From Prevotella sp. (GTDB taxonomy: Bacteria > Bacteroidota > Bacteroidia > Bacteroidales > Bacteroidaceae), in contig JAFUVB010000071.1 in assembly GCA_017471245.1 (NCBI GenBank), positions 1-46,292 of the forward strand: 46,292 bases of DNA, read 5' to 3'. Position 1 is the stretch's first letter; the number at the start of each line of letters is the position of its first letter. Positions 1 through 46,292 of this stretch are shown here, piece by piece. Both the position numbers and the translations under genes were made by a program. The notes under the pieces are model-generated. The model saw nothing but the letters and a program-made list of their open reading frames with translations, was not told the origin of the DNA and did not search any database.

Positions 1-1
1 G

Positions 2-32
2 CAAAGGTAAGCATTCCACGCGAATATACAAA
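2..32 (-). promoter_or_regulatory. Outward-facing Bacteroidota promoter
   Basis: On the minus strand the -7 element TACCTTTG (plus-strand CAAAGGTA, 2-9) and a -33 TTTG (plus-strand CAAA, 29-32) are separated by 19 nt, which fits the TTTG/TAnnTTTG consensus. It would drive a gene lying to the left of the window. The gene itself is not visible. Confidence 0.5.
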
Positions 33-129
33 ATTTTTCAAACGGAAAATCACAAAAAACACGATTTTTTCACGTTTCATTACAATTCAATACACAAAAA
101 ACAATGATACACATTATTTAATTATATAT

Positions 130-222
130 ATTGACCATTGAACATTGACAATTGACCATTGAACATTGACAATTGACCATTGAACATTGACCATTGACAA
201 TTGAACATTGGACGGTGACCAT
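130..222. repeat. Heptanucleotide tandem array (ATTGACC/ATTGAAC/ATTGACA)
   Basis: About 13 consecutive 7-bp units of the form ATTGANN fill this intergenic stretch. Their reverse complement (GGTCAAT) is the unit of the array at 551-709, so the two arrays are mutually inverted and could pair over a long distance. Seven is not a multiple of three and no gene crosses the array, so I treat it as non-coding. Confidence 0.85.
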
Positions 223-236
223 TGGCTTTTCATGTG

Positions 237-412
237 CCGAAGCATAGGTCTTGACTATTAAAAGCATAGGTTACGTCAATTAAAAGCATAGGTTACGGCA
301 ATTAAAAGCATAGGTTACGGCAATTAAAAGCATAGGTTTAGGGAATAAAAAAAGTAGGTTTAGGGAGTAAAAAGCGTAGGTTTAGGGAGTAAAAAGAGTA
401 GGTTTTGGCGCA
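237..412. repeat. 22-bp tandem repeat array
   Basis: At least seven exact-length 22-bp units run from 259 to 412, with a degenerate unit before them. The left units contain AAAAGCATAGGTTACGGC. The right units drift to AAAAAGNGTAGGTTTAGGGA. The last unit merges into the left arm of the palindromic element at 410. Units abut with no spacers, so this is not CRISPR. Confidence 0.85.
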
Positions 413-835
413 CCTGAGCACAAACGGCTGACAGCCAAATATTTACAAGAAAATCACCTGCACCCGTACCCGCACCCGATGCCGCACCTGATGCGACACC
501 TGCTGACCGGAAAACAATTGACAATAGCACTTTGCAACCCACGATCATCTCAATGGCCAATGGTCAATTGTCAATGGTCAATGGTCAACGGCCAATGGTC
601 AACGGCCAATGGTCAATGGTCAACGGTCAATGGCCAATGGTCAATGGTCAACGGTCAATGGTCAACGGCCAATGGTCAACGGCCAATGGTCAATGGTCAA
701 CGGTCAATGAATGACGCATTGGGTGCGGGTACGGGTGCGGCATCGGGTGCGGGTAATTTTCCTGTAAATGTTTGGCTGTCAACTACTTGTACTCAAGTGC
801 TGGTAAATTACTTTTTTGTCGCTGGGAGAGCGACG
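410..835. repeat. Long palindromic element, copy 1
   Basis: Two arms of 56 nt (410-465 and 745-800) are inverted copies. Read outward from the core, each has GGGTGCNGGT, then ATTTTC-TGTAAAT, then TTGGCTGTCA, and ends in CA(G/A)GTGC. The core side of each arm carries CACCCGATGCC-type repeats, and the loop holds the heptad array at 551-709. A tail after the right arm (CTTTTTTGTC, GGGAGAG) is shared with the second copy at 40644-40950. No transposase or convincing gene is present. It resembles a non-autonomous dispersed repeat, but its nature is inferred. Confidence 0.75.
551..709. repeat. Heptanucleotide tandem array (CAATGGT/CAACGGC)
   Basis: About 22 units of CAAYGGY are arranged head to tail inside the loop of the palindromic element. 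The units are the reverse complement of the 130-222 array. Open frames through it encode NGQWSMV-like heptapeptides in several frames, as expected from an uninterrupted 7-bp repeat, so they are not called as genes. Confidence 0.85.
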
Positions 836-971
836 GGAATTACATGACCGAAAGTCGCGTTTTGCTTGCAGTGAAGCGAGTATTTCGGGCAACTGCCATC
901 ACTGAAATTGCGGATTATCAGATTCAATACTTGGGTGTCATTACTTTTTTCAAGCCAAAAAGCCCGAAATG

Positions 972-1003
972 TTTGGCAGTATCACATTTTTTGTGTATGT
1001 TTG
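972..1003 (+). promoter_or_regulatory. Promoter of the BI-1 family gene
   Basis: TTTG at 972-975 and TATGTTTG at 996-1003 are spaced by 20 nt, an exact match to the Bacteroidota TTTG/TAnnTTTG promoter. It lies about 60 nt before the chosen ATG at 1066 and supports that start over the longer open frame. Confidence 0.65.
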
Positions 1004-1065
1004 CACGTGACAAACAGTCAACTGGCATTATTTTTGCTATGCATTACACTGACAAACCATTTAAA

Positions 1066-1812
1066 ATGAACAGTATGAACAACAATTTGGATTTAGAAAG
1101 ATTCCAGCAGGAAGTGATTAACGGCAGAGAGAAGGACAGATGGGCTACAGCAGCCTTTCCGATTCTGATGCGCAAAGTGTATATCTGGATGGCGCTTGCT
1201 TTGGCGATTACGGGCGTGACAGCCTTCGGCGTGGCAAACAGTCCTGCCATTCTTCAAGCCATCTTTACAAACAAGATACTCTTTTTCGGTCTGCTGATTG
1301 GTGAACTTGCATTGGTATGGGGTGTGAGTGCAGCCATCAACCGCCTGTCACTGACCACAGCCACGCTTCTTTTTATATTGTACTCAGTGCTGAATGGCGT
1401 TACCCTGTCGTTTATTTTCCTCGTATATACGGCGGAATCGATTACGAGCACGTTTTTCATCACAGCCGGTACGTTTGCGGCAATGGCAGCAATCGGTTAT
1501 TTCACCAAGGCAGACCTGTCGTCGATGGGAAAGATTCTCATGATGGCACTTATCGGTCTGATCATTGCCACGATAGTGAACATTTTCCTGAGGAACAGCA
1601 TGTTTAATATGATTATCAGCTATATTGGCGTCCTCATCTTTGTCGGACTGACAGCCTACGACACGCAAAAGATCAAGCAAATGCTGATGACTGCCGACGG
1701 TGTTGACGAAGGAACACAGAAAATAGCATTGATGGGTGCGTTGAGCTTGTATTTGGATTTCATCAACCTGTTTCTATACTTATTGCGCATTTTCGGAAAC
1801 AGTCGCGATTAA
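1066..1812 (+). CDS. Bax inhibitor-1/YccA family integral membrane protein
   Basis: This 248-residue protein has a polar N-terminus of about 35 residues followed by about seven hydrophobic segments, the fold of the BI-1 (UPF0005) family. The late segment with SYIGVLIFVGLTAYDTQKI is the characteristic family signature (AYDTQ). Members are proton- or calcium-linked leak channels or membrane-stability factors; the role in Bacteroidota is not established. The open frame extends upstream to 772, but that part lies in repeat DNA and before the promoter at 972-1003, so I use the ATG at 1066 (MNSMNNNLDLERF). The gene is monocistronic, with its own promoter and a terminator at 1836. Family assignment is firm; function is inferred only from family. 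Confidence 0.92.
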   Translation: MNSMNNNLDLERFQQEVINGREKDRWATAAFPILMRKVYIWMALALAITGVTAFGVANSPAILQAIFTNKILFFGLLIGELALVWGVSAAINRLSLTTATLLFILYSVLNGVTLSFIFLVYTAESITSTFFITAGTFAAMAAIGYFTKADLSSMGKILMMALIGLIIATIVNIFLRNSMFNMIISYIGVLIFVGLTAYDTQKIKQMLMTADGVDEGTQKIALMGALSLYLDFINLFLYLLRIFGNSRD

Positions 1813-1835
1813 GTGACAGCAAAACTCTATACGAC

Positions 1836-1886
1836 ACTGGTTTCATGAACGAGCTGATGGTGCAAGTTTATGAAACCAGTTTTTTC
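1836..1886 (+). terminator. Rho-independent terminator after the BI-1 gene
   Basis: ACTGGTTTCATGAAC (1836-1850) pairs with GTTTATGAAACCAGT (1866-1880), with one G-T wobble, across a 15-nt loop, and is followed by a run of six T. It separates the BI-1 gene from the argR promoter. Confidence 0.85.
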
Positions 1887-1954
1887 ATGCCCCACGGCGC
1901 AGGTCTTTAGCGCGAAGAATGTTTTTATCCATCTAATTGAATATATTTTCATCG

Positions 1955-2000
1955 TTATGCATTTATTTTGCATAAAATATTTGCATAATTGCATATTTAT
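1955..2000 (+). promoter_or_regulatory. Putative ARG boxes upstream of argR
   Basis: A perfect inverted repeat TTATGCA-N7-TGCATAA sits at 1955-1975, followed by further TGCATAA and TGCATA half sites to about 1995. They overlap the -33 region of the argR promoter. TGCATA palindromes recur before argD (12806-12819). ArgR sites in other bacteria are AT-rich imperfect palindromes centred on TGAAT/ATTCA; assigning this motif to ArgR is an inference from position and recurrence. Confidence 0.65.
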
Positions 2001-2011
2001 TTGTACCTTTG
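1980..2011 (+). promoter_or_regulatory. argR operon promoter
   Basis: TTTG (1980-1983), a 20-nt spacer and TACCTTTG (2004-2011) form a full Bacteroidota promoter. Its upstream half overlaps the TGCATA sites, which would let the regulator block polymerase. The transcript would start near 2018 and the ATG of argR is at 2039. Confidence 0.7.
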
Positions 2012-2038
2012 CACCGATTTATTTTAGATATTAGTTTG

Positions 2039-2515
2039 ATGAAGGTAAAAAACAGCAGAATGGAAGCCCTGAAAATGCTTATATCAAGCATGGAATTAGG
2101 GTCGCAGGAAGAAGTATTAAGAGCACTTGAGAAAGAAGGTTTCAAACTGACACAAGCCACCCTGAGCCGCGATCTCAAGCAACTGAAGGTGGCTAAGGCA
2201 GCCTCCATGAATGGCAAATATGTATATGTTTTGCCCAACGACACGATGTACAAACGGGTGAGCACCCCTCGGTCTGCCGCTGAAATGCTGCAGACATCCG
2301 GTTTCACATCCATACATTTCAGTGGAAACATGGGAGTCATCAAAACGCGCCCAGGCTATGCGAGCAGCATTGCCTATAACATCGACAATAGCGACATCCC
2401 GTCTATCATCGGCACGATTGCAGGTGACGACACGATATTCATCGTCAAACGACAAGGAGCCCGTGATGAAGAAGTGATTGACGGCCTGAGCATGGTGATT
2501 CCCAATATCAAATAA
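2039..2515 (+). CDS. argR: Arginine repressor ArgR
   Basis: This 158-residue protein has the two-domain ArgR layout. The N-terminal winged helix (about 1-70) contains the recognition motif TQATLSRDLKQLKV. The C-terminal hexamerisation and arginine-binding domain (about 80-157) contains GTIAGDDTIFIV with the conserved GDD. ArgR binds arginine as a hexamer and represses or activates arginine genes. I chose the ATG at 2039 because an upstream TTG in frame at 2009 lies inside the -7 element. It is the first gene of the arginine biosynthetic cluster and is preceded by probable ARG boxes, which suggests autoregulation. Assignment is firm. Confidence 0.95.
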   Translation: MKVKNSRMEALKMLISSMELGSQEEVLRALEKEGFKLTQATLSRDLKQLKVAKAASMNGKYVYVLPNDTMYKRVSTPRSAAEMLQTSGFTSIHFSGNMGVIKTRPGYASSIAYNIDNSDIPSIIGTIAGDDTIFIVKRQGARDEEVIDGLSMVIPNIK

Positions 2516-2569
2516 CCACAGACGAATCACTTACTAAATATTTAACAATAAGATATTACGTTCAGGACA

Positions 2570-3175
2570 ATGGAAGAAATAAAGGTGATGGTAGCCGATG
2601 AATCTCATGAGAAATACGTCGACATCATCCTGGATACAATCAGCGAAGCAGCAAAAGTGAGAGGAACGGGAATTGCCAAGCGCACTCACGAATACCTCAC
2701 GACAAAGATACGAGAGGCGAAAGCTGTCATCGCGCTATGTGGAGAAGACTTCGCCGGATTCAGCTATATTGAGACTTGGGGTAATAAACAATATGTCACG
2801 ACCTCCGGTTTGATTGTTCATCCCAAATACCGAGGTCTTCATTTAGCCAAGCGAATCAAAGACCTTACATTTTCGCTTGCAAGGACACGATGGCCTGAAG
2901 CCAAGATATTCTCGCTGACAAGCGGTGCCGCAGTAATGCAGATGAACACACAATTGGGGTATAAGCCTGTAACATTTGCCGAGTTGACCGACGACGAGGC
3001 ATTCTGGCGAGGTTGTGAAGGATGTGTAAATGTTGATATTCTGAGGCGAACCGAGCGCAAATACTGCATATGCACAGGCATGCTCTTTGACCCAGAGGAG
3101 CATTTGCCAGCAAAGATTCCTCAAGAGGTTTTAGACAGAATAAAGAGAATTGACAAACAAGAAAACAGAAAATAA
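2570..3175 (+). CDS. GNAT acyltransferase, probable N-acyl-glutamate synthase of the arginine operon
   Basis: This 201-residue protein shows a GNAT fold. The V/L-x-P-x-Y-R-G-x-x-L-A-x-x-I motif (VHPKYRGLHLAKRI, about residues 83-96) is the acyl-CoA-binding motif A. It lies between argR and argG, 2 nt before argG. The first arginine step (glutamate N-acylation) needs an acyltransferase, and no canonical argA or argJ appears in the window, so this gene is the natural candidate. Because the pathway has an N-succinylornithine-type ArgF', the acyl donor may be succinyl-CoA rather than acetyl-CoA. The GNAT family is clear; the reaction and donor are inferred from context. Confidence 0.82.
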   Translation: MEEIKVMVADESHEKYVDIILDTISEAAKVRGTGIAKRTHEYLTTKIREAKAVIALCGEDFAGFSYIETWGNKQYVTTSGLIVHPKYRGLHLAKRIKDLTFSLARTRWPEAKIFSLTSGAAVMQMNTQLGYKPVTFAELTDDEAFWRGCEGCVNVDILRRTERKYCICTGMLFDPEEHLPAKIPQEVLDRIKRIDKQENRK

Positions 3176-3177
3176 AA

Positions 3178-4377
3178 ATGGCAAAAAAAGTAGTAGTAGC
3201 TTTTTCCGGAGGTTTAGATACCAGCTACACCGTAATGAAATTACATAACGAAGGTTATGAAGTATATGCTGCATGCGCCAATACGGGCGGCTTCAGCGAA
3301 GAACAACTGAAAAAGAACGAAGAGAATGCCTATAAATTAGGTGCCACGAAGTATGTTACGCTCGATGTAACACAAGAATACTACGAGAAGTCGCTGAAAT
3401 ATATGATTTTTGGCAACGTGCTTCGCAACAACTGCTACCCTATTTCCGTGTCATCAGAACGTATTTTTCAGGCGATAGCCATTGCCCGCTATGCCAAAGA
3501 AATTGGCGCAGATGCCATCGCCCACGGATCGACTGGAGCAGGTAACGACCAGATTCGTTTTGACATGACATTCCTCGTAATGGCTCCCGGAGTGGAGATC
3601 ATCACATTGACCCGCGACAAGAAACTCACCCGCAAGGAAGAAGTCGACTATTTGAATGAACATGGATTCACTGCCGACTTCGCAAAACTAAAGTATTCAT
3701 ATAATGTAGGTATATGGGGAACAAGTATTTGTGGAGGCGAATTGCTTGACCCCACCCAAGGACTTCCAGAAGAAGCCTATCTCAAGCATGTAACATCCAA
3801 AGAAACAGATTCTATCCTCAAGATCACCTTTGAGAAGGGTGAGATTGTAGCTGTTAATGGAGAATTGTTTGACAACAAGGTAAAAGCCATCCAGCGAATT
3901 GAGGAGATAGGTGCCAGCTATGCCATTGGCAGGGATTGTAATGTCGGAGATACGATTATCGGCATTAAGGGGCGTGTTGGTTTTGAAGCCGCAGCCCCAA
4001 AACTGATTATCGAAGCTCACCGTCTGTTGGAGAAATCCACCCTCAGCAAATGGCAGCAGTATTGGAAGGATCAAATTGCCAATTGGTATGGAATGTTCTT
4101 GCATGAGAGTCAATACCTTGAACCGGTAATGCCCGACATGGAAGCCATGCTCAGCTCATCACAGCGCAATGTAACGGGAACCGCCATACTGAGATTGCGT
4201 CCTTACAGTTTCGAGACAATCGGCATTGACTCAGAGAATGACTTAACCAAAAGCAAATTGGGTGAATACGGCGAGACTCAGACTGGCTGGACTGCCGACG
4301 AAGCGAAAGGCTTCATCAAGGTTAGCAGCACCCCTCTGAGAGTGTATTACGGAATTCATAAAGACGAAAAAAGATAA
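3178..4377 (+). CDS. argG: Argininosuccinate synthase
   Basis: This 399-residue enzyme joins citrulline and aspartate with ATP to give argininosuccinate. The N-terminal PP-loop motif AFSGGLDTS (about 8-16) binds ATP, and GSTGAGNDQIRFD (about 117-129) is the conserved citrulline/aspartate-binding segment. The length matches the family. It follows the GNAT gene by 2 nt and precedes the pspC-like gene by 10 nt, so it sits inside the argR-led operon. It would use the citrulline made after deacylation of the ArgF' product. No defects were seen. Confidence 0.97.
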   Translation: MAKKVVVAFSGGLDTSYTVMKLHNEGYEVYAACANTGGFSEEQLKKNEENAYKLGATKYVTLDVTQEYYEKSLKYMIFGNVLRNNCYPISVSSERIFQAIAIARYAKEIGADAIAHGSTGAGNDQIRFDMTFLVMAPGVEIITLTRDKKLTRKEEVDYLNEHGFTADFAKLKYSYNVGIWGTSICGGELLDPTQGLPEEAYLKHVTSKETDSILKITFEKGEIVAVNGELFDNKVKAIQRIEEIGASYAIGRDCNVGDTIIGIKGRVGFEAAAPKLIIEAHRLLEKSTLSKWQQYWKDQIANWYGMFLHESQYLEPVMPDMEAMLSSSQRNVTGTAILRLRPYSFETIGIDSENDLTKSKLGEYGETQTGWTADEAKGFIKVSSTPLRVYYGIHKDEKR

Positions 4378-4387
4378 AAGAAGGAAA

Positions 4388-4582
4388 ATGGAGAAAAGAT
4401 TCTATCTGTCTGAAACAGACAAGAAAATCGGTGGAGTATGCGGAGGTATCGCAGAATACTTCGGCATCGACTCATTGTTAGTACGAGCGGTATTCCTTAT
4501 TTTGATGTTTGGATACGGCACAGGAGTTTTGGCTTATCTCGTTCTGTGGCTCTTGGCTCCTAAAAAGAACCAGATTGTATGA
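4388..4582 (+). CDS. PspC-domain small membrane protein
   Basis: This 64-residue protein consists almost only of a PspC domain. It starts with a polar KRFYLSETDKKIGGVCGGIA segment typical of the family (GVCGGIAEYF, about 17-26), followed by one long hydrophobic stretch ending in LVLWLLAPKK. PspC proteins belong to envelope-stress or phage-shock responses, and stand-alone mini-PspC proteins are common in Bacteroidota. Its stop overlaps the argC start by 4 nt (ATGA), so it is translated with the arginine genes. No arginine role is known, and the placement is the odd feature. Confidence 0.9.
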   Translation: MEKRFYLSETDKKIGGVCGGIAEYFGIDSLLVRAVFLILMFGYGTGVLAYLVLWLLAPKKNQIV

Positions 4583-5586
4583 TTAAGGTAGGTATATTAG
4601 GTGCTGCAGGATATACGGGCGGTGAGCTCATCCGGCTGTTGATCAATCACCCTGACGCAGAGATTGTATTTGCGCATTCTGAGAGCAATGCAGGTAATTC
4701 AGTATCAGGAGTCCACGAAGGACTCTATGGTGAAAGCAACCTGCTTTTTTCTTCAGAAATGCCATTCGATGATATAGATGTCGTGTTTTTCTGCTTTGGT
4801 CATGGAAAGAGTGAACAATTCCTAAAGGAACACGACATACCTGCCCACGTAAAGATTATTGATTTGGCACAAGATTTCAGGTTAAACGGCTCAGATGACA
4901 TAAAGTCAAATATCTCAGAGTATACACCTGAGCATCACGACTTCGTGTATGGACTTCCTGAAATCAACAAACAGAAGATAGCAACTGCCATGCACGTTGC
5001 CAATCCTGGTTGCTTTGCCACATGCATCCAACTGGGGCTTCTCCCTGCTGCCCAGATGAAACTGATTACAGAAGATGTCACAGTGAATGCCATCACGGGA
5101 AGCACAGGAGCCGGACAGAAACCTGTCTGCACGACACATTTTTCGTGGAGAAATAACAATCTCAGCATATATAAGCCCTTCCGCCACCAGCATATCCCTG
5201 AAATCAGGCAGAGCGTAAAACAGATTCAAGGTTTCCTTGATGCGAGCATTGATTTTATTCCTTATCGTGGAGATTTCCCAAGAGGTATCTTTGCAACAAT
5301 CATCGTAAGGACAAATGCACCTTCAGAAGATATTGTTACTGGCTACAAGGAGTTCTATCAGGATGCTGCCTTTACCCACTATATAGATAAAGACATTGAC
5401 CTGAAACAGGTTGTCAACACAAACAAGGCATTGGTTCATGTTGAGAAGTTCGGCGACAAGTTGCTCATCACTTCATGCATCGACAATCTGCTGAAAGGTG
5501 CTGTTGGACAAGCCGTTCAGAACATGAACATCATGTTCGGCATTGACGAAACTGCAGGTCTTCGTTTGAAGGCTTCCGCTTTCTAA
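4579..5586 (+). CDS. argC: N-acyl-gamma-glutamyl-phosphate reductase
   Basis: This 335-residue protein carries out NADPH reduction of N-acyl-glutamyl phosphate to the semialdehyde. The N-terminal Rossmann motif GAAGYTGGELIRLL (about 8-21) and the active-site segment NPGCFAT with catalytic Cys near residue 145 are both present, and the length is normal. It is translationally coupled to the PspC gene by a 4-nt overlap. Downstream, where argD commonly follows in related genomes, an unrelated regulator/peptidase block begins 25 nt after the stop. In a succinyl-type pathway the true substrate would be the N-succinyl form. Confidence 0.96.
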   Translation: MIKVGILGAAGYTGGELIRLLINHPDAEIVFAHSESNAGNSVSGVHEGLYGESNLLFSSEMPFDDIDVVFFCFGHGKSEQFLKEHDIPAHVKIIDLAQDFRLNGSDDIKSNISEYTPEHHDFVYGLPEINKQKIATAMHVANPGCFATCIQLGLLPAAQMKLITEDVTVNAITGSTGAGQKPVCTTHFSWRNNNLSIYKPFRHQHIPEIRQSVKQIQGFLDASIDFIPYRGDFPRGIFATIIVRTNAPSEDIVTGYKEFYQDAAFTHYIDKDIDLKQVVNTNKALVHVEKFGDKLLITSCIDNLLKGAVGQAVQNMNIMFGIDETAGLRLKASAF

Positions 5587-5611
5587 AATTTCATTAAGAG
5601 AAAAATGAATC

Positions 5612-7319
5612 GTGAAAAAATTATTACTGTATTCTATTTTTCTGAATGTATCACTACTGGCATGGCAGGCCATCACAGCGAAAGCAGGTGATAGGAACTG
5701 CCCTGTTGTCAAGATCGAGGCCAAGCGGTTACCCGACATGAATATTCCACGTGCCGGACACGCTTTGTTCTATGCCAATGGAGAACTGACTGTGGCAGGT
5801 GGACATACCAATGGTTTTGTTCCTACCCCTACAGCAGAATACTTTAAGGATGGCAAATGGCATCTGATGCAAATGGTGTATAGCCACGACTTTGGCGTTT
5901 CTGCCAAGCTGAAGTCAGGTAAGGTGCTGTTGGCTGGAGGCTGCGAACAGCCGTCAGGCATCGGGCAGACCTTCAATGCCGAGCTCTACGACCCAGAGAC
6001 GCACACCTTCAGAGGTTTCGGCATCCTGCAGCGCAAGCGTGTCTGGGCATCAGCCCTCGAGCTCGACAGCGGCGAGGTGGTCATTGCCGGCAACTGGTAT
6101 CATGATGACGGCATCGAAATGTTCTACGAAGCCCAGAGTGCCAAAGGCGACAATCAGTACCGACACAGTTTCACCTATATCCGAGATGTGACCACACAAC
6201 GTGCTAACCCTTATGTCTTGCGCATTGCCAAAGACGATGCAATTATCTTCGGTGCTGCAGGCATCAGGGGCGATATGGTGAGAACGGCATACGCCTACCG
6301 CCTGAAAGGCGACTCCGTGCATATCCCGCTGTTTGAGACCTGGCAACCACTAAGCACTTGCCCCCAGAAGGGTGATGCCTGCTTCATAGGCGATGAGGCA
6401 AAGGGCGACTTCACATATCTTGTTCCCGTGAAAGACAATTCCGGCCAAGTGGCCATTGCCCGTTTCTGCGGCACAGAGGCCAGTCTGCTGCCAACGGCCT
6501 GCCCTGTTCCGATGGTGTGCAAGGGCGACAGCATCATCTATTTTTCGATTATAACCGACCGTCAGGCAGGGCGAGCCTATCTGTTCGGTATCAGCAAGCA
6601 TTACCAGACACTGCAGGAGGATACCTATGCCTACGTCCTCAGCATCGACTACGCCCATACCTCAGCAAAAATTACCCCCCCCCACAACTCTCTACTATGC
6701 GGGTCCTTTAGAGACTATACCCGACTTCAGCCCGATACTGACGTCCGAGGGTCATCTGCTGATAGCCGGCGGACTGACAGACGGCAGCAATTTCACGCCA
6801 ACAAAAAATGTATATCTGCTGAAGCTTGATAAAAGCCCTGCTCCTGCAGAGAAAGGAAAAGCCGACCTGTGCCTCATCTTGTCTCTGACGGGCGGAGCTT
6901 TCCTGCTGATCGGCATCGCCCTGCTTGTTTATTTCTTTATAAATAAGAGACATCCAACTGTCTCTATCCCTGAAGAGCGAAACTATAACGCTCTACTGCT
7001 GGAGCGCATCAGGAAACTGATGGAAGAAGATAAATAATATTTGAACCCCGACTTAAAAACTACGAGTATTGCCGATGCCTTAGGCATCCACCGTAATGTA
7101 GTCTCGGTTGTTATTAATTCCCAGACGGGCGGTACATTTAGCCAACTCGTCAACAACTACCGCATAGAGTATGCTAAAGCCCTTTTGCACCAAAATCCAA
7201 ACATGAAGTTGTCCTCCGTCTCATCGGAGTCAGGCTTCGCCACCGAACAAACCTTCTTCCGCACCTTTAAAGCCGCCACGGGCAAAACTCCCAAAGAATG
7301 GATACAGACAATAGACTAA
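5612..7319 (+). pseudogene. Membrane-bound Kelch-like sensor / AraC-type HTH regulator, frameshifted and interrupted
   Basis: Three open frames form one ancestral protein. It starts at GTG 5612 with a signal peptide, followed by a periplasmic Kelch-like beta-propeller region with repeated GGxT and AGG motifs. At the C9 tract (6675-6683) the frame breaks; the propeller continues in the next frame (GPLETIPDFSP, GHLLIAGGLTDGSN), followed by one transmembrane helix (about 6870-6950) and ends RKLMEEDK. An in-frame TAA (7035-7037) then precedes NPDLKTTSIADALGIHR, a complete AraC-family DNA-binding domain ending at 7319. One C fewer restores the first break, and a Leu TTA mutated to TAA would explain the second. 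As written it makes a 405-residue exported fragment, perhaps with a separate HTH peptide. A sequencing error at the C tract is possible. It probably regulates the genes downstream. Confidence 0.8.
6675..6683 (+). repeat. C9 homopolymer at the frameshift
   Basis: Nine C residues lie exactly where the reading frame of the Kelch-like regulator shifts. Eight would keep the frame. Tracts of this length are prone to slippage and are a known basis of phase variation in other bacteria, but also a common site of sequencing or assembly error. Confidence 0.75.
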
Positions 7320-7321
7320 CG

Positions 7322-7353
7322 TTTTGCAAAATGAGAGTTGATTTTGCAAAATG
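7322..7353 (+). promoter_or_regulatory. Twin palindromic operator candidate
   Basis: TTTTGCAAAATG occurs at 7322-7333 and again at 7342-7353, so the two copies are 20 bp apart, about two helical turns. Each contains the perfect palindrome TTTTGCAAAA. They lie between the HTH regulator and its presumed target, directly upstream of a promoter that has a good -7 but no -33 element. This fits an activator site; the binding protein is inferred. Confidence 0.55.
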
Positions 7354-7379
7354 TTAGTCTCAGTCTCAGGACTTTCGCC

Positions 7380-7387
7380 TATCTTTG
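7380..7387 (+). promoter_or_regulatory. -7 element for the tail-protein/C10 peptidase operon
   Basis: TATCTTTG matches TAnnTTTG and lies 30 nt before the ATG at 7418. No TTTG is found 19-21 nt upstream, where AGTCTCAG occurs instead. A promoter without a -33 element next to a twin operator suggests dependence on an activator. Confidence 0.5.
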
Positions 7388-7417
7388 TCGAAACTAACAA
7401 TCATAAAAGACAAAGAT

Positions 7418-7876
7418 ATGAGAAAACTGTACACACTTCTATTCTTGGCTTGTTGTCTGAGTACGAGTGCTCAGAATGCCATAGTCATCTATCAGAAAGA
7501 CGGGAAAGTAGCCAACTTCGCCTTTTCGGAGAAACCCGTAGCAACGTATTCCGACAACCAACTGGTCATCACCACTGCCAAGACCTCTGTGCAATATCCT
7601 CTGTACCTGTTGCAGAAGATAGAATTTGTACTGTCGGGAACAACGTCTGTTGAGCAAGTGAAGAGCGATGCCAAGTTCCGTTTCACCGACGGCTCCCTGC
7701 ATATCACAGGCGGCAATCCGGGTTCACCGGTTTACATCTATAGTATGCATGGCATGTCGGAAGGTCAGTACCGCATCGATGATGCAGGCAATGCCGTAAT
7801 CTCCCTGCAGCGTCTGAGCAAGGGAATCTATATCGTCAAGACCAATCACTTCACCTTTAAGTTCACGAAACAATGA
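7418..7876 (+). CDS. Small exported protein: beta-domain plus T9SS-like C-terminal tail
   Basis: This 152-residue protein has a signal peptide (MRKLYTLLFLACCLSTSAQ), a beta-rich region (about 20-75; VIYQKDGKVANFAFSEKP, then YPLYLLQKIEF) and a C-terminal segment of about 80 residues resembling a Por-type sorting domain (PVYIYSMHGM, LSKGIYIVKTN, FKFTKQ). It aligns along its whole length with the protein at 28217-28678. The start at 7418 gives a clean signal peptide; an upstream in-frame TTG at 7385 lies in the promoter region. Its stop overlaps the C10 peptidase start (ATGA). Sorting domains direct cargo through the type IX system. Whether the protein is cargo, anchor or partner of the peptidase is unknown. 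The family resemblance is seen; the function is inferred. Confidence 0.82.
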   Translation: MRKLYTLLFLACCLSTSAQNAIVIYQKDGKVANFAFSEKPVATYSDNQLVITTAKTSVQYPLYLLQKIEFVLSGTTSVEQVKSDAKFRFTDGSLHITGGNPGSPVYIYSMHGMSEGQYRIDDAGNAVISLQRLSKGIYIVKTNHFTFKFTKQ

Positions 7877-10800
7877 AAAAGCTATTCTTATTCCTCGCCT
7901 TCTTCCTGTCAGCAGCAACGATGTTTGCTGACGATATTAGCGTGCAACAGGCACTTCAGATTGCCAGCCAGTTTGCGACAAATAAACCGACGACACAATC
8001 AAAGATGCGCAAGGTGGCAGCAGCGGTGCCCAATCCATCTCTTGCCTATGCGGTGAAATCGGACGTATCGGATAAAGATAATGTGTATGTCATCAACTAT
8101 GGTAATGACATGGGGTTTGTCGTTGTGTCGGGCGAAAGCGGCACTGGCGATGAAATTTTAGGATATTGTGACCATGGGGCGTTTGATTATGCGAACTGTC
8201 CGCCACAGATGAAGGAGGTACTCGACTTTTACTCCCTGTCTATTGACACGTTGAGGAAGAATCCTGAATTGGCAGCAAAGAGAAGAGTTGCTCAGACTTG
8301 GCCAAGTTCCATTGGCACGATCATCGTTGAGCCACTACTCACCACCCAGTGGAGTCAATGGGCACCTTATAATAACTTATGTCCAACAGGATGTCCAACA
8401 GGATGCGTACCTACCGCTGTCGCTCAGATTATGAAGTATTGGAGATGGCCTGATGTGACGCGTGAAAAAGTTTCAGGAGAAGATTTCTCAGGTCGGACTT
8501 ACGACTGGGATAACATGATAGATAATTATGAAACAACTTCGTATACAGGAGAACAGGCTGAAGCGGTAGCACACTTAATGGCAGATGTCGGTAAAGCCTT
8601 AGGTACAATGTATGCTCCAGAAGGGAGCGGTACGGGGACGGATTTTATGCCATTAGTCTATAATTTCAAGTACAATAGAGGCAATGCATATCATGAGAAT
8701 TTAGCAGAGGAGATGAAGGCTGAACTTAATCAAAGTCGGCCATTGTTGTATAGTGCTAGACAAATAGCTTATGAAAATGGACATGAACTCGTAGTCGATG
8801 GCTATACATCCAAAGACTATTTCCATTTCAACTATGGATGGGGTGGAAGTTATGATGGTTTTTACAAATATGCACCCCTCTACAATGTTGCGCCTTCTAT
8901 TATTACAGGAATATATCCGGAAGATACAGATATTATAAAATTGAATGATATCAAGTACATGTTATACAAAAACGGTACTGCTACTATTATAGGCTATTTC
9001 CCTGAAGGTATAAATGAAGACGATGATATTATGGTTTTAGTCAAAAGAGAAAACGGAGCCGTAGTAATTCCTTCCAATGTTGAGTACAACGGAAGAACCT
9101 ATAAGGTAACTCGTATTTGCCAACGTGCTTTCTATAATAAGGGACATTTCACTAAAATTACATTGGGCGACAACATTGAAGCCATTGATCACTTTGCCTT
9201 TATTAATAGTACCATCGATGAACTGGTGCTAAGCGACAAAATGGAGGTGGTGCCTGATGGAGCATTCGAAACAATAAAAATCAAGAAACTGACAATAGGC
9301 AAGAACATCAAGCGCATTGGTAAACGTGCATTTTACATGGGTCTGCTGTCGGAGGTTACAAGCAAGAGCCCTGCCTTCGAGGCTGACGACGAGGCATTCT
9401 ACATGACCAACCCCGACTGCGGCGAGTGGCTGGATTGTATCACATCCATTGGCTACCAGACCTTTGCTGGGGCAGGCTTCAGCAAAAGTCCTATTTTCAG
9501 CAACGTAGAAAAGATTGGTGCGCGTGCCTTCAACGGAGTTACCTTCCCTGAAGAAGTAGATGGGGCTGTTTCAGTCAGACAATTCCACATTAAGTCCAAA
9601 CTGAAATCAATAGACCCTAATGCCTTCTATAACACAAGGCTTAGCATCTTCAAGGTGGACGAGTCCAATCCTTATTTCTCTACTTCCAATTTTTCGCTCT
9701 TTGCTCGCTGCATGCTTTTCAATAAGAATGCCACAAGCCTCGTTCTTACAATAGATCCAGGCACTTCTATCGGAGAAGAGAATGGCTATATGACAGCCTT
9801 CCCTGAAACAGTGGTTAGACTGGAACCCTCTAGTATTTCTACCAGAAGCAAGAAGAACTATGTCAGTGTGACGATACCTAACACCGTCATCGATATGGAA
9901 GGAGCGTTCAAAGATTGCGAGTATGTGAACAAATTGACCTGTCTCGCTATTGTTCCCCCTGAAATCAGCGACTCTACTTTCAACGACAAGCTGATAGAAA
10001 GTTCTCCCCGGCTCTACGTTCCTGTGGGCACAGCAGAGCTTTATCGCAATGCCCCTGGCTGGAGGCGCTTTAAGAACATTGTTGCAGACCAAGCCTACAA
10101 CCCCGCTCCCCCACAAGGCCGCCAGTACCATATGGTGGTCAGCAGCATGGACGAGGAGAAGCAACAGCGCGTGAACATTCCCGTCAGCGAGATCAGGAGC
10201 ATGGAAGTGAGCGATGACGGCAGTCAGGTTATCATCAAGCGCAATGGCAAAGAAGACCTGACAACCTCTATCGCAGCCATTGACAGCATCGCATGGGTAC
10301 CCGGCTTCGTCTATGAGAATGCCGAAATCTTCGATATCAACGAGGACAACCTCACCGTTGAGGCGCAGAAATGCAAGATACGATTCGACCCGACAGTGAT
10401 TGACGGTGACGTGCAGCTCTGCGTTCGCAACTCGGTAATGGAAGGTGTGGTCGACGGTTTCGCCATCGACCTGAGCCTGTCGGACGACTCTCATGAATTG
10501 ACGGGAACGGTAGACATCACCATCCCTGTATCTGATACGAGCAAAAAATACAGTGCCGCCTACTACAATGAGGAGACGGGCGAGTGGGAACCCGTCTATC
10601 ACGAGTTTGACAAGACGGCAGGTACGTTCACCATCACTACCAACCACCTTTCGACGTATGGATTCTTCGAGATAGCCAACGAAATGCTCTCATACGCTAC
10701 CTTGACCCCTGCGGCGATAGATTTTATGGAGAGTCTTATACCAGAGCCATTGAACAAGATGGCAGGCAAATTGCTCGAAGTCATAGCCAGCGATGACCCT

Positions 10801-12588
10801 GAATGGGAGATGAGATGGCAGGCCACCAACGATATGGGACTGTGGCAGAGCATCGGTCTCGACGTGCTCTATAGTGCTGCCAACGGCACCTTGGAGTCGG
10901 TACTGGGATACAAGCCCTTTGCCGAGCAGATAGACGATGCCGTGGTGTCAATGGGCTACTTAGCCACTGCCATGAATGTGCTCAATGTGGCACGAGCCGA
11001 CCTGAAGGGGGACGACATCGGCGTGGCATCCAGTACGCTCAAGACCATCCTCGGCCATTATGGCGGCGTGGCAGGCCAGTTCATCGGTACAACAGCCTTT
11101 ACCGCATCAATGGCTACAGTAGCTGCTATCGGCATTGCCCTCGAAAAGTTTGGCACTATGGTGCAACAGCGAAAGATAGATCTCTATAACGAAGCCTATG
11201 AAATATACTACAGTCCAATAAGAAGCAAGGAAGTTGTTGCCGGCACCTCGAAATATGGCGACAAATGGTGTTACACATTGAAAGACTGGTTCGATCTCTT
11301 CTATAAAGCCTTCAGCAATCCCGATAAGACTCAAATCCAGGTTGACAGCTATGTTGAGACAGTAGTACGCGACTATTGCAACCGTTTCTGGGAAGACACC
11401 GATGCCCAGGCCATGTGTGTGGCTGAGGCAAAAGCCCATGGACTTACCTCTATGATGTATCCCGACGCTTACACCCGCAAGACCATCAGCGACGCATATT
11501 TTGCAGAACTGATGAACGGTAATTTGGTCAGCGTCATCCAGTCTGTCAGAAACCACGTGAAGGTAGATGCCTTCAATCGCTATTCAGCAGAGGCAAAGAG
11601 TCTGGCAAAGCTGATGAACACCCAGATAGGACTGCAGATTTTGGATAAGTCTGTCAAGGAAGGTGAGAAGTCGAAATATGCCGACCACACCATCCGCTTC
11701 ACCCTTATCCCCCGGTCGCTGTCAGACCCCGAGAATTTTGAGAAAACGATCAATGAGCAGGGTAGGTGCAAAATAGGCTATTTCACCCAGTATGCACTTA
11801 TCGTCCACGATATCCCCACCCGTCTGACGCTAATTGACCCCAATGGCAAGGAAGTGGCCGACTACCCCTTCAACATCTCTAACAAGAAGGGCAAGCAGAT
11901 TATTGAAATCGACCTATCTACTGGTGGCGTCGAGGTGGAGAATCCGCATCTGAAGGGACTGGAACTGGCATACGACCCTGCTGAGGTAGATGCCACATAC
12001 GACTGGTATGGCTATTTCGATGGGAAATACATGCGCGTGGGCGGCATTGGTATGCCCATACCACTCAACAACACTTTCAACAAGAGAGCCAACTTCCAGT
12101 TAGCAGTTGAGAAGTTGCTAAACCGGCATAACTTTATCACTGTTGATGCTTCGGGCAACTTCAAGATAGGTGACGACATCACCGGACAGTTTGAGAACAA
12201 TGGACTGGAGGGAACGGCCAAATTCGTCATCGACACCAACAACCAGTTTGTAGAGAAGACTAAGGAGCAGTTCATCAAGGACTTCAATAGTACTGGTCAG
12301 AAGGATGACATTCTAACCCTCTACAACCTTCTTAATGGCACCATCAACCATAAGATAGAGGGCGAGGTCAAGATTACGCGTGAGTCTGTCAATGCCAAAG
12401 AGTATGACGTCACCTACACTGGCAGTGGCACTTATTCGTTTGAGGCGGAAGTCGTTGACCGTGTAGATAACTACCAATACGAGGGATTATTAAAGGAGCA
12501 GAACCTTACGAGCGACGATTTCACCACTCGCAGTGTAGAACAAGAAGGCAAGGTAACTCTAAAATACTCCACCAAGATTACACCATAA
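7873..12588 (+). CDS. Large secreted C10 (streptopain-like) cysteine peptidase with leucine-rich repeats
   Basis: This 1571-residue protein has a signal peptide (about 1-19), an inhibitory Spi-type propeptide (to about 140) and a C10 catalytic domain with CPTGCPTGCVPTAVAQ (catalytic Cys near 178), GHELVVDGY (His near 304) and NYGWGG. BspA-like LRR_5 repeats follow (about 360-745), then a copy of the small beta-domain (about 755-815, ending IAAIDSIAWV). Last comes a region of about 750 residues I do not recognise, with a hydrophobic stretch (about 1070-1095). A 12-bp duplication (8380-8403) doubles the CPTG before the catalytic Cys. No C-terminal sorting domain is visible, unlike in the small protein coupled upstream. 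The gene breaks the expected argC-argD order. Peptidase class is firm; substrate unknown. Confidence 0.9.
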   Translation: MKKLFLFLAFFLSAATMFADDISVQQALQIASQFATNKPTTQSKMRKVAAAVPNPSLAYAVKSDVSDKDNVYVINYGNDMGFVVVSGESGTGDEILGYCDHGAFDYANCPPQMKEVLDFYSLSIDTLRKNPELAAKRRVAQTWPSSIGTIIVEPLLTTQWSQWAPYNNLCPTGCPTGCVPTAVAQIMKYWRWPDVTREKVSGEDFSGRTYDWDNMIDNYETTSYTGEQAEAVAHLMADVGKALGTMYAPEGSGTGTDFMPLVYNFKYNRGNAYHENLAEEMKAELNQSRPLLYSARQIAYENGHELVVDGYTSKDYFHFNYGWGGSYDGFYKYAPLYNVAPSIITGIYPEDTDIIKLNDIKYMLYKNGTATIIGYFPEGINEDDDIMVLVKRENGAVVIPSNVEYNGRTYKVTRICQRAFYNKGHFTKITLGDNIEAIDHFAFINSTIDELVLSDKMEVVPDGAFETIKIKKLTIGKNIKRIGKRAFYMGLLSEVTSKSPAFEADDEAFYMTNPDCGEWLDCITSIGYQTFAGAGFSKSPIFSNVEKIGARAFNGVTFPEEVDGAVSVRQFHIKSKLKSIDPNAFYNTRLSIFKVDESNPYFSTSNFSLFARCMLFNKNATSLVLTIDPGTSIGEENGYMTAFPETVVRLEPSSISTRSKKNYVSVTIPNTVIDMEGAFKDCEYVNKLTCLAIVPPEISDSTFNDKLIESSPRLYVPVGTAELYRNAPGWRRFKNIVADQAYNPAPPQGRQYHMVVSSMDEEKQQRVNIPVSEIRSMEVSDDGSQVIIKRNGKEDLTTSIAAIDSIAWVPGFVYENAEIFDINEDNLTVEAQKCKIRFDPTVIDGDVQLCVRNSVMEGVVDGFAIDLSLSDDSHELTGTVDITIPVSDTSKKYSAAYYNEETGEWEPVYHEFDKTAGTFTITTNHLSTYGFFEIANEMLSYATLTPAAIDFMESLIPEPLNKMAGKLLEVIASDDPEWEMRWQATNDMGLWQSIGLDVLYSAANGTLESVLGYKPFAEQIDDAVVSMGYLATAMNVLNVARADLKGDDIGVASSTLKTILGHYGGVAGQFIGTTAFTASMATVAAIGIALEKFGTMVQQRKIDLYNEAYEIYYSPIRSKEVVAGTSKYGDKWCYTLKDWFDLFYKAFSNPDKTQIQVDSYVETVVRDYCNRFWEDTDAQAMCVAEAKAHGLTSMMYPDAYTRKTISDAYFAELMNGNLVSVIQSVRNHVKVDAFNRYSAEAKSLAKLMNTQIGLQILDKSVKEGEKSKYADHTIRFTLIPRSLSDPENFEKTINEQGRCKIGYFTQYALIVHDIPTRLTLIDPNGKEVADYPFNISNKKGKQIIEIDLSTGGVEVENPHLKGLELAYDPAEVDATYDWYGYFDGKYMRVGGIGMPIPLNNTFNKRANFQLAVEKLLNRHNFITVDASGNFKIGDDITGQFENNGLEGTAKFVIDTNNQFVEKTKEQFIKDFNSTGQKDDILTLYNLLNGTINHKIEGEVKITRESVNAKEYDVTYTGSGTYSFEAEVVDRVDNYQYEGLLKEQNLTSDDFTTRSVEQEGKVTLKYSTKITP

Positions 12589-12597
12589 TATTCCTAA

Positions 12598-12667
12598 GTA
12601 GTCGGGGGGACAGGCGCTTAGTAGTCGGGGGGACAGGCACTTGGGGCAATACCCAGACGCCTGTCCC
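12598..12667 (+). terminator. Duplicated GC-rich repeat with terminator-like hairpin
   Basis: A 23-bp unit (AGTAGTCGGGGGGACAGGC plus four bases) is present twice in tandem (from about 12598). GCCTGTCCC at 12659-12667 can pair with GGGACAGGC in either copy (12607-12615 or 12630-12638) and is followed by TTCTTCT. It probably ends the peptidase transcript; the two alternative left arms give two mutually exclusive hairpins. Confidence 0.55.
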
Positions 12668-12695
12668 TTCTTCTGCCTTTAAAACTCGCCTCCGC

Positions 12696-12727
12696 GGGCA
12701 ATCCTCCGTCAATCTGGAGAATTGCCC
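12696..12727. other. Hairpin between the peptidase gene and argD
   Basis: GGGCAAT-C-CTCC and GGAG-A-ATTGCCC form a stem of about 11 bp around an 8-nt loop, without a following T run. It may be a processing or boundary element. The rest of the intergenic stretch 12589-12915 holds the repeat hairpin before it and the argD control region after it. Confidence 0.45.
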
Positions 12728-12805
12728 ATTAATATGTAGCTATTTTCAAAATTAAAACACAAACAAGACTTCCTGGCCGAACACACCTTTCAGGCACCAA
12801 GAACT

Positions 12806-12819
12806 TGCATATTTATGCA
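12806..12819 (+). promoter_or_regulatory. Putative ARG box upstream of argD
   Basis: TGCATATTTATGCA is a perfect 14-bp palindrome of the same TGCATA half site seen before argR. A further half site TTGCATAAATT lies at about 12865-12875, inside the argD promoter spacer. The motif shared by two arginine genes supports ArgR control. Confidence 0.6.
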
Positions 12820-12856
12820 CCAAAACCAACAGGAAAGAAAGAAAAAAGGCTTTTCC

Positions 12857-12888
12857 TTTGGCAAATTGCATAAATTACCGTAACTTTG
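12857..12888 (+). promoter_or_regulatory. argD promoter
   Basis: TTTG (12857-12860), a 20-nt spacer and TAACTTTG (12881-12888) match the consensus exactly. The spacer contains TTGCATAA, a half site of the proposed ARG box. argD therefore has its own regulated start despite being cut off from argC. Confidence 0.65.
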
Positions 12889-12915
12889 CATCCGATTAAA
12901 ATGTGAAGTAAGATT

Positions 12916-14058
12916 ATGAAGTTATTCGACGTATATCCTCTCTTCGATGTGAACATCGTCAAGGGCAAAGGCTGCAAGGTGTGGGACGAGAATGGCCAAG
13001 AGTATCTGGACCTGTATGGCGGACATGCCGTGATCAGCATCGGACACTCCCACCCTCATTATATTAATAAGGTGTCGGAGCAGGTCTCAAAGCTAGGATT
13101 CTACTCAAACTCCGTCATCAACAAACTGCAGGTGGAGTTGGCTGAGCGCTTAGGCAGGATCAGCGGCTACGACGACTATCAAATGTTCCTCATCAACAGC
13201 GGTGCCGAGGCGAACGAGAATGCCCTGAAGTTAGCCTCCTTTACCAACGACCGGACGAGGGTGCTCTCTTGTGAGAAGGCTTTCCACGGACGTACGTCAT
13301 TAGCCGTGGAGGTGACAAACAATCCAAAGATCATCGCCCCCATCAACGACAACGGTCATGTGACCTATCTGCCGATGAACGACCTGCCGGCGTGGGAGGC
13401 AGAACTGTCGAAGGGCGATGTCTGTGCCGTCATCCTGGAGTGCATCCAGGGTGTGGGTGGCATCAAACTCGCGACGAAGGAATTCGCCCAGGGGCTGGCT
13501 GCTGCCTGTAAAAAGTATGGCACCATCCTGATCTGCGACGAGATCCAGTGCGGCTACGGGCGAAGCGGAAAGTTCTTCGCCCATCAATGGCTCGACATCC
13601 GTCCTGACATCATCACCGTTGCAAAAGGCATTGCCAACGGTTTCCCCATGGGTGGCATGTTGATTTCTCCCGAGTTCAAACCTGTCTATGGCGAATTAGG
13701 AACCACATTCGGAGGCAACCATTTGGCATGCGCAGCTGCTTTGGCAGTGCTTGATGTGTTCGAAAGCGAGAATCTGATTGAAAATGCACAGGTCGTAGGC
13801 GACTATCTTCTCCATCAACTGATAGACCTTAAACAAAATGAAAGCGCTATTCAGGAAGTACGAGGTCGAGGACTGATGATAGGCATCGACCTCGCTGTTC
13901 CACACAGCACAGTAAGGCAGCCGCTCATCTACAACCAACATTGCTTTACTGGTTGTGCAGGCACAAATATTCTGAGACTGCTTCCGCCACTATGCCTCAC
14001 TCACGCGGATGCTGATCAGTTTATCTATCGCCTGAAACAAGTGCTTGCCACTATATAA
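12916..14058 (+). CDS. argD: N-acyl-ornithine aminotransferase
   Basis: This 380-residue class-III PLP aminotransferase converts N-acyl-glutamate semialdehyde to N-acyl-ornithine with glutamate. INSGAEANENALKLA (about 94-108), CDEIQCGYGRSG with the PLP-binding Asp near 208, and VAKGIANGFPMGG with the Schiff-base Lys near 237 are present. The ATG at 12916 lies 28 nt after the -7 element. Against RocD at 17963-19216 it is shorter, and it belongs to the biosynthetic strand with an ARG-box promoter, so I assign it to biosynthesis. N-succinylornithine is the likely intermediate given ArgF'. It converges with the catabolic operon. Confidence 0.93.
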   Translation: MKLFDVYPLFDVNIVKGKGCKVWDENGQEYLDLYGGHAVISIGHSHPHYINKVSEQVSKLGFYSNSVINKLQVELAERLGRISGYDDYQMFLINSGAEANENALKLASFTNDRTRVLSCEKAFHGRTSLAVEVTNNPKIIAPINDNGHVTYLPMNDLPAWEAELSKGDVCAVILECIQGVGGIKLATKEFAQGLAAACKKYGTILICDEIQCGYGRSGKFFAHQWLDIRPDIITVAKGIANGFPMGGMLISPEFKPVYGELGTTFGGNHLACAAALAVLDVFESENLIENAQVVGDYLLHQLIDLKQNESAIQEVRGRGLMIGIDLAVPHSTVRQPLIYNQHCFTGCAGTNILRLLPPLCLTHADADQFIYRLKQVLATI

Positions 14059-14067
14059 CATTCTGAC

Positions 14068-14111
14068 ATGCCCATTCTTCGCCATCAAAATCAATCACGA
14101 AGGATGGGCAT
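14068..14111. terminator. Bidirectional hairpin between argD and the deiminase gene
   Basis: ATGCCCATTCTTCG (14068-14081) pairs with CGAAGGATGGGCAT (14098-14111), with a single mismatch, around 16 nt. The right arm lies in the last codons of the deiminase gene (MPILRD), so the intergenic arm mirrors coding sequence. It lies between convergent transcripts and probably helps end both. No strong T run follows. Confidence 0.55.
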
Positions 14112-15347
14112 AGTCATACATCTGGCTCCTCCACCTGCTCTTGGTAATTCAGAACCAGGGAATGCTGCTACGAATTTTTCATAGCTGTTCATAATAGCCT
14201 TGCCACTAATGATATCCTCAGCGTTTAGCACAGAAAAGCCTGCTTTGTCGAGCGCATCGATTGTATATGTATTGCGCCGATAGCCCATTACCTGGCAATC
14301 ACCCAACGAGAAGAAATTTGCCCCGCTATGCCATTGTTCACGCAACTGAACCCACGAATCACTGCCACCGCAAATGACGGGCTGAATATCCCAGCCAAGT
14401 TTCTGGAGTCCTTTTAGTATATTTGGCACAGCATGGTAGCTGATTTTCCCGTTGGCGATACTGATGAGCGTTGTCTCCTTATTAGCAAAGATGCCCTCTT
14501 TCTTCAACATTGGTTCAAAGACCATGCAATAATGCTGACCAAGAAGAGTGAACACCATGTCAAGATGGATAAACGATTCTGGTTCCTGAGGCAACTCCTG
14601 CACTAAAATATTGAAGTGCTCGCGCTCCTTGGCAAAAGTCTGTGCCAGAAAATCAATACCTTTCGCATTGGTTCTGATACCTTCTCCCACACACAACAAG
14701 TCTGGTGATGCAACATGCACGTCGCCGCCTTCAGTACGGGCGAGATGGTTCCAAGATGCAGCATTGAGCAGCTCCACGCCAAAGAAATGACGGAAGATCG
14801 CCTCATAAATGAGAGATTCGCGCTCTCTCACTTCAAAACTCATGGAATTAATCAACACCCGGTTATAGATCGTAGACGAAGCGTCGCGCGTGAAGAAAAG
14901 ATTGTAGAGGGGCTTCAGCAAATAACGGTCGCTGGAGAACCCGTCCCAATGCTCTTTCTCATATCCCTCTATCAGAATCCTTGCCAACTGTGCACTGTCA
15001 AGCTCCATCAAATGGTCGAAAAGACCATTGATGACCTGTTGTTGCTGTGAGGTACGACGGTCATGGCGCAGGCTTTCGACAACAAGATGCTGCCTGATTT
15101 TTTCATCGTCGAGCAACGTCTTGAGTATCTCTTTCACATAATAGACATTCGTCCATCGTTCCAGCACGCCACTGAACAAGCCATACTCTCTGTCAACCGT
15201 AGGTTTGTCGAGAATATCACTATAGAGAGCTTGCGCCGCATTTTGCGGTGTCATTCGCTCTATCTCTATGCCAGGTCTTCGGAGCAGCACCGCCCTTAAG
15301 CGGCCTGTCTCCGAACTGACATTTACTTTACAAGGAACAATATCCAT
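14091..15347 (-). CDS. arcA: Arginine deiminase
   Basis: This 418-residue enzyme hydrolyses arginine to citrulline and ammonia. The guanidine-modifying signatures are present: LFFTRDASS, RTEGGDVHV, FIHLDMVFTLL with the catalytic His, and GGGARCMTMPI at the C-terminus with the catalytic Cys near residue 410. It is the last gene of a four-gene minus-strand operon and overlaps the P5C dehydrogenase stop by one base (TAATG). No carbamate kinase or catabolic carbamoyltransferase is nearby, so citrulline probably goes to the CtlX-like hydrolase, not to carbamoyl phosphate. Operon context points to use of arginine as a carbon or nitrogen source. Confidence 0.93.
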   Translation of the reverse strand: MDIVPCKVNVSSETGRLRAVLLRRPGIEIERMTPQNAAQALYSDILDKPTVDREYGLFSGVLERWTNVYYVKEILKTLLDDEKIRQHLVVESLRHDRRTSQQQQVINGLFDHLMELDSAQLARILIEGYEKEHWDGFSSDRYLLKPLYNLFFTRDASSTIYNRVLINSMSFEVRERESLIYEAIFRHFFGVELLNAASWNHLARTEGGDVHVASPDLLCVGEGIRTNAKGIDFLAQTFAKEREHFNILVQELPQEPESFIHLDMVFTLLGQHYCMVFEPMLKKEGIFANKETTLISIANGKISYHAVPNILKGLQKLGWDIQPVICGGSDSWVQLREQWHSGANFFSLGDCQVMGYRRNTYTIDALDKAGFSVLNAEDIISGKAIMNSYEKFVAAFPGSELPRAGGGARCMTMPILRD

Positions 15348-16972
15348 TACTTAAGATATGTATACCGATAATCTGTCGGTGAAACCAATGTCTCCTTGAT
15401 AACGCGAGGCACGAGCCAGCGGATGAGGTTAAACTCTCCTCCTGCCTTGTCATTGGTACCACTGGCACGAGCGCCACCAAATGGCTGCATGCCGACAACA
15501 GCACCTGTCGGCTTGTCATTGATATAGAAGTTACCTGCTGCATAGCTCAACTGCTCCGTGATTCGCTCTACGGCCATACGGTCACGACCGAATACGGCAC
15601 CCGTCAAACCATAGGGAGATGTCTCATCACACAGTTTAATGGTTTCTTCCACCTGATCATCATCATAGGGATAAACAGTCAATATCGGACCGAATATCTC
15701 TTCTTCCATCGACTTAAAGCGCGGATTTGTTGTCTCGATAACCGTTGGTTCCACAAACCAACCCACAGAATTGTCACAATTACCTCCCAACACAACATTT
15801 GCATCAGAAGCAGCCTTCGCATAGTCAATATATGACTTACACTTATTGAATGAGGCTTCATCAATAACTGCATTGATAAAGTTCGACGGATCCTTCACGT
15901 CGCCCATCTTAATCTCAGATGCCATGCGTTTGATATCTTTCAGCACCTCAGGCCAAAGACTTTTTGCAATATACATACGCGAAGCTGCAGAGCACTTCTG
16001 GCCCTGGAATTCAAATGCACCACTGAATGCGGCCGTTGCGACAGCTTTTGCATCTGCTGACGGATGAACGAAGATGAAGTCTTTTCCTCCAGTTTCTCCT
16101 ACTAAGCGTGGATATGATATATATGCGTCGAGATTTCCGCAAGCCTGTTTCCACAAACTCTTAAAGGTCTGTGTTGAGCCCGTGAAATGAATGCCCGCGA
16201 AGAACTTCGATTGTGTTGCCACCTCACCGATGAGCGCACCGCTTCCTGGCAAGAAGTTAACCACACCGTCAGGAAGTCCTGCCTCTTTATAAAGCTGCAT
16301 CAGATAATAGTTACTCAGCAATGCTGTTGTCGAAGGCTTCCACAATGCCACATTACCCAAGAGCACTGGAGTCATACACAAATTTGAAGCAATAGAAGTG
16401 AAGTTGAATGGCGTAACCGCCAGGACGAAGCCCTCCAATGGTCTGTACTCCGTATGATTGATCTGCCCCACTCCGTCTTTTGGCTGCATGCTGTAAATTT
16501 TCGATGCATAATGCACGTTATAGCGGAAGAAGTCTATCGTCTCACATGCAGAATCGATTTCTGCCTGATAGATATTCTTGCTCTGCCCCAGCATCGTGGC
16601 AGCATTCATGATAGGGCGATATTTGGTGGCAAGAAGCTCTGCCATCTTCATGACAATTGCGGCACGTGTAGTCCAAGGCGTGCGGCTCCACTCTTTCCAT
16701 GCTTCCATGGCTGTGGTGACTGCCAACTCTATTTCTTTCTTTCCTACCTTATGATAGGTTGCCAGCACATGTTTATGATCATGGGGACAAGTAACTTGAC
16801 CGATATCACCAGTACGGATTTCCTTTCCACCAATGATAATAGGAATGTCTACCACCAAATTACTTTGACGTTCTAACTCTTTTTCCAATTCTACACGTTC
16901 TGGCGACCCTGCCAGATAGGCTTTCACCGGCTCATTTGCCGGCAACGGGAATGTAATTACCGAATTTCTCAT
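15347..16972 (-). CDS. rocA: 1-Pyrroline-5-carboxylate (glutamate semialdehyde) dehydrogenase
   Basis: This 541-residue aldehyde dehydrogenase oxidises P5C/glutamate semialdehyde to glutamate with NAD. FTGSTQTF, LVGETGGKDF with the general-base Glu near 293, and FQGQKCSAASRMY with the catalytic Cys near 327 are present. The length fits the stand-alone P5CDH type, not the bifunctional PutA. It completes the route arginine to citrulline to ornithine to P5C to glutamate encoded by this operon. The same P5C pool is drawn on by ProC nearby, so both directions need opposite control. Stop and the next gene's start share one base. Confidence 0.93.
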   Translation of the reverse strand: MRNSVITFPLPANEPVKAYLAGSPERVELEKELERQSNLVVDIPIIIGGKEIRTGDIGQVTCPHDHKHVLATYHKVGKKEIELAVTTAMEAWKEWSRTPWTTRAAIVMKMAELLATKYRPIMNAATMLGQSKNIYQAEIDSACETIDFFRYNVHYASKIYSMQPKDGVGQINHTEYRPLEGFVLAVTPFNFTSIASNLCMTPVLLGNVALWKPSTTALLSNYYLMQLYKEAGLPDGVVNFLPGSGALIGEVATQSKFFAGIHFTGSTQTFKSLWKQACGNLDAYISYPRLVGETGGKDFIFVHPSADAKAVATAAFSGAFEFQGQKCSAASRMYIAKSLWPEVLKDIKRMASEIKMGDVKDPSNFINAVIDEASFNKCKSYIDYAKAASDANVVLGGNCDNSVGWFVEPTVIETTNPRFKSMEEEIFGPILTVYPYDDDQVEETIKLCDETSPYGLTGAVFGRDRMAVERITEQLSYAAGNFYINDKPTGAVVGMQPFGGARASGTNDKAGGEFNLIRWLVPRVIKETLVSPTDYRYTYLK

Positions 16973-17008
16973 AGGTTAATAGTATTATATTATTGATCTC
17001 TTTTCTTT

Positions 17009-17956
17009 TTAAAAAATCTCCGTCAACATACACCTGGCGCTTCCTCCGCCTGCCGTTTCGATTGAGTGGATGTCTGGAGCTACAATCCTGACGTCTGTTT
17101 TCAGCAAACGGATTTGTTCAGGAGTAAGCGAATTGAGAGCCGTTGAACTCATGACGAGGAGTTTTTCACCTTCTGCATTTCTGAGTTCAAGCATATTGCC
17201 CGCAAACTGATTCATCTGCTCAAATGTAATGTCCACAATATGCTTTCCATTCCTTTCGAGCAACTCTCTCAACTGTTTGCGCTGTGAATCATCAGATATC
17301 GATTCCATGCACACAACAGCGAAGTGCGTCCCCACGTGCATAATGACGTTGGTATGGTATACCGGCACTCCGTTTTTGTCGACACTGTCAAACAAGAAAT
17401 AGTCATAATGCATGGCATCTGCCCATCGTGCCACCACTTCTCTGCTTGTCCGGGGTGAAATGCAGGCATACGCCATACGGTGCTCCCGGTCGAGCACGAA
17501 GGATCCTGTTCCCTCTAAGAACAGCCCTCTGTCTTCATAGCACGTCAAGTCTACCACTCTGTCGAAATGCTTCCTATCGATAGCAGCAAACAGTTTTTCT
17601 CTTTCCCTGCGCCGGTTTTCAGCAAACATAGGATAAACCACCAGCGTTCTCTGCATTGTTCCATTTTCCTCATCTGTCTCAAGATGGGTTGATATGCAAT
17701 TGTTTGGGAAGATGGAATCGGGCGTGAAGGGCTCTGGGGAGTCTTGCAATACGTCCACCGTTACGCCGTTTTCCTGCAAGAGAGCCACATAGCCGTCGAA
17801 TTCCTCTACAGCCTGCCTCTCTATCGACAGGGCAGCATCCTCAGAATCGCACTTCTGCTGGAAAGCATTGTTGCCAGCAGTTTCTTCATTATATGCGAAG
17901 CGTACCGGCCTCACCATCAGCACATGGTTCGTTGTTTGCATCGTAGTCAAACACAT
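17009..17956 (-). CDS. Amidinotransferase-fold hydrolase, CtlX-like (citrulline ureohydrolase candidate)
   Basis: This protein of up to 315 residues belongs to the guanidine-modifying (pentein) superfamily but is distinct from the deiminase: it has SIFPNNCIST, FLEGTGSFVLDRE, YHTNVIMHVG with the catalytic His, and SARCMLTEIF with the catalytic Cys near 309. Homologues such as Francisella CtlX are reported to convert citrulline to ornithine. That activity would bridge ArcA and RocD here, the only missing step in the operon, so context supports it strongly. A methionine at 17941 (MQTTNHVLMVRP) is an equally good start. Dimethylarginine hydrolase activity is the alternative. Confidence 0.85.
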   Translation of the reverse strand: MCLTTMQTTNHVLMVRPVRFAYNEETAGNNAFQQKCDSEDAALSIERQAVEEFDGYVALLQENGVTVDVLQDSPEPFTPDSIFPNNCISTHLETDEENGTMQRTLVVYPMFAENRRREREKLFAAIDRKHFDRVVDLTCYEDRGLFLEGTGSFVLDREHRMAYACISPRTSREVVARWADAMHYDYFLFDSVDKNGVPVYHTNVIMHVGTHFAVVCMESISDDSQRKQLRELLERNGKHIVDITFEQMNQFAGNMLELRNAEGEKLLVMSSTALNSLTPEQIRLLKTDVRIVAPDIHSIETAGGGSARCMLTEIF

Positions 17957-17962
17957 TAAGAG

Positions 17963-19216
17963 TTACACTTCTTCAAATGTCTCCCTGATAATTGCGATAG
18001 CCTCCATGAGCTGCTCTTTGTTGATTGTCAATGGCGGGGCAAAGCGGATGATATGATCGTGCGTAGGCTTTGCCAGCAAGCCTTTTTCCATCATCTTCAG
18101 ACAGAGTTCCCAGGCTGTCACCCCATTGATGGGTTTCGTGACAATCGCATTCAGCAGTCCACGCCCTCTCACCTGCTCGATGAACGGCGAACTAATCTTC
18201 TTCACTTCCTCACGGAAAATCTTACCCATGGCCTCTGCATTCTCAACAAGATGCTCGTCTTTCACCACTTTCAGCGCTTCCACTGCCACTCTTGCAGCCA
18301 ATGGGAATCCTCCAAATGTAGAACCATGCTCTCCCGGTTTTATGTTGAGCATGATGTCATCATCTGCCAAGCATGCAGACACAGGCAGGACTCCGCCACC
18401 GAGAGCCTTGCCGAGAACAACAATATCAGGACGTATTCCATCGTGCTGGCTACAGAGCATCTTGCCCGTTCTGGCAATACCCGTCTGCACTTCATCTGCA
18501 ATGAACAAAACGTTATGTTTGTGACATAAGTCATAGCACGCCTTCAGATATCCATCATCGGGTACAAACACGCCAGCCTCGCCTTGAATAGGCTCTGCTA
18601 TGAAAGCACAGACTTCCTCGCCATACTCATTCAGTGCAGCCTCCAATGCCGCAGTGTCATTATATGGAATACGGATAAAGCCTGGAGTCAACGGACCGTA
18701 ATTTTCATAAGAACTCGGATCGTTGCTCATGGTGATAACCGTCACTGTTCTTCCGTGGAAGTTACCCTCACAGCAAATCACTTTTATCTTGTCGTTAGGA
18801 ATACCCTTCTTGACCGCTCCCCATCGGCGTGCCAGCTTAAGAGCTGTTTCCACGCCCTCTGCACCAGTGTTCATGGGAAGCACCCGGTCATATCCGAAGT
18901 ATTCATGCATAAACTGTTCATACTCGCAGAGGGCATCATTGTAAAAAGCCCTTGAAGTAAGACAAAGCAAGTCTGCCTGGTCTTTCAATACTTTTACTAT
19001 ACGGGGATGGCAGTGTCCCTGGTTCACTGCTGAATAAGATGAGAGAAAGTCGAAATATCTTTTCCCTTCTACATCCCATACAAATATGCCTTCCCCACGA
19101 TGTAATACTACTGGTAAAGGATGGTAGTTGTGAGCTCCGTATTTTTCTTCTAATCCCATCAGGCGCTGACTCTCTGTCACACCATCCTTCATCATTGATT
19201 CCGTGCTTGTTTTCAT
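17963..19216 (-). CDS. rocD: Ornithine aminotransferase
   Basis: This 417-residue class-III PLP enzyme transfers the delta-amino group of ornithine to 2-oxoglutarate, giving glutamate semialdehyde. [31 protein letters not shown] and [10 protein letters not shown] (Schiff-base Lys near 270) are present, with the [13 protein letters not shown] segment typical of OAT. An open frame extends to 19285, but the ATG at 19216 gives the usual N-terminus and lies after the promoter-like element at 19250-19257. It is the first gene of the catabolic operon, divergent from proC across about 220 bp. The longer length and OAT-type motifs separate it from ArgD. Confidence 0.93.
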
Positions 19217-19249
19217 AATGGTAAAAATTATATTTATTCGGTTTTTTTG

Positions 19250-19257
19250 CAAAAATA
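19250..19257 (-). promoter_or_regulatory. -7 element of the arginine-degradation operon
   Basis: Read on the minus strand this is TATTTTTG, matching TAnnTTTG, 34 nt before the rocD ATG. No exact TTTG lies 19-21 nt upstream, so the promoter may be weak or activator dependent. The region 19217-19436 is shared with the divergent proC promoter, and no TGCATA palindrome is visible in it. Confidence 0.45.
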
Positions 19258-19351
19258 AGGTTTTAATTTGAGATACACAACACAATGAGTACTAATTTAC
19301 GTTAAAGTTACTATTGTGAAAAATCCAAACTTACAAAAAGCCTGATTTCAT

Positions 19352-19382
19352 TTTGTTTTCATTTCAATTTTTTGTAACTTTG
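19352..19382 (+). promoter_or_regulatory. proC promoter
   Basis: TTTG at 19352-19355 and TAACTTTG at 19375-19382 are 19 nt apart, a full consensus promoter. It lies 28 nt before an ATG at 19410 and 55 nt before the preferred ATG at 19437. Confidence 0.65.
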
Positions 19383-19436
19383 CCGCGTTTTATATAAGAA
19401 TGCAACGTAATGAGGGAGATTGTGAATAAGAATAAC

Positions 19437-20228
19437 ATGAGAATATCCGTTATAGGAGCAGGTGCCATGGGTGGCAGTTTGGTAAAGGGTTTGCTACGAG
19501 GTAGTATTTTCAATGCTGATGATATCACAGTGGCAGACCATTCAAATCAGGCATTAAAGTTATTTAAAGATACAGGCGCACACCTGACAACAGACAACAG
19601 GCAAGCCGCCATGGCAAGTGACATTGTTACAATTGTCGTTAAACCATGGCTCGTGCAGGCAGTACTTGAAGACATAAAGACCGTGATGGACTACAACCGG
19701 CAATTGGTCGTGGTCATTGCCGCAGGTGTTACTTCCTCACAAATCAACCAATGGCTCAGCAAGGGAACGGGCATGCTCGTTCCGCCACTCTTCCTTGCGA
19801 TACCCAACATAGCGATTGCCACGAGAGATTCCATGACATTCCTTGTTCCTGTCAATGCTTCGCAAAAACAGACACAGTTGATTGAAAGCATCTTTGACGA
19901 CATGGGGGAAACTATCGTGACAGACGAGAAACTGTTAAGCTCAGGCACAGCTCTCGCTTCCAGCGGCCTTGCCTATGCCATGCGCTATTTAAGGGCTGCT
20001 GCTGAAGGTGGAGTGGAGTTGGGTTTCAAAGCCGATGCTGCCCACCGCATCGTCATGCAGACTATGATTGGAGCCGTTAAGCTGCTACAGGAAAGCGGCA
20101 TGCACCCAGAACAAGCCATCGACCTCGTAACGACTCCTGGCGGTGTTACCATCAAGGGGCTTAATGAAATGGAAAATGCCGGCTTTAGCAGTGCTGTAAT
20201 CAGAGGACTAAAAGCAGGAATGAAATAA
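19437..20228 (+). CDS. proC: Pyrroline-5-carboxylate reductase
   Basis: This 263-residue enzyme reduces P5C to proline. The N-terminal dinucleotide-binding motif ISVIGAGAMGGSLVKGLL begins right after the chosen ATG. The C-terminal domain has the family pattern (SSGLAYAMRYLRA, VTTPGGVTIKGLNEME) that lines the active site. An in-frame ATG at 19410 would add nine residues (MREIVNKNN), which is possible since the promoter lies before it. It starts the second biosynthetic block on the plus strand, which continues with the regulator, acyl-CoA ligase, proB, proA and argF'. Confidence 0.94.
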   Translation: MRISVIGAGAMGGSLVKGLLRGSIFNADDITVADHSNQALKLFKDTGAHLTTDNRQAAMASDIVTIVVKPWLVQAVLEDIKTVMDYNRQLVVVIAAGVTSSQINQWLSKGTGMLVPPLFLAIPNIAIATRDSMTFLVPVNASQKQTQLIESIFDDMGETIVTDEKLLSSGTALASSGLAYAMRYLRAAAEGGVELGFKADAAHRIVMQTMIGAVKLLQESGMHPEQAIDLVTTPGGVTIKGLNEMENAGFSSAVIRGLKAGMK

Positions 20229-20356
20229 AAATCTTCAACACATTCTTGCACATATCATGCGAGATGTGAATATTTCAAAAAAAAAGCTAAGTCCAACGTC
20301 CATTTTACTATATAAAAACGTAGTTATTGCAAAAAACATCTAATTATAAAAAGTAT

Positions 20357-20911
20357 ATGGAAGATTCAATGAAGCAAATCGGCGAAAGACTGAAAGGCCT
20401 GCGCGATGTCCTTGACATTCAGCCTGAGGAAATTGCCGAACTCTGTGGCATTTCTGTGAGCCAATACGAGAAAATGGAAAAAGGTGAAAGCGAGCTTTCC
20501 GTTGCAAATCTACAGAAAATATCCAAACGATATGGCATTTCGCTTGATGTTCTGATGTTCGGAGAAGAACCACACATGCGCAATTATTTTCTAACCAGGA
20601 AAGGACAAGGTTTACAAGTTGAGCGTCGTAAGGCATACAATTACGAGAGTCTCGCCAGCGGTTTCCGCGGGCGCAAGGCCGATCCTTTCATTGTGACTGT
20701 GGAACCGAAAGGCGATGATGTTCCCAAAGAGTTGAACTCACATAACGGTCAGGAATTCAACATGGTGATTGACGGCACGATGGAACTCAATATCGGCAAC
20801 AAGGTGTTGATTCTCAACGAAGGTGACAGCATCTACTTTGATGCCACATTACCACATGGAATGAGAGCGCTGAACAACAAATCAGTGAAATTCCTCGCTA
20901 TTATTTTCTAA
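20357..20911 (+). CDS. XRE-family HTH regulator with C-terminal cupin domain
   Basis: This 184-residue protein has an N-terminal lambda-repressor-like HTH (about 5-65; LDIQPEEIAELCGISVSQYE is the helix-turn-helix) and a C-terminal cupin beta-barrel (about 110-184; HNGQEFNMVIDGTMELNIG, LNEGDSIYFDATLPHGMRAL). This architecture senses a small ligand in the cupin. The next gene, an acyl-CoA ligase, starts 29 nt downstream and is its probable target or partner. The frame extends to a TTG at 20327; ATG 20357 is preferred and ATG 20372 (MKQIGERL) is possible. The intergenic region 20229-20356 shows no clear promoter. The ligand is unknown. Confidence 0.9.
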   Translation: MEDSMKQIGERLKGLRDVLDIQPEEIAELCGISVSQYEKMEKGESELSVANLQKISKRYGISLDVLMFGEEPHMRNYFLTRKGQGLQVERRKAYNYESLASGFRGRKADPFIVTVEPKGDDVPKELNSHNGQEFNMVIDGTMELNIGNKVLILNEGDSIYFDATLPHGMRALNNKSVKFLAIIF

Positions 20912-20940
20912 GACAGTACAAAAAACAAAGATTATACCAC

Positions 20941-22608
20941 ATGGTTGAAAGATTTTTGAAGCAGACGTCATTCACGTCTGTAGAAGACTACAATAATCAT
21001 CTGGAGTTCATCATCCCTGAGAACTTCAATTTCGCCTACGATGTCATGGATGCGTGGGCAGAAGAAGCTCCCGACAAACTGGCATTGCTCTGGACCAACG
21101 ATCAGGGTGCTGAGATCAGGACAACATTCGGGCAGTTGAAAGAACAGACAGACCAGGCTGCCTCATACCTGAGAAGCCTGGGCATCGGCAAGGGTGATCC
21201 CGTGATGTTGATATTGAAACGTCGCTATGAATGGTGGATTGTGATGCTGGCACTCCACAAACTGGGAGCAGTAGTAATCCCGGCGACCCACATGCTTACC
21301 AAACATGACATTGTCTACAGGAACACGCGGGCTTCCGTCAAGGCAATCATCTGTGTTGACGATGAATATGTAACCGGACAGATAGAGGCTGCCTTGCCAG
21401 AGAGTCCCACCGTGGAGACTGTTGTGGTGATCGGCAACGAAAAGGTTGACATCAAGAATCCGATGTTCCACGACTGGTATTCTGAATGGAGACTGGCAGC
21501 AAAGTTTGTGCGCCCGGAGTTTGTCAACAGTAATGACGACACCATGCTGATGTATTTCACCAGCGGAACAAGCGGTGAGCCCAAAATGGTTGCCCACGAC
21601 TACCTCTATGCACTGGGACATCTCAGCACGGGTGTCTTTTGGCACAACCTGAGTGAAGACTCGCTCCACCTGACCGTTGCAGATACAGGATGGGGAAAAG
21701 CCGTTTGGGGTAAATTCTATGGACAATGGTTCGCTGGAGCTGCCGTATTCGTATTCGATCACGAGAAATTCAATGCGGATACCATGCTGCGCCAGATGGA
21801 AAAGTATCATGTCACATCATTCTGCGCACCGCCTACGGTCTATCGTTTCATGATTCGTGAAGACTTGTCGAGATACGACCTTTCTGCCCTGCGCTATTGC
21901 TGCACTGCCGGCGAAGCGCTCAATCCGGCCGTCTACGACAAGTTCTATGAGCAAACAGGAATCAAACTGATGGAAGGATTCGGACAGACAGAAACCACCA
22001 TGACTCTCGGCACCATGCCTTGGATGCAACCCAAACCAGGTTCCATGGGAATGCCAAACGCACAATACGACATCGACCTCCTTCGTCCTGATGGCACCAG
22101 TTGTGAAGATGGAGAGAAGGGGGAAATTGTGGTGCGCGTAGGCGACAAAAAGCCGATTGGATTGTTTAAGGAATACTATCGCGACGAAGAACTCACACGC
22201 AAGGTATGGCACGACGGTGTCTATCACACTGGCGATGTGGCATGGCGCGACGAAGACGGCTACTATTGGTTTGAAGGGCGCATAGATGATGTCATCAAGT
22301 CATCGGGCTACCGCATTGGTCCGTTTGAGGTGGAGAGTGCATTGATGACACATCCTGCCGTCGTGGAATGCGCCATCACGGGAGTTCCTGATGAAATACG
22401 AGGCATGGTTGTGAAGGCCACTGTTGTATTGGGCAAGGAGTGGAAGGCGAAAGCCGGCGATGAACTCATCAAAGAACTGCAGAACCATGTGAAACGCGTG
22501 ACTGCACCCTATAAGTATCCGCGAATCATCGAATTCGTCGACGAACTGCCAAAGACCATCAGCGGTAAGATTCGCCGCGTGGAGATTCGTGAGCGCGACA
22601 AGAAATAA
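20941..22608 (+). CDS. AMP-dependent acyl-CoA synthetase (medium-chain type)
   Basis: This 555-residue member of the adenylate-forming family has the P-loop FTSGTSGEPKM (about 206-216), GFGQTETTMT (adenine binding), YHTGDVAWRDEDGYYWFEGR and the C-terminal PKTISGKIRR with the catalytic Lys. It lacks the long N-terminus of true acetyl-CoA synthetase and resembles ACSM-type enzymes that activate medium- or branched-chain acids. It follows the XRE-cupin regulator closely and is followed 23 nt later by proB, so it appears to be transcribed with proline/arginine genes though no link to them is known. The actual acid is not deducible. Confidence 0.9.
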   Translation: MVERFLKQTSFTSVEDYNNHLEFIIPENFNFAYDVMDAWAEEAPDKLALLWTNDQGAEIRTTFGQLKEQTDQAASYLRSLGIGKGDPVMLILKRRYEWWIVMLALHKLGAVVIPATHMLTKHDIVYRNTRASVKAIICVDDEYVTGQIEAALPESPTVETVVVIGNEKVDIKNPMFHDWYSEWRLAAKFVRPEFVNSNDDTMLMYFTSGTSGEPKMVAHDYLYALGHLSTGVFWHNLSEDSLHLTVADTGWGKAVWGKFYGQWFAGAAVFVFDHEKFNADTMLRQMEKYHVTSFCAPPTVYRFMIREDLSRYDLSALRYCCTAGEALNPAVYDKFYEQTGIKLMEGFGQTETTMTLGTMPWMQPKPGSMGMPNAQYDIDLLRPDGTSCEDGEKGEIVVRVGDKKPIGLFKEYYRDEELTRKVWHDGVYHTGDVAWRDEDGYYWFEGRIDDVIKSSGYRIGPFEVESALMTHPAVVECAITGVPDEIRGMVVKATVVLGKEWKAKAGDELIKELQNHVKRVTAPYKYPRIIEFVDELPKTISGKIRRVEIRERDKK

Positions 22609-22631
22609 TCACCCGACTATCTTTCAGAACC

Positions 22632-23411
22632 ATGGCAAAGATGAAAGAACGCATCGTTGTAAAAGTGGGAAGCAATGTGCTGACCCGTGAGGATGGCAAG
22701 TTGGATGTCACTCGCATGTCGGCTTTGGTCGACCAAATAGCGTGGCTCCGTCATGAGGGTTATGAGGTGATTCTCGTATCGTCTGGTGCCGTTGCCTGCG
22801 GACGGAGCGAGCTGCCTGTTGACCATGCCCTCGACTCTGTTGAGCAGCGACAATTGTTCTCTGCCATCGGACAGGTAAAATTAGTGGGATTGTATTACGA
22901 CCTGTTCCGTGAATTTCATATCCATGTAGGTCAGGTGCTCACCATGAAAGAGAATTTCCTTCCTGGTGAACAATACGACAACCAGCAAGCCTGCATGAAT
23001 GTGATGCTCGAAAACGGGGTGCTACCCATCGTGAATGAGAACGACACTGTTTGCGTAACAGAGCTGATGTTCACCGATAATGACGAGCTCTCCGGACTCA
23101 TCGCACAGATGATGAATGCAGATGAATTGATCCTTTTGAGCAACATCGATGGTATTTACACAGGCGATCCCCGGGATCCGCAATCAGAACTGATCCGGAG
23201 GGTTGAAACAGGAACAGACATCTCACAGTATATACAAACAGAGAAGAGCACACACGGACGCGGGGGTATGCTTTCAAAGTATCACACAGCCAGTGGCGTT
23301 TCTGCCAAGGGCATACGGGTGATCATTGCAAACGGCACCCGTGATCAGATTCTGCAAGACCTGATGACACAACCCGAGAACACTCCTCACACTGAATTCA
23401 CGACAAAATAA
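22632..23411 (+). CDS. proB: Glutamate 5-kinase without PUA domain
   Basis: This 259-residue enzyme phosphorylates glutamate, the first committed step to proline. RIVVKVGSNVLTRE (amino-acid-kinase P-loop region), VSSGAVACG, NENDTVCVTELMFTDNDELS and THGRGGMLSKYHTA are conserved. It ends right after the kinase domain, where the E. coli enzyme (about 367 residues) continues with a PUA domain, so this is the short form. ATG 22632 and ATG 22644 (MKERIVV) are both possible. It lies 23 nt after the ligase gene and 6 nt before proA, with which it acts. Confidence 0.94.
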   Translation: MAKMKERIVVKVGSNVLTREDGKLDVTRMSALVDQIAWLRHEGYEVILVSSGAVACGRSELPVDHALDSVEQRQLFSAIGQVKLVGLYYDLFREFHIHVGQVLTMKENFLPGEQYDNQQACMNVMLENGVLPIVNENDTVCVTELMFTDNDELSGLIAQMMNADELILLSNIDGIYTGDPRDPQSELIRRVETGTDISQYIQTEKSTHGRGGMLSKYHTASGVSAKGIRVIIANGTRDQILQDLMTQPENTPHTEFTTK

Positions 23412-23417
23412 AGACTC

Positions 23418-24659
23418 ATGGAATTGACAGACATATTTAATAAGGTAAGGCAAGCAAGCAGACAGCTCATTGGGATTCCTGATGAAGAGCGCAACCAAGT
23501 GATAGCGGCAGTTGCTGATGCCATCCTTGACAATCAGGAACGCATTCTAAAAGCAAATGCTGAAGACCTGATGAAGATGGAGAAAAGCAATCCTCTCTAC
23601 GATCGTCTGCAACTCAATGAGAACCGCCTTGAAGCCATTGCCAGCGATATGCGCAAGGTCGCCACACTCCCCTCCCCTCTTGGTTGCATCACCCGACAAA
23701 AGACTCTTGACAACGGTTTGCGCCTTCATCGTGTGAGTGTGCCGTTTGGTGTAGTCGGCATCATCTATGAAGCACGCCCCAACGTAACCTTCGACGTATT
23801 CTCCCTCTGCTTCAAGAGTGGCAATGCCTGCGTGTTGAAAGGCGGCAAGGATGCCGACAACAGCAATCGCGTTGCCGTTGACATCTTGCACGAAGTGCTC
23901 GAAAAGCACAACATCAAACCCGACACTGTGGTTTTGTTGCCCGCCACGCACGAGGCTACAGGCGAAATGCTCAATGCCATCGGGTATATCGATGTATGCA
24001 TTCCACGGGGAGGAAGAAAACTGATTGACTTTGTGCGGAATACGGCAAGGATTCCTGTCATTGAAACCGGCGCGGGCGTTGTAAACACTTATTTCGACAT
24101 CAAGGGTGACGTGGAAATGGGAAAAGCCATCATCAAGAATGCCAAGACGCGCCGCGTGAGTGTGTGCAATGCGCTCGACTGCCTGATCATTCACCAAGGA
24201 CGACTTCACGATTTGCCAATGCTCTGCGACCCTTTGGCAGAAAAACAGGTCATCATCTATGCCGACGAACAGGCATACCAAGCACTTCTCAACCATTATC
24301 CCTACCTCGAGCTTGCCACCCCGGAATGTTTCGGAATGGAGTTCATGGACTATAAGATGGCTGTCAAGACGGTTGCATCGATAGACGAAGCCATGGAGCA
24401 CATCAGCAAATATGGAAGCGGTCACAGCGAGTGTATCATTACAGCCGACACAGCAGCAGCGCGCCAGTTCCAGTCGCATGTTGACGCAGCCTGCGTTTAC
24501 TGGAATGCACCAACATCCTTCACCGACGGCGCACAGTTTGGCATGGGTGCTGAGATTGGCATCAGCACACAGAAGCTCGGTCCGCGCGGTCCTATGGCAT
24601 TAGAAGAGATCACTACCTACAAATGGATTATCGAAGGCGAAGGACAGGTGAGAGAATGA
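23418..24659 (+). CDS. proA: Gamma-glutamyl phosphate reductase
   Basis: This 413-residue enzyme reduces the labile ProB product to glutamate semialdehyde. It is an aldehyde-dehydrogenase-fold protein with [17 protein letters not shown] (about 108-124), [11 protein letters not shown], and [13 protein letters not shown] with the catalytic Cys near 250. Length and motifs are normal. The 6-nt gap after proB implies co-translation. A 59-bp gap leads to argF', with no promoter or ARG box visible, so argF' is probably read from the same transcript. Confidence 0.96.
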
Positions 24660-24718
24660 CACCTCGATAATTCGTTTCTGCAATTCATCGTCATAACAAA
24701 AATAAACTACATAACGCA

Positions 24719-25720
24719 ATGAAATCATTTATCAATGTGGAGGACATCGGCGACCTCCGTCAAGCACTCGCCGAAGCACAGGAGATTAAGAACGACCGCT
24801 ACAAATATCAGCATCTCGGAAAGAACAAGACGCTGATGATGATTTTCTTCAACAACTCTCTACGCACACGCCTTTCCACCCAAAAGGCTGCAATGAACCT
24901 GGGAATGAACGTCATCGTGCTTGACGTGAATGCCGGTGCATGGAAATTAGAAACAGAACGCGGCGTCATCATGGACGGCGACAAGAGCGAGCATCTCTTG
25001 GAAGCGATTCCCGTGATGGGATGCTATTGCGACATGATTGGTGTGCGCTCCTTTGCCGGACTGAGCGACCGCGAATACGACTATGCAGAAACGGTGCTCA
25101 ACCAGTTTATCCGATACAGCGGCAAGCCGGTGTTTGCCATGGAGACGGCTACCGTTCATCCGCTGCAGGCGTTTGCCGACTTGATCACCATCTCGGAATA
25201 CTCAAAGAAACTGGAGACAACGGCATGTTCTGCCAACACTGAAAAGAAAAAGGCGAAGGTGGTGCTCACCTGGGCTCCTCACTGCCGCGCTTTGCCGCAG
25301 GCCGTTCCCAACTCTTTCGCGCAGTGGATGAATGCAGCCGAGGATGTAGACCTGGTGATCACGCATCCTGAAGGCTATGAACTGGATCCGAAATTCGTGG
25401 GCAATGCACGTGTGGAATACGACCAAAGGAAAGCATTCGAGGGTGCCGACTTCATCTATGCCAAGAACTGGAGCAACCCCGGCGTAACCAATCCAGCCGA
25501 CTACGGAAAGATAACGTCGAAAGACATGTCGTGGACTGTCGACACCGAGCACATGTCGTGGACCAACAATGCCAAGTTCATGCACTGTCTGCCCGTGCGC
25601 CGCGGCCTGATTGTCACCGATGACGTGATCGAAAGTCCTAACTCCATCGTCATTCCAGAAGCTGCCAACCGCGAGATTTCCTGCTCCGTCGTCATCAAGC
25701 GCATGTTGGAAAGCATGTAA
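24719..25720 (+). CDS. argF': N-succinyl-L-ornithine carbamoyltransferase
   Basis: This 333-residue protein carbamoylates N-succinylornithine to N-succinylcitrulline. It has FFNNSLRTRLSTQKAA, where the classical OTCase STRT motif is replaced by SLRTR as in the Bacteroides fragilis enzyme, plus MHCLPVRRG and ITHPEGYELDPKFVGNARV. The residue reported to separate acetyl- from succinyl-ornithine enzymes (Glu92 in Xanthomonas, Pro90 in B. fragilis) corresponds here to Ser90 in MDGDKSEHLLEAIP; an E92S change is reported to give succinyl specificity. An insertion of about 10 residues (KLETTACSANTEKKK) precedes VVLTWAPH. It closes the biosynthetic cluster. Confidence 0.93.
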   Translation: MKSFINVEDIGDLRQALAEAQEIKNDRYKYQHLGKNKTLMMIFFNNSLRTRLSTQKAAMNLGMNVIVLDVNAGAWKLETERGVIMDGDKSEHLLEAIPVMGCYCDMIGVRSFAGLSDREYDYAETVLNQFIRYSGKPVFAMETATVHPLQAFADLITISEYSKKLETTACSANTEKKKAKVVLTWAPHCRALPQAVPNSFAQWMNAAEDVDLVITHPEGYELDPKFVGNARVEYDQRKAFEGADFIYAKNWSNPGVTNPADYGKITSKDMSWTVDTEHMSWTNNAKFMHCLPVRRGLIVTDDVIESPNSIVIPEAANREISCSVVIKRMLESM

Positions 25721-25876
25721 GAAGCAAGAGGCATCTTTTTAGAAGCAAGAAGCTCTTTTTAGAAGCAAGAGGCAAGAAGCAAGAAGCAAGAGATTTCTAC
25801 TGAGATACAATGGTCTAAGCCAAAGCCTGTATCATAGTTCAATTCTCTTGCTTCTTGCTTCTTACTTCTTGCTTCT
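25721..25876. repeat. Inverted heptad-repeat hairpin between convergent genes
   Basis: Left arm 25761-25792 is made of AGAAGCA/AGAGGCA heptads. Right arm 25845-25876 is made of CTTGCTT/CTTACTT heptads. The 32-nt arms pair with only two mismatches around a 52-nt loop. Before the left arm, two further AGAAGCAAGA copies each end in CTTTTT (25721-25760). The element sits exactly between the ends of argF' and the mannanase gene and may end both transcripts. Confidence 0.8.
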
Positions 25877-25886
25877 CAACGGCCCC

Positions 25887-28220
25887 TTACTCGTTGTAGG
25901 CCTTCTTCATGGCATCCACCACAGTGGGGAGCGTCCACTTCAAGTCGGTGCGGTCGGTACCGTCGATGATGTTCATCCAATAGAAGGTGGCAATACCCAG
26001 ATCCTTCGCCCTTTTAACCATCTCTGCAGCCTGATCAGCAGCAGCCTTCTTCAATGAGTCAGAGGAACTTCCTGTTACAGAAACATTGTTGCCATGAGTT
26101 CCATATTCACCGATAATCACAGGAATGCCCTTGCTGACGAACCTGTTGTTCAGGCGTGTGAACATGTTTTTGATCTCATTACTGCACGTGCTGTTCCATG
26201 CGCCGTAGGTGTTAATCCAGTCATACGGGTCATAGCTATGAACTTCAGCAATGAGATGACCTGAAGCATTGTCTGTAGGTAAGGTGAAATTGTTCAGCAC
26301 GGCATCGTTGTGCGAAGCCGAATAAGTGGTCACTATCAGGTTGCGCGTTCCGTTGTTGCCGCCCGTAGAGCGCACGGTATTCACGAAACTCTGTGCAAAC
26401 TTGTTGACAGCCTCATAGCTTGAACTCTCCTTCGGGTTACTCCACTGGTTGTTCTTGTCGAGCATTTCATTATAGCCTTCAAAGAGCAGATGCTGGTCAT
26501 AGTCGGCAAAACGGGTGGCTATCTGCTGCCAAATCTTCACGAAACGGGCGTTATACTCATCATACTTGTCGATATCTGCTTTCAGCCACTCTGTGGTTCC
26601 GGCACCTGTGTCGTGATGAACGTTAAGGATGCAATACATGCCTTCGCTGATGACATAGTCCACCACCTCCTGCACACGATTCATCCACGACTCGTCGATA
26701 TTGTCGTCGCTGTCGAGATGCTGCCACCAAGTGACGGGAACGCGGATGGAATTGAATCCGCCTTGCTTCATGAAGTGCATCAGCGCCTTGGTGGTGACGG
26801 GCTGACCCCAAGCCGTTTCATATTTATCAGGACTCTTGTTGTTGCCAATCCATTCGCCGTTGCTGTCGAGCGTATTGCCCAAGTTCCAGCCAAGTCCCAT
26901 GTTCACCACAGCGTCTTTCGCGCTTTCCTCCACAAACGAAGCATTGAGATTCACTTCGTCGCGGGTGATGACACAACTCTGGTTGAACGCGTTCTTCCAC
27001 CAGTCGTTGGAAGGCATATTCGAACCATACCAAGGCATGAACCACAGCCATTTGGCACCGGCATCCCAGAAATCGCCCACCTGCGAGAACGTGCCGGCAT
27101 CGCCGTTGCCGCATTCTGCCAGAGTGACCATCTTGCCAGGATAGGCAGCTTCAATCTCACTGAACTCCTGCTCGTTCTGGGCTGCCGTCCATCCGTAAAG
27201 GTCGCGCCCGACGATATCCACATATTCATCGCCGGGATACCAGTCGGTGTCTTGATTGTATTTCGAACTGTCGCCGTTATAGTTCTGCGTTGTCCACACC
27301 CATATCAGGTTGTGGATGCCCTTCGAGTCAAAGTAATTGAACATTGCCTTCCACAGCTGCTTGTAGGTATCGGCACCGTCGTAGCCCCACCAGAACCACG
27401 AGCGAGCCCAGTCAGCCTGCTGTTTGAGCGTGGCATTTCCGGCAGCTTCGTGGAAGGGTCGCCAAATGGCGGCAATACCGGCATCCTGCAGTTTGAGAAT
27501 CACATCGGCCACCTTATCCATCTGCCCGTAGAACCACTTGTTCTCCCAAGTGCCGTTCACCAGCGCATTGGAAGCCTTGAAGGTGGTTTCCGAAGGTGTG
27601 CAAGTCACTCCTGATCCGTCGGAACCCGGTGTGGTGCTCTCTGTTTTCGGCACGTTGAAGTGCCACATCAGCGACACGATGCCGCCCGCATCAGCCCATT
27701 CCGTCACCGGCGTGATGTCGTTGTAGTTGATCCAGTTGTTGGTTGGCACATATACATGGATGAAATCATAGCAGTTGATGGCAGGATACTTGCCCGTGGC
27801 TGTATAAATCTTGTCGGCCTCTTTGTGATTCCAGTTCACATCGGCCATCACCGACGAGAGGGTCTTCGACTTATACACCAGCTGCAGATACTTATACAGG
27901 CGCTTGGCGTCTTCGTTTGCCTCGCCGTCGGCGAGCGTGATGCCGTCAACATTGGCGGGCTTGGCTATCGAGAACACCACGTTCTGGATGTTGTCGATAT
28001 TGAATTCGTCCAACGCCCCGAGGTCTTCCCAGCCTTTATAGTAGACACCTAACTTGCCGTTTTCGTGCTTCAGCGAAGATACCTCCAACGTTTTTCCGAT
28101 GAATTCTATTTCCTTCTTCTGACCATCCTTCATGTTGACGATGATCTTGTCGCCTTCCTTCTGTGCCGTGGCAGTCATTGAAACCAGCACGGCAAACAAT
28201 GAGAATAAAAGTTTTTTCAT
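25887..28220 (-). CDS. Secreted GH26-GH5 bifunctional mannanase/endoglucanase
   Basis: This 777-residue protein has a signal peptide (to about 20), a small beta-domain (about 22-90; IIVNMKDGQKKEIEF, LDEFNIDNIQNVVF) like that of the coupled tail protein, a GH26 domain (about 105-430; WRPFHE acid/base Glu near 258, TLAECGN nucleophile near 369), and a GH5 domain (about 440-775; LNVHHD, EGYNEM acid/base near 585, IIGEYGTHG nucleophile near 705). GH26 points to beta-mannan and GH5 to glucan or glucomannan; a similar mannanase/CMCase fusion is known from rumen Prevotella. No C-terminal sorting domain is present. It overlaps the tail-protein gene by 4 nt (ATGA). Domains firm, exact substrates inferred. 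Confidence 0.93.
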   Translation of the reverse strand: MKKLLFSLFAVLVSMTATAQKEGDKIIVNMKDGQKKEIEFIGKTLEVSSLKHENGKLGVYYKGWEDLGALDEFNIDNIQNVVFSIAKPANVDGITLADGEANEDAKRLYKYLQLVYKSKTLSSVMADVNWNHKEADKIYTATGKYPAINCYDFIHVYVPTNNWINYNDITPVTEWADAGGIVSLMWHFNVPKTESTTPGSDGSGVTCTPSETTFKASNALVNGTWENKWFYGQMDKVADVILKLQDAGIAAIWRPFHEAAGNATLKQQADWARSWFWWGYDGADTYKQLWKAMFNYFDSKGIHNLIWVWTTQNYNGDSSKYNQDTDWYPGDEYVDIVGRDLYGWTAAQNEQEFSEIEAAYPGKMVTLAECGNGDAGTFSQVGDFWDAGAKWLWFMPWYGSNMPSNDWWKNAFNQSCVITRDEVNLNASFVEESAKDAVVNMGLGWNLGNTLDSNGEWIGNNKSPDKYETAWGQPVTTKALMHFMKQGGFNSIRVPVTWWQHLDSDDNIDESWMNRVQEVVDYVISEGMYCILNVHHDTGAGTTEWLKADIDKYDEYNARFVKIWQQIATRFADYDQHLLFEGYNEMLDKNNQWSNPKESSSYEAVNKFAQSFVNTVRSTGGNNGTRNLIVTTYSASHNDAVLNNFTLPTDNASGHLIAEVHSYDPYDWINTYGAWNSTCSNEIKNMFTRLNNRFVSKGIPVIIGEYGTHGNNVSVTGSSSDSLKKAAADQAAEMVKRAKDLGIATFYWMNIIDGTDRTDLKWTLPTVVDAMKKAYNE

Positions 28221-28678
28221 TTGCGTGTGATTTTAATTGACTTTCCGTTCACATTTACGATATACACTCCCTTGGGCAGCATGTCTACATCTACCACCTG
28301 ATAGTCGCCAGTCTTCTCTAACGGCATGTTCACCGCCTTGCCGTCAATGGCAAAGATTCGGATGCGGGCATTCTGTCCGCGCACCACGATCCGGTTGCCC
28401 TCCATGCTAACCTCTGCATCACCTTCCACTTTGCGTATGCCGGTTGAGGTTCCGTAGGTGAACGTCTGCACCTTCTTGAGTTCGTATGATGACGACTGGT
28501 CGCCAGCCTTTACCGTCAGCATGTCGTCGGCAAACGAGATCTCAGGATTTGACGACAATGCGAACTCCACCCTGGTGTTGTCGTTGAAAGTGATGAACAG
28601 CGACTTGCCTTGTGCGTGTGCCGTCAGCGGCAAAAGCAGCATGGCGAGCATTGCGAATAAGTGTTTTCTTCTTTTCAT
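28217..28678 (-). CDS. Small exported protein: beta-domain plus T9SS-like tail, coupled to the mannanase
   Basis: This 153-residue protein has a signal peptide (MKRRKHLFAMLAMLLLPLTA), a beta-domain (LFITFNDNTRVEFALSSNP, then YELKKVQTFTYG) and a C-terminal tail (ARIRIFAIDGKAV, MLPKGVYIVNVNGKSIKI) resembling a type-A sorting domain. It aligns end to end with the protein at 7418-7876. The frame extends to 28705, and methionines at 28687 and 28705 are possible; 28678 gives the best signal peptide. It is translationally coupled to the GH26-GH5 gene and preceded by the 22-bp repeat array. It could be a surface partner or anchor of the enzyme, but nothing in the sequence proves this. Confidence 0.82.
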   Translation of the reverse strand: MKRRKHLFAMLAMLLLPLTAHAQGKSLFITFNDNTRVEFALSSNPEISFADDMLTVKAGDQSSSYELKKVQTFTYGTSTGIRKVEGDAEVSMEGNRIVVRGQNARIRIFAIDGKAVNMPLEKTGDYQVVDVDMLPKGVYIVNVNGKSIKITRK

Positions 28679-28738
28679 ATCATTCATTTTTATGTTTCTT
28701 TCCATCCAAATGGTGCATCCCCTGCAACACTTTTCATC

Positions 28739-28824
28739 AGTAAATCAATTTAATTTGCTGAGTAAATCAATTTAATTTGCATAGTAAATCAATTTAATTT
28801 GCATAGTAAATTAATTTGATTTAC
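28739..28824. promoter_or_regulatory. Phased 22-bp operator-like array
   Basis: Four tandem 22-bp units (AGTAAATCAATTTAATTTGC plus two bases) end in a near-palindromic last unit (GTAAAT, AATTT, ATTTAC). The period equals about two helical turns, so each unit presents the same face. It lies between the GH26 lipoprotein gene and the tail-protein/mannanase pair, upstream of the latter on the minus strand. Its position suggests a cooperative binding site; the protein is unknown. Confidence 0.6.
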
Positions 28825-28909
28825 TTTTCCATCTAACCGTGGCGGAGGGTGCAAACCATTGGTTTTCAACGAGTAAAGCGGCTATTTGCCGCAAGCCACT
28901 CGCTGTTGT

Positions 28910-30061
28910 TCAAGGCAGATAGATGCCGTTGAGGTCGCGAAGGAACAGCGTGCGGCGGTCGTTATAGAACTGCACGAAGTCTTCAGTGGATCGTTGGCCG
29001 GGATAAGGAGCAAAGAAATGCCCCTGCTTGTCGTGGGCATTGCGCCACACCAGCACATAGCTCACCGCATAATCCTTGAGTGCCGGAGCTAATGCTGCCG
29101 TCCACCAGTTGTCCATCGGAATGCCTTCATAGCCCGTTTCAGCCACAGCGATAGCCTTTCCGTGAGCCTTTCCCAACTGCTGCATGAACGCCAGATGACC
29201 TGTCAGCCGCCTGCCGTAGTTTGCCACCGCAGCGGTATCGCCTTCGGCACCACTGCAATAGATGTCAACACCCAGCACATCGATGAGATCGTCGCCGGGG
29301 TAACGGTCCATGTAATGCTGCTCATCGGGTTGCGCGTCGGCACCGGGACTATAGGCAAAGAGGGCATTCACCACTCCCTTTTCCTTGAGTCTCTGCCGCG
29401 TGAGCTGCCACAATGCCATATACTGCTCTTTCGAACAAACGTTCTCTCCCCACCAGAACCAGCTGCCCGTGTGCTCGTGCCATGGACGGAAGATGACCGG
29501 GACGCGCACGCCGTAGGGTGTTTCCAACGAACTGATGAACGCCGCCACGCGGTCTAACCAGCCAAGGAACAGCTCATGCCGCTCCCCTCCTTTCAGCACG
29601 GATGCCACGGTCTGCTTCTCCTGATCGGTCAGTGAGTCGGGTTTCACCCATGCCGAGCCGCCGGTAAGCGGATTGTCGAGGTGCCAGCTGAGGGTCACCA
29701 CGCCGCCACGGTCGAACTGGTCGATGATCATCTGGCGCATCTTGTCAAACGGAACGCCGTCGAGATTCACCGAGTCGCCCAACTCTAAATGGCCTAAATC
29801 GAAGCCCATCACGGCAGGATAGTCGTTGCAAACGGTCTTCACGTCGCTACGGGCAGAGTCGCCCACCCATCCGATGCCGTAGGCAGTATCATCCTGATGG
29901 CCGAACATATAGCCAGCCGAGTCGGCCTGCGCCTTCATTTTGGCAAGTAGGTTCTCCGTGCGCTGTGTGCGCCCGCTGTCTGCCAGCGGATCGTTGGGAT
30001 ATTTCTTTCCGCAGGATACGAGGAGCAGAATTAGAAAGATAATCGTAGCTTTATTCTTCAT
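28910..30061 (-). CDS. GH26 beta-mannanase lipoprotein
   Basis: This 383-residue protein has a lipoprotein signal (ILLLVSCGKK, lipid Cys near 17) and a single GH26 domain. FRPWHEHTGSWFWWG carries the acid/base Glu near 196 and AVAETGYEG the nucleophile near 308; MFGHQDDTAYG near the N-terminus is typical of the family. It would sit at the outer membrane and cut beta-mannan or glucomannan, supplying oligosaccharides to the SusC/D pair. It is shorter than, and independent of, the GH26 module of the fusion enzyme. It lies 23 nt after the small DUF3791-like gene, so the three genes probably share a transcript. Confidence 0.92.
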   Translation of the reverse strand: MKNKATIIFLILLLVSCGKKYPNDPLADSGRTQRTENLLAKMKAQADSAGYMFGHQDDTAYGIGWVGDSARSDVKTVCNDYPAVMGFDLGHLELGDSVNLDGVPFDKMRQMIIDQFDRGGVVTLSWHLDNPLTGGSAWVKPDSLTDQEKQTVASVLKGGERHELFLGWLDRVAAFISSLETPYGVRVPVIFRPWHEHTGSWFWWGENVCSKEQYMALWQLTRQRLKEKGVVNALFAYSPGADAQPDEQHYMDRYPGDDLIDVLGVDIYCSGAEGDTAAVANYGRRLTGHLAFMQQLGKAHGKAIAVAETGYEGIPMDNWWTAALAPALKDYAVSYVLVWRNAHDKQGHFFAPYPGQRSTEDFVQFYNDRRTLFLRDLNGIYLP

Positions 30062-30084
30062 CTCTACTTTGTATTTGAATATCC

Positions 30085-30294
30085 TTAAATCTTGGTATTT
30101 TGAAGTTCTCGTAACAAGTCTTCCACAATATAATAATCACTCATCAGTTGTAGCCCACTCTCAGGATTGTTCAACAAATCAAAAACCTCAGAGTTGTATA
30201 GTATATCCATTGCTCTTTCTTGTGAAACACCGAGCTTGCCGGCGAGTATATGTATGCACCTTGCTATCTTACGCCATAACACTTGATCTCGCAT
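30085..30294 (-). CDS. Small DUF3791-like protein, second of a pair
   Basis: This 69-residue acidic protein has the pattern of DUF3791-like proteins: helical, with LAGKLGVSQERAMDILYNSEV and a C-terminal YYIVEDLLREL. It has no signal peptide and no membrane segment. It pairs with the 82-residue neighbour upstream (20-nt gap) and is preceded by an unusually strong Shine-Dalgarno sequence. DUF3791 genes commonly sit beside other small genes in Bacteroidota and Firmicutes, but their function is not established. I cannot assign a role here; its presence in a mannan locus is unexpected. Confidence 0.7.
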   Translation of the reverse strand: MRDQVLWRKIARCIHILAGKLGVSQERAMDILYNSEVFDLLNNPESGLQLMSDYYIVEDLLRELQNTKI

Positions 30295-30300
30295 AGAACT

Positions 30301-30309
30301 ACCTCCTTA
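30301..30309 (-). promoter_or_regulatory. Strong Shine-Dalgarno sequence
   Basis: On the minus strand TAAGGAGGT lies 6 nt before the ATG at 30294. It is nearly the full anti-16S complement, whereas the other genes in the window show none of comparable strength. This fixes the start and hints that the gene pair came from a lineage relying on such sites. Confidence 0.7.
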
Positions 30310-30314
30310 CCCCA

Positions 30315-30563
30315 TCATTCTGCGCTTTCTTCCTTTTCCCAGTTATGTAAGGCTTCACTCACATTCCATACCACGCCTTCGATACTCTCGGTATGAAGAG
30401 TGTCATAGCAATCAAATAGCAACGCTTTTACCAAACCCTGATGATGAAGACGATTATAGAGATCTCTTGGTGAAATCCCCATTTTGCCAGCTGTTGCCCC
30501 TATCGCAAGTACAGCAAAATGCACTTTGTCATTTTCCAGTGTTCTCACTAATGGATCCGTCAT
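30315..30563 (-). CDS. DUF3791-like small protein, first of a pair
   Basis: This 82-residue protein matches the DUF3791 pattern: a helical start, GISPRDLYNRLHHQGLVKAL, then CYDTLHTESIEGVVWNVSEAL with the characteristic LHT(Q/E)S segment, and an acidic end. It is cytoplasmic by appearance. It begins 17 nt after its own -7 element, immediately beyond the terminator of the glycan-binding protein gene, so it starts a new transcript that appears to continue through the second small gene into the GH26 mannanase. The family's function is unknown. Confidence 0.78.
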   Translation of the reverse strand: MTDPLVRTLENDKVHFAVLAIGATAGKMGISPRDLYNRLHHQGLVKALLFDCYDTLHTESIEGVVWNVSEALHNWEKEESAE

Positions 30564-30579
30564 AGGTTTGATGTTTTTG

Positions 30580-30610
30580 CAAATATACGAACTTTATACG
30601 AAACGGCAAA
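30580..30610 (-). promoter_or_regulatory. Promoter of the DUF3791 pair and GH26 gene
   Basis: On the minus strand TTTG (plus 30607-30610), a 19-nt spacer and TATATTTG (plus 30580-30587) match the consensus. It begins only 10 bp from the terminator T tract of the preceding gene. Confidence 0.65.
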
Positions 30611-30619
30611 ACGTTTTAA

Positions 30620-30653
30620 GAAAAAAAAAGGGACGGACACAGTGGTCCGTCCC
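30620..30653 (-). terminator. Terminator of the SusC-led operon
   Basis: On the minus strand GGGACGGACCACTGTGTCC continues to a GTCCC arm, forming a GC-rich hairpin (30630-30653) followed by about ten T residues. It ends the four-gene susC/susD/glycan-binding operon 17 nt after the last stop codon. Confidence 0.92.
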
Positions 30654-30669
30654 TCTTGAGATTGATTCG

Positions 30670-33087
30670 TTAAGGAAGAATAGCAATTTTCGTTATTCCA
30701 CTGATATCGCCCTGGATAATCAAGCCTCCATTGTTGATGGCCTCCATGACAACATCGTCGAATACAAGTTCCATCACATCCTTGCCTTCCGACCAGTCTG
30801 TCAGGTAATACAGAGCAGTCCATGATGTGTCGTTGATCTGAACCTGGCCAGAAACAGATGGATCTTTATAGACAATGAACTTGGAACCCTTCTTTACGCC
30901 CAATTCTGCCAGCAGTTCCGGACTCAGACTGAAGCGTCCTTCGTCGCCCCAGATGAAAGTGTAAGGATAGGAGATAGCACTGCCATCCATGTTCTTCACG
31001 TAGTCGGCAATATTCTTTTCAAACGAAATCTTGATTTCAACGGCAATGCTGTTCAGAATAGCATCTTGTCCGTGAACAATCAGAAGCCCGCCCCAGTCGG
31101 TTGAACCGGCTTTCAGGTTGGCAATGGCACTGGCCGACAGAGGAATGATGTACTTGTCTGAAGACGGATCGAACGAATAAATCGTTTCAGATGCAGGCTC
31201 CAGACCCGTAGCGATGTCAATATGTCCCCAGCCGCCGTTGTATGCCTTCATCTTAGGATCTGCCCCGGTAACGGTATAGTTGAAGATGAGAGACACTTCG
31301 GCACCATCAGGCACGTCATCGAGTGCAGTTACGGGTATGCCGCCCTGCGTGCTTGTGCTCCAAGTAAGCTCAAACGGACCGTTGAAGATAACCTTCGTAA
31401 TGGAGCCTTGCGGTATCACGCTGATCTTATACTCCACCTCGCCGTTGGAAGAAACGAGCTTAACGGTAGAGGATGACGATGCTGTGGCGGGAATACCAAA
31501 CGTAAGCGTCTGTGCCGTCTCGGAGTATACGTACTTCACCTCTTCATTGTTCACGAAAACATTGGTGAGCTTGTCGGCATTCTTCACGGGAACGGTGAAC
31601 ACATCACCAGCCTGCGGCGTGTTGTCTTCGTTAAATTCGGGTAATTCGGTGATGTAGCAGAACACGGCCTCTGCAATATTCAGCTCCGGAGCATCCACTG
31701 TGGTGCCGTTTGCAAGGTTCAGCACGGGCACACCAGAGGTGCCTTCCATCGGAATACGGATGGTAAGAGTCTTGCCGTCGGCAGTTGCTTCATCCACATC
31801 TGCCGTTGCGTCGCCGAAGGTGATGCTCTTCACGAGGTCGAGATCTGTACCAGTAACAATCAGAACAGCACCGGCGGCAACAGGATTGGCATTATAGGCA
31901 GTGGCAACAGGCTTCACCAACGTGAACGGAACTTTCACTTCCTTACCGTTAGCCATGCGCAGGGTGAGACCTTCGCCTTCCTGAGCTGTTTCGGGAACGG
32001 CATTGATCACGATGCCCACACCCGTTACACTGAACTCAACAGCGTCAGCCACATTGTCGAACAACACTTCAGAAACCACATCAAGGTCTTCGCCGCGGAT
32101 AATCATGCGACCGTCTGCCTTCACTGGATTCGGAGTGACAGAGCAGTTGCTCGGAGCAACCGTTTCGATCTTTCCTACCGGCACTTCAACACCAGAGCGG
32201 CAAACCAGATTGACGTCGCCATCTGGAGCTGCTGCAGGAACGACAAATGACAATGTCTTACCGTCGCCGGAAACATTGAACTCTGTTACTTCAACACCAG
32301 CCACATCTACCTTCTCAATCAAACCGAAGTAAGAACCGGTGATGGTGATGGTCTCGCCTTGCTTCACGGTAACAGTACCCTGAGCAGAAGCCTCACCACG
32401 CGGAGAAGCCAGTTTGCTGACAGTGGCTGTTCCCACATTCAGAGCATTTTCGCTCTCGATGATGTTATAGGAAATATCGGCAGAGGGATCTTCCAGATTG
32501 GTCAGGTCAACTGTATAGAGCGAAATCTTACCAGTCTTTGCCGTTTCAGGCACTGTCACCTGAATCTTATATCTGTCGTGATAAGCGAAATCATTCTCAG
32601 ACACCTGCACGCCATCGGTGAATTCCACCATGTGGATCAGGTTCAGATAGTCACCCTCGATTGTGATCATCTCGCCCGGCATAGCAGAAGCTGGAGAGAA
32701 TGATGCAAAGTCAATGGGCTCTTCGTAGGTGAGCTCGGTAATCGTGGTGATGGTCTCATTGGTCTTGGTTGTCAAAACCACCTTACCAACTTCGGGACCG
32801 TCTTTCGGCACTTGCACGCGGATCTCACTGGGAATTCCACTCTTGATAACCTCGATGCTGGTGATGGGAGGAACGCCAGGGATGGTTACCGAAGCCACCT
32901 GATCCAGATTGGATCCCAAGAAACGCAGCATACCTCCGCGCATCACAGGCTGCGGACCATATACATTCAGATGGACACCCTGCTGATACTGATTGGTATC
33001 CAGATCGTCTTCACTGCACGCTGTCAGTGAAAGCCCTGCTACCAGGGCAATCACCAACATAGTGAATATGTTATAATACTTTTTCAT
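30670..33087 (-). CDS. IPT/TIG-repeat surface glycan-binding lipoprotein
   Basis: This 805-residue lipoprotein (lipid Cys near 24 in LSLTACSED) has about five to six IPT/TIG immunoglobulin-like repeats (about 40-530), recognisable from recurring V-x-P-x-G-x-x-(I/V)-x-I-x-G-x-(Y/D)-(F/L) segments such as VKQGETITITGSYFGLI. The C-terminal part (about 540-805) contains two beta-sandwich-like regions rich in Trp (AYNGGWGHIDI, STDWGGLLIVHG, DTSWTALYYL) that could bind glycan. It is the fourth gene of the susC operon, 19 nt after the previous one. By position it is an outer-membrane SGBP. The ligand is probably mannan, judged from the enzymes. Confidence 0.85.
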   Translation of the reverse strand: MKKYYNIFTMLVIALVAGLSLTACSEDDLDTNQYQQGVHLNVYGPQPVMRGGMLRFLGSNLDQVASVTIPGVPPITSIEVIKSGIPSEIRVQVPKDGPEVGKVVLTTKTNETITTITELTYEEPIDFASFSPASAMPGEMITIEGDYLNLIHMVEFTDGVQVSENDFAYHDRYKIQVTVPETAKTGKISLYTVDLTNLEDPSADISYNIIESENALNVGTATVSKLASPRGEASAQGTVTVKQGETITITGSYFGLIEKVDVAGVEVTEFNVSGDGKTLSFVVPAAAPDGDVNLVCRSGVEVPVGKIETVAPSNCSVTPNPVKADGRMIIRGEDLDVVSEVLFDNVADAVEFSVTGVGIVINAVPETAQEGEGLTLRMANGKEVKVPFTLVKPVATAYNANPVAAGAVLIVTGTDLDLVKSITFGDATADVDEATADGKTLTIRIPMEGTSGVPVLNLANGTTVDAPELNIAEAVFCYITELPEFNEDNTPQAGDVFTVPVKNADKLTNVFVNNEEVKYVYSETAQTLTFGIPATASSSSTVKLVSSNGEVEYKISVIPQGSITKVIFNGPFELTWSTSTQGGIPVTALDDVPDGAEVSLIFNYTVTGADPKMKAYNGGWGHIDIATGLEPASETIYSFDPSSDKYIIPLSASAIANLKAGSTDWGGLLIVHGQDAILNSIAVEIKISFEKNIADYVKNMDGSAISYPYTFIWGDEGRFSLSPELLAELGVKKGSKFIVYKDPSVSGQVQINDTSWTALYYLTDWSEGKDVMELVFDDVVMEAINNGGLIIQGDISGITKIAILP

Positions 33088-33106
33088 TGTGATTCAACAT
33101 TTAGAA

Positions 33107-34450
33107 TTATTTGTTAGGAACGGCACGGATGTTGTCAATCTTGATGATAGGAGCACACTCAACACCATTAATGCCGCCTCCGAGCACGAAGATAGTCAAA
33201 CTACCAAAATCAAGGGCTGACTTGAATGTGTTCTGCGTGAGAACGCCTGAACGGTCGGCTGTGAAGGTAGTAAGAGGAATGGTCACTGTCACCCACCTGT
33301 TGCCAGTGTCGTAAGAACCTGTTGCTGTCCAAGGACGATACATTGCGCGTCCCCAGTCGCCCATGCCATCCTCACCGTTGAAGATTTTGGCATTAGCGCC
33401 CTTAACTTCGGTGTATCCATCAATAGGATTACCGCTCAGTGTAACCTTGTCGACACCTTCGAATGCAATCTGCATAGCACCAGAAGTCCATGGGTTGGAA
33501 GAAGGAATATACATCTCGAACTTGAGCGACATCTTTTCCCAATTGGTGAAGTCAACCAGATTATACAGGGCAATACCGTCGCCTGACGTAATGTTCTGCG
33601 GTGTGTTCCAGTCGCCGCACCAATACTCGAATGAGAAAGCACCGTCGTTCCATCCGCCATCCTCGCTCATCTTGGCAATGCCGTCGCCTAACTGGACAAA
33701 GTTGCCTGTGATTGAAGTCTCATCAGAAAGAATGTCGCGTGGATGCCAGCCATGGTTGCCAAGACCTGTCAGACCATCAAAGTCGAAGAGCATGCCACGA
33801 GAGTCAAGATAGTGGAACGGCGACTCAACTTTTCCGTAGATCGTGGATACACTAATGGGACCCTCTACGTCGCACTGCGGCATATTGAAGGTGATTTCAC
33901 CCTGGCTGAAGCTGGTGAATTCGGTAACGGTCTGTCCGTCGGGAAGTGTAACCGTGAGCGGCACATTGGGATCGTCAATGAAGTAGTTTCCGTAGAGTGT
34001 CACACTCTCTCCTGCCCTGACATATTCGCAAGACATGGCAGTGAGTGAAGGACCGGGAACAACCACATGGAAATCGTAAGTTACGGTGTCTTTTGCTGCT
34101 GTAATCATATAGATTTTATCGCTTACAACTGCTGGGATACCTTCAGGAACCCTCACAATCAAGGTATGATTTGTGATGTAGCTTGTATTCAGCATCGCCT
34201 TTTGGTCGTTGAAGTAGATTTGCTGAATACTTGTCAGGTTGTTTCCAACCAGACAAATGATCGACTCTGTACTTGCTTCCACGATGAGGGAGTCTGCCTG
34301 AGAAAGATACGGCATGCGCACATACTGCACTTCAGGTATTCCGTCAGTGAGTTCAAACTTATCCGGCTCGTCTTCGCACGAAGTGAAGACACCAGCACCC
34401 ACCATCATCGCTCCTACGAACAGGGCTTTGAAATATTTGTTGATTTTCAT
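33107..34450 (-). CDS. Surface glycan-binding lipoprotein (SGBP-B type)
   Basis: This 447-residue lipoprotein has lipid Cys near 25 (GVFTSCEDE). One to two IPT-like domains (about 40-210; VRAGESVTLYGNYFID) precede a C-terminal glycan-binding domain (about 215-447; GLGNHGWHPRDIL, WCGDWNTPQN, YRPWTATGSYDTGNRWVTVTI) resembling SGBP_B binding domains with aromatic platforms. The frame opens at 34480, but ATG 34450 starts a proper signal peptide (MKINKYFKALFVGAMMV). Gaps to both neighbours are 19 nt, so it is co-transcribed with susD and the IPT protein. It should hold mannan chains at the cell surface near the SusC channel. Confidence 0.88.
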   Translation of the reverse strand: MKINKYFKALFVGAMMVGAGVFTSCEDEPDKFELTDGIPEVQYVRMPYLSQADSLIVEASTESIICLVGNNLTSIQQIYFNDQKAMLNTSYITNHTLIVRVPEGIPAVVSDKIYMITAAKDTVTYDFHVVVPGPSLTAMSCEYVRAGESVTLYGNYFIDDPNVPLTVTLPDGQTVTEFTSFSQGEITFNMPQCDVEGPISVSTIYGKVESPFHYLDSRGMLFDFDGLTGLGNHGWHPRDILSDETSITGNFVQLGDGIAKMSEDGGWNDGAFSFEYWCGDWNTPQNITSGDGIALYNLVDFTNWEKMSLKFEMYIPSSNPWTSGAMQIAFEGVDKVTLSGNPIDGYTEVKGANAKIFNGEDGMGDWGRAMYRPWTATGSYDTGNRWVTVTIPLTTFTADRSGVLTQNTFKSALDFGSLTIFVLGGGINGVECAPIIKIDNIRAVPNK

Positions 34451-34469
34451 ATCTTTATCTTTTATTATA

Positions 34470-36197
34470 TTAATAAGCATACTCTGCCCTCACGTCAACA
34501 TGCTGTGCGGGTTCGTTCAAATGCGGGTTATACACAACATCCTCATCGGGGAATGGCAAAGTGAAGATTTCTTTAGTGATATGTGGAGCTGGCGTGTCGG
34601 TGTTATAACGCTGTGTGGCAGTTACCACCCATGTGTTGCTCTCATAATAAGCCTTGTAGAGATCACCAAGTCCAAAATACTCGTTGCGGCGCTGGTTATT
34701 GATGATATCCATTGCCTTGTTTACATCATAGTAGGACATGCGCACCAAGTCGAACCAATAGTCACCCTCAAGGGCAAACTCAAGGCGACGCTCCTTCAAC
34801 ACTTCATCGAGAGTGATGCTGCTTGGTCTTTCGTAGCTGCTCACTGCACGGTGGCGCACTTTATAGAAAGCATCAATTGCGCTGGCATCGGATGTGGATC
34901 CTGCGTTTCCAATCTTTGCCTCGGCATAGATCAGATACACATCTGAGAGTCGCAAGACGTGAGTAGCCAAAGAACTGCACTGCTTGGCTGCACTGATACC
35001 AAAGGTTTTCTGATGGTCACTGTTGTTGCCATACTGATGCTTTGCGATGTTAGCTCCTGTCACAGACTGAAGACCGTCGTTGGACCCTGGCGCGTATGCT
35101 TTGTCATAAAGGAAACGAAGATAATCGAATCCGCCCTTGTCCTGCCACCAATAGCTGTATGTGTCGCCAGCCATCATCATGGTAGCCTTGCGGCGCGTGT
35201 CAACATCGGCACGCTGAGAAGGGTTGTCGAGCGCAGACACTCCAAAGGCATCCTGAAGATCCACAGAAGGACAAGACCAGTCACCCCACGACTGGAATTC
35301 GTCGAAGCCAACCATGCCAAGCTCTGAGAACAAGCAATTGCCGCAAGTGTAATTCACTTGCTCAGCCGACCAACGCCAGCCAAACAGGCTCTCTTCACAC
35401 TTATTGTTCTCACCCTTGAAGATATCCTCATAGTTTGCCATCAGTTCCTTTCCGGAATTGTCGATCACATCCTTTGCATACGATGCAGCCTTTGCCAAAT
35501 CCTCGGCATCACGCTGCCCATTGCCATTGGCATTAATGCCAGACTTAGCAAGATATACCTTAGCCAGCAATCCCTTGGCACCCCATTTGTCAATACGTCC
35601 TGCCTCGTTCTTCTCTGGGAGCAGTTCAATGGCCTTCTCAAGAGTCATTACGATATATTCGTAAAGGTCGGGAGCCTGCACTTTAACTTTCTCATTATAG
35701 TTTCCGGCTGCAATCTCACCACTGTTGTCGTGAACGATAGGCACTTCGCCGAAAATGCGCACCAGATAGAAATAAGCCATAGCCTTCCATGCGAGGCACT
35801 CTCCCATGGCAGCATTCTTAACCGTTTCAGAGGCATTGGCAGTCTTCAGTCGGTTATAGATAGTGTTTGCCTGAGCATTTACAGCCCAAAGCGAAGCCGA
35901 TGTAGACTTGATGTCGTCATCACTTCCGTTGACGGTGAATGTAAGATAGGGACTTCCGCCCATGTAGAGGTTGCCCGACATCACTTCAGGAATCTTGTAA
36001 TAGCCGCGGCTGAGGAAATCATACCACGGAGAATTGTAGAGCGAGTTTACGCTTGCTCTTGTCTGAGCATCATTCTGGAAATAGTTTCCATCGTTATATC
36101 CATCTTCGTTGGGACGGTCGAGGAAATCACCGCACGAAGCCAGCGACATACCAAGAAGCATGCTCAAAGCAATGTATTTGATATTTGAAAGTTTCAT
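34470..36197 (-). CDS. SusD/RagB-family outer-membrane lipoprotein
   Basis: This 575-residue lipoprotein has lipid Cys near 22 (SLASCGDFLDRPNEDGYNDG). The alpha-helical TPR-type body has MGECLAWKAMAYFYLVRIFGEVPIV and the C-terminal family motif VLKERRLEFALEGDYWFDLVRM. SusD proteins cap the SusC channel and pass bound glycan to it. Its stop is 19 nt before the next lipoprotein and its start 19 nt after susC. Sequence length and order are standard for a polysaccharide utilization locus. Ligand inferred to be beta-mannan. Confidence 0.95.
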   Translation of the reverse strand: MKLSNIKYIALSMLLGMSLASCGDFLDRPNEDGYNDGNYFQNDAQTRASVNSLYNSPWYDFLSRGYYKIPEVMSGNLYMGGSPYLTFTVNGSDDDIKSTSASLWAVNAQANTIYNRLKTANASETVKNAAMGECLAWKAMAYFYLVRIFGEVPIVHDNSGEIAAGNYNEKVKVQAPDLYEYIVMTLEKAIELLPEKNEAGRIDKWGAKGLLAKVYLAKSGINANGNGQRDAEDLAKAASYAKDVIDNSGKELMANYEDIFKGENNKCEESLFGWRWSAEQVNYTCGNCLFSELGMVGFDEFQSWGDWSCPSVDLQDAFGVSALDNPSQRADVDTRRKATMMMAGDTYSYWWQDKGGFDYLRFLYDKAYAPGSNDGLQSVTGANIAKHQYGNNSDHQKTFGISAAKQCSSLATHVLRLSDVYLIYAEAKIGNAGSTSDASAIDAFYKVRHRAVSSYERPSSITLDEVLKERRLEFALEGDYWFDLVRMSYYDVNKAMDIINNQRRNEYFGLGDLYKAYYESNTWVVTATQRYNTDTPAPHITKEIFTLPFPDEDVVYNPHLNEPAQHVDVRAEYAY

Positions 36198-36216
36198 ATT
36201 CTTATTACTTTATTAA

Positions 36217-39200
36217 TTAGAACGACAGATTGAGTCCAAACGAATAGGTTGTTGGCGACGGATATCGTCCAAAGTCCACTCCGTAGACATTGGGTGACAT
36301 GGTGCTCACACCGATTTCAGGATCATAGCCAGAATAGCTTGTGAAAGTAAGCAGGTTCTGGATGTTGCAGTAGATTCTCAAGTTGTCGATGTTCCACTTG
36401 GAAATCAGCTTCTTGGGGAATGTATAACCAAGAGAGATATTCTTCACGCGCAGATAGCTGCCATCCTCAATGTAGCGGTCGCTGATGCGGTCGTTGTCAT
36501 TCGGGTCGCCGATGATGGCGCGCGGCATGTTGGTTTCAGGATTGCTCACACGGATATTATCCACGTGCTGATACCACTGAGATCCGTCCTCGTAAACAAT
36601 ACCTGCATTGATTGGCTCCAAGCGTGCACGACCTGTTACGTCGTTATGCTGGTTGCTCCAAGCGCTGCTCATGGTGGTGAGTCCGCGCTTTGTGAGGTTC
36701 ATCACCTTGTTTCCGTATGTACCGTTGATGAAGATGCTCAGGTCGAAATTCTTGTAACGGAATGTGTTGGTCCATCCGTAGGTGAACTTAGGCATTGGTG
36801 AGCCGATGTTTGTACGGTCGTTTTCATCAATTTTTCCATCGGGTTTTCCCTCGGGACCACTGATATCCTTAAACTTGATATCGCCAACCCACACTGTATT
36901 TGCGCTGTTGAACACACCATCGGCAGGCTTTGAGTTGGCAGGAAGCGGAGAATGCTGCAGATCGTCAAGATCCTTATAAACGCCGTCAGTAACATATCCA
37001 TAGAAAGAATAGAGGCTTTCGCCGATATCAGACAGCGTTACCAATGTCTGTCCCCACTGTGCATAGCCCATGATGGCAGAGCTTGCTGTTCCGTTCAGGG
37101 CAACCAGCTTGTTCTTGTTGAATGAAATCTGAGCCTCACTATCCCACTGGAAGGCACCAACCAATGGATGAGTGTTCAGTGTAATCTCAAGACCGGTGTT
37201 GCGGATATGTCCGTAGTTACCCATAGGAGCTCTCAGCTTAGAGTTGTCGTTACCGCCGGTACCCATATAAGAAGGTGTCTGCAGCGACATCAACATATCT
37301 TTTGACTCTTTCTTATACCAGTCGATGGTAAGATTAATCCTGTCGTGCAGGAAACCGAGATCAAGACCCAAGTCTACCTGCTCTTGCTTCTCCCACATCA
37401 CATCCAGGTTAGGAATGTTCTGAGGACGATAGCCTGTACCCAGGTCGGTGTAAACCTGCTGCATGGTTACACCCCATACAAACGAGTTAATGCTGGAGTT
37501 ACCAGTCTGTCCCCATCCCACGCGCAGCTTACCATTGCTGATAATCTTGCTGAGTGCTGACTCTTCAAAGAATTTCTCATTGGTGAAACGCCATGAGGCA
37601 GCTGCTGAATGGAATCCAGCCCAACGCTTGTTTGGACCGAAATTGGAACTACCATCATAGCGATAGGTATAGGTAGCATTGTAACGATTGTCATAGCTGT
37701 ATGTCCATCGTGTGAAGAACGAAGCCATTGAAGAGCTGCCGTAGCCCAGATTGATGCTTGGTGTGTTCTGACCGAGTTTCGGATTGTGAACGGCATCAGA
37801 AGGAAGGTTTGAGTTGGAAACACCTTCATAGTCCCATTTGCTCTCCCAGCACTCCTGTCCCACCATGGCAGTCACAGAATGCTTGTCGGCAAAGGTGTTG
37901 CTGTAGGTTACATAGTTCTTCAGCTGCCAGAATGTGTTGTTGTTCTTCTGCCATGAGCTCTCGTTGGTTTCTTTCCAGTTGTTCATGCTGATGGTGTTAT
38001 AGAACATTTCAGCCTTGCTGTAGCCGATATCGTAGCCCAGCTCTGCATGCCAAACGATGTTCTTCAACGGAGTGATATCAGCATAGATGTTACCGCTCAG
38101 CTTCTTACGGTTCAGCTCATTGCTCTGCTCCATTGCCTTTGCAATAGGGTTGTGAATGCTGTAGTTTGCACGTGCAAACGATGCATAACCGCCCTCGATG
38201 TCGTAAATGGGGGCTTCCGGAATAGAAGTCAAAGCGAAATTCACGATACCCTCGGCACCGTCGGTGAGTTTCAGGTCATCATTTGAATCAGAGAAAGTGG
38301 CGTTCAAGCCAACCTTCAGCCATGATTTCAACTGCGAATCGAGGTTGACACGCACGGAAAGACGGTTGAAGTTTGATCCGATGATTGTTCCTTCCTGATC
38401 CATGTATCCCGCAGAGAGATAATACTGAATCTTGTCGGTACCACCTTGAGCAGAAATCTGATGCTGGTGCTGGAATGCTGTTTGGAAAATGGCATCCTGC
38501 CAGTTGGTTCCCTTGCCAAGAAGCGACACGTCGCTATAATATGGGTCATCCCTCAGACCACCGATTCCATATTTCACGAAATCGTTATAATAGTCGGCAA
38601 ACTCGCGAAGATCCATCATATCCAAACGCTTGGTCTGACGGCTCCAGGCAGTCATGCCGTCGTATGAGAACTTTGCCTCGCCGGCCTTACCGTGCTTGGT
38701 GGTGATGAGCACCACACCGTTGGCACCCTGCGCACCATAAATAGCAGTTGCGGAAGCATCTTTCAGGATTTCCATGCTCACGATATCGGCGGGGTTGATT
38801 GTCGACAATGGTGAAATTGTTGACACGGGACCGTTGTCGAGTTTGGATCCGAATCCCAGTCCGTTGGCACTGCTGCTGCCTGTCTGGACTATCACACCGT
38901 CGATCACATACAGAGGTTCTGCATTAGAATTAATGGTTGCCTGTCCGCGCACGCGGATAGAAGAAGCCGTTCCTGGAGCACCAGAGGTTGACACGGCAGT
39001 AACACCGGCAGCACGACCCTGCAGTGACTGGTCGAGCGATGTAATGATAGATCCCTTCATGGCGTTCTCTCCCAACGAGACAGAAGAGCCCGAGATGTCA
39101 CTCTTCTTCATCGTACCGTAACCAACGACCACCACTTCGTCGAGCATGGCGCGGTCTTCTTCCAATGTAATGGCGAAGGTTGACTGGTTGCCCACCTTAA

Positions 39201-39495
39201 CCACTTTTGTCTTGTAGCCTACATACGAAATCTCAAGGTCAGACCCTGGCTTCACATTCAGCGTAAAGTTACCGTCGAAATCCGTAACTGTACCGTTACT
39301 GGTTCCCTTTTCCATGACAGTGGCACCGATAACCGGCCCCATGGCATCACTGACGACACCTGTAACTTTCTTGGCCTGCTGCACCGACTGAACGGACTTA
39401 ACAGCAGAATCGGCATGTGCCTGCGGCGCATAACCGAATCCCAAGAGCGCACAGATACCGACTATGAGCGCTGTCTTTCTTGATTTTTGATTCAT
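36217..39495 (-). CDS. SusC/RagA-family TonB-dependent glycan transporter
   Basis: This 1092-residue outer-membrane protein has a signal peptide (about 1-28), a carboxypeptidase-like regulatory domain (VTGVVSDAMGPVIGATVMEK, about 44-115), a plug domain with LDEVVVVGYGTMKK and VLITTKHGKAG, and a large beta-barrel ending in a family C-terminus (TTYSFGLNLSF, final Phe). The position of VSTISPLSTINPADIVSMEILKD fits the SusC plug. It imports oligosaccharides with SusD, powered by TonB. It is the first gene of the mannan operon, and a -7 element lies 75 nt before the ATG. No adjacent HTCS or ECF sigma/anti-sigma pair is in the window, so regulation is unresolved. Confidence 0.96.
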   Translation of the reverse strand: MNQKSRKTALIVGICALLGFGYAPQAHADSAVKSVQSVQQAKKVTGVVSDAMGPVIGATVMEKGTSNGTVTDFDGNFTLNVKPGSDLEISYVGYKTKVVKVGNQSTFAITLEEDRAMLDEVVVVGYGTMKKSDISGSSVSLGENAMKGSIITSLDQSLQGRAAGVTAVSTSGAPGTASSIRVRGQATINSNAEPLYVIDGVIVQTGSSSANGLGFGSKLDNGPVSTISPLSTINPADIVSMEILKDASATAIYGAQGANGVVLITTKHGKAGEAKFSYDGMTAWSRQTKRLDMMDLREFADYYNDFVKYGIGGLRDDPYYSDVSLLGKGTNWQDAIFQTAFQHQHQISAQGGTDKIQYYLSAGYMDQEGTIIGSNFNRLSVRVNLDSQLKSWLKVGLNATFSDSNDDLKLTDGAEGIVNFALTSIPEAPIYDIEGGYASFARANYSIHNPIAKAMEQSNELNRKKLSGNIYADITPLKNIVWHAELGYDIGYSKAEMFYNTISMNNWKETNESSWQKNNNTFWQLKNYVTYSNTFADKHSVTAMVGQECWESKWDYEGVSNSNLPSDAVHNPKLGQNTPSINLGYGSSSMASFFTRWTYSYDNRYNATYTYRYDGSSNFGPNKRWAGFHSAAASWRFTNEKFFEESALSKIISNGKLRVGWGQTGNSSINSFVWGVTMQQVYTDLGTGYRPQNIPNLDVMWEKQEQVDLGLDLGFLHDRINLTIDWYKKESKDMLMSLQTPSYMGTGGNDNSKLRAPMGNYGHIRNTGLEITLNTHPLVGAFQWDSEAQISFNKNKLVALNGTASSAIMGYAQWGQTLVTLSDIGESLYSFYGYVTDGVYKDLDDLQHSPLPANSKPADGVFNSANTVWVGDIKFKDISGPEGKPDGKIDENDRTNIGSPMPKFTYGWTNTFRYKNFDLSIFINGTYGNKVMNLTKRGLTTMSSAWSNQHNDVTGRARLEPINAGIVYEDGSQWYQHVDNIRVSNPETNMPRAIIGDPNDNDRISDRYIEDGSYLRVKNISLGYTFPKKLISKWNIDNLRIYCNIQNLLTFTSYSGYDPEIGVSTMSPNVYGVDFGRYPSPTTYSFGLNLSF

Positions 39496-39569
39496 ACTTT
39501 AAGTATTTACTTAGGTTATTAGAATTTGATTAAATAATGACTAATTAGTAACGATTTTGAATTCGTTTG

Positions 39570-39577
39570 CAAAGATA
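39570..39577 (-). promoter_or_regulatory. -7 element of the susC operon
   Basis: On the minus strand TATCTTTG matches TAnnTTTG, giving a leader of about 70 nt before the susC ATG. No TTTG is correctly spaced upstream, which suggests an activator-dependent promoter. The rest of 39496-39708 is AT-rich and shows nothing else I can name. Confidence 0.5.
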
Positions 39578-39708
39578 AGTCAATTTTCGCAAAAATTATA
39601 ATACTTTTTTGCTTATTGTTTGTATTTTCTTGCTTGCAGCGTTTTTTCTCTCTTTTATAGGGTTTGTGAGATGCGCTGCGGCGGTAAAGCGCGGTCGTTT
39701 TTAGCGAT

Positions 39709-40404
39709 TCAATACACGAAACTCTTCTCGCGGAGCCCCTCGTATGAGTTGACGGCTACGGTCACTGTGTCGCCACGCGCAATGGTGCACGGCAGCTTCT
39801 TCATCGGAATGCTCACATAGACCTTGGAAGAATAGTATTCCGGCATCTGATGCTGGTCGTGATAGAAGCGGAGACGTATGTGGCGATACCTGTCGGGATG
39901 CTCGTACACGGTATCGCACATCATGCCCACCACGTGACGGTTGTCGCTTTCGTCGGGATTCCCCGTCTTCAGGAGAAGTCCCATGTTGATATACTCGTTT
40001 TGCTTGCTTTGCCAGATACTCTCCAAAGTAACGGGATCGGTCTTCATGGCACTCTTCAGCGACGATGTCATGCGCACCGTTGGCACACTGACCGTTGACA
40101 CGGTGAAGGGTGTCACCTCACCATCTTTCTTCTGATAATACAGCAGTGCGCGATAGGTGCTGTCGGAAGCGGTCTTCCACGACACCTTAAACGGCGATGC
40201 AAACATGAGTTGTTCACCCTCGTCGGTCACGGCACTCACGAAAGCGCCCTGACTGTCGGTTGCCGTTTCCACGAAATCGGCTCTCATGAATGAGTATTCA
40301 CCATTGCCTGTTTCATAATCCTCGGTGGTACACGACAGCATCAAGCAAGAAACGATTCCTGCAAAGAGTAGTATTCTATTGATATTTACTGACAGTTTCT
40401 TCAT
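39709..40404 (-). CDS. NigD-like lipoprotein
   Basis: This 231-residue lipoprotein has lipid Cys near 25 (SCLMLSCTTED). Its body has the NigD-like pattern: a short beta-domain with GEYSFMRADFVETATDS and EGEQLMFASPF, followed by a second beta-domain with RLRFYHDQHQMPEYYSSKVYVSIP. NigD was named for a Bacteroides bacteriocin locus; most members are of unknown function and are widespread Bacteroidota lipoproteins. ATG 40404 is chosen; an ATG two codons upstream (40410) is equivalent. It has two tandem promoters and sits alone, so a link to the mannan genes is doubtful. Confidence 0.82.
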   Translation of the reverse strand: MKKLSVNINRILLFAGIVSCLMLSCTTEDYETGNGEYSFMRADFVETATDSQGAFVSAVTDEGEQLMFASPFKVSWKTASDSTYRALLYYQKKDGEVTPFTVSTVSVPTVRMTSSLKSAMKTDPVTLESIWQSKQNEYINMGLLLKTGNPDESDNRHVVGMMCDTVYEHPDRYRHIRLRFYHDQHQMPEYYSSKVYVSIPMKKLPCTIARGDTVTVAVNSYEGLREKSFVY

Positions 40405-40449
40405 TTGCATTTTTCAATACCGGCACAAACGAATGCGCCATTCAAGCGG

Positions 40450-40480
40450 CAAAGTTACAAAAAGTCGAGCATAAAACAAA
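40450..40480 (-). promoter_or_regulatory. Proximal promoter of the NigD-like gene
   Basis: On the minus strand TTTG (plus 40477-40480), 19 nt, and TAACTTTG (plus 40450-40457) match the consensus. It lies 46 nt before the ATG at 40404. Confidence 0.65.
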
Positions 40481-40532
40481 GAAACATGATTCTTTTTTTG
40501 TCGAGACAGAGTAACTTCGCGCTCTTTGACCG

Positions 40533-40564
40533 CAAAGTTACATAAAAAGCGAGAGAAATGCAAA
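40533..40564 (-). promoter_or_regulatory. Distal promoter of the NigD-like gene
   Basis: A second promoter, TTTG (plus 40561-40564), 20 nt, TAACTTTG (plus 40533-40540), lies 83 bp upstream of the first with similar flanks (CAAAGTTACA, AAAAAG, CGAG). An inverted copy (GTAACTTCGCG, 40511-40521, against CGCAAAGTTAC, 40531-40541) lies beside it, making an 11-bp palindrome with one mismatch. Confidence 0.55.
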
Positions 40565-40643
40565 AGGAAAACAAGTTTTTTTCCTGAATCCGCTTTAACT
40601 ACTACGTCCTAACAGCTATATATAGTTAAGTGAAGAATAAAAT

Positions 40644-40950
40644 GCACCTGCGCATACCGCGCTGATATACAGCGAATTGCATGAAAAACAACCCGCACCC
40701 GATGCCACACCCGATGCCACACCCGATGCCGCATCCGGATCAATTTCGTTAGCACGTTGCACATAAACGCAGCAAGGTGCAGGGCTGGGTGTGGGATCGG
40801 GTGTGGGATCGGGTGTGGCATCGGGTGTGGCATCGGGTGTGGCATCGGGTGTGGCATCGGGTGCGGGTTGTTTTTCATGCAACTCCCTATCTGTCTGATA
40901 CTTACGCACAGGTGCAGGAAAACTGCTTTTTTATCTCCGGGAGAGAAAAA
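40644..40950. repeat. Long palindromic element, copy 2, with 12-bp repeats
   Basis: Arms of 57 nt (40644-40700 and 40859-40915) are inverted: read outward each runs GGGTGCGGGTTGTTTTTCATG, with CAA next and GCNCAGGTGC at the end. The core carries GGGTGTGGCATC/GGGTGTGGGATC 12-bp units, six and a part on the right (40787-40867) and three to four inverted on the left (40696-40735). The right tail (CTTTTTTATC, GGGAGAG) matches copy 1 at 410-835. The repeats encode GVAS in an open frame on both strands, but no start, stop or length is conserved. The remainder of 40405-41097 holds promoters and a hairpin. Confidence 0.75.
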
Positions 40951-41017
40951 CATAGCAAACGACATGAACGACGGAAACCTATGGTTTCGATGTCTGAAAG
41001 CTATGATTTTGAAGGGC

Positions 41018-41054
41018 AAAAGCTATGGTTTTGAGCACCCAAACCATAGCTTTT
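41018..41054. terminator. Perfect 14-bp hairpin downstream of the PepSY gene
   Basis: AAAAGCTATGGTTT (41018-41031) and AAACCATAGCTTTT (41041-41054) are perfectly inverted around 9 nt. Two degenerate copies (CTATGATTTTGA, CTATGGTTTCGA) precede it at about 40978-41012. It lies 44 bp past the PepSY stop on the minus strand and ends in four T in that direction, so a modest terminator is plausible. The unit resembles the 22-bp repeats at 237-412, which flank the other palindromic element. Confidence 0.5.
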
Positions 41055-41097
41055 GAAAAACGGGAGCCATTTTGCCTTCACCGGCGTTGATGGCTCG

Positions 41098-42573
41098 TCA
41101 TTGTTTTTTCGCTCTTTTCTTGCGGAATTTCTTTCGTATATACTTGAAAGAAAGCAGGATGCCTGTGACGGAAACCAGCGTTCCCCCGAGAAGGAGCACC
41201 CACATGATGATTTGTCGCAGCAGAGGATGGTGGGCAAAGAAATGAGTGTTCAAGGCATGGAGCCCGGAATACATCCACTTGCCTGCACGCTTGTTGGTGT
41301 TGTAATAGCGGCAGGAGCCGTCTTTCGGGTTGATGTAGTATACGCTTTTGTCGGCATCGTCCACCGAAACGCGGCATACGGGCAGGGGAAGCTTGCGCTT
41401 TTGGCTCACGTAGTAGTCGTCGTAGTCGGTCATCATCGCTGCCATCGCATTCTGGGGATGATGAACCGCCTTCACGATGCGCAGGCACATCGACTCGCTA
41501 AGTTCCACCCGCCTCACCAATGTGTCGGCGGCATCCACCAGATAGTCATCATCTTGAGTCCATACGTGATAGAACGGCATATCGCCCATCTGCATGAACG
41601 CAAGGCGGCGCACATCATCTGAGGCGAGCACCCGGCGGCAGTCTAACCTGAAAAGATTCAGGTTGAGGGTCTTCGCATACACTTGCCGCGCATCGTGGTT
41701 GCCGTGAACAGGCCAGATGAGCTTCGGTGCGTCGGCGAGCGACATGAATCCGCTGAATATCCAAGTGAGAACAAACAGCCCGAAAAAGAGCCCTGCCACG
41801 TGGTGCCAGCGGAAGAGCGGCTTCTTGTATGGGCTGACGGCAGCCTTGCCGCCCCTCTTTTTCCGTGCCAAGAGCATGGAGCGTATGCCCACGATGATGC
41901 CGCTGATGACCATGGCAATGCCAAAACCGGAAATCCAGAGCACCGTATCGGTCCACGGCTGGCGCCCCGTGGCCCGCAGCTTCGTGATGTAGATCCAATG
42001 GGGAATGGCTCCCACCCATGCCCAGAAGCGGCTCTCGCGGTCGGTGAGTTGGAGGACTTGCCCCGTGCGCGAGGAGAGATACAACTCCGTTGCCCGCCCG
42101 TCGGCGAACCCGTAATGATAGATGGGATATTCCTTGAACGGCATTGCCCCGATGAGCCACACGTCGATCTGGCTGAGCGTGTCTATGAGCTGCGGCGGTG
42201 CAGCCGACCATCTTGATGCCGCCTCGCTCAGCTGTTCGGCACTCAGGCCGTGGATTTCGTTCCCGTCAGAGGCATCCACCACGCGCTCTCCATCACTTGA
42301 TGCCACCCGCCAGAGGCACACGCTGCCTGCCCGCTCAAGCGAGATGGCAGAACAGGCGGCACTGTCGGAAACCAACGGAAGGGGATAATCCGCGCCGACG
42401 GATGAGGGCATGATGCGCCCGGAGTGCTGCGTGCGCTGCCCGTCGGTCACGCTGGGATAGCCGTGATACATCATCACCATGCCCGAAAGGAACCACATCA
42501 GGAACAGGATGCTGAGCAGCGAGCCCAGTATCCTGTGGATTCTCATGAAAAGAGAGCCTGTCTTCATCGTCAT
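41098..42573 (-). CDS. PepSY-domain transmembrane protein
   Basis: This 491-residue inner-membrane protein has the PepSY-associated architecture: an N-terminal helix (ILGSLLSILFLMWFLSGMVMMYHGYP), periplasmic PepSY-like segments, a central pair of helices (DTVLWISGFGIAMVISGI; HHVAGLFFGLFVLTWIFSGFMSL), a second periplasmic domain, and a last helix (IMWVLLLGGTLVSVTGILLSF) before a basic tail. Such proteins often accompany siderophore receptors and may reduce or release metal at the inner membrane. Its start overlaps the TonB-receptor stop (TGATG), so both are one operon under the cobalamin riboswitch. ATG 42567 is an alternative start. Role inferred. Confidence 0.88.
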   Translation of the reverse strand: MTMKTGSLFMRIHRILGSLLSILFLMWFLSGMVMMYHGYPSVTDGQRTQHSGRIMPSSVGADYPLPLVSDSAACSAISLERAGSVCLWRVASSDGERVVDASDGNEIHGLSAEQLSEAASRWSAAPPQLIDTLSQIDVWLIGAMPFKEYPIYHYGFADGRATELYLSSRTGQVLQLTDRESRFWAWVGAIPHWIYITKLRATGRQPWTDTVLWISGFGIAMVISGIIVGIRSMLLARKKRGGKAAVSPYKKPLFRWHHVAGLFFGLFVLTWIFSGFMSLADAPKLIWPVHGNHDARQVYAKTLNLNLFRLDCRRVLASDDVRRLAFMQMGDMPFYHVWTQDDDYLVDAADTLVRRVELSESMCLRIVKAVHHPQNAMAAMMTDYDDYYVSQKRKLPLPVCRVSVDDADKSVYYINPKDGSCRYYNTNKRAGKWMYSGLHALNTHFFAHHPLLRQIIMWVLLLGGTLVSVTGILLSFKYIRKKFRKKRAKKQ

Positions 42574-44855
42574 CAGAGGTCGAAGGTGGCAGTGAAGCGC
42601 ACGTTGCGCCCCTCTTCAGGCACATATCCCGTGGTGCTCACGGCATACATGTAGTAGGTCTTGTCGAAGATGTTGTTGAAGTTCAGCTGCAGTTTCCAGT
42701 GGTTCTTCAGCTTATAGCTCACCATGGCATTGGCGATGGCGTAGGGGTCGAAGGTCATGGTGTTGGCAGCATTCACATATACCTTGCTCGAATAGTTGAA
42801 TCCGGCACCGATCTTCAAACCCTTCAGGGCTTGTCCGAAGTCGTAGAACGCCCATCCGTATGCCATGTGCTTGGGCGCATGCTGCAGGTAGTTGCCGGCC
42901 TGAGTGTTGGCAGCATACTCGGTAACAGAGAATTCTTTCAGCTTGGCAATGGTCAGCGAGTAGCCGGCATCAAGTGTCAGTGCGTCGAAAGGAATGGCGG
43001 TAAAGCTCAGTTCGAGACCTTTTGAGTCAGCGCGTCCCACCTGTCCCGACACGTTGGTGCCGTCTTCGAGCTTTCCGAGGCTCTGCACCATGTTGTTCTT
43101 GATGATATAGAAAGCAGAGAAATCGGCCTGCAGACGGTCGCCCATGGATATGTGTGAACCCACTTCATACTGTCTTCCGGAGATGGGTTTATACACGGTG
43201 CCGTTGATATTGTCGGCATCCAGCTTCTTTCCATCGCTGTCGATATAGATGTAACCGTCGGCAACGGCAGTGCGCGTGGGCTTGAAGAAACTGCTGGTGG
43301 ATGCATACACATTGAAGTTGTCACTGAATTCATAGAGCGCGCTCAGGCGGTAGGTCAGCGCATTGTTGTGCTCGCTGGTCTTGGGATCTTTCCTCGTGAT
43401 GTCCTTGTCGTTGCTGTATGCCATCTGGTAGTTGCGGTGGAAATAGTCGTAGCGCAGGCTTGCCAGCACCGTGAACTGCGGGGTGAAATGGATATAGTCG
43501 CCCACATGCAGACCGTAATCCTGCTCCCACTCCAAGCTCCGCTTCTCCCACGGGGCGTTGATGTTGCCCTGGTTCAGCGTGGGATTCACCACTGAGAGCA
43601 CAGCATTCTTGCCCGGTCCCGAGGCAGACGTGCCATAGGAGGCGCGCCAGCGTGGCAGATAGAGGTTGGAATAGTTGGCAGCGAAGAGCAGGTCGTGCTT
43701 GATTTCTCCCGTCTGTGCCTTTCCGTGCAGCTCAAGCTGGTTCTGCAGCAGGTTGGTTTCGTATGCGAAGAGGAATCCAGTGCGCTTCAGCGAATCGGTG
43801 TTGATATAGGTCTTGTTGCTGCCGTTCATGTAATAGTGCTTGTAGATGGGGTTCGACGAAGTGAGATAGCTCAGTCCCTCTGATGCATAATAGTCGAGGT
43901 CGTCGTAGTAATAGGACAGCAAGTCAACGAGCCTCCATCCCGAATTGCCGAAATTGTGGGTGTATTTCAGGGCGATGGTCAGGTCTTTGTCGGTCAGGTG
44001 ATCCTTTGGATCGTTGAAGCGCGTGCGCCTGTCGATATACGAAGGGATGTCGCCAGCCTCCCAAACCTTATTGCCGCTCAGGTCGAAAACGTCGGCAGTG
44101 AAGTGCGGCTGACCCGTGTCGGTGCCGTAATAATCATCCTTTGCCGACACCGAGAAGTTCAGTTTGTCCCAGTCGCTCAGGCGGAAGTCCAGTGCGAGCC
44201 ATGCGTTATATGCCTTGTTCTCGGTATGCCGCCAGCCGTCGCCGCCGCTCATCGAGAAGTCGGTGCGGAAGTCAATGCCTTTGGCAATATTACCGCTGGC
44301 ACCGCCGTTCACTGAATAGCGCCCCCAGCTTCCGATGCCAAGCCCGGCATTCACATGCTTCTGCGAGGAGGGCTGCTTGTGGATCACGTTCACCACTCCG
44401 CCCAACGCCGAATGGCCGAACATCACCGATGCGGCACCTTTCAGCACCTCCACACTCTGGACAGATGCCAGACTGGTGCTCGGCGCCGACTGATACAGGT
44501 TGTGGCGCTCATCGCGGATACCGTCGTTGAGCAGCACGAAATCTGAGAAACCGCGGATGGTGAAGTAGAGGAAACCACCGTAGGAATTCACGGGACGTAT
44601 GCCCGTCACGGTGCGGGTGGCATCATTCAGGTCGCGAAGGTCGAGCAGTTCTATCTTCTCCCTGCCCACACTCGACACCGAAAGGGGTGCCTTGTTCAGC
44701 GGCACGGGCAGCTTGCCCACAGCCGAAGGCTTCTGGTGATAGCTCGTTACGACCACTTCATTAAGATTCACGGTGGTGTCGTTGTCAAACGTACCTGCGA
44801 CAGCACCAACAGAAAACAGACCCGTCAGGGTCAAAGCAAATAATTTTGCTTTCAT
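42573..44855 (-). CDS. TonB-dependent receptor, siderophore-receptor type, under a cobalamin riboswitch
   Basis: This 760-residue outer-membrane receptor has a signal peptide (about 1-21), a TonB-box-like NLNEVVVTSYH (about 31-41) and a plug with TGIRPVNSYGGFLYFTIRGF, VEVLKGAASVMFGHSALGGVVN, which are features of FhuA/FpvA-type receptors rather than SusC or typical BtuB. A 22-stranded barrel follows and ends RNVRFTATFDL. The leader carries a full B12 riboswitch, so its cargo is probably a corrinoid, cobalt chelate or a compound whose need rises when cobalamin is scarce. It overlaps the PepSY gene by one base. Family is firm; substrate is inferred from the riboswitch. Confidence 0.92.
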   Translation of the reverse strand: MKAKLFALTLTGLFSVGAVAGTFDNDTTVNLNEVVVTSYHQKPSAVGKLPVPLNKAPLSVSSVGREKIELLDLRDLNDATRTVTGIRPVNSYGGFLYFTIRGFSDFVLLNDGIRDERHNLYQSAPSTSLASVQSVEVLKGAASVMFGHSALGGVVNVIHKQPSSQKHVNAGLGIGSWGRYSVNGGASGNIAKGIDFRTDFSMSGGDGWRHTENKAYNAWLALDFRLSDWDKLNFSVSAKDDYYGTDTGQPHFTADVFDLSGNKVWEAGDIPSYIDRRTRFNDPKDHLTDKDLTIALKYTHNFGNSGWRLVDLLSYYYDDLDYYASEGLSYLTSSNPIYKHYYMNGSNKTYINTDSLKRTGFLFAYETNLLQNQLELHGKAQTGEIKHDLLFAANYSNLYLPRWRASYGTSASGPGKNAVLSVVNPTLNQGNINAPWEKRSLEWEQDYGLHVGDYIHFTPQFTVLASLRYDYFHRNYQMAYSNDKDITRKDPKTSEHNNALTYRLSALYEFSDNFNVYASTSSFFKPTRTAVADGYIYIDSDGKKLDADNINGTVYKPISGRQYEVGSHISMGDRLQADFSAFYIIKNNMVQSLGKLEDGTNVSGQVGRADSKGLELSFTAIPFDALTLDAGYSLTIAKLKEFSVTEYAANTQAGNYLQHAPKHMAYGWAFYDFGQALKGLKIGAGFNYSSKVYVNAANTMTFDPYAIANAMVSYKLKNHWKLQLNFNNIFDKTYYMYAVSTTGYVPEEGRNVRFTATFDL

Positions 44856-44920
44856 GAAATAAAAGATTTAAATTGTTAATAATTGCCTCCTTGACCCCGA
44901 AGAGACGTTTACCACAGACT

Positions 44921-45116
44921 AAGGCAGGTCTCCTGACTTCCCCCGAAAAGCTCGCCTTCCCACCGTGTCGATATCAAAAACACTATACTGACGGACAGCG
45001 GCAGTGGCTCGGATGAGCTTTACATAACAGAGGTTACAGTAGCGGGCACTGCTCAGGATTCTCACCTGATTCCCTTTTAAAGGCATGGACTTTTTGCCAT
45101 GTCTACCTAAATCCGG
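44921..45116 (-). ncRNA. Cobalamin riboswitch
   Basis: On the minus strand the leader contains the core elements in order: AAAGGGAATCAGGTGAGA, CCTGAGCAGTGCCCGC, ACTGT, GAGCCACTGCC, GGGAAGGC, and the B12 box AGTCAGGAGACCTGCC (44923-44938). Together these are diagnostic of the AdoCbl/cobalamin riboswitch. A CATGG/CCATG hairpin lies near its 5' end. The box ends 67 nt before the receptor ATG, so control is likely by sequestering the start region. No clear terminator follows. Exact 5' limit is approximate. Confidence 0.95.
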
Positions 45117-45119
45117 ATG

Positions 45120-45127
45120 CAAAGATA
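45120..45127 (-). promoter_or_regulatory. -7 element of the riboswitch-controlled operon
   Basis: On the minus strand TATCTTTG matches TAnnTTTG and would start transcription near 45113, at the 5' end of the riboswitch. A correctly spaced TTTG is not obvious. It is divergent from the aldolase gene. Confidence 0.55.
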
Positions 45128-45191
45128 GTTATTTTTTTCTGAAAAAGTGCAGAAATCGGGCATTTTTCACTCCATCTCGGATTTTTTGTCG

Positions 45192-45199
45192 TAACTTTG
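45192..45199 (+). promoter_or_regulatory. -7 element of the aldolase gene
   Basis: TAACTTTG matches TAnnTTTG, 32 nt before the ATG at 45231. The -33 position has only CATTTTTC-like sequence, so this is a partial match. Confidence 0.5.
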
Positions 45200-45230
45200 G
45201 CGCCAATATTAACCATTATACAAAAAAAGA

Positions 45231-46277
45231 ATGATTTCATTTGAATGCGACTATAACAACGGTGCTCATCCTGCTGTGATGAGGCACTTGGTGGAGACAA
45301 ACGGCAAACAGACACTCACCTACGGATTCGACTGCTATACAGAACGGGCAAAGGAGCGCATCAAGGCGGCATGCGAAGCGCCAGATGCCGATGTCTTCTT
45401 CCTCGTGGGAGGCACGCAGACCAACGCAACGGTCATCGACGGCATGCTCCGCAGCTATGAAGCGGTGATCACCATCGACACCGGACACATCAACATACAT
45501 GAGTCGGGAGCCATCGAAGCAGGCGGTCACAAGGTGATTGCACTGAAAGAGCACGACGGAAAGCTGCGGGCTGACGACCTGCGCGACTACATGGAGTGGT
45601 TCGTGAACGATGAAAGCCGCGACCATCTGGCTCAGCCGGGCATGGTGTATATCTCGTTCCCCACGGAATTCGGAACGATCTATTCCGCCGACGAGCTATT
45701 ATATATAAATAAGGTGTGTAAGGATTACAACCTGAAACTGTTCATCGACGGTGCCAGGATGGGCTACGGGCTGGCTGCCTCCAAGGATATCACCCTGCCC
45801 TGGCTGTGCCGCCACTGCGACGTGCTCTACATCGGAGGCACCAAGGTGGGCGCGCTCTGCGGCGAGGCTGTGGTGTTTCCGCGCGGCAATGCACCCAAAT
45901 GTTTCTTCTCTATCATCAAGCGCCACGGCGCACTGCTCGCTAAGGGGAGGCTCACGGGGGTGCAGTTCGATGCCTTGTTTGCCGAAAGCAGCGGCAACGG
46001 CAACGGCGAACCGCTGTATATGGAAATATCGCGCCATGCCATTGATATGGCAATGCGCATGAAGGAGATGCTCACCGGCAAAGGATACCGCCTCTATATC
46101 GACTCGCCCACCAACCAGCAGTTCGTGGTAATCGACAACCACAAGGTGAAGCAGCTGGAACAGCAGGTGCAGTTCACCCACTGGGGACCTTTAGACAACG
46201 AGCACACCATCTGCCGTTTCGTCACCAGCTGGGCAACGACCGATGATGATCTCCGCACATTAGAGGGAATCCTGTAG
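45231..46277 (+). CDS. ltaE: Low-specificity L-threonine aldolase / beta-eliminating lyase family
   Basis: This 348-residue fold-type I PLP enzyme has FFLVGGTQTNATVID (about 56-70), LKLFIDGARMGYGL with the PLP-binding Asp near 173, and LYIGGTKVGALCGE with the Schiff-base Lys near 205. The family cleaves threonine or allo-threonine to glycine and acetaldehyde; close relatives act on other beta-hydroxy amino acids, so specificity is not certain. The gene stands alone on the plus strand, divergent from the riboswitch operon. It is complete, and a 13-bp palindrome (TTGACTCAGTCAA) directly at the window end may be the start of its terminator. Confidence 0.9.
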   Translation: MISFECDYNNGAHPAVMRHLVETNGKQTLTYGFDCYTERAKERIKAACEAPDADVFFLVGGTQTNATVIDGMLRSYEAVITIDTGHINIHESGAIEAGGHKVIALKEHDGKLRADDLRDYMEWFVNDESRDHLAQPGMVYISFPTEFGTIYSADELLYINKVCKDYNLKLFIDGARMGYGLAASKDITLPWLCRHCDVLYIGGTKVGALCGEAVVFPRGNAPKCFFSIIKRHGALLAKGRLTGVQFDALFAESSGNGNGEPLYMEISRHAIDMAMRMKEMLTGKGYRLYIDSPTNQQFVVIDNHKVKQLEQQVQFTHWGPLDNEHTICRFVTSWATTDDDLRTLEGIL

Positions 46278-46292
46278 CCTTGACTCAGTCAA

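Follow-up and report, generated by a model that had tools for sequence, protein, structure and literature searches.

Small proteins with a T9SS tail, encoded just upstream of tail-less secreted partners in Prevotella, as candidate sorting adaptors

T9SS cargo is currently defined by the tail on the cargo itself. The window analyzed here, a stretch of 46,292 nucleotides from Prevotella sp. (JAFUVB010000071.1), encodes two large secreted enzymes that are devoid of such a tail, each preceded by a small protein that possesses one. Can the sorting signal of a secreted protein be carried by its neighbor? At the first locus, the small-protein gene starts with the ATG at 7418 and stops at 7874-7876 (152 residues), while the enzyme ATG is at 7873, the overlap being ATGA. 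The features are as follows:

7418-7876, plus strand: small protein A, with signal peptide, beta domain and T9SS type A tail (homologue family)
7478-7630, plus strand: beta domain of A (beta HMM E 1.3e-20, A itself being among the model's sequences)
7643-7873, plus strand: T9SS sorting-domain tail of A (TIGR04183, residues 98-152; family tail HMM)
7873-12588, plus strand: partner of A, 1571 residues, with signal peptide, without T9SS tail, overlapping A by ATGA
10171-10290, plus strand: possible, weak internal beta-domain copy in this partner (iterated HMM E 1.3e-4, the partner having belonged to the set searched during iteration)

The tail of A scores 23.8 bits with TIGR04183 (cut-off 23) and 18.3 bits with PF18962, below the cut-off of 27. 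Its enzyme comprises Inhibitor_I69, Peptidase_C10 and LRR_5 domains. At the second locus, the small frame ends at 28217 on the minus strand and offers candidate ATGs at 28705, 28687 and 28678 (162, 156 and 153 residues), and the enzyme ATG at 28220 again yields an ATGA overlap:

28217-28687, minus strand: small protein B, 156 residues from this ATG, alternatives being 153 and 162 (AF2)
28448-28606, minus strand: beta domain of B, residues 28-80 (AF2 model; small-protein family alignment)
28220-28411, minus strand: T9SS tail of B, residues 93-156, seven strands (TIGR04183, PF18962, AF2)
25887-28220, minus strand: partner of B, a 777-residue GH26-GH5 enzyme with signal peptide, without T9SS tail, overlapping B by ATGA
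27969-28148, minus strand: beta domain at the N-terminus of this partner, residues 25-84 (hhalign; AF2 pLDDT 85.5)

The AF2 model of B (pLDDT 89.0, pTM 0.47) exhibits an N-terminal helix and a beta domain of six strands, in which two similar halves were judged by eye. Once its tail is removed, the modeled B would consist of the beta domain and little else. The tail exceeds both cut-offs (TIGR04183 25.9 bits, PF18962 28.0 bits). The GH26-GH5 partner has a solved full-length relative, 6d2w_A (1047.7 bits). Neither enzyme of the window returns a sorting-domain match in NCBIfam at E<=10, nor does either display, on reading the sequences by eye, a lipobox cysteine at the end of its signal peptide. 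An initial annotation had described two homologous proteins of about 152 residues, each with signal peptide, beta domain and tail and each overlapping by ATGA a C10 peptidase or a GH26-GH5 enzyme lacking a visible sorting domain; this description holds at both loci, the two small proteins sharing 25% identity over 126 residues (two-sequence E 4e-11) and both enzyme identities being borne out by domain matches.

The tail recurs in most of the small proteins and was not seen in their partners. TIGR04183 matches, at E<=0.01, 78 out of 85 small proteins in the family alignment A3, which includes the tail and consists of 82 of the 83 best-scoring same-genus homologues after the own genome (L111 omitted) plus three from the own genome, two rows being trimmed to the matching part. 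In the C-termini of the partners, the same model at the same threshold finds no tail (0/70). The machinery is present in the own genome: SprA (TIGR04189, 2632 bits), the sortase PorU (NF033707, 606.5 bits) and the shuttle PorV (NF033710, 512.9 bits). Across genomes, A3 matches occur in 153 out of 155 SprA-positive and 8 out of 46 SprA-negative ones; five of the latter hold single weak matches (2.2e-5 to 2.8e-7) that may be ordinary T9SS tails, and the co-occurrence of weak matches with SprA is confounded because the profile contains such a tail. Since A3 could match tails alone, a partner-domain profile, A8, was built without the tail; all 28 genomes with A8 possess SprA (28/28, p 4e-4). A relationship to PorU itself was also considered. 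The PorU N-terminal model NF052318 weakly matches 2 of the 85 small proteins (best E 0.0012) and enzyme B (14 bits, starting inside the signal peptide), and it also matches, from model position 1, several unrelated-looking frames of the own genome. These matches were taken as signal-peptide similarity and the relationship was rejected, the own-genome PorU scoring -0.3 bits with the beta HMM and hence having no beta domain.

The two pairs are not a chance arrangement, since the genome contains a third full-length homologue (C112, E 1.8e-9), and this one too is followed by a large secreted enzyme, a pectate lyase, with a gap of +19. Among the 83 best-scoring same-genus homologues, 68 are followed on the same strand, at -10 to +35 nt, by a partner with a signal peptide, and the overlap is exactly -4 in 42 of the 83. 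Eight more fail this rule, either because the gap is 48-76 nt or because of how the script assigned the start or the signal peptide. Seven have no coupled signal-peptide partner; one of these lies at a contig end, and one overlaps by 4 nt a DUF6621 gene that lacks a signal peptide. In a control over the same loci (gap -60 to +35), 60 out of 75 small genes qualify as against 85 out of 509 other genes (Fisher 1e-27), or 63 out of 290 if only other signal-peptide genes are counted; gene calls there were ORF-based, and signal peptides were called by a simple script rule instead of a dedicated predictor. By this crude rule, 80 of the 83 best-scoring small proteins have a signal peptide (79 SP1, 1 SP2). 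Beyond the genus, the pair is present in the one locus sampled from each of 15 other genera, where the short small genes have a downstream partner in 16 out of 16 cases, or 14 out of 16 under the strict rule; Duncaniella and Barnesiella have it too. The initial annotation had named three findings that would speak against its proposal: homologues that mostly stand alone, tails that fail to score, and enzymes with sorting domains of their own. The counts above run the other way in each case, and its two-protein display reading is supported at the level of genomic predictions, contact between the proteins and T9SS transport being what we infer.

The partners belong to diverse families, including GH26-GH5, C10, pectate lyase, calycin-like and DUF4876, the latter two and further families not being recognised as enzymes. 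The small protein might act in the periplasm as a chaperone for its enzyme or as an inhibitor of it, a role that its position directly upstream of a hydrolase would allow; the Tannerella forsythia KLIKK proteases are likewise preceded by small ORFs (PMC4404884, in the part describing these loci), and those genes or the Spi/I69 inhibitors may have such a role. We consider this highly improbable, given the T9SS tails on the small proteins and the location of the I69 domain, which lies inside the C10 enzyme and is absent from the small protein. Inhibition cannot be general, given the partner families without a recognised enzyme (calycin-like, DUF4876 and others); C10-protease inhibition was rejected as a general role on the same grounds of unrelated partner families and an I69 domain within the enzyme. 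In 69 out of 76 cases, a small protein and its nearest small homologue have partners of the same class (2000 shuffles: mean 12.4, maximum 25), a co-inheritance that is expected of any operon.

What the initial annotation did not contain is that many partners carry, just after their signal peptide, a domain homologous to the beta domain of the small proteins. The uniterated beta HMM misses the partners of the window itself (GH26-GH5 E 0.98, C10 not listed), and profile comparison was therefore needed. Hhalign aligns the N-terminal domain of the GH26-GH5 partners (17 rows) with the small-protein beta domain (95.9%, E 6.2e-9, 50 columns), as compared with a maximum of 1.3% in 50 shuffles and of 1.6% over all four partner groups, one of the 50 runs in one group having yielded no alignment. 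Taken alone, this comparison is weak for the pectate lyase (38%) and RNDG (26%) partners. The uniterated HMM nevertheless recognizes 14 out of 81 partners at E<1e-3 versus 0 out of 405 shuffles, 13 of the 14 matches starting at residues 22-27; at E<0.1, it reports 18 out of 66 signal-peptide partners versus 0 out of 335 other signal-peptide ORFs, and 2 out of 249 ORFs without signal peptide. After iteration, 87 out of 117 partners match as against 3 out of 584 other genes in the fetched loci, where two of the three belong to the same system; the iterated model recruits partners on which it is counted, the 584 genes being a control under the same steps, and three of the 117 are the same locus fetched twice. 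The remaining 30 partners, including most C10 and pectate lyase ones, fall short of E<0.01.

A reciprocal search starting from A8 finds an ORF with beta domain and tail directly upstream in 26 out of 30 loci, 8 of which were already in the earlier sample of other genera. This order does not support the split of one ancestral gene, in which the split-off tail would be expected downstream (pairs were scored with the small gene first). In one locus (L192), a single open frame joins small gene and partner and keeps the internal signal peptide of the latter, which looks like a lost stop. The reciprocal adjacency also bears on mere co-transcription, by which one regulon would hold two secreted proteins without physical partnership, their shared domain being a spacer or binding module that is common in Bacteroidales. 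The domain is indeed widespread, a spacer role is presumed for it by the S. copri authors (PMC12704710, Fig. 1 legend), and in the DUF6621 case the coupled neighbor of a small gene lacks a signal peptide. Against this stand the near confinement of the domain to partners in the fetched loci, the 26 out of 30 adjacencies and the frequency of the exact 4-nt overlap, so that we regard co-transcription alone as quite unlikely.

The small protein is probably a dedicated sorting adaptor: the beta domains of the two proteins would match and bind, and the partner would thereby be either brought to the T9SS or retained at the surface. Judging from their signal peptides, both proteins would enter the periplasm via Sec, where the beta domain of the small protein would bind the homologous domain of the partner and the PorV/SprA translocon would recognize the type A tail. 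The tail-less partner might then be carried over the outer membrane as a complex with the small protein; alternatively, PorU might remove the tail and the small protein, attached to surface LPS, might hold the partner there. The ATGA coupling would maintain a 1:1 supply of both proteins. Counting against the adaptor, the complex is expected to be bulky, because the partners reach 1706 residues. The small protein might instead be a surface dock only, passing through the T9SS and becoming fixed to LPS while the partner crosses by another route and docks onto it. Pairing, one-sided tail and shared domain fit this as well, as does a mature small protein that would amount to little more than the beta domain; yet no T9SS tail was seen in the partners, which by the crude rule have a lipoprotein-type signal in 1 out of 83 cases and an ordinary one in 71, and we deem this reading unlikely.

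In many gut and rumen bacteria, the export tag of a secreted protein seems to reside on a distinct small partner whose gene lies immediately upstream; this would offer many enzymes without a tag of their own a way to the cell surface. We see an even chance that T9SS-bearing Bacteroidales generally possess a sorting system that acts in trans. It would comprise a large family of dedicated tail proteins, of which one genome often encodes several; each would dock, by its beta domain, to a single matching partner without a tail, and the complex would be exported or displayed through the SprA pore. Should a separate adaptor be able to carry the tail, the cargo lists of gut and rumen Bacteroidales are incomplete; under the general system, much of the surface proteome, key plant-fibre enzymes among it, would escape a count based on C-terminal tails. 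A modular display tag built on the beta-domain pair is conceivable as well. In the literature covered, mostly outside the subscription journals, no description was found of a T9SS signal acting in trans or of small T9SS-tail proteins in Prevotella.

Like T9SS type A cargo (TIGR04183/PF18962), the small proteins combine a signal peptide with a type A tail in a genome with SprA, PorU and PorV; unlike such cargo, they have their likely payload in another protein, encoded separately and without a tail. In Tat hitchhiker export, a single subunit bears the export signal for a whole complex, although at the inner membrane, through a different machine and for folded cofactor enzymes. Older papers on a Bacteroides/Prevotella ruminicola endoglucanase reportedly deal with a gene in two reading frames and with the cell location of the enzyme. 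The KLIKK proteases of T. forsythia resemble the present pairs in that a small gene immediately precedes the gene of the secreted hydrolase. As described in that part of PMC4404884, the six upstream ORFs are of unknown function, their products are predicted lipoproteins dissimilar to each other, and the C-terminal domain is on the proteases; here, the tail is on the small proteins, which form one family with almost exclusively SP1 signals, and the partners are diverse and tail-less. A Spi/Inhibitor_I69 relationship finds its domain only inside the C10 enzyme. Partner B is of the same enzyme type as the GH26|GH5_4 of Segatella copri PUL 7 (PMC12704710) and structure 6d2w. A pair from S. copri iA622 can be cited alongside this likeness. 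The passages of PMC12704710 on this enzyme mention neither the T9SS nor a preceding small protein, and leave its anchoring open; they state as a puzzle that it faces outward with no lipid anchor and with a domain of unknown function, presumed to be a spacer. With a tail on a separate adaptor, this puzzle would become testable. Lastly, type B CTD cargo with its own PorP/SprF shuttle, as portrayed in the relevant part of PMC12618676, also forms genetically linked pairs around T9SS signals, but the linked protein there is an outer-membrane shuttle, whereas in the present pairs the linked protein has a signal peptide and lacks a tail.

The two gene pairs of the window are found where the initial annotation had placed them, and both ATGA overlaps are present:

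7418-7876, plus strand: gene of small protein A, ATGA overlap with the enzyme gene at 7873-12588
28217 to 28678/28687/28705, minus strand: gene of small protein B, ATGA overlap with the enzyme gene at 25887-28220

A and B are indeed homologous (25% identity across 126 residues), and the tails described as sorting-domain-like return TIGR04183 (T9SS type A) above cut-off at both C-termini, while neither enzyme gives a sorting-domain match, as had been claimed. The enzyme of pair A is an I69-C10-LRR_5 protein and that of pair B a GH26-GH5 protein. Pair B ends a polysaccharide utilisation locus (25887-39495), in which it is preceded on the same strand by genes for a TonB-plug/SusC-like protein, SusD, a surface glycan-binding protein (SGBP-B) and a GH26 protein (28910-30061, adjacent to the pair) of lipoprotein-like appearance. 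In the rest of this genome (3.73 Mb, 114 contigs), TIGR04183 is above cut-off at 12 places, and the T9SS genes SprA, PorU and PorV are all found. Of the four top-scoring hits of the A/B profile, three are full length: A, B and a third small protein on contig 112, whose gene is followed at +19 nt by that of a 946-residue protein with Pectate_lyase_4 and CBM77. Two more short tail proteins, matching the beta-domain model (beta HMM) weakly at most, are a 142-residue RHS-like one (contig C72) with an ATGA overlap with a large gene, and a 102-residue one (contig C98) 18 nt before a large frame.

Small gene and partner make up a two-gene module that is genuine, conserved and widely distributed. Small-protein matches at E<=1e-4 occur in 138 of the 150 genus genomes, this one included. 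The check proposed initially, a homologue profile with the next gene recorded, was applied to the best 83 genus rows outside this genome: 79 have a downstream ORF of at least 100 residues within 300 nt, 68 obey a strict rule (same strand, gap -10 to +35, signal peptide on the downstream gene), and in 42 the gap is exactly -4. Among the 15 outside this rule, the signal-peptide partner follows at a gap of 48-76 nt in three, and five fail solely through the start or signal-peptide call of the script. Seven of the 83 have no coupled signal-peptide partner (L094, at a contig end, L114, L117, L123, L124, L143 and L145). L094, L117, L143 and L145 belong to one orphan-like small-protein subfamily, with the small gene near 4 kb in each oriented locus; in the first three, the preceding gene presumably encodes an acetate-CoA ligase. 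In L117, the small gene shares 4 nt with the next gene, which encodes a DUF6621 protein devoid of signal peptide. Among the genes called in these loci, coupling (gap -60 to +35) is found for 60/75 small genes versus 85/509 others (Fisher 1e-27), or 63/290 if only other signal-peptide genes are counted; a gap of -4 occurs in 38/75 versus 20/509. Beyond the genus, 20 regions were taken from the best-scoring rows of the family's other genera. There, short small genes from 15 genera have a downstream partner in 16/16 cases (strict rule, 14/16) and long-frame small genes in 4/5. Named records with the pair include Segatella copri iA622, S. paludivivens, S. baroniae, Prevotella sp. KH2C16, Duncaniella muris and a Barnesiella MAG. 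One genome carries five small genes inside ~26 kb, each with a separate partner.

Several loci depart from the simple arrangement. In D. muris, an apparent second module (L170:7744-10559) lies near the first on the opposite strand. At L080:4486-10192, one small gene precedes two tandem partners sharing an N-terminal domain, the second 7 nt past the first. In L191, L193, L194 and L195, larger frames end in the beta domain and tail (by eye, the L191 frame is LRR-like and that of L194 FGE-sulfatase-like), and the partner gene is still next. At L192:3110-6436, small protein and pectate-lyase-like partner share a single open frame that retains the partner's internal signal peptide, probably reflecting a lost stop or an assembly error.

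Pfam analysis of the first 450 residues of 79 partners reports pectate lyase (9), calycin-like (9), DUF4876 (7), C10 with I69 (5), GH26 (4) and beta-helix (2) hits, and single GH5, FGE-sulfatase, Fib_succ_major, Cthe_2159, DUF4595 and other partners. The nearest small homologue has the same partner class in 69/76 cases. The first fourteen named loci (L146-L159, three of which duplicate L070, L071 and L083) all contain the pair; their partners (439-787 residues) are taken as GH26/GH5 type from their N-terminal sequence.

The T9SS tail is confined to one side of the pair. TIGR04183 is reported at E<=0.01 in 78/85 small proteins and PF18962 in 67/85. The lack of a sorting domain noted initially for the window enzymes extends to the partners examined, TIGR04183 being returned in 0/70 partner C-termini (last 150 residues); these are the 73 complete partners minus L117, L143 and L145, left out because they were judged not to be partners. 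An HMM of the small-protein tail matches 0/81 partners at E<1e-3, and 10/584 other genes of the same loci.

Small protein and partner share a beta domain. The beta HMM, built without the signal peptide and tail, identifies 14/81 partners at E<1e-3 (0/405 shuffles), 13 of them from residue 22-27, and 33/81 at E<0.1 (1/405 shuffles). Alone, it misses the window partners (GH26-GH5, E 0.98; C10 not listed). A larger search (E<0.1) returns 18/66 signal-peptide partners versus 0/335 other signal-peptide ORFs and 2/249 other ORFs. After six rounds of iteration, 87/117 partners are matched versus 3/584 other genes, with the domain at residues 20-59 in 83 of the 87. Of these three other genes, one encodes the second partner of a tandem and another a long protein with beta domain and tail, which leaves a single true exception. 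At L100:7230-7973, a partner-domain protein has no adjoining small tail gene, its upstream neighbour being another long frame that ends 44 nt before it. Profile comparison relates the small beta domain to the GH26-GH5 N-domains (95.9%, E 6.2e-9, 50/52 columns) and the short KTDG group of partner N-domains (87%); values for pectate lyases (38%) and the RNDG group (26%) are weak alone, yet exceed every shuffle (maximum 1.6%). The AF2 model of small protein B (pLDDT 89, pTM 0.47 for the whole model) and that of the partner N-domain (pLDDT 85.5, pTM 0.68) contain six strands in the same order, at residues 28-80 in B. The small-protein profile also matches residues 1-81 of 6d2w (E 1.6e-5), a stretch that includes the signal peptide; this protein of solved structure is related to the window GH26-GH5 over its full length.

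A reciprocal search with A8, a tail-free profile built from 14 same-genus rows of the RNDG partner domain, returns matches in 28/201 family genomes, every one outside the genus and SprA-positive (p 4e-4). A beta-plus-tail ORF lies directly upstream in 26 of the 30 loci found, of which eight were already among the regions of the other-genera survey; one of the remaining four is cut by a contig end. The small-protein profile (A3) matches 153/155 SprA-positive versus 8/46 SprA-negative genomes, a co-occurrence that is partly expected because A3 includes the tail. Three of these eight have 5 to 18 matches and SprA-bearing relatives in their genera; the other five have a single weak match each. SprA was also found in 8/8 genomes of the named-record type checked, including D. 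muris, Barnesiella, S. copri and S. baroniae.

From sequence, the small protein is likely a sorting adaptor for its partner, which is the best reading. Pairing, the one-sided tail, the shared domain and the T9SS genes are the steps for which there are data. A tail-less partner would need help to use the T9SS; the two proteins may bind through their beta domains and be exported jointly, or the partner may dock at the surface, with PorU removing the tail. A literature search, with most subscription journals out of reach, yielded no paper describing a T9SS tail that works in trans. The main text of PMC12704710 contains 'T9SS' 0 times and 'type IX' once, inside a reference title; a domain of its S. 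copri enzyme corresponds to the beta domain shared here. The KLIKK proteases (PMC4404884) have a superficially similar gene order, but the roles are reversed.
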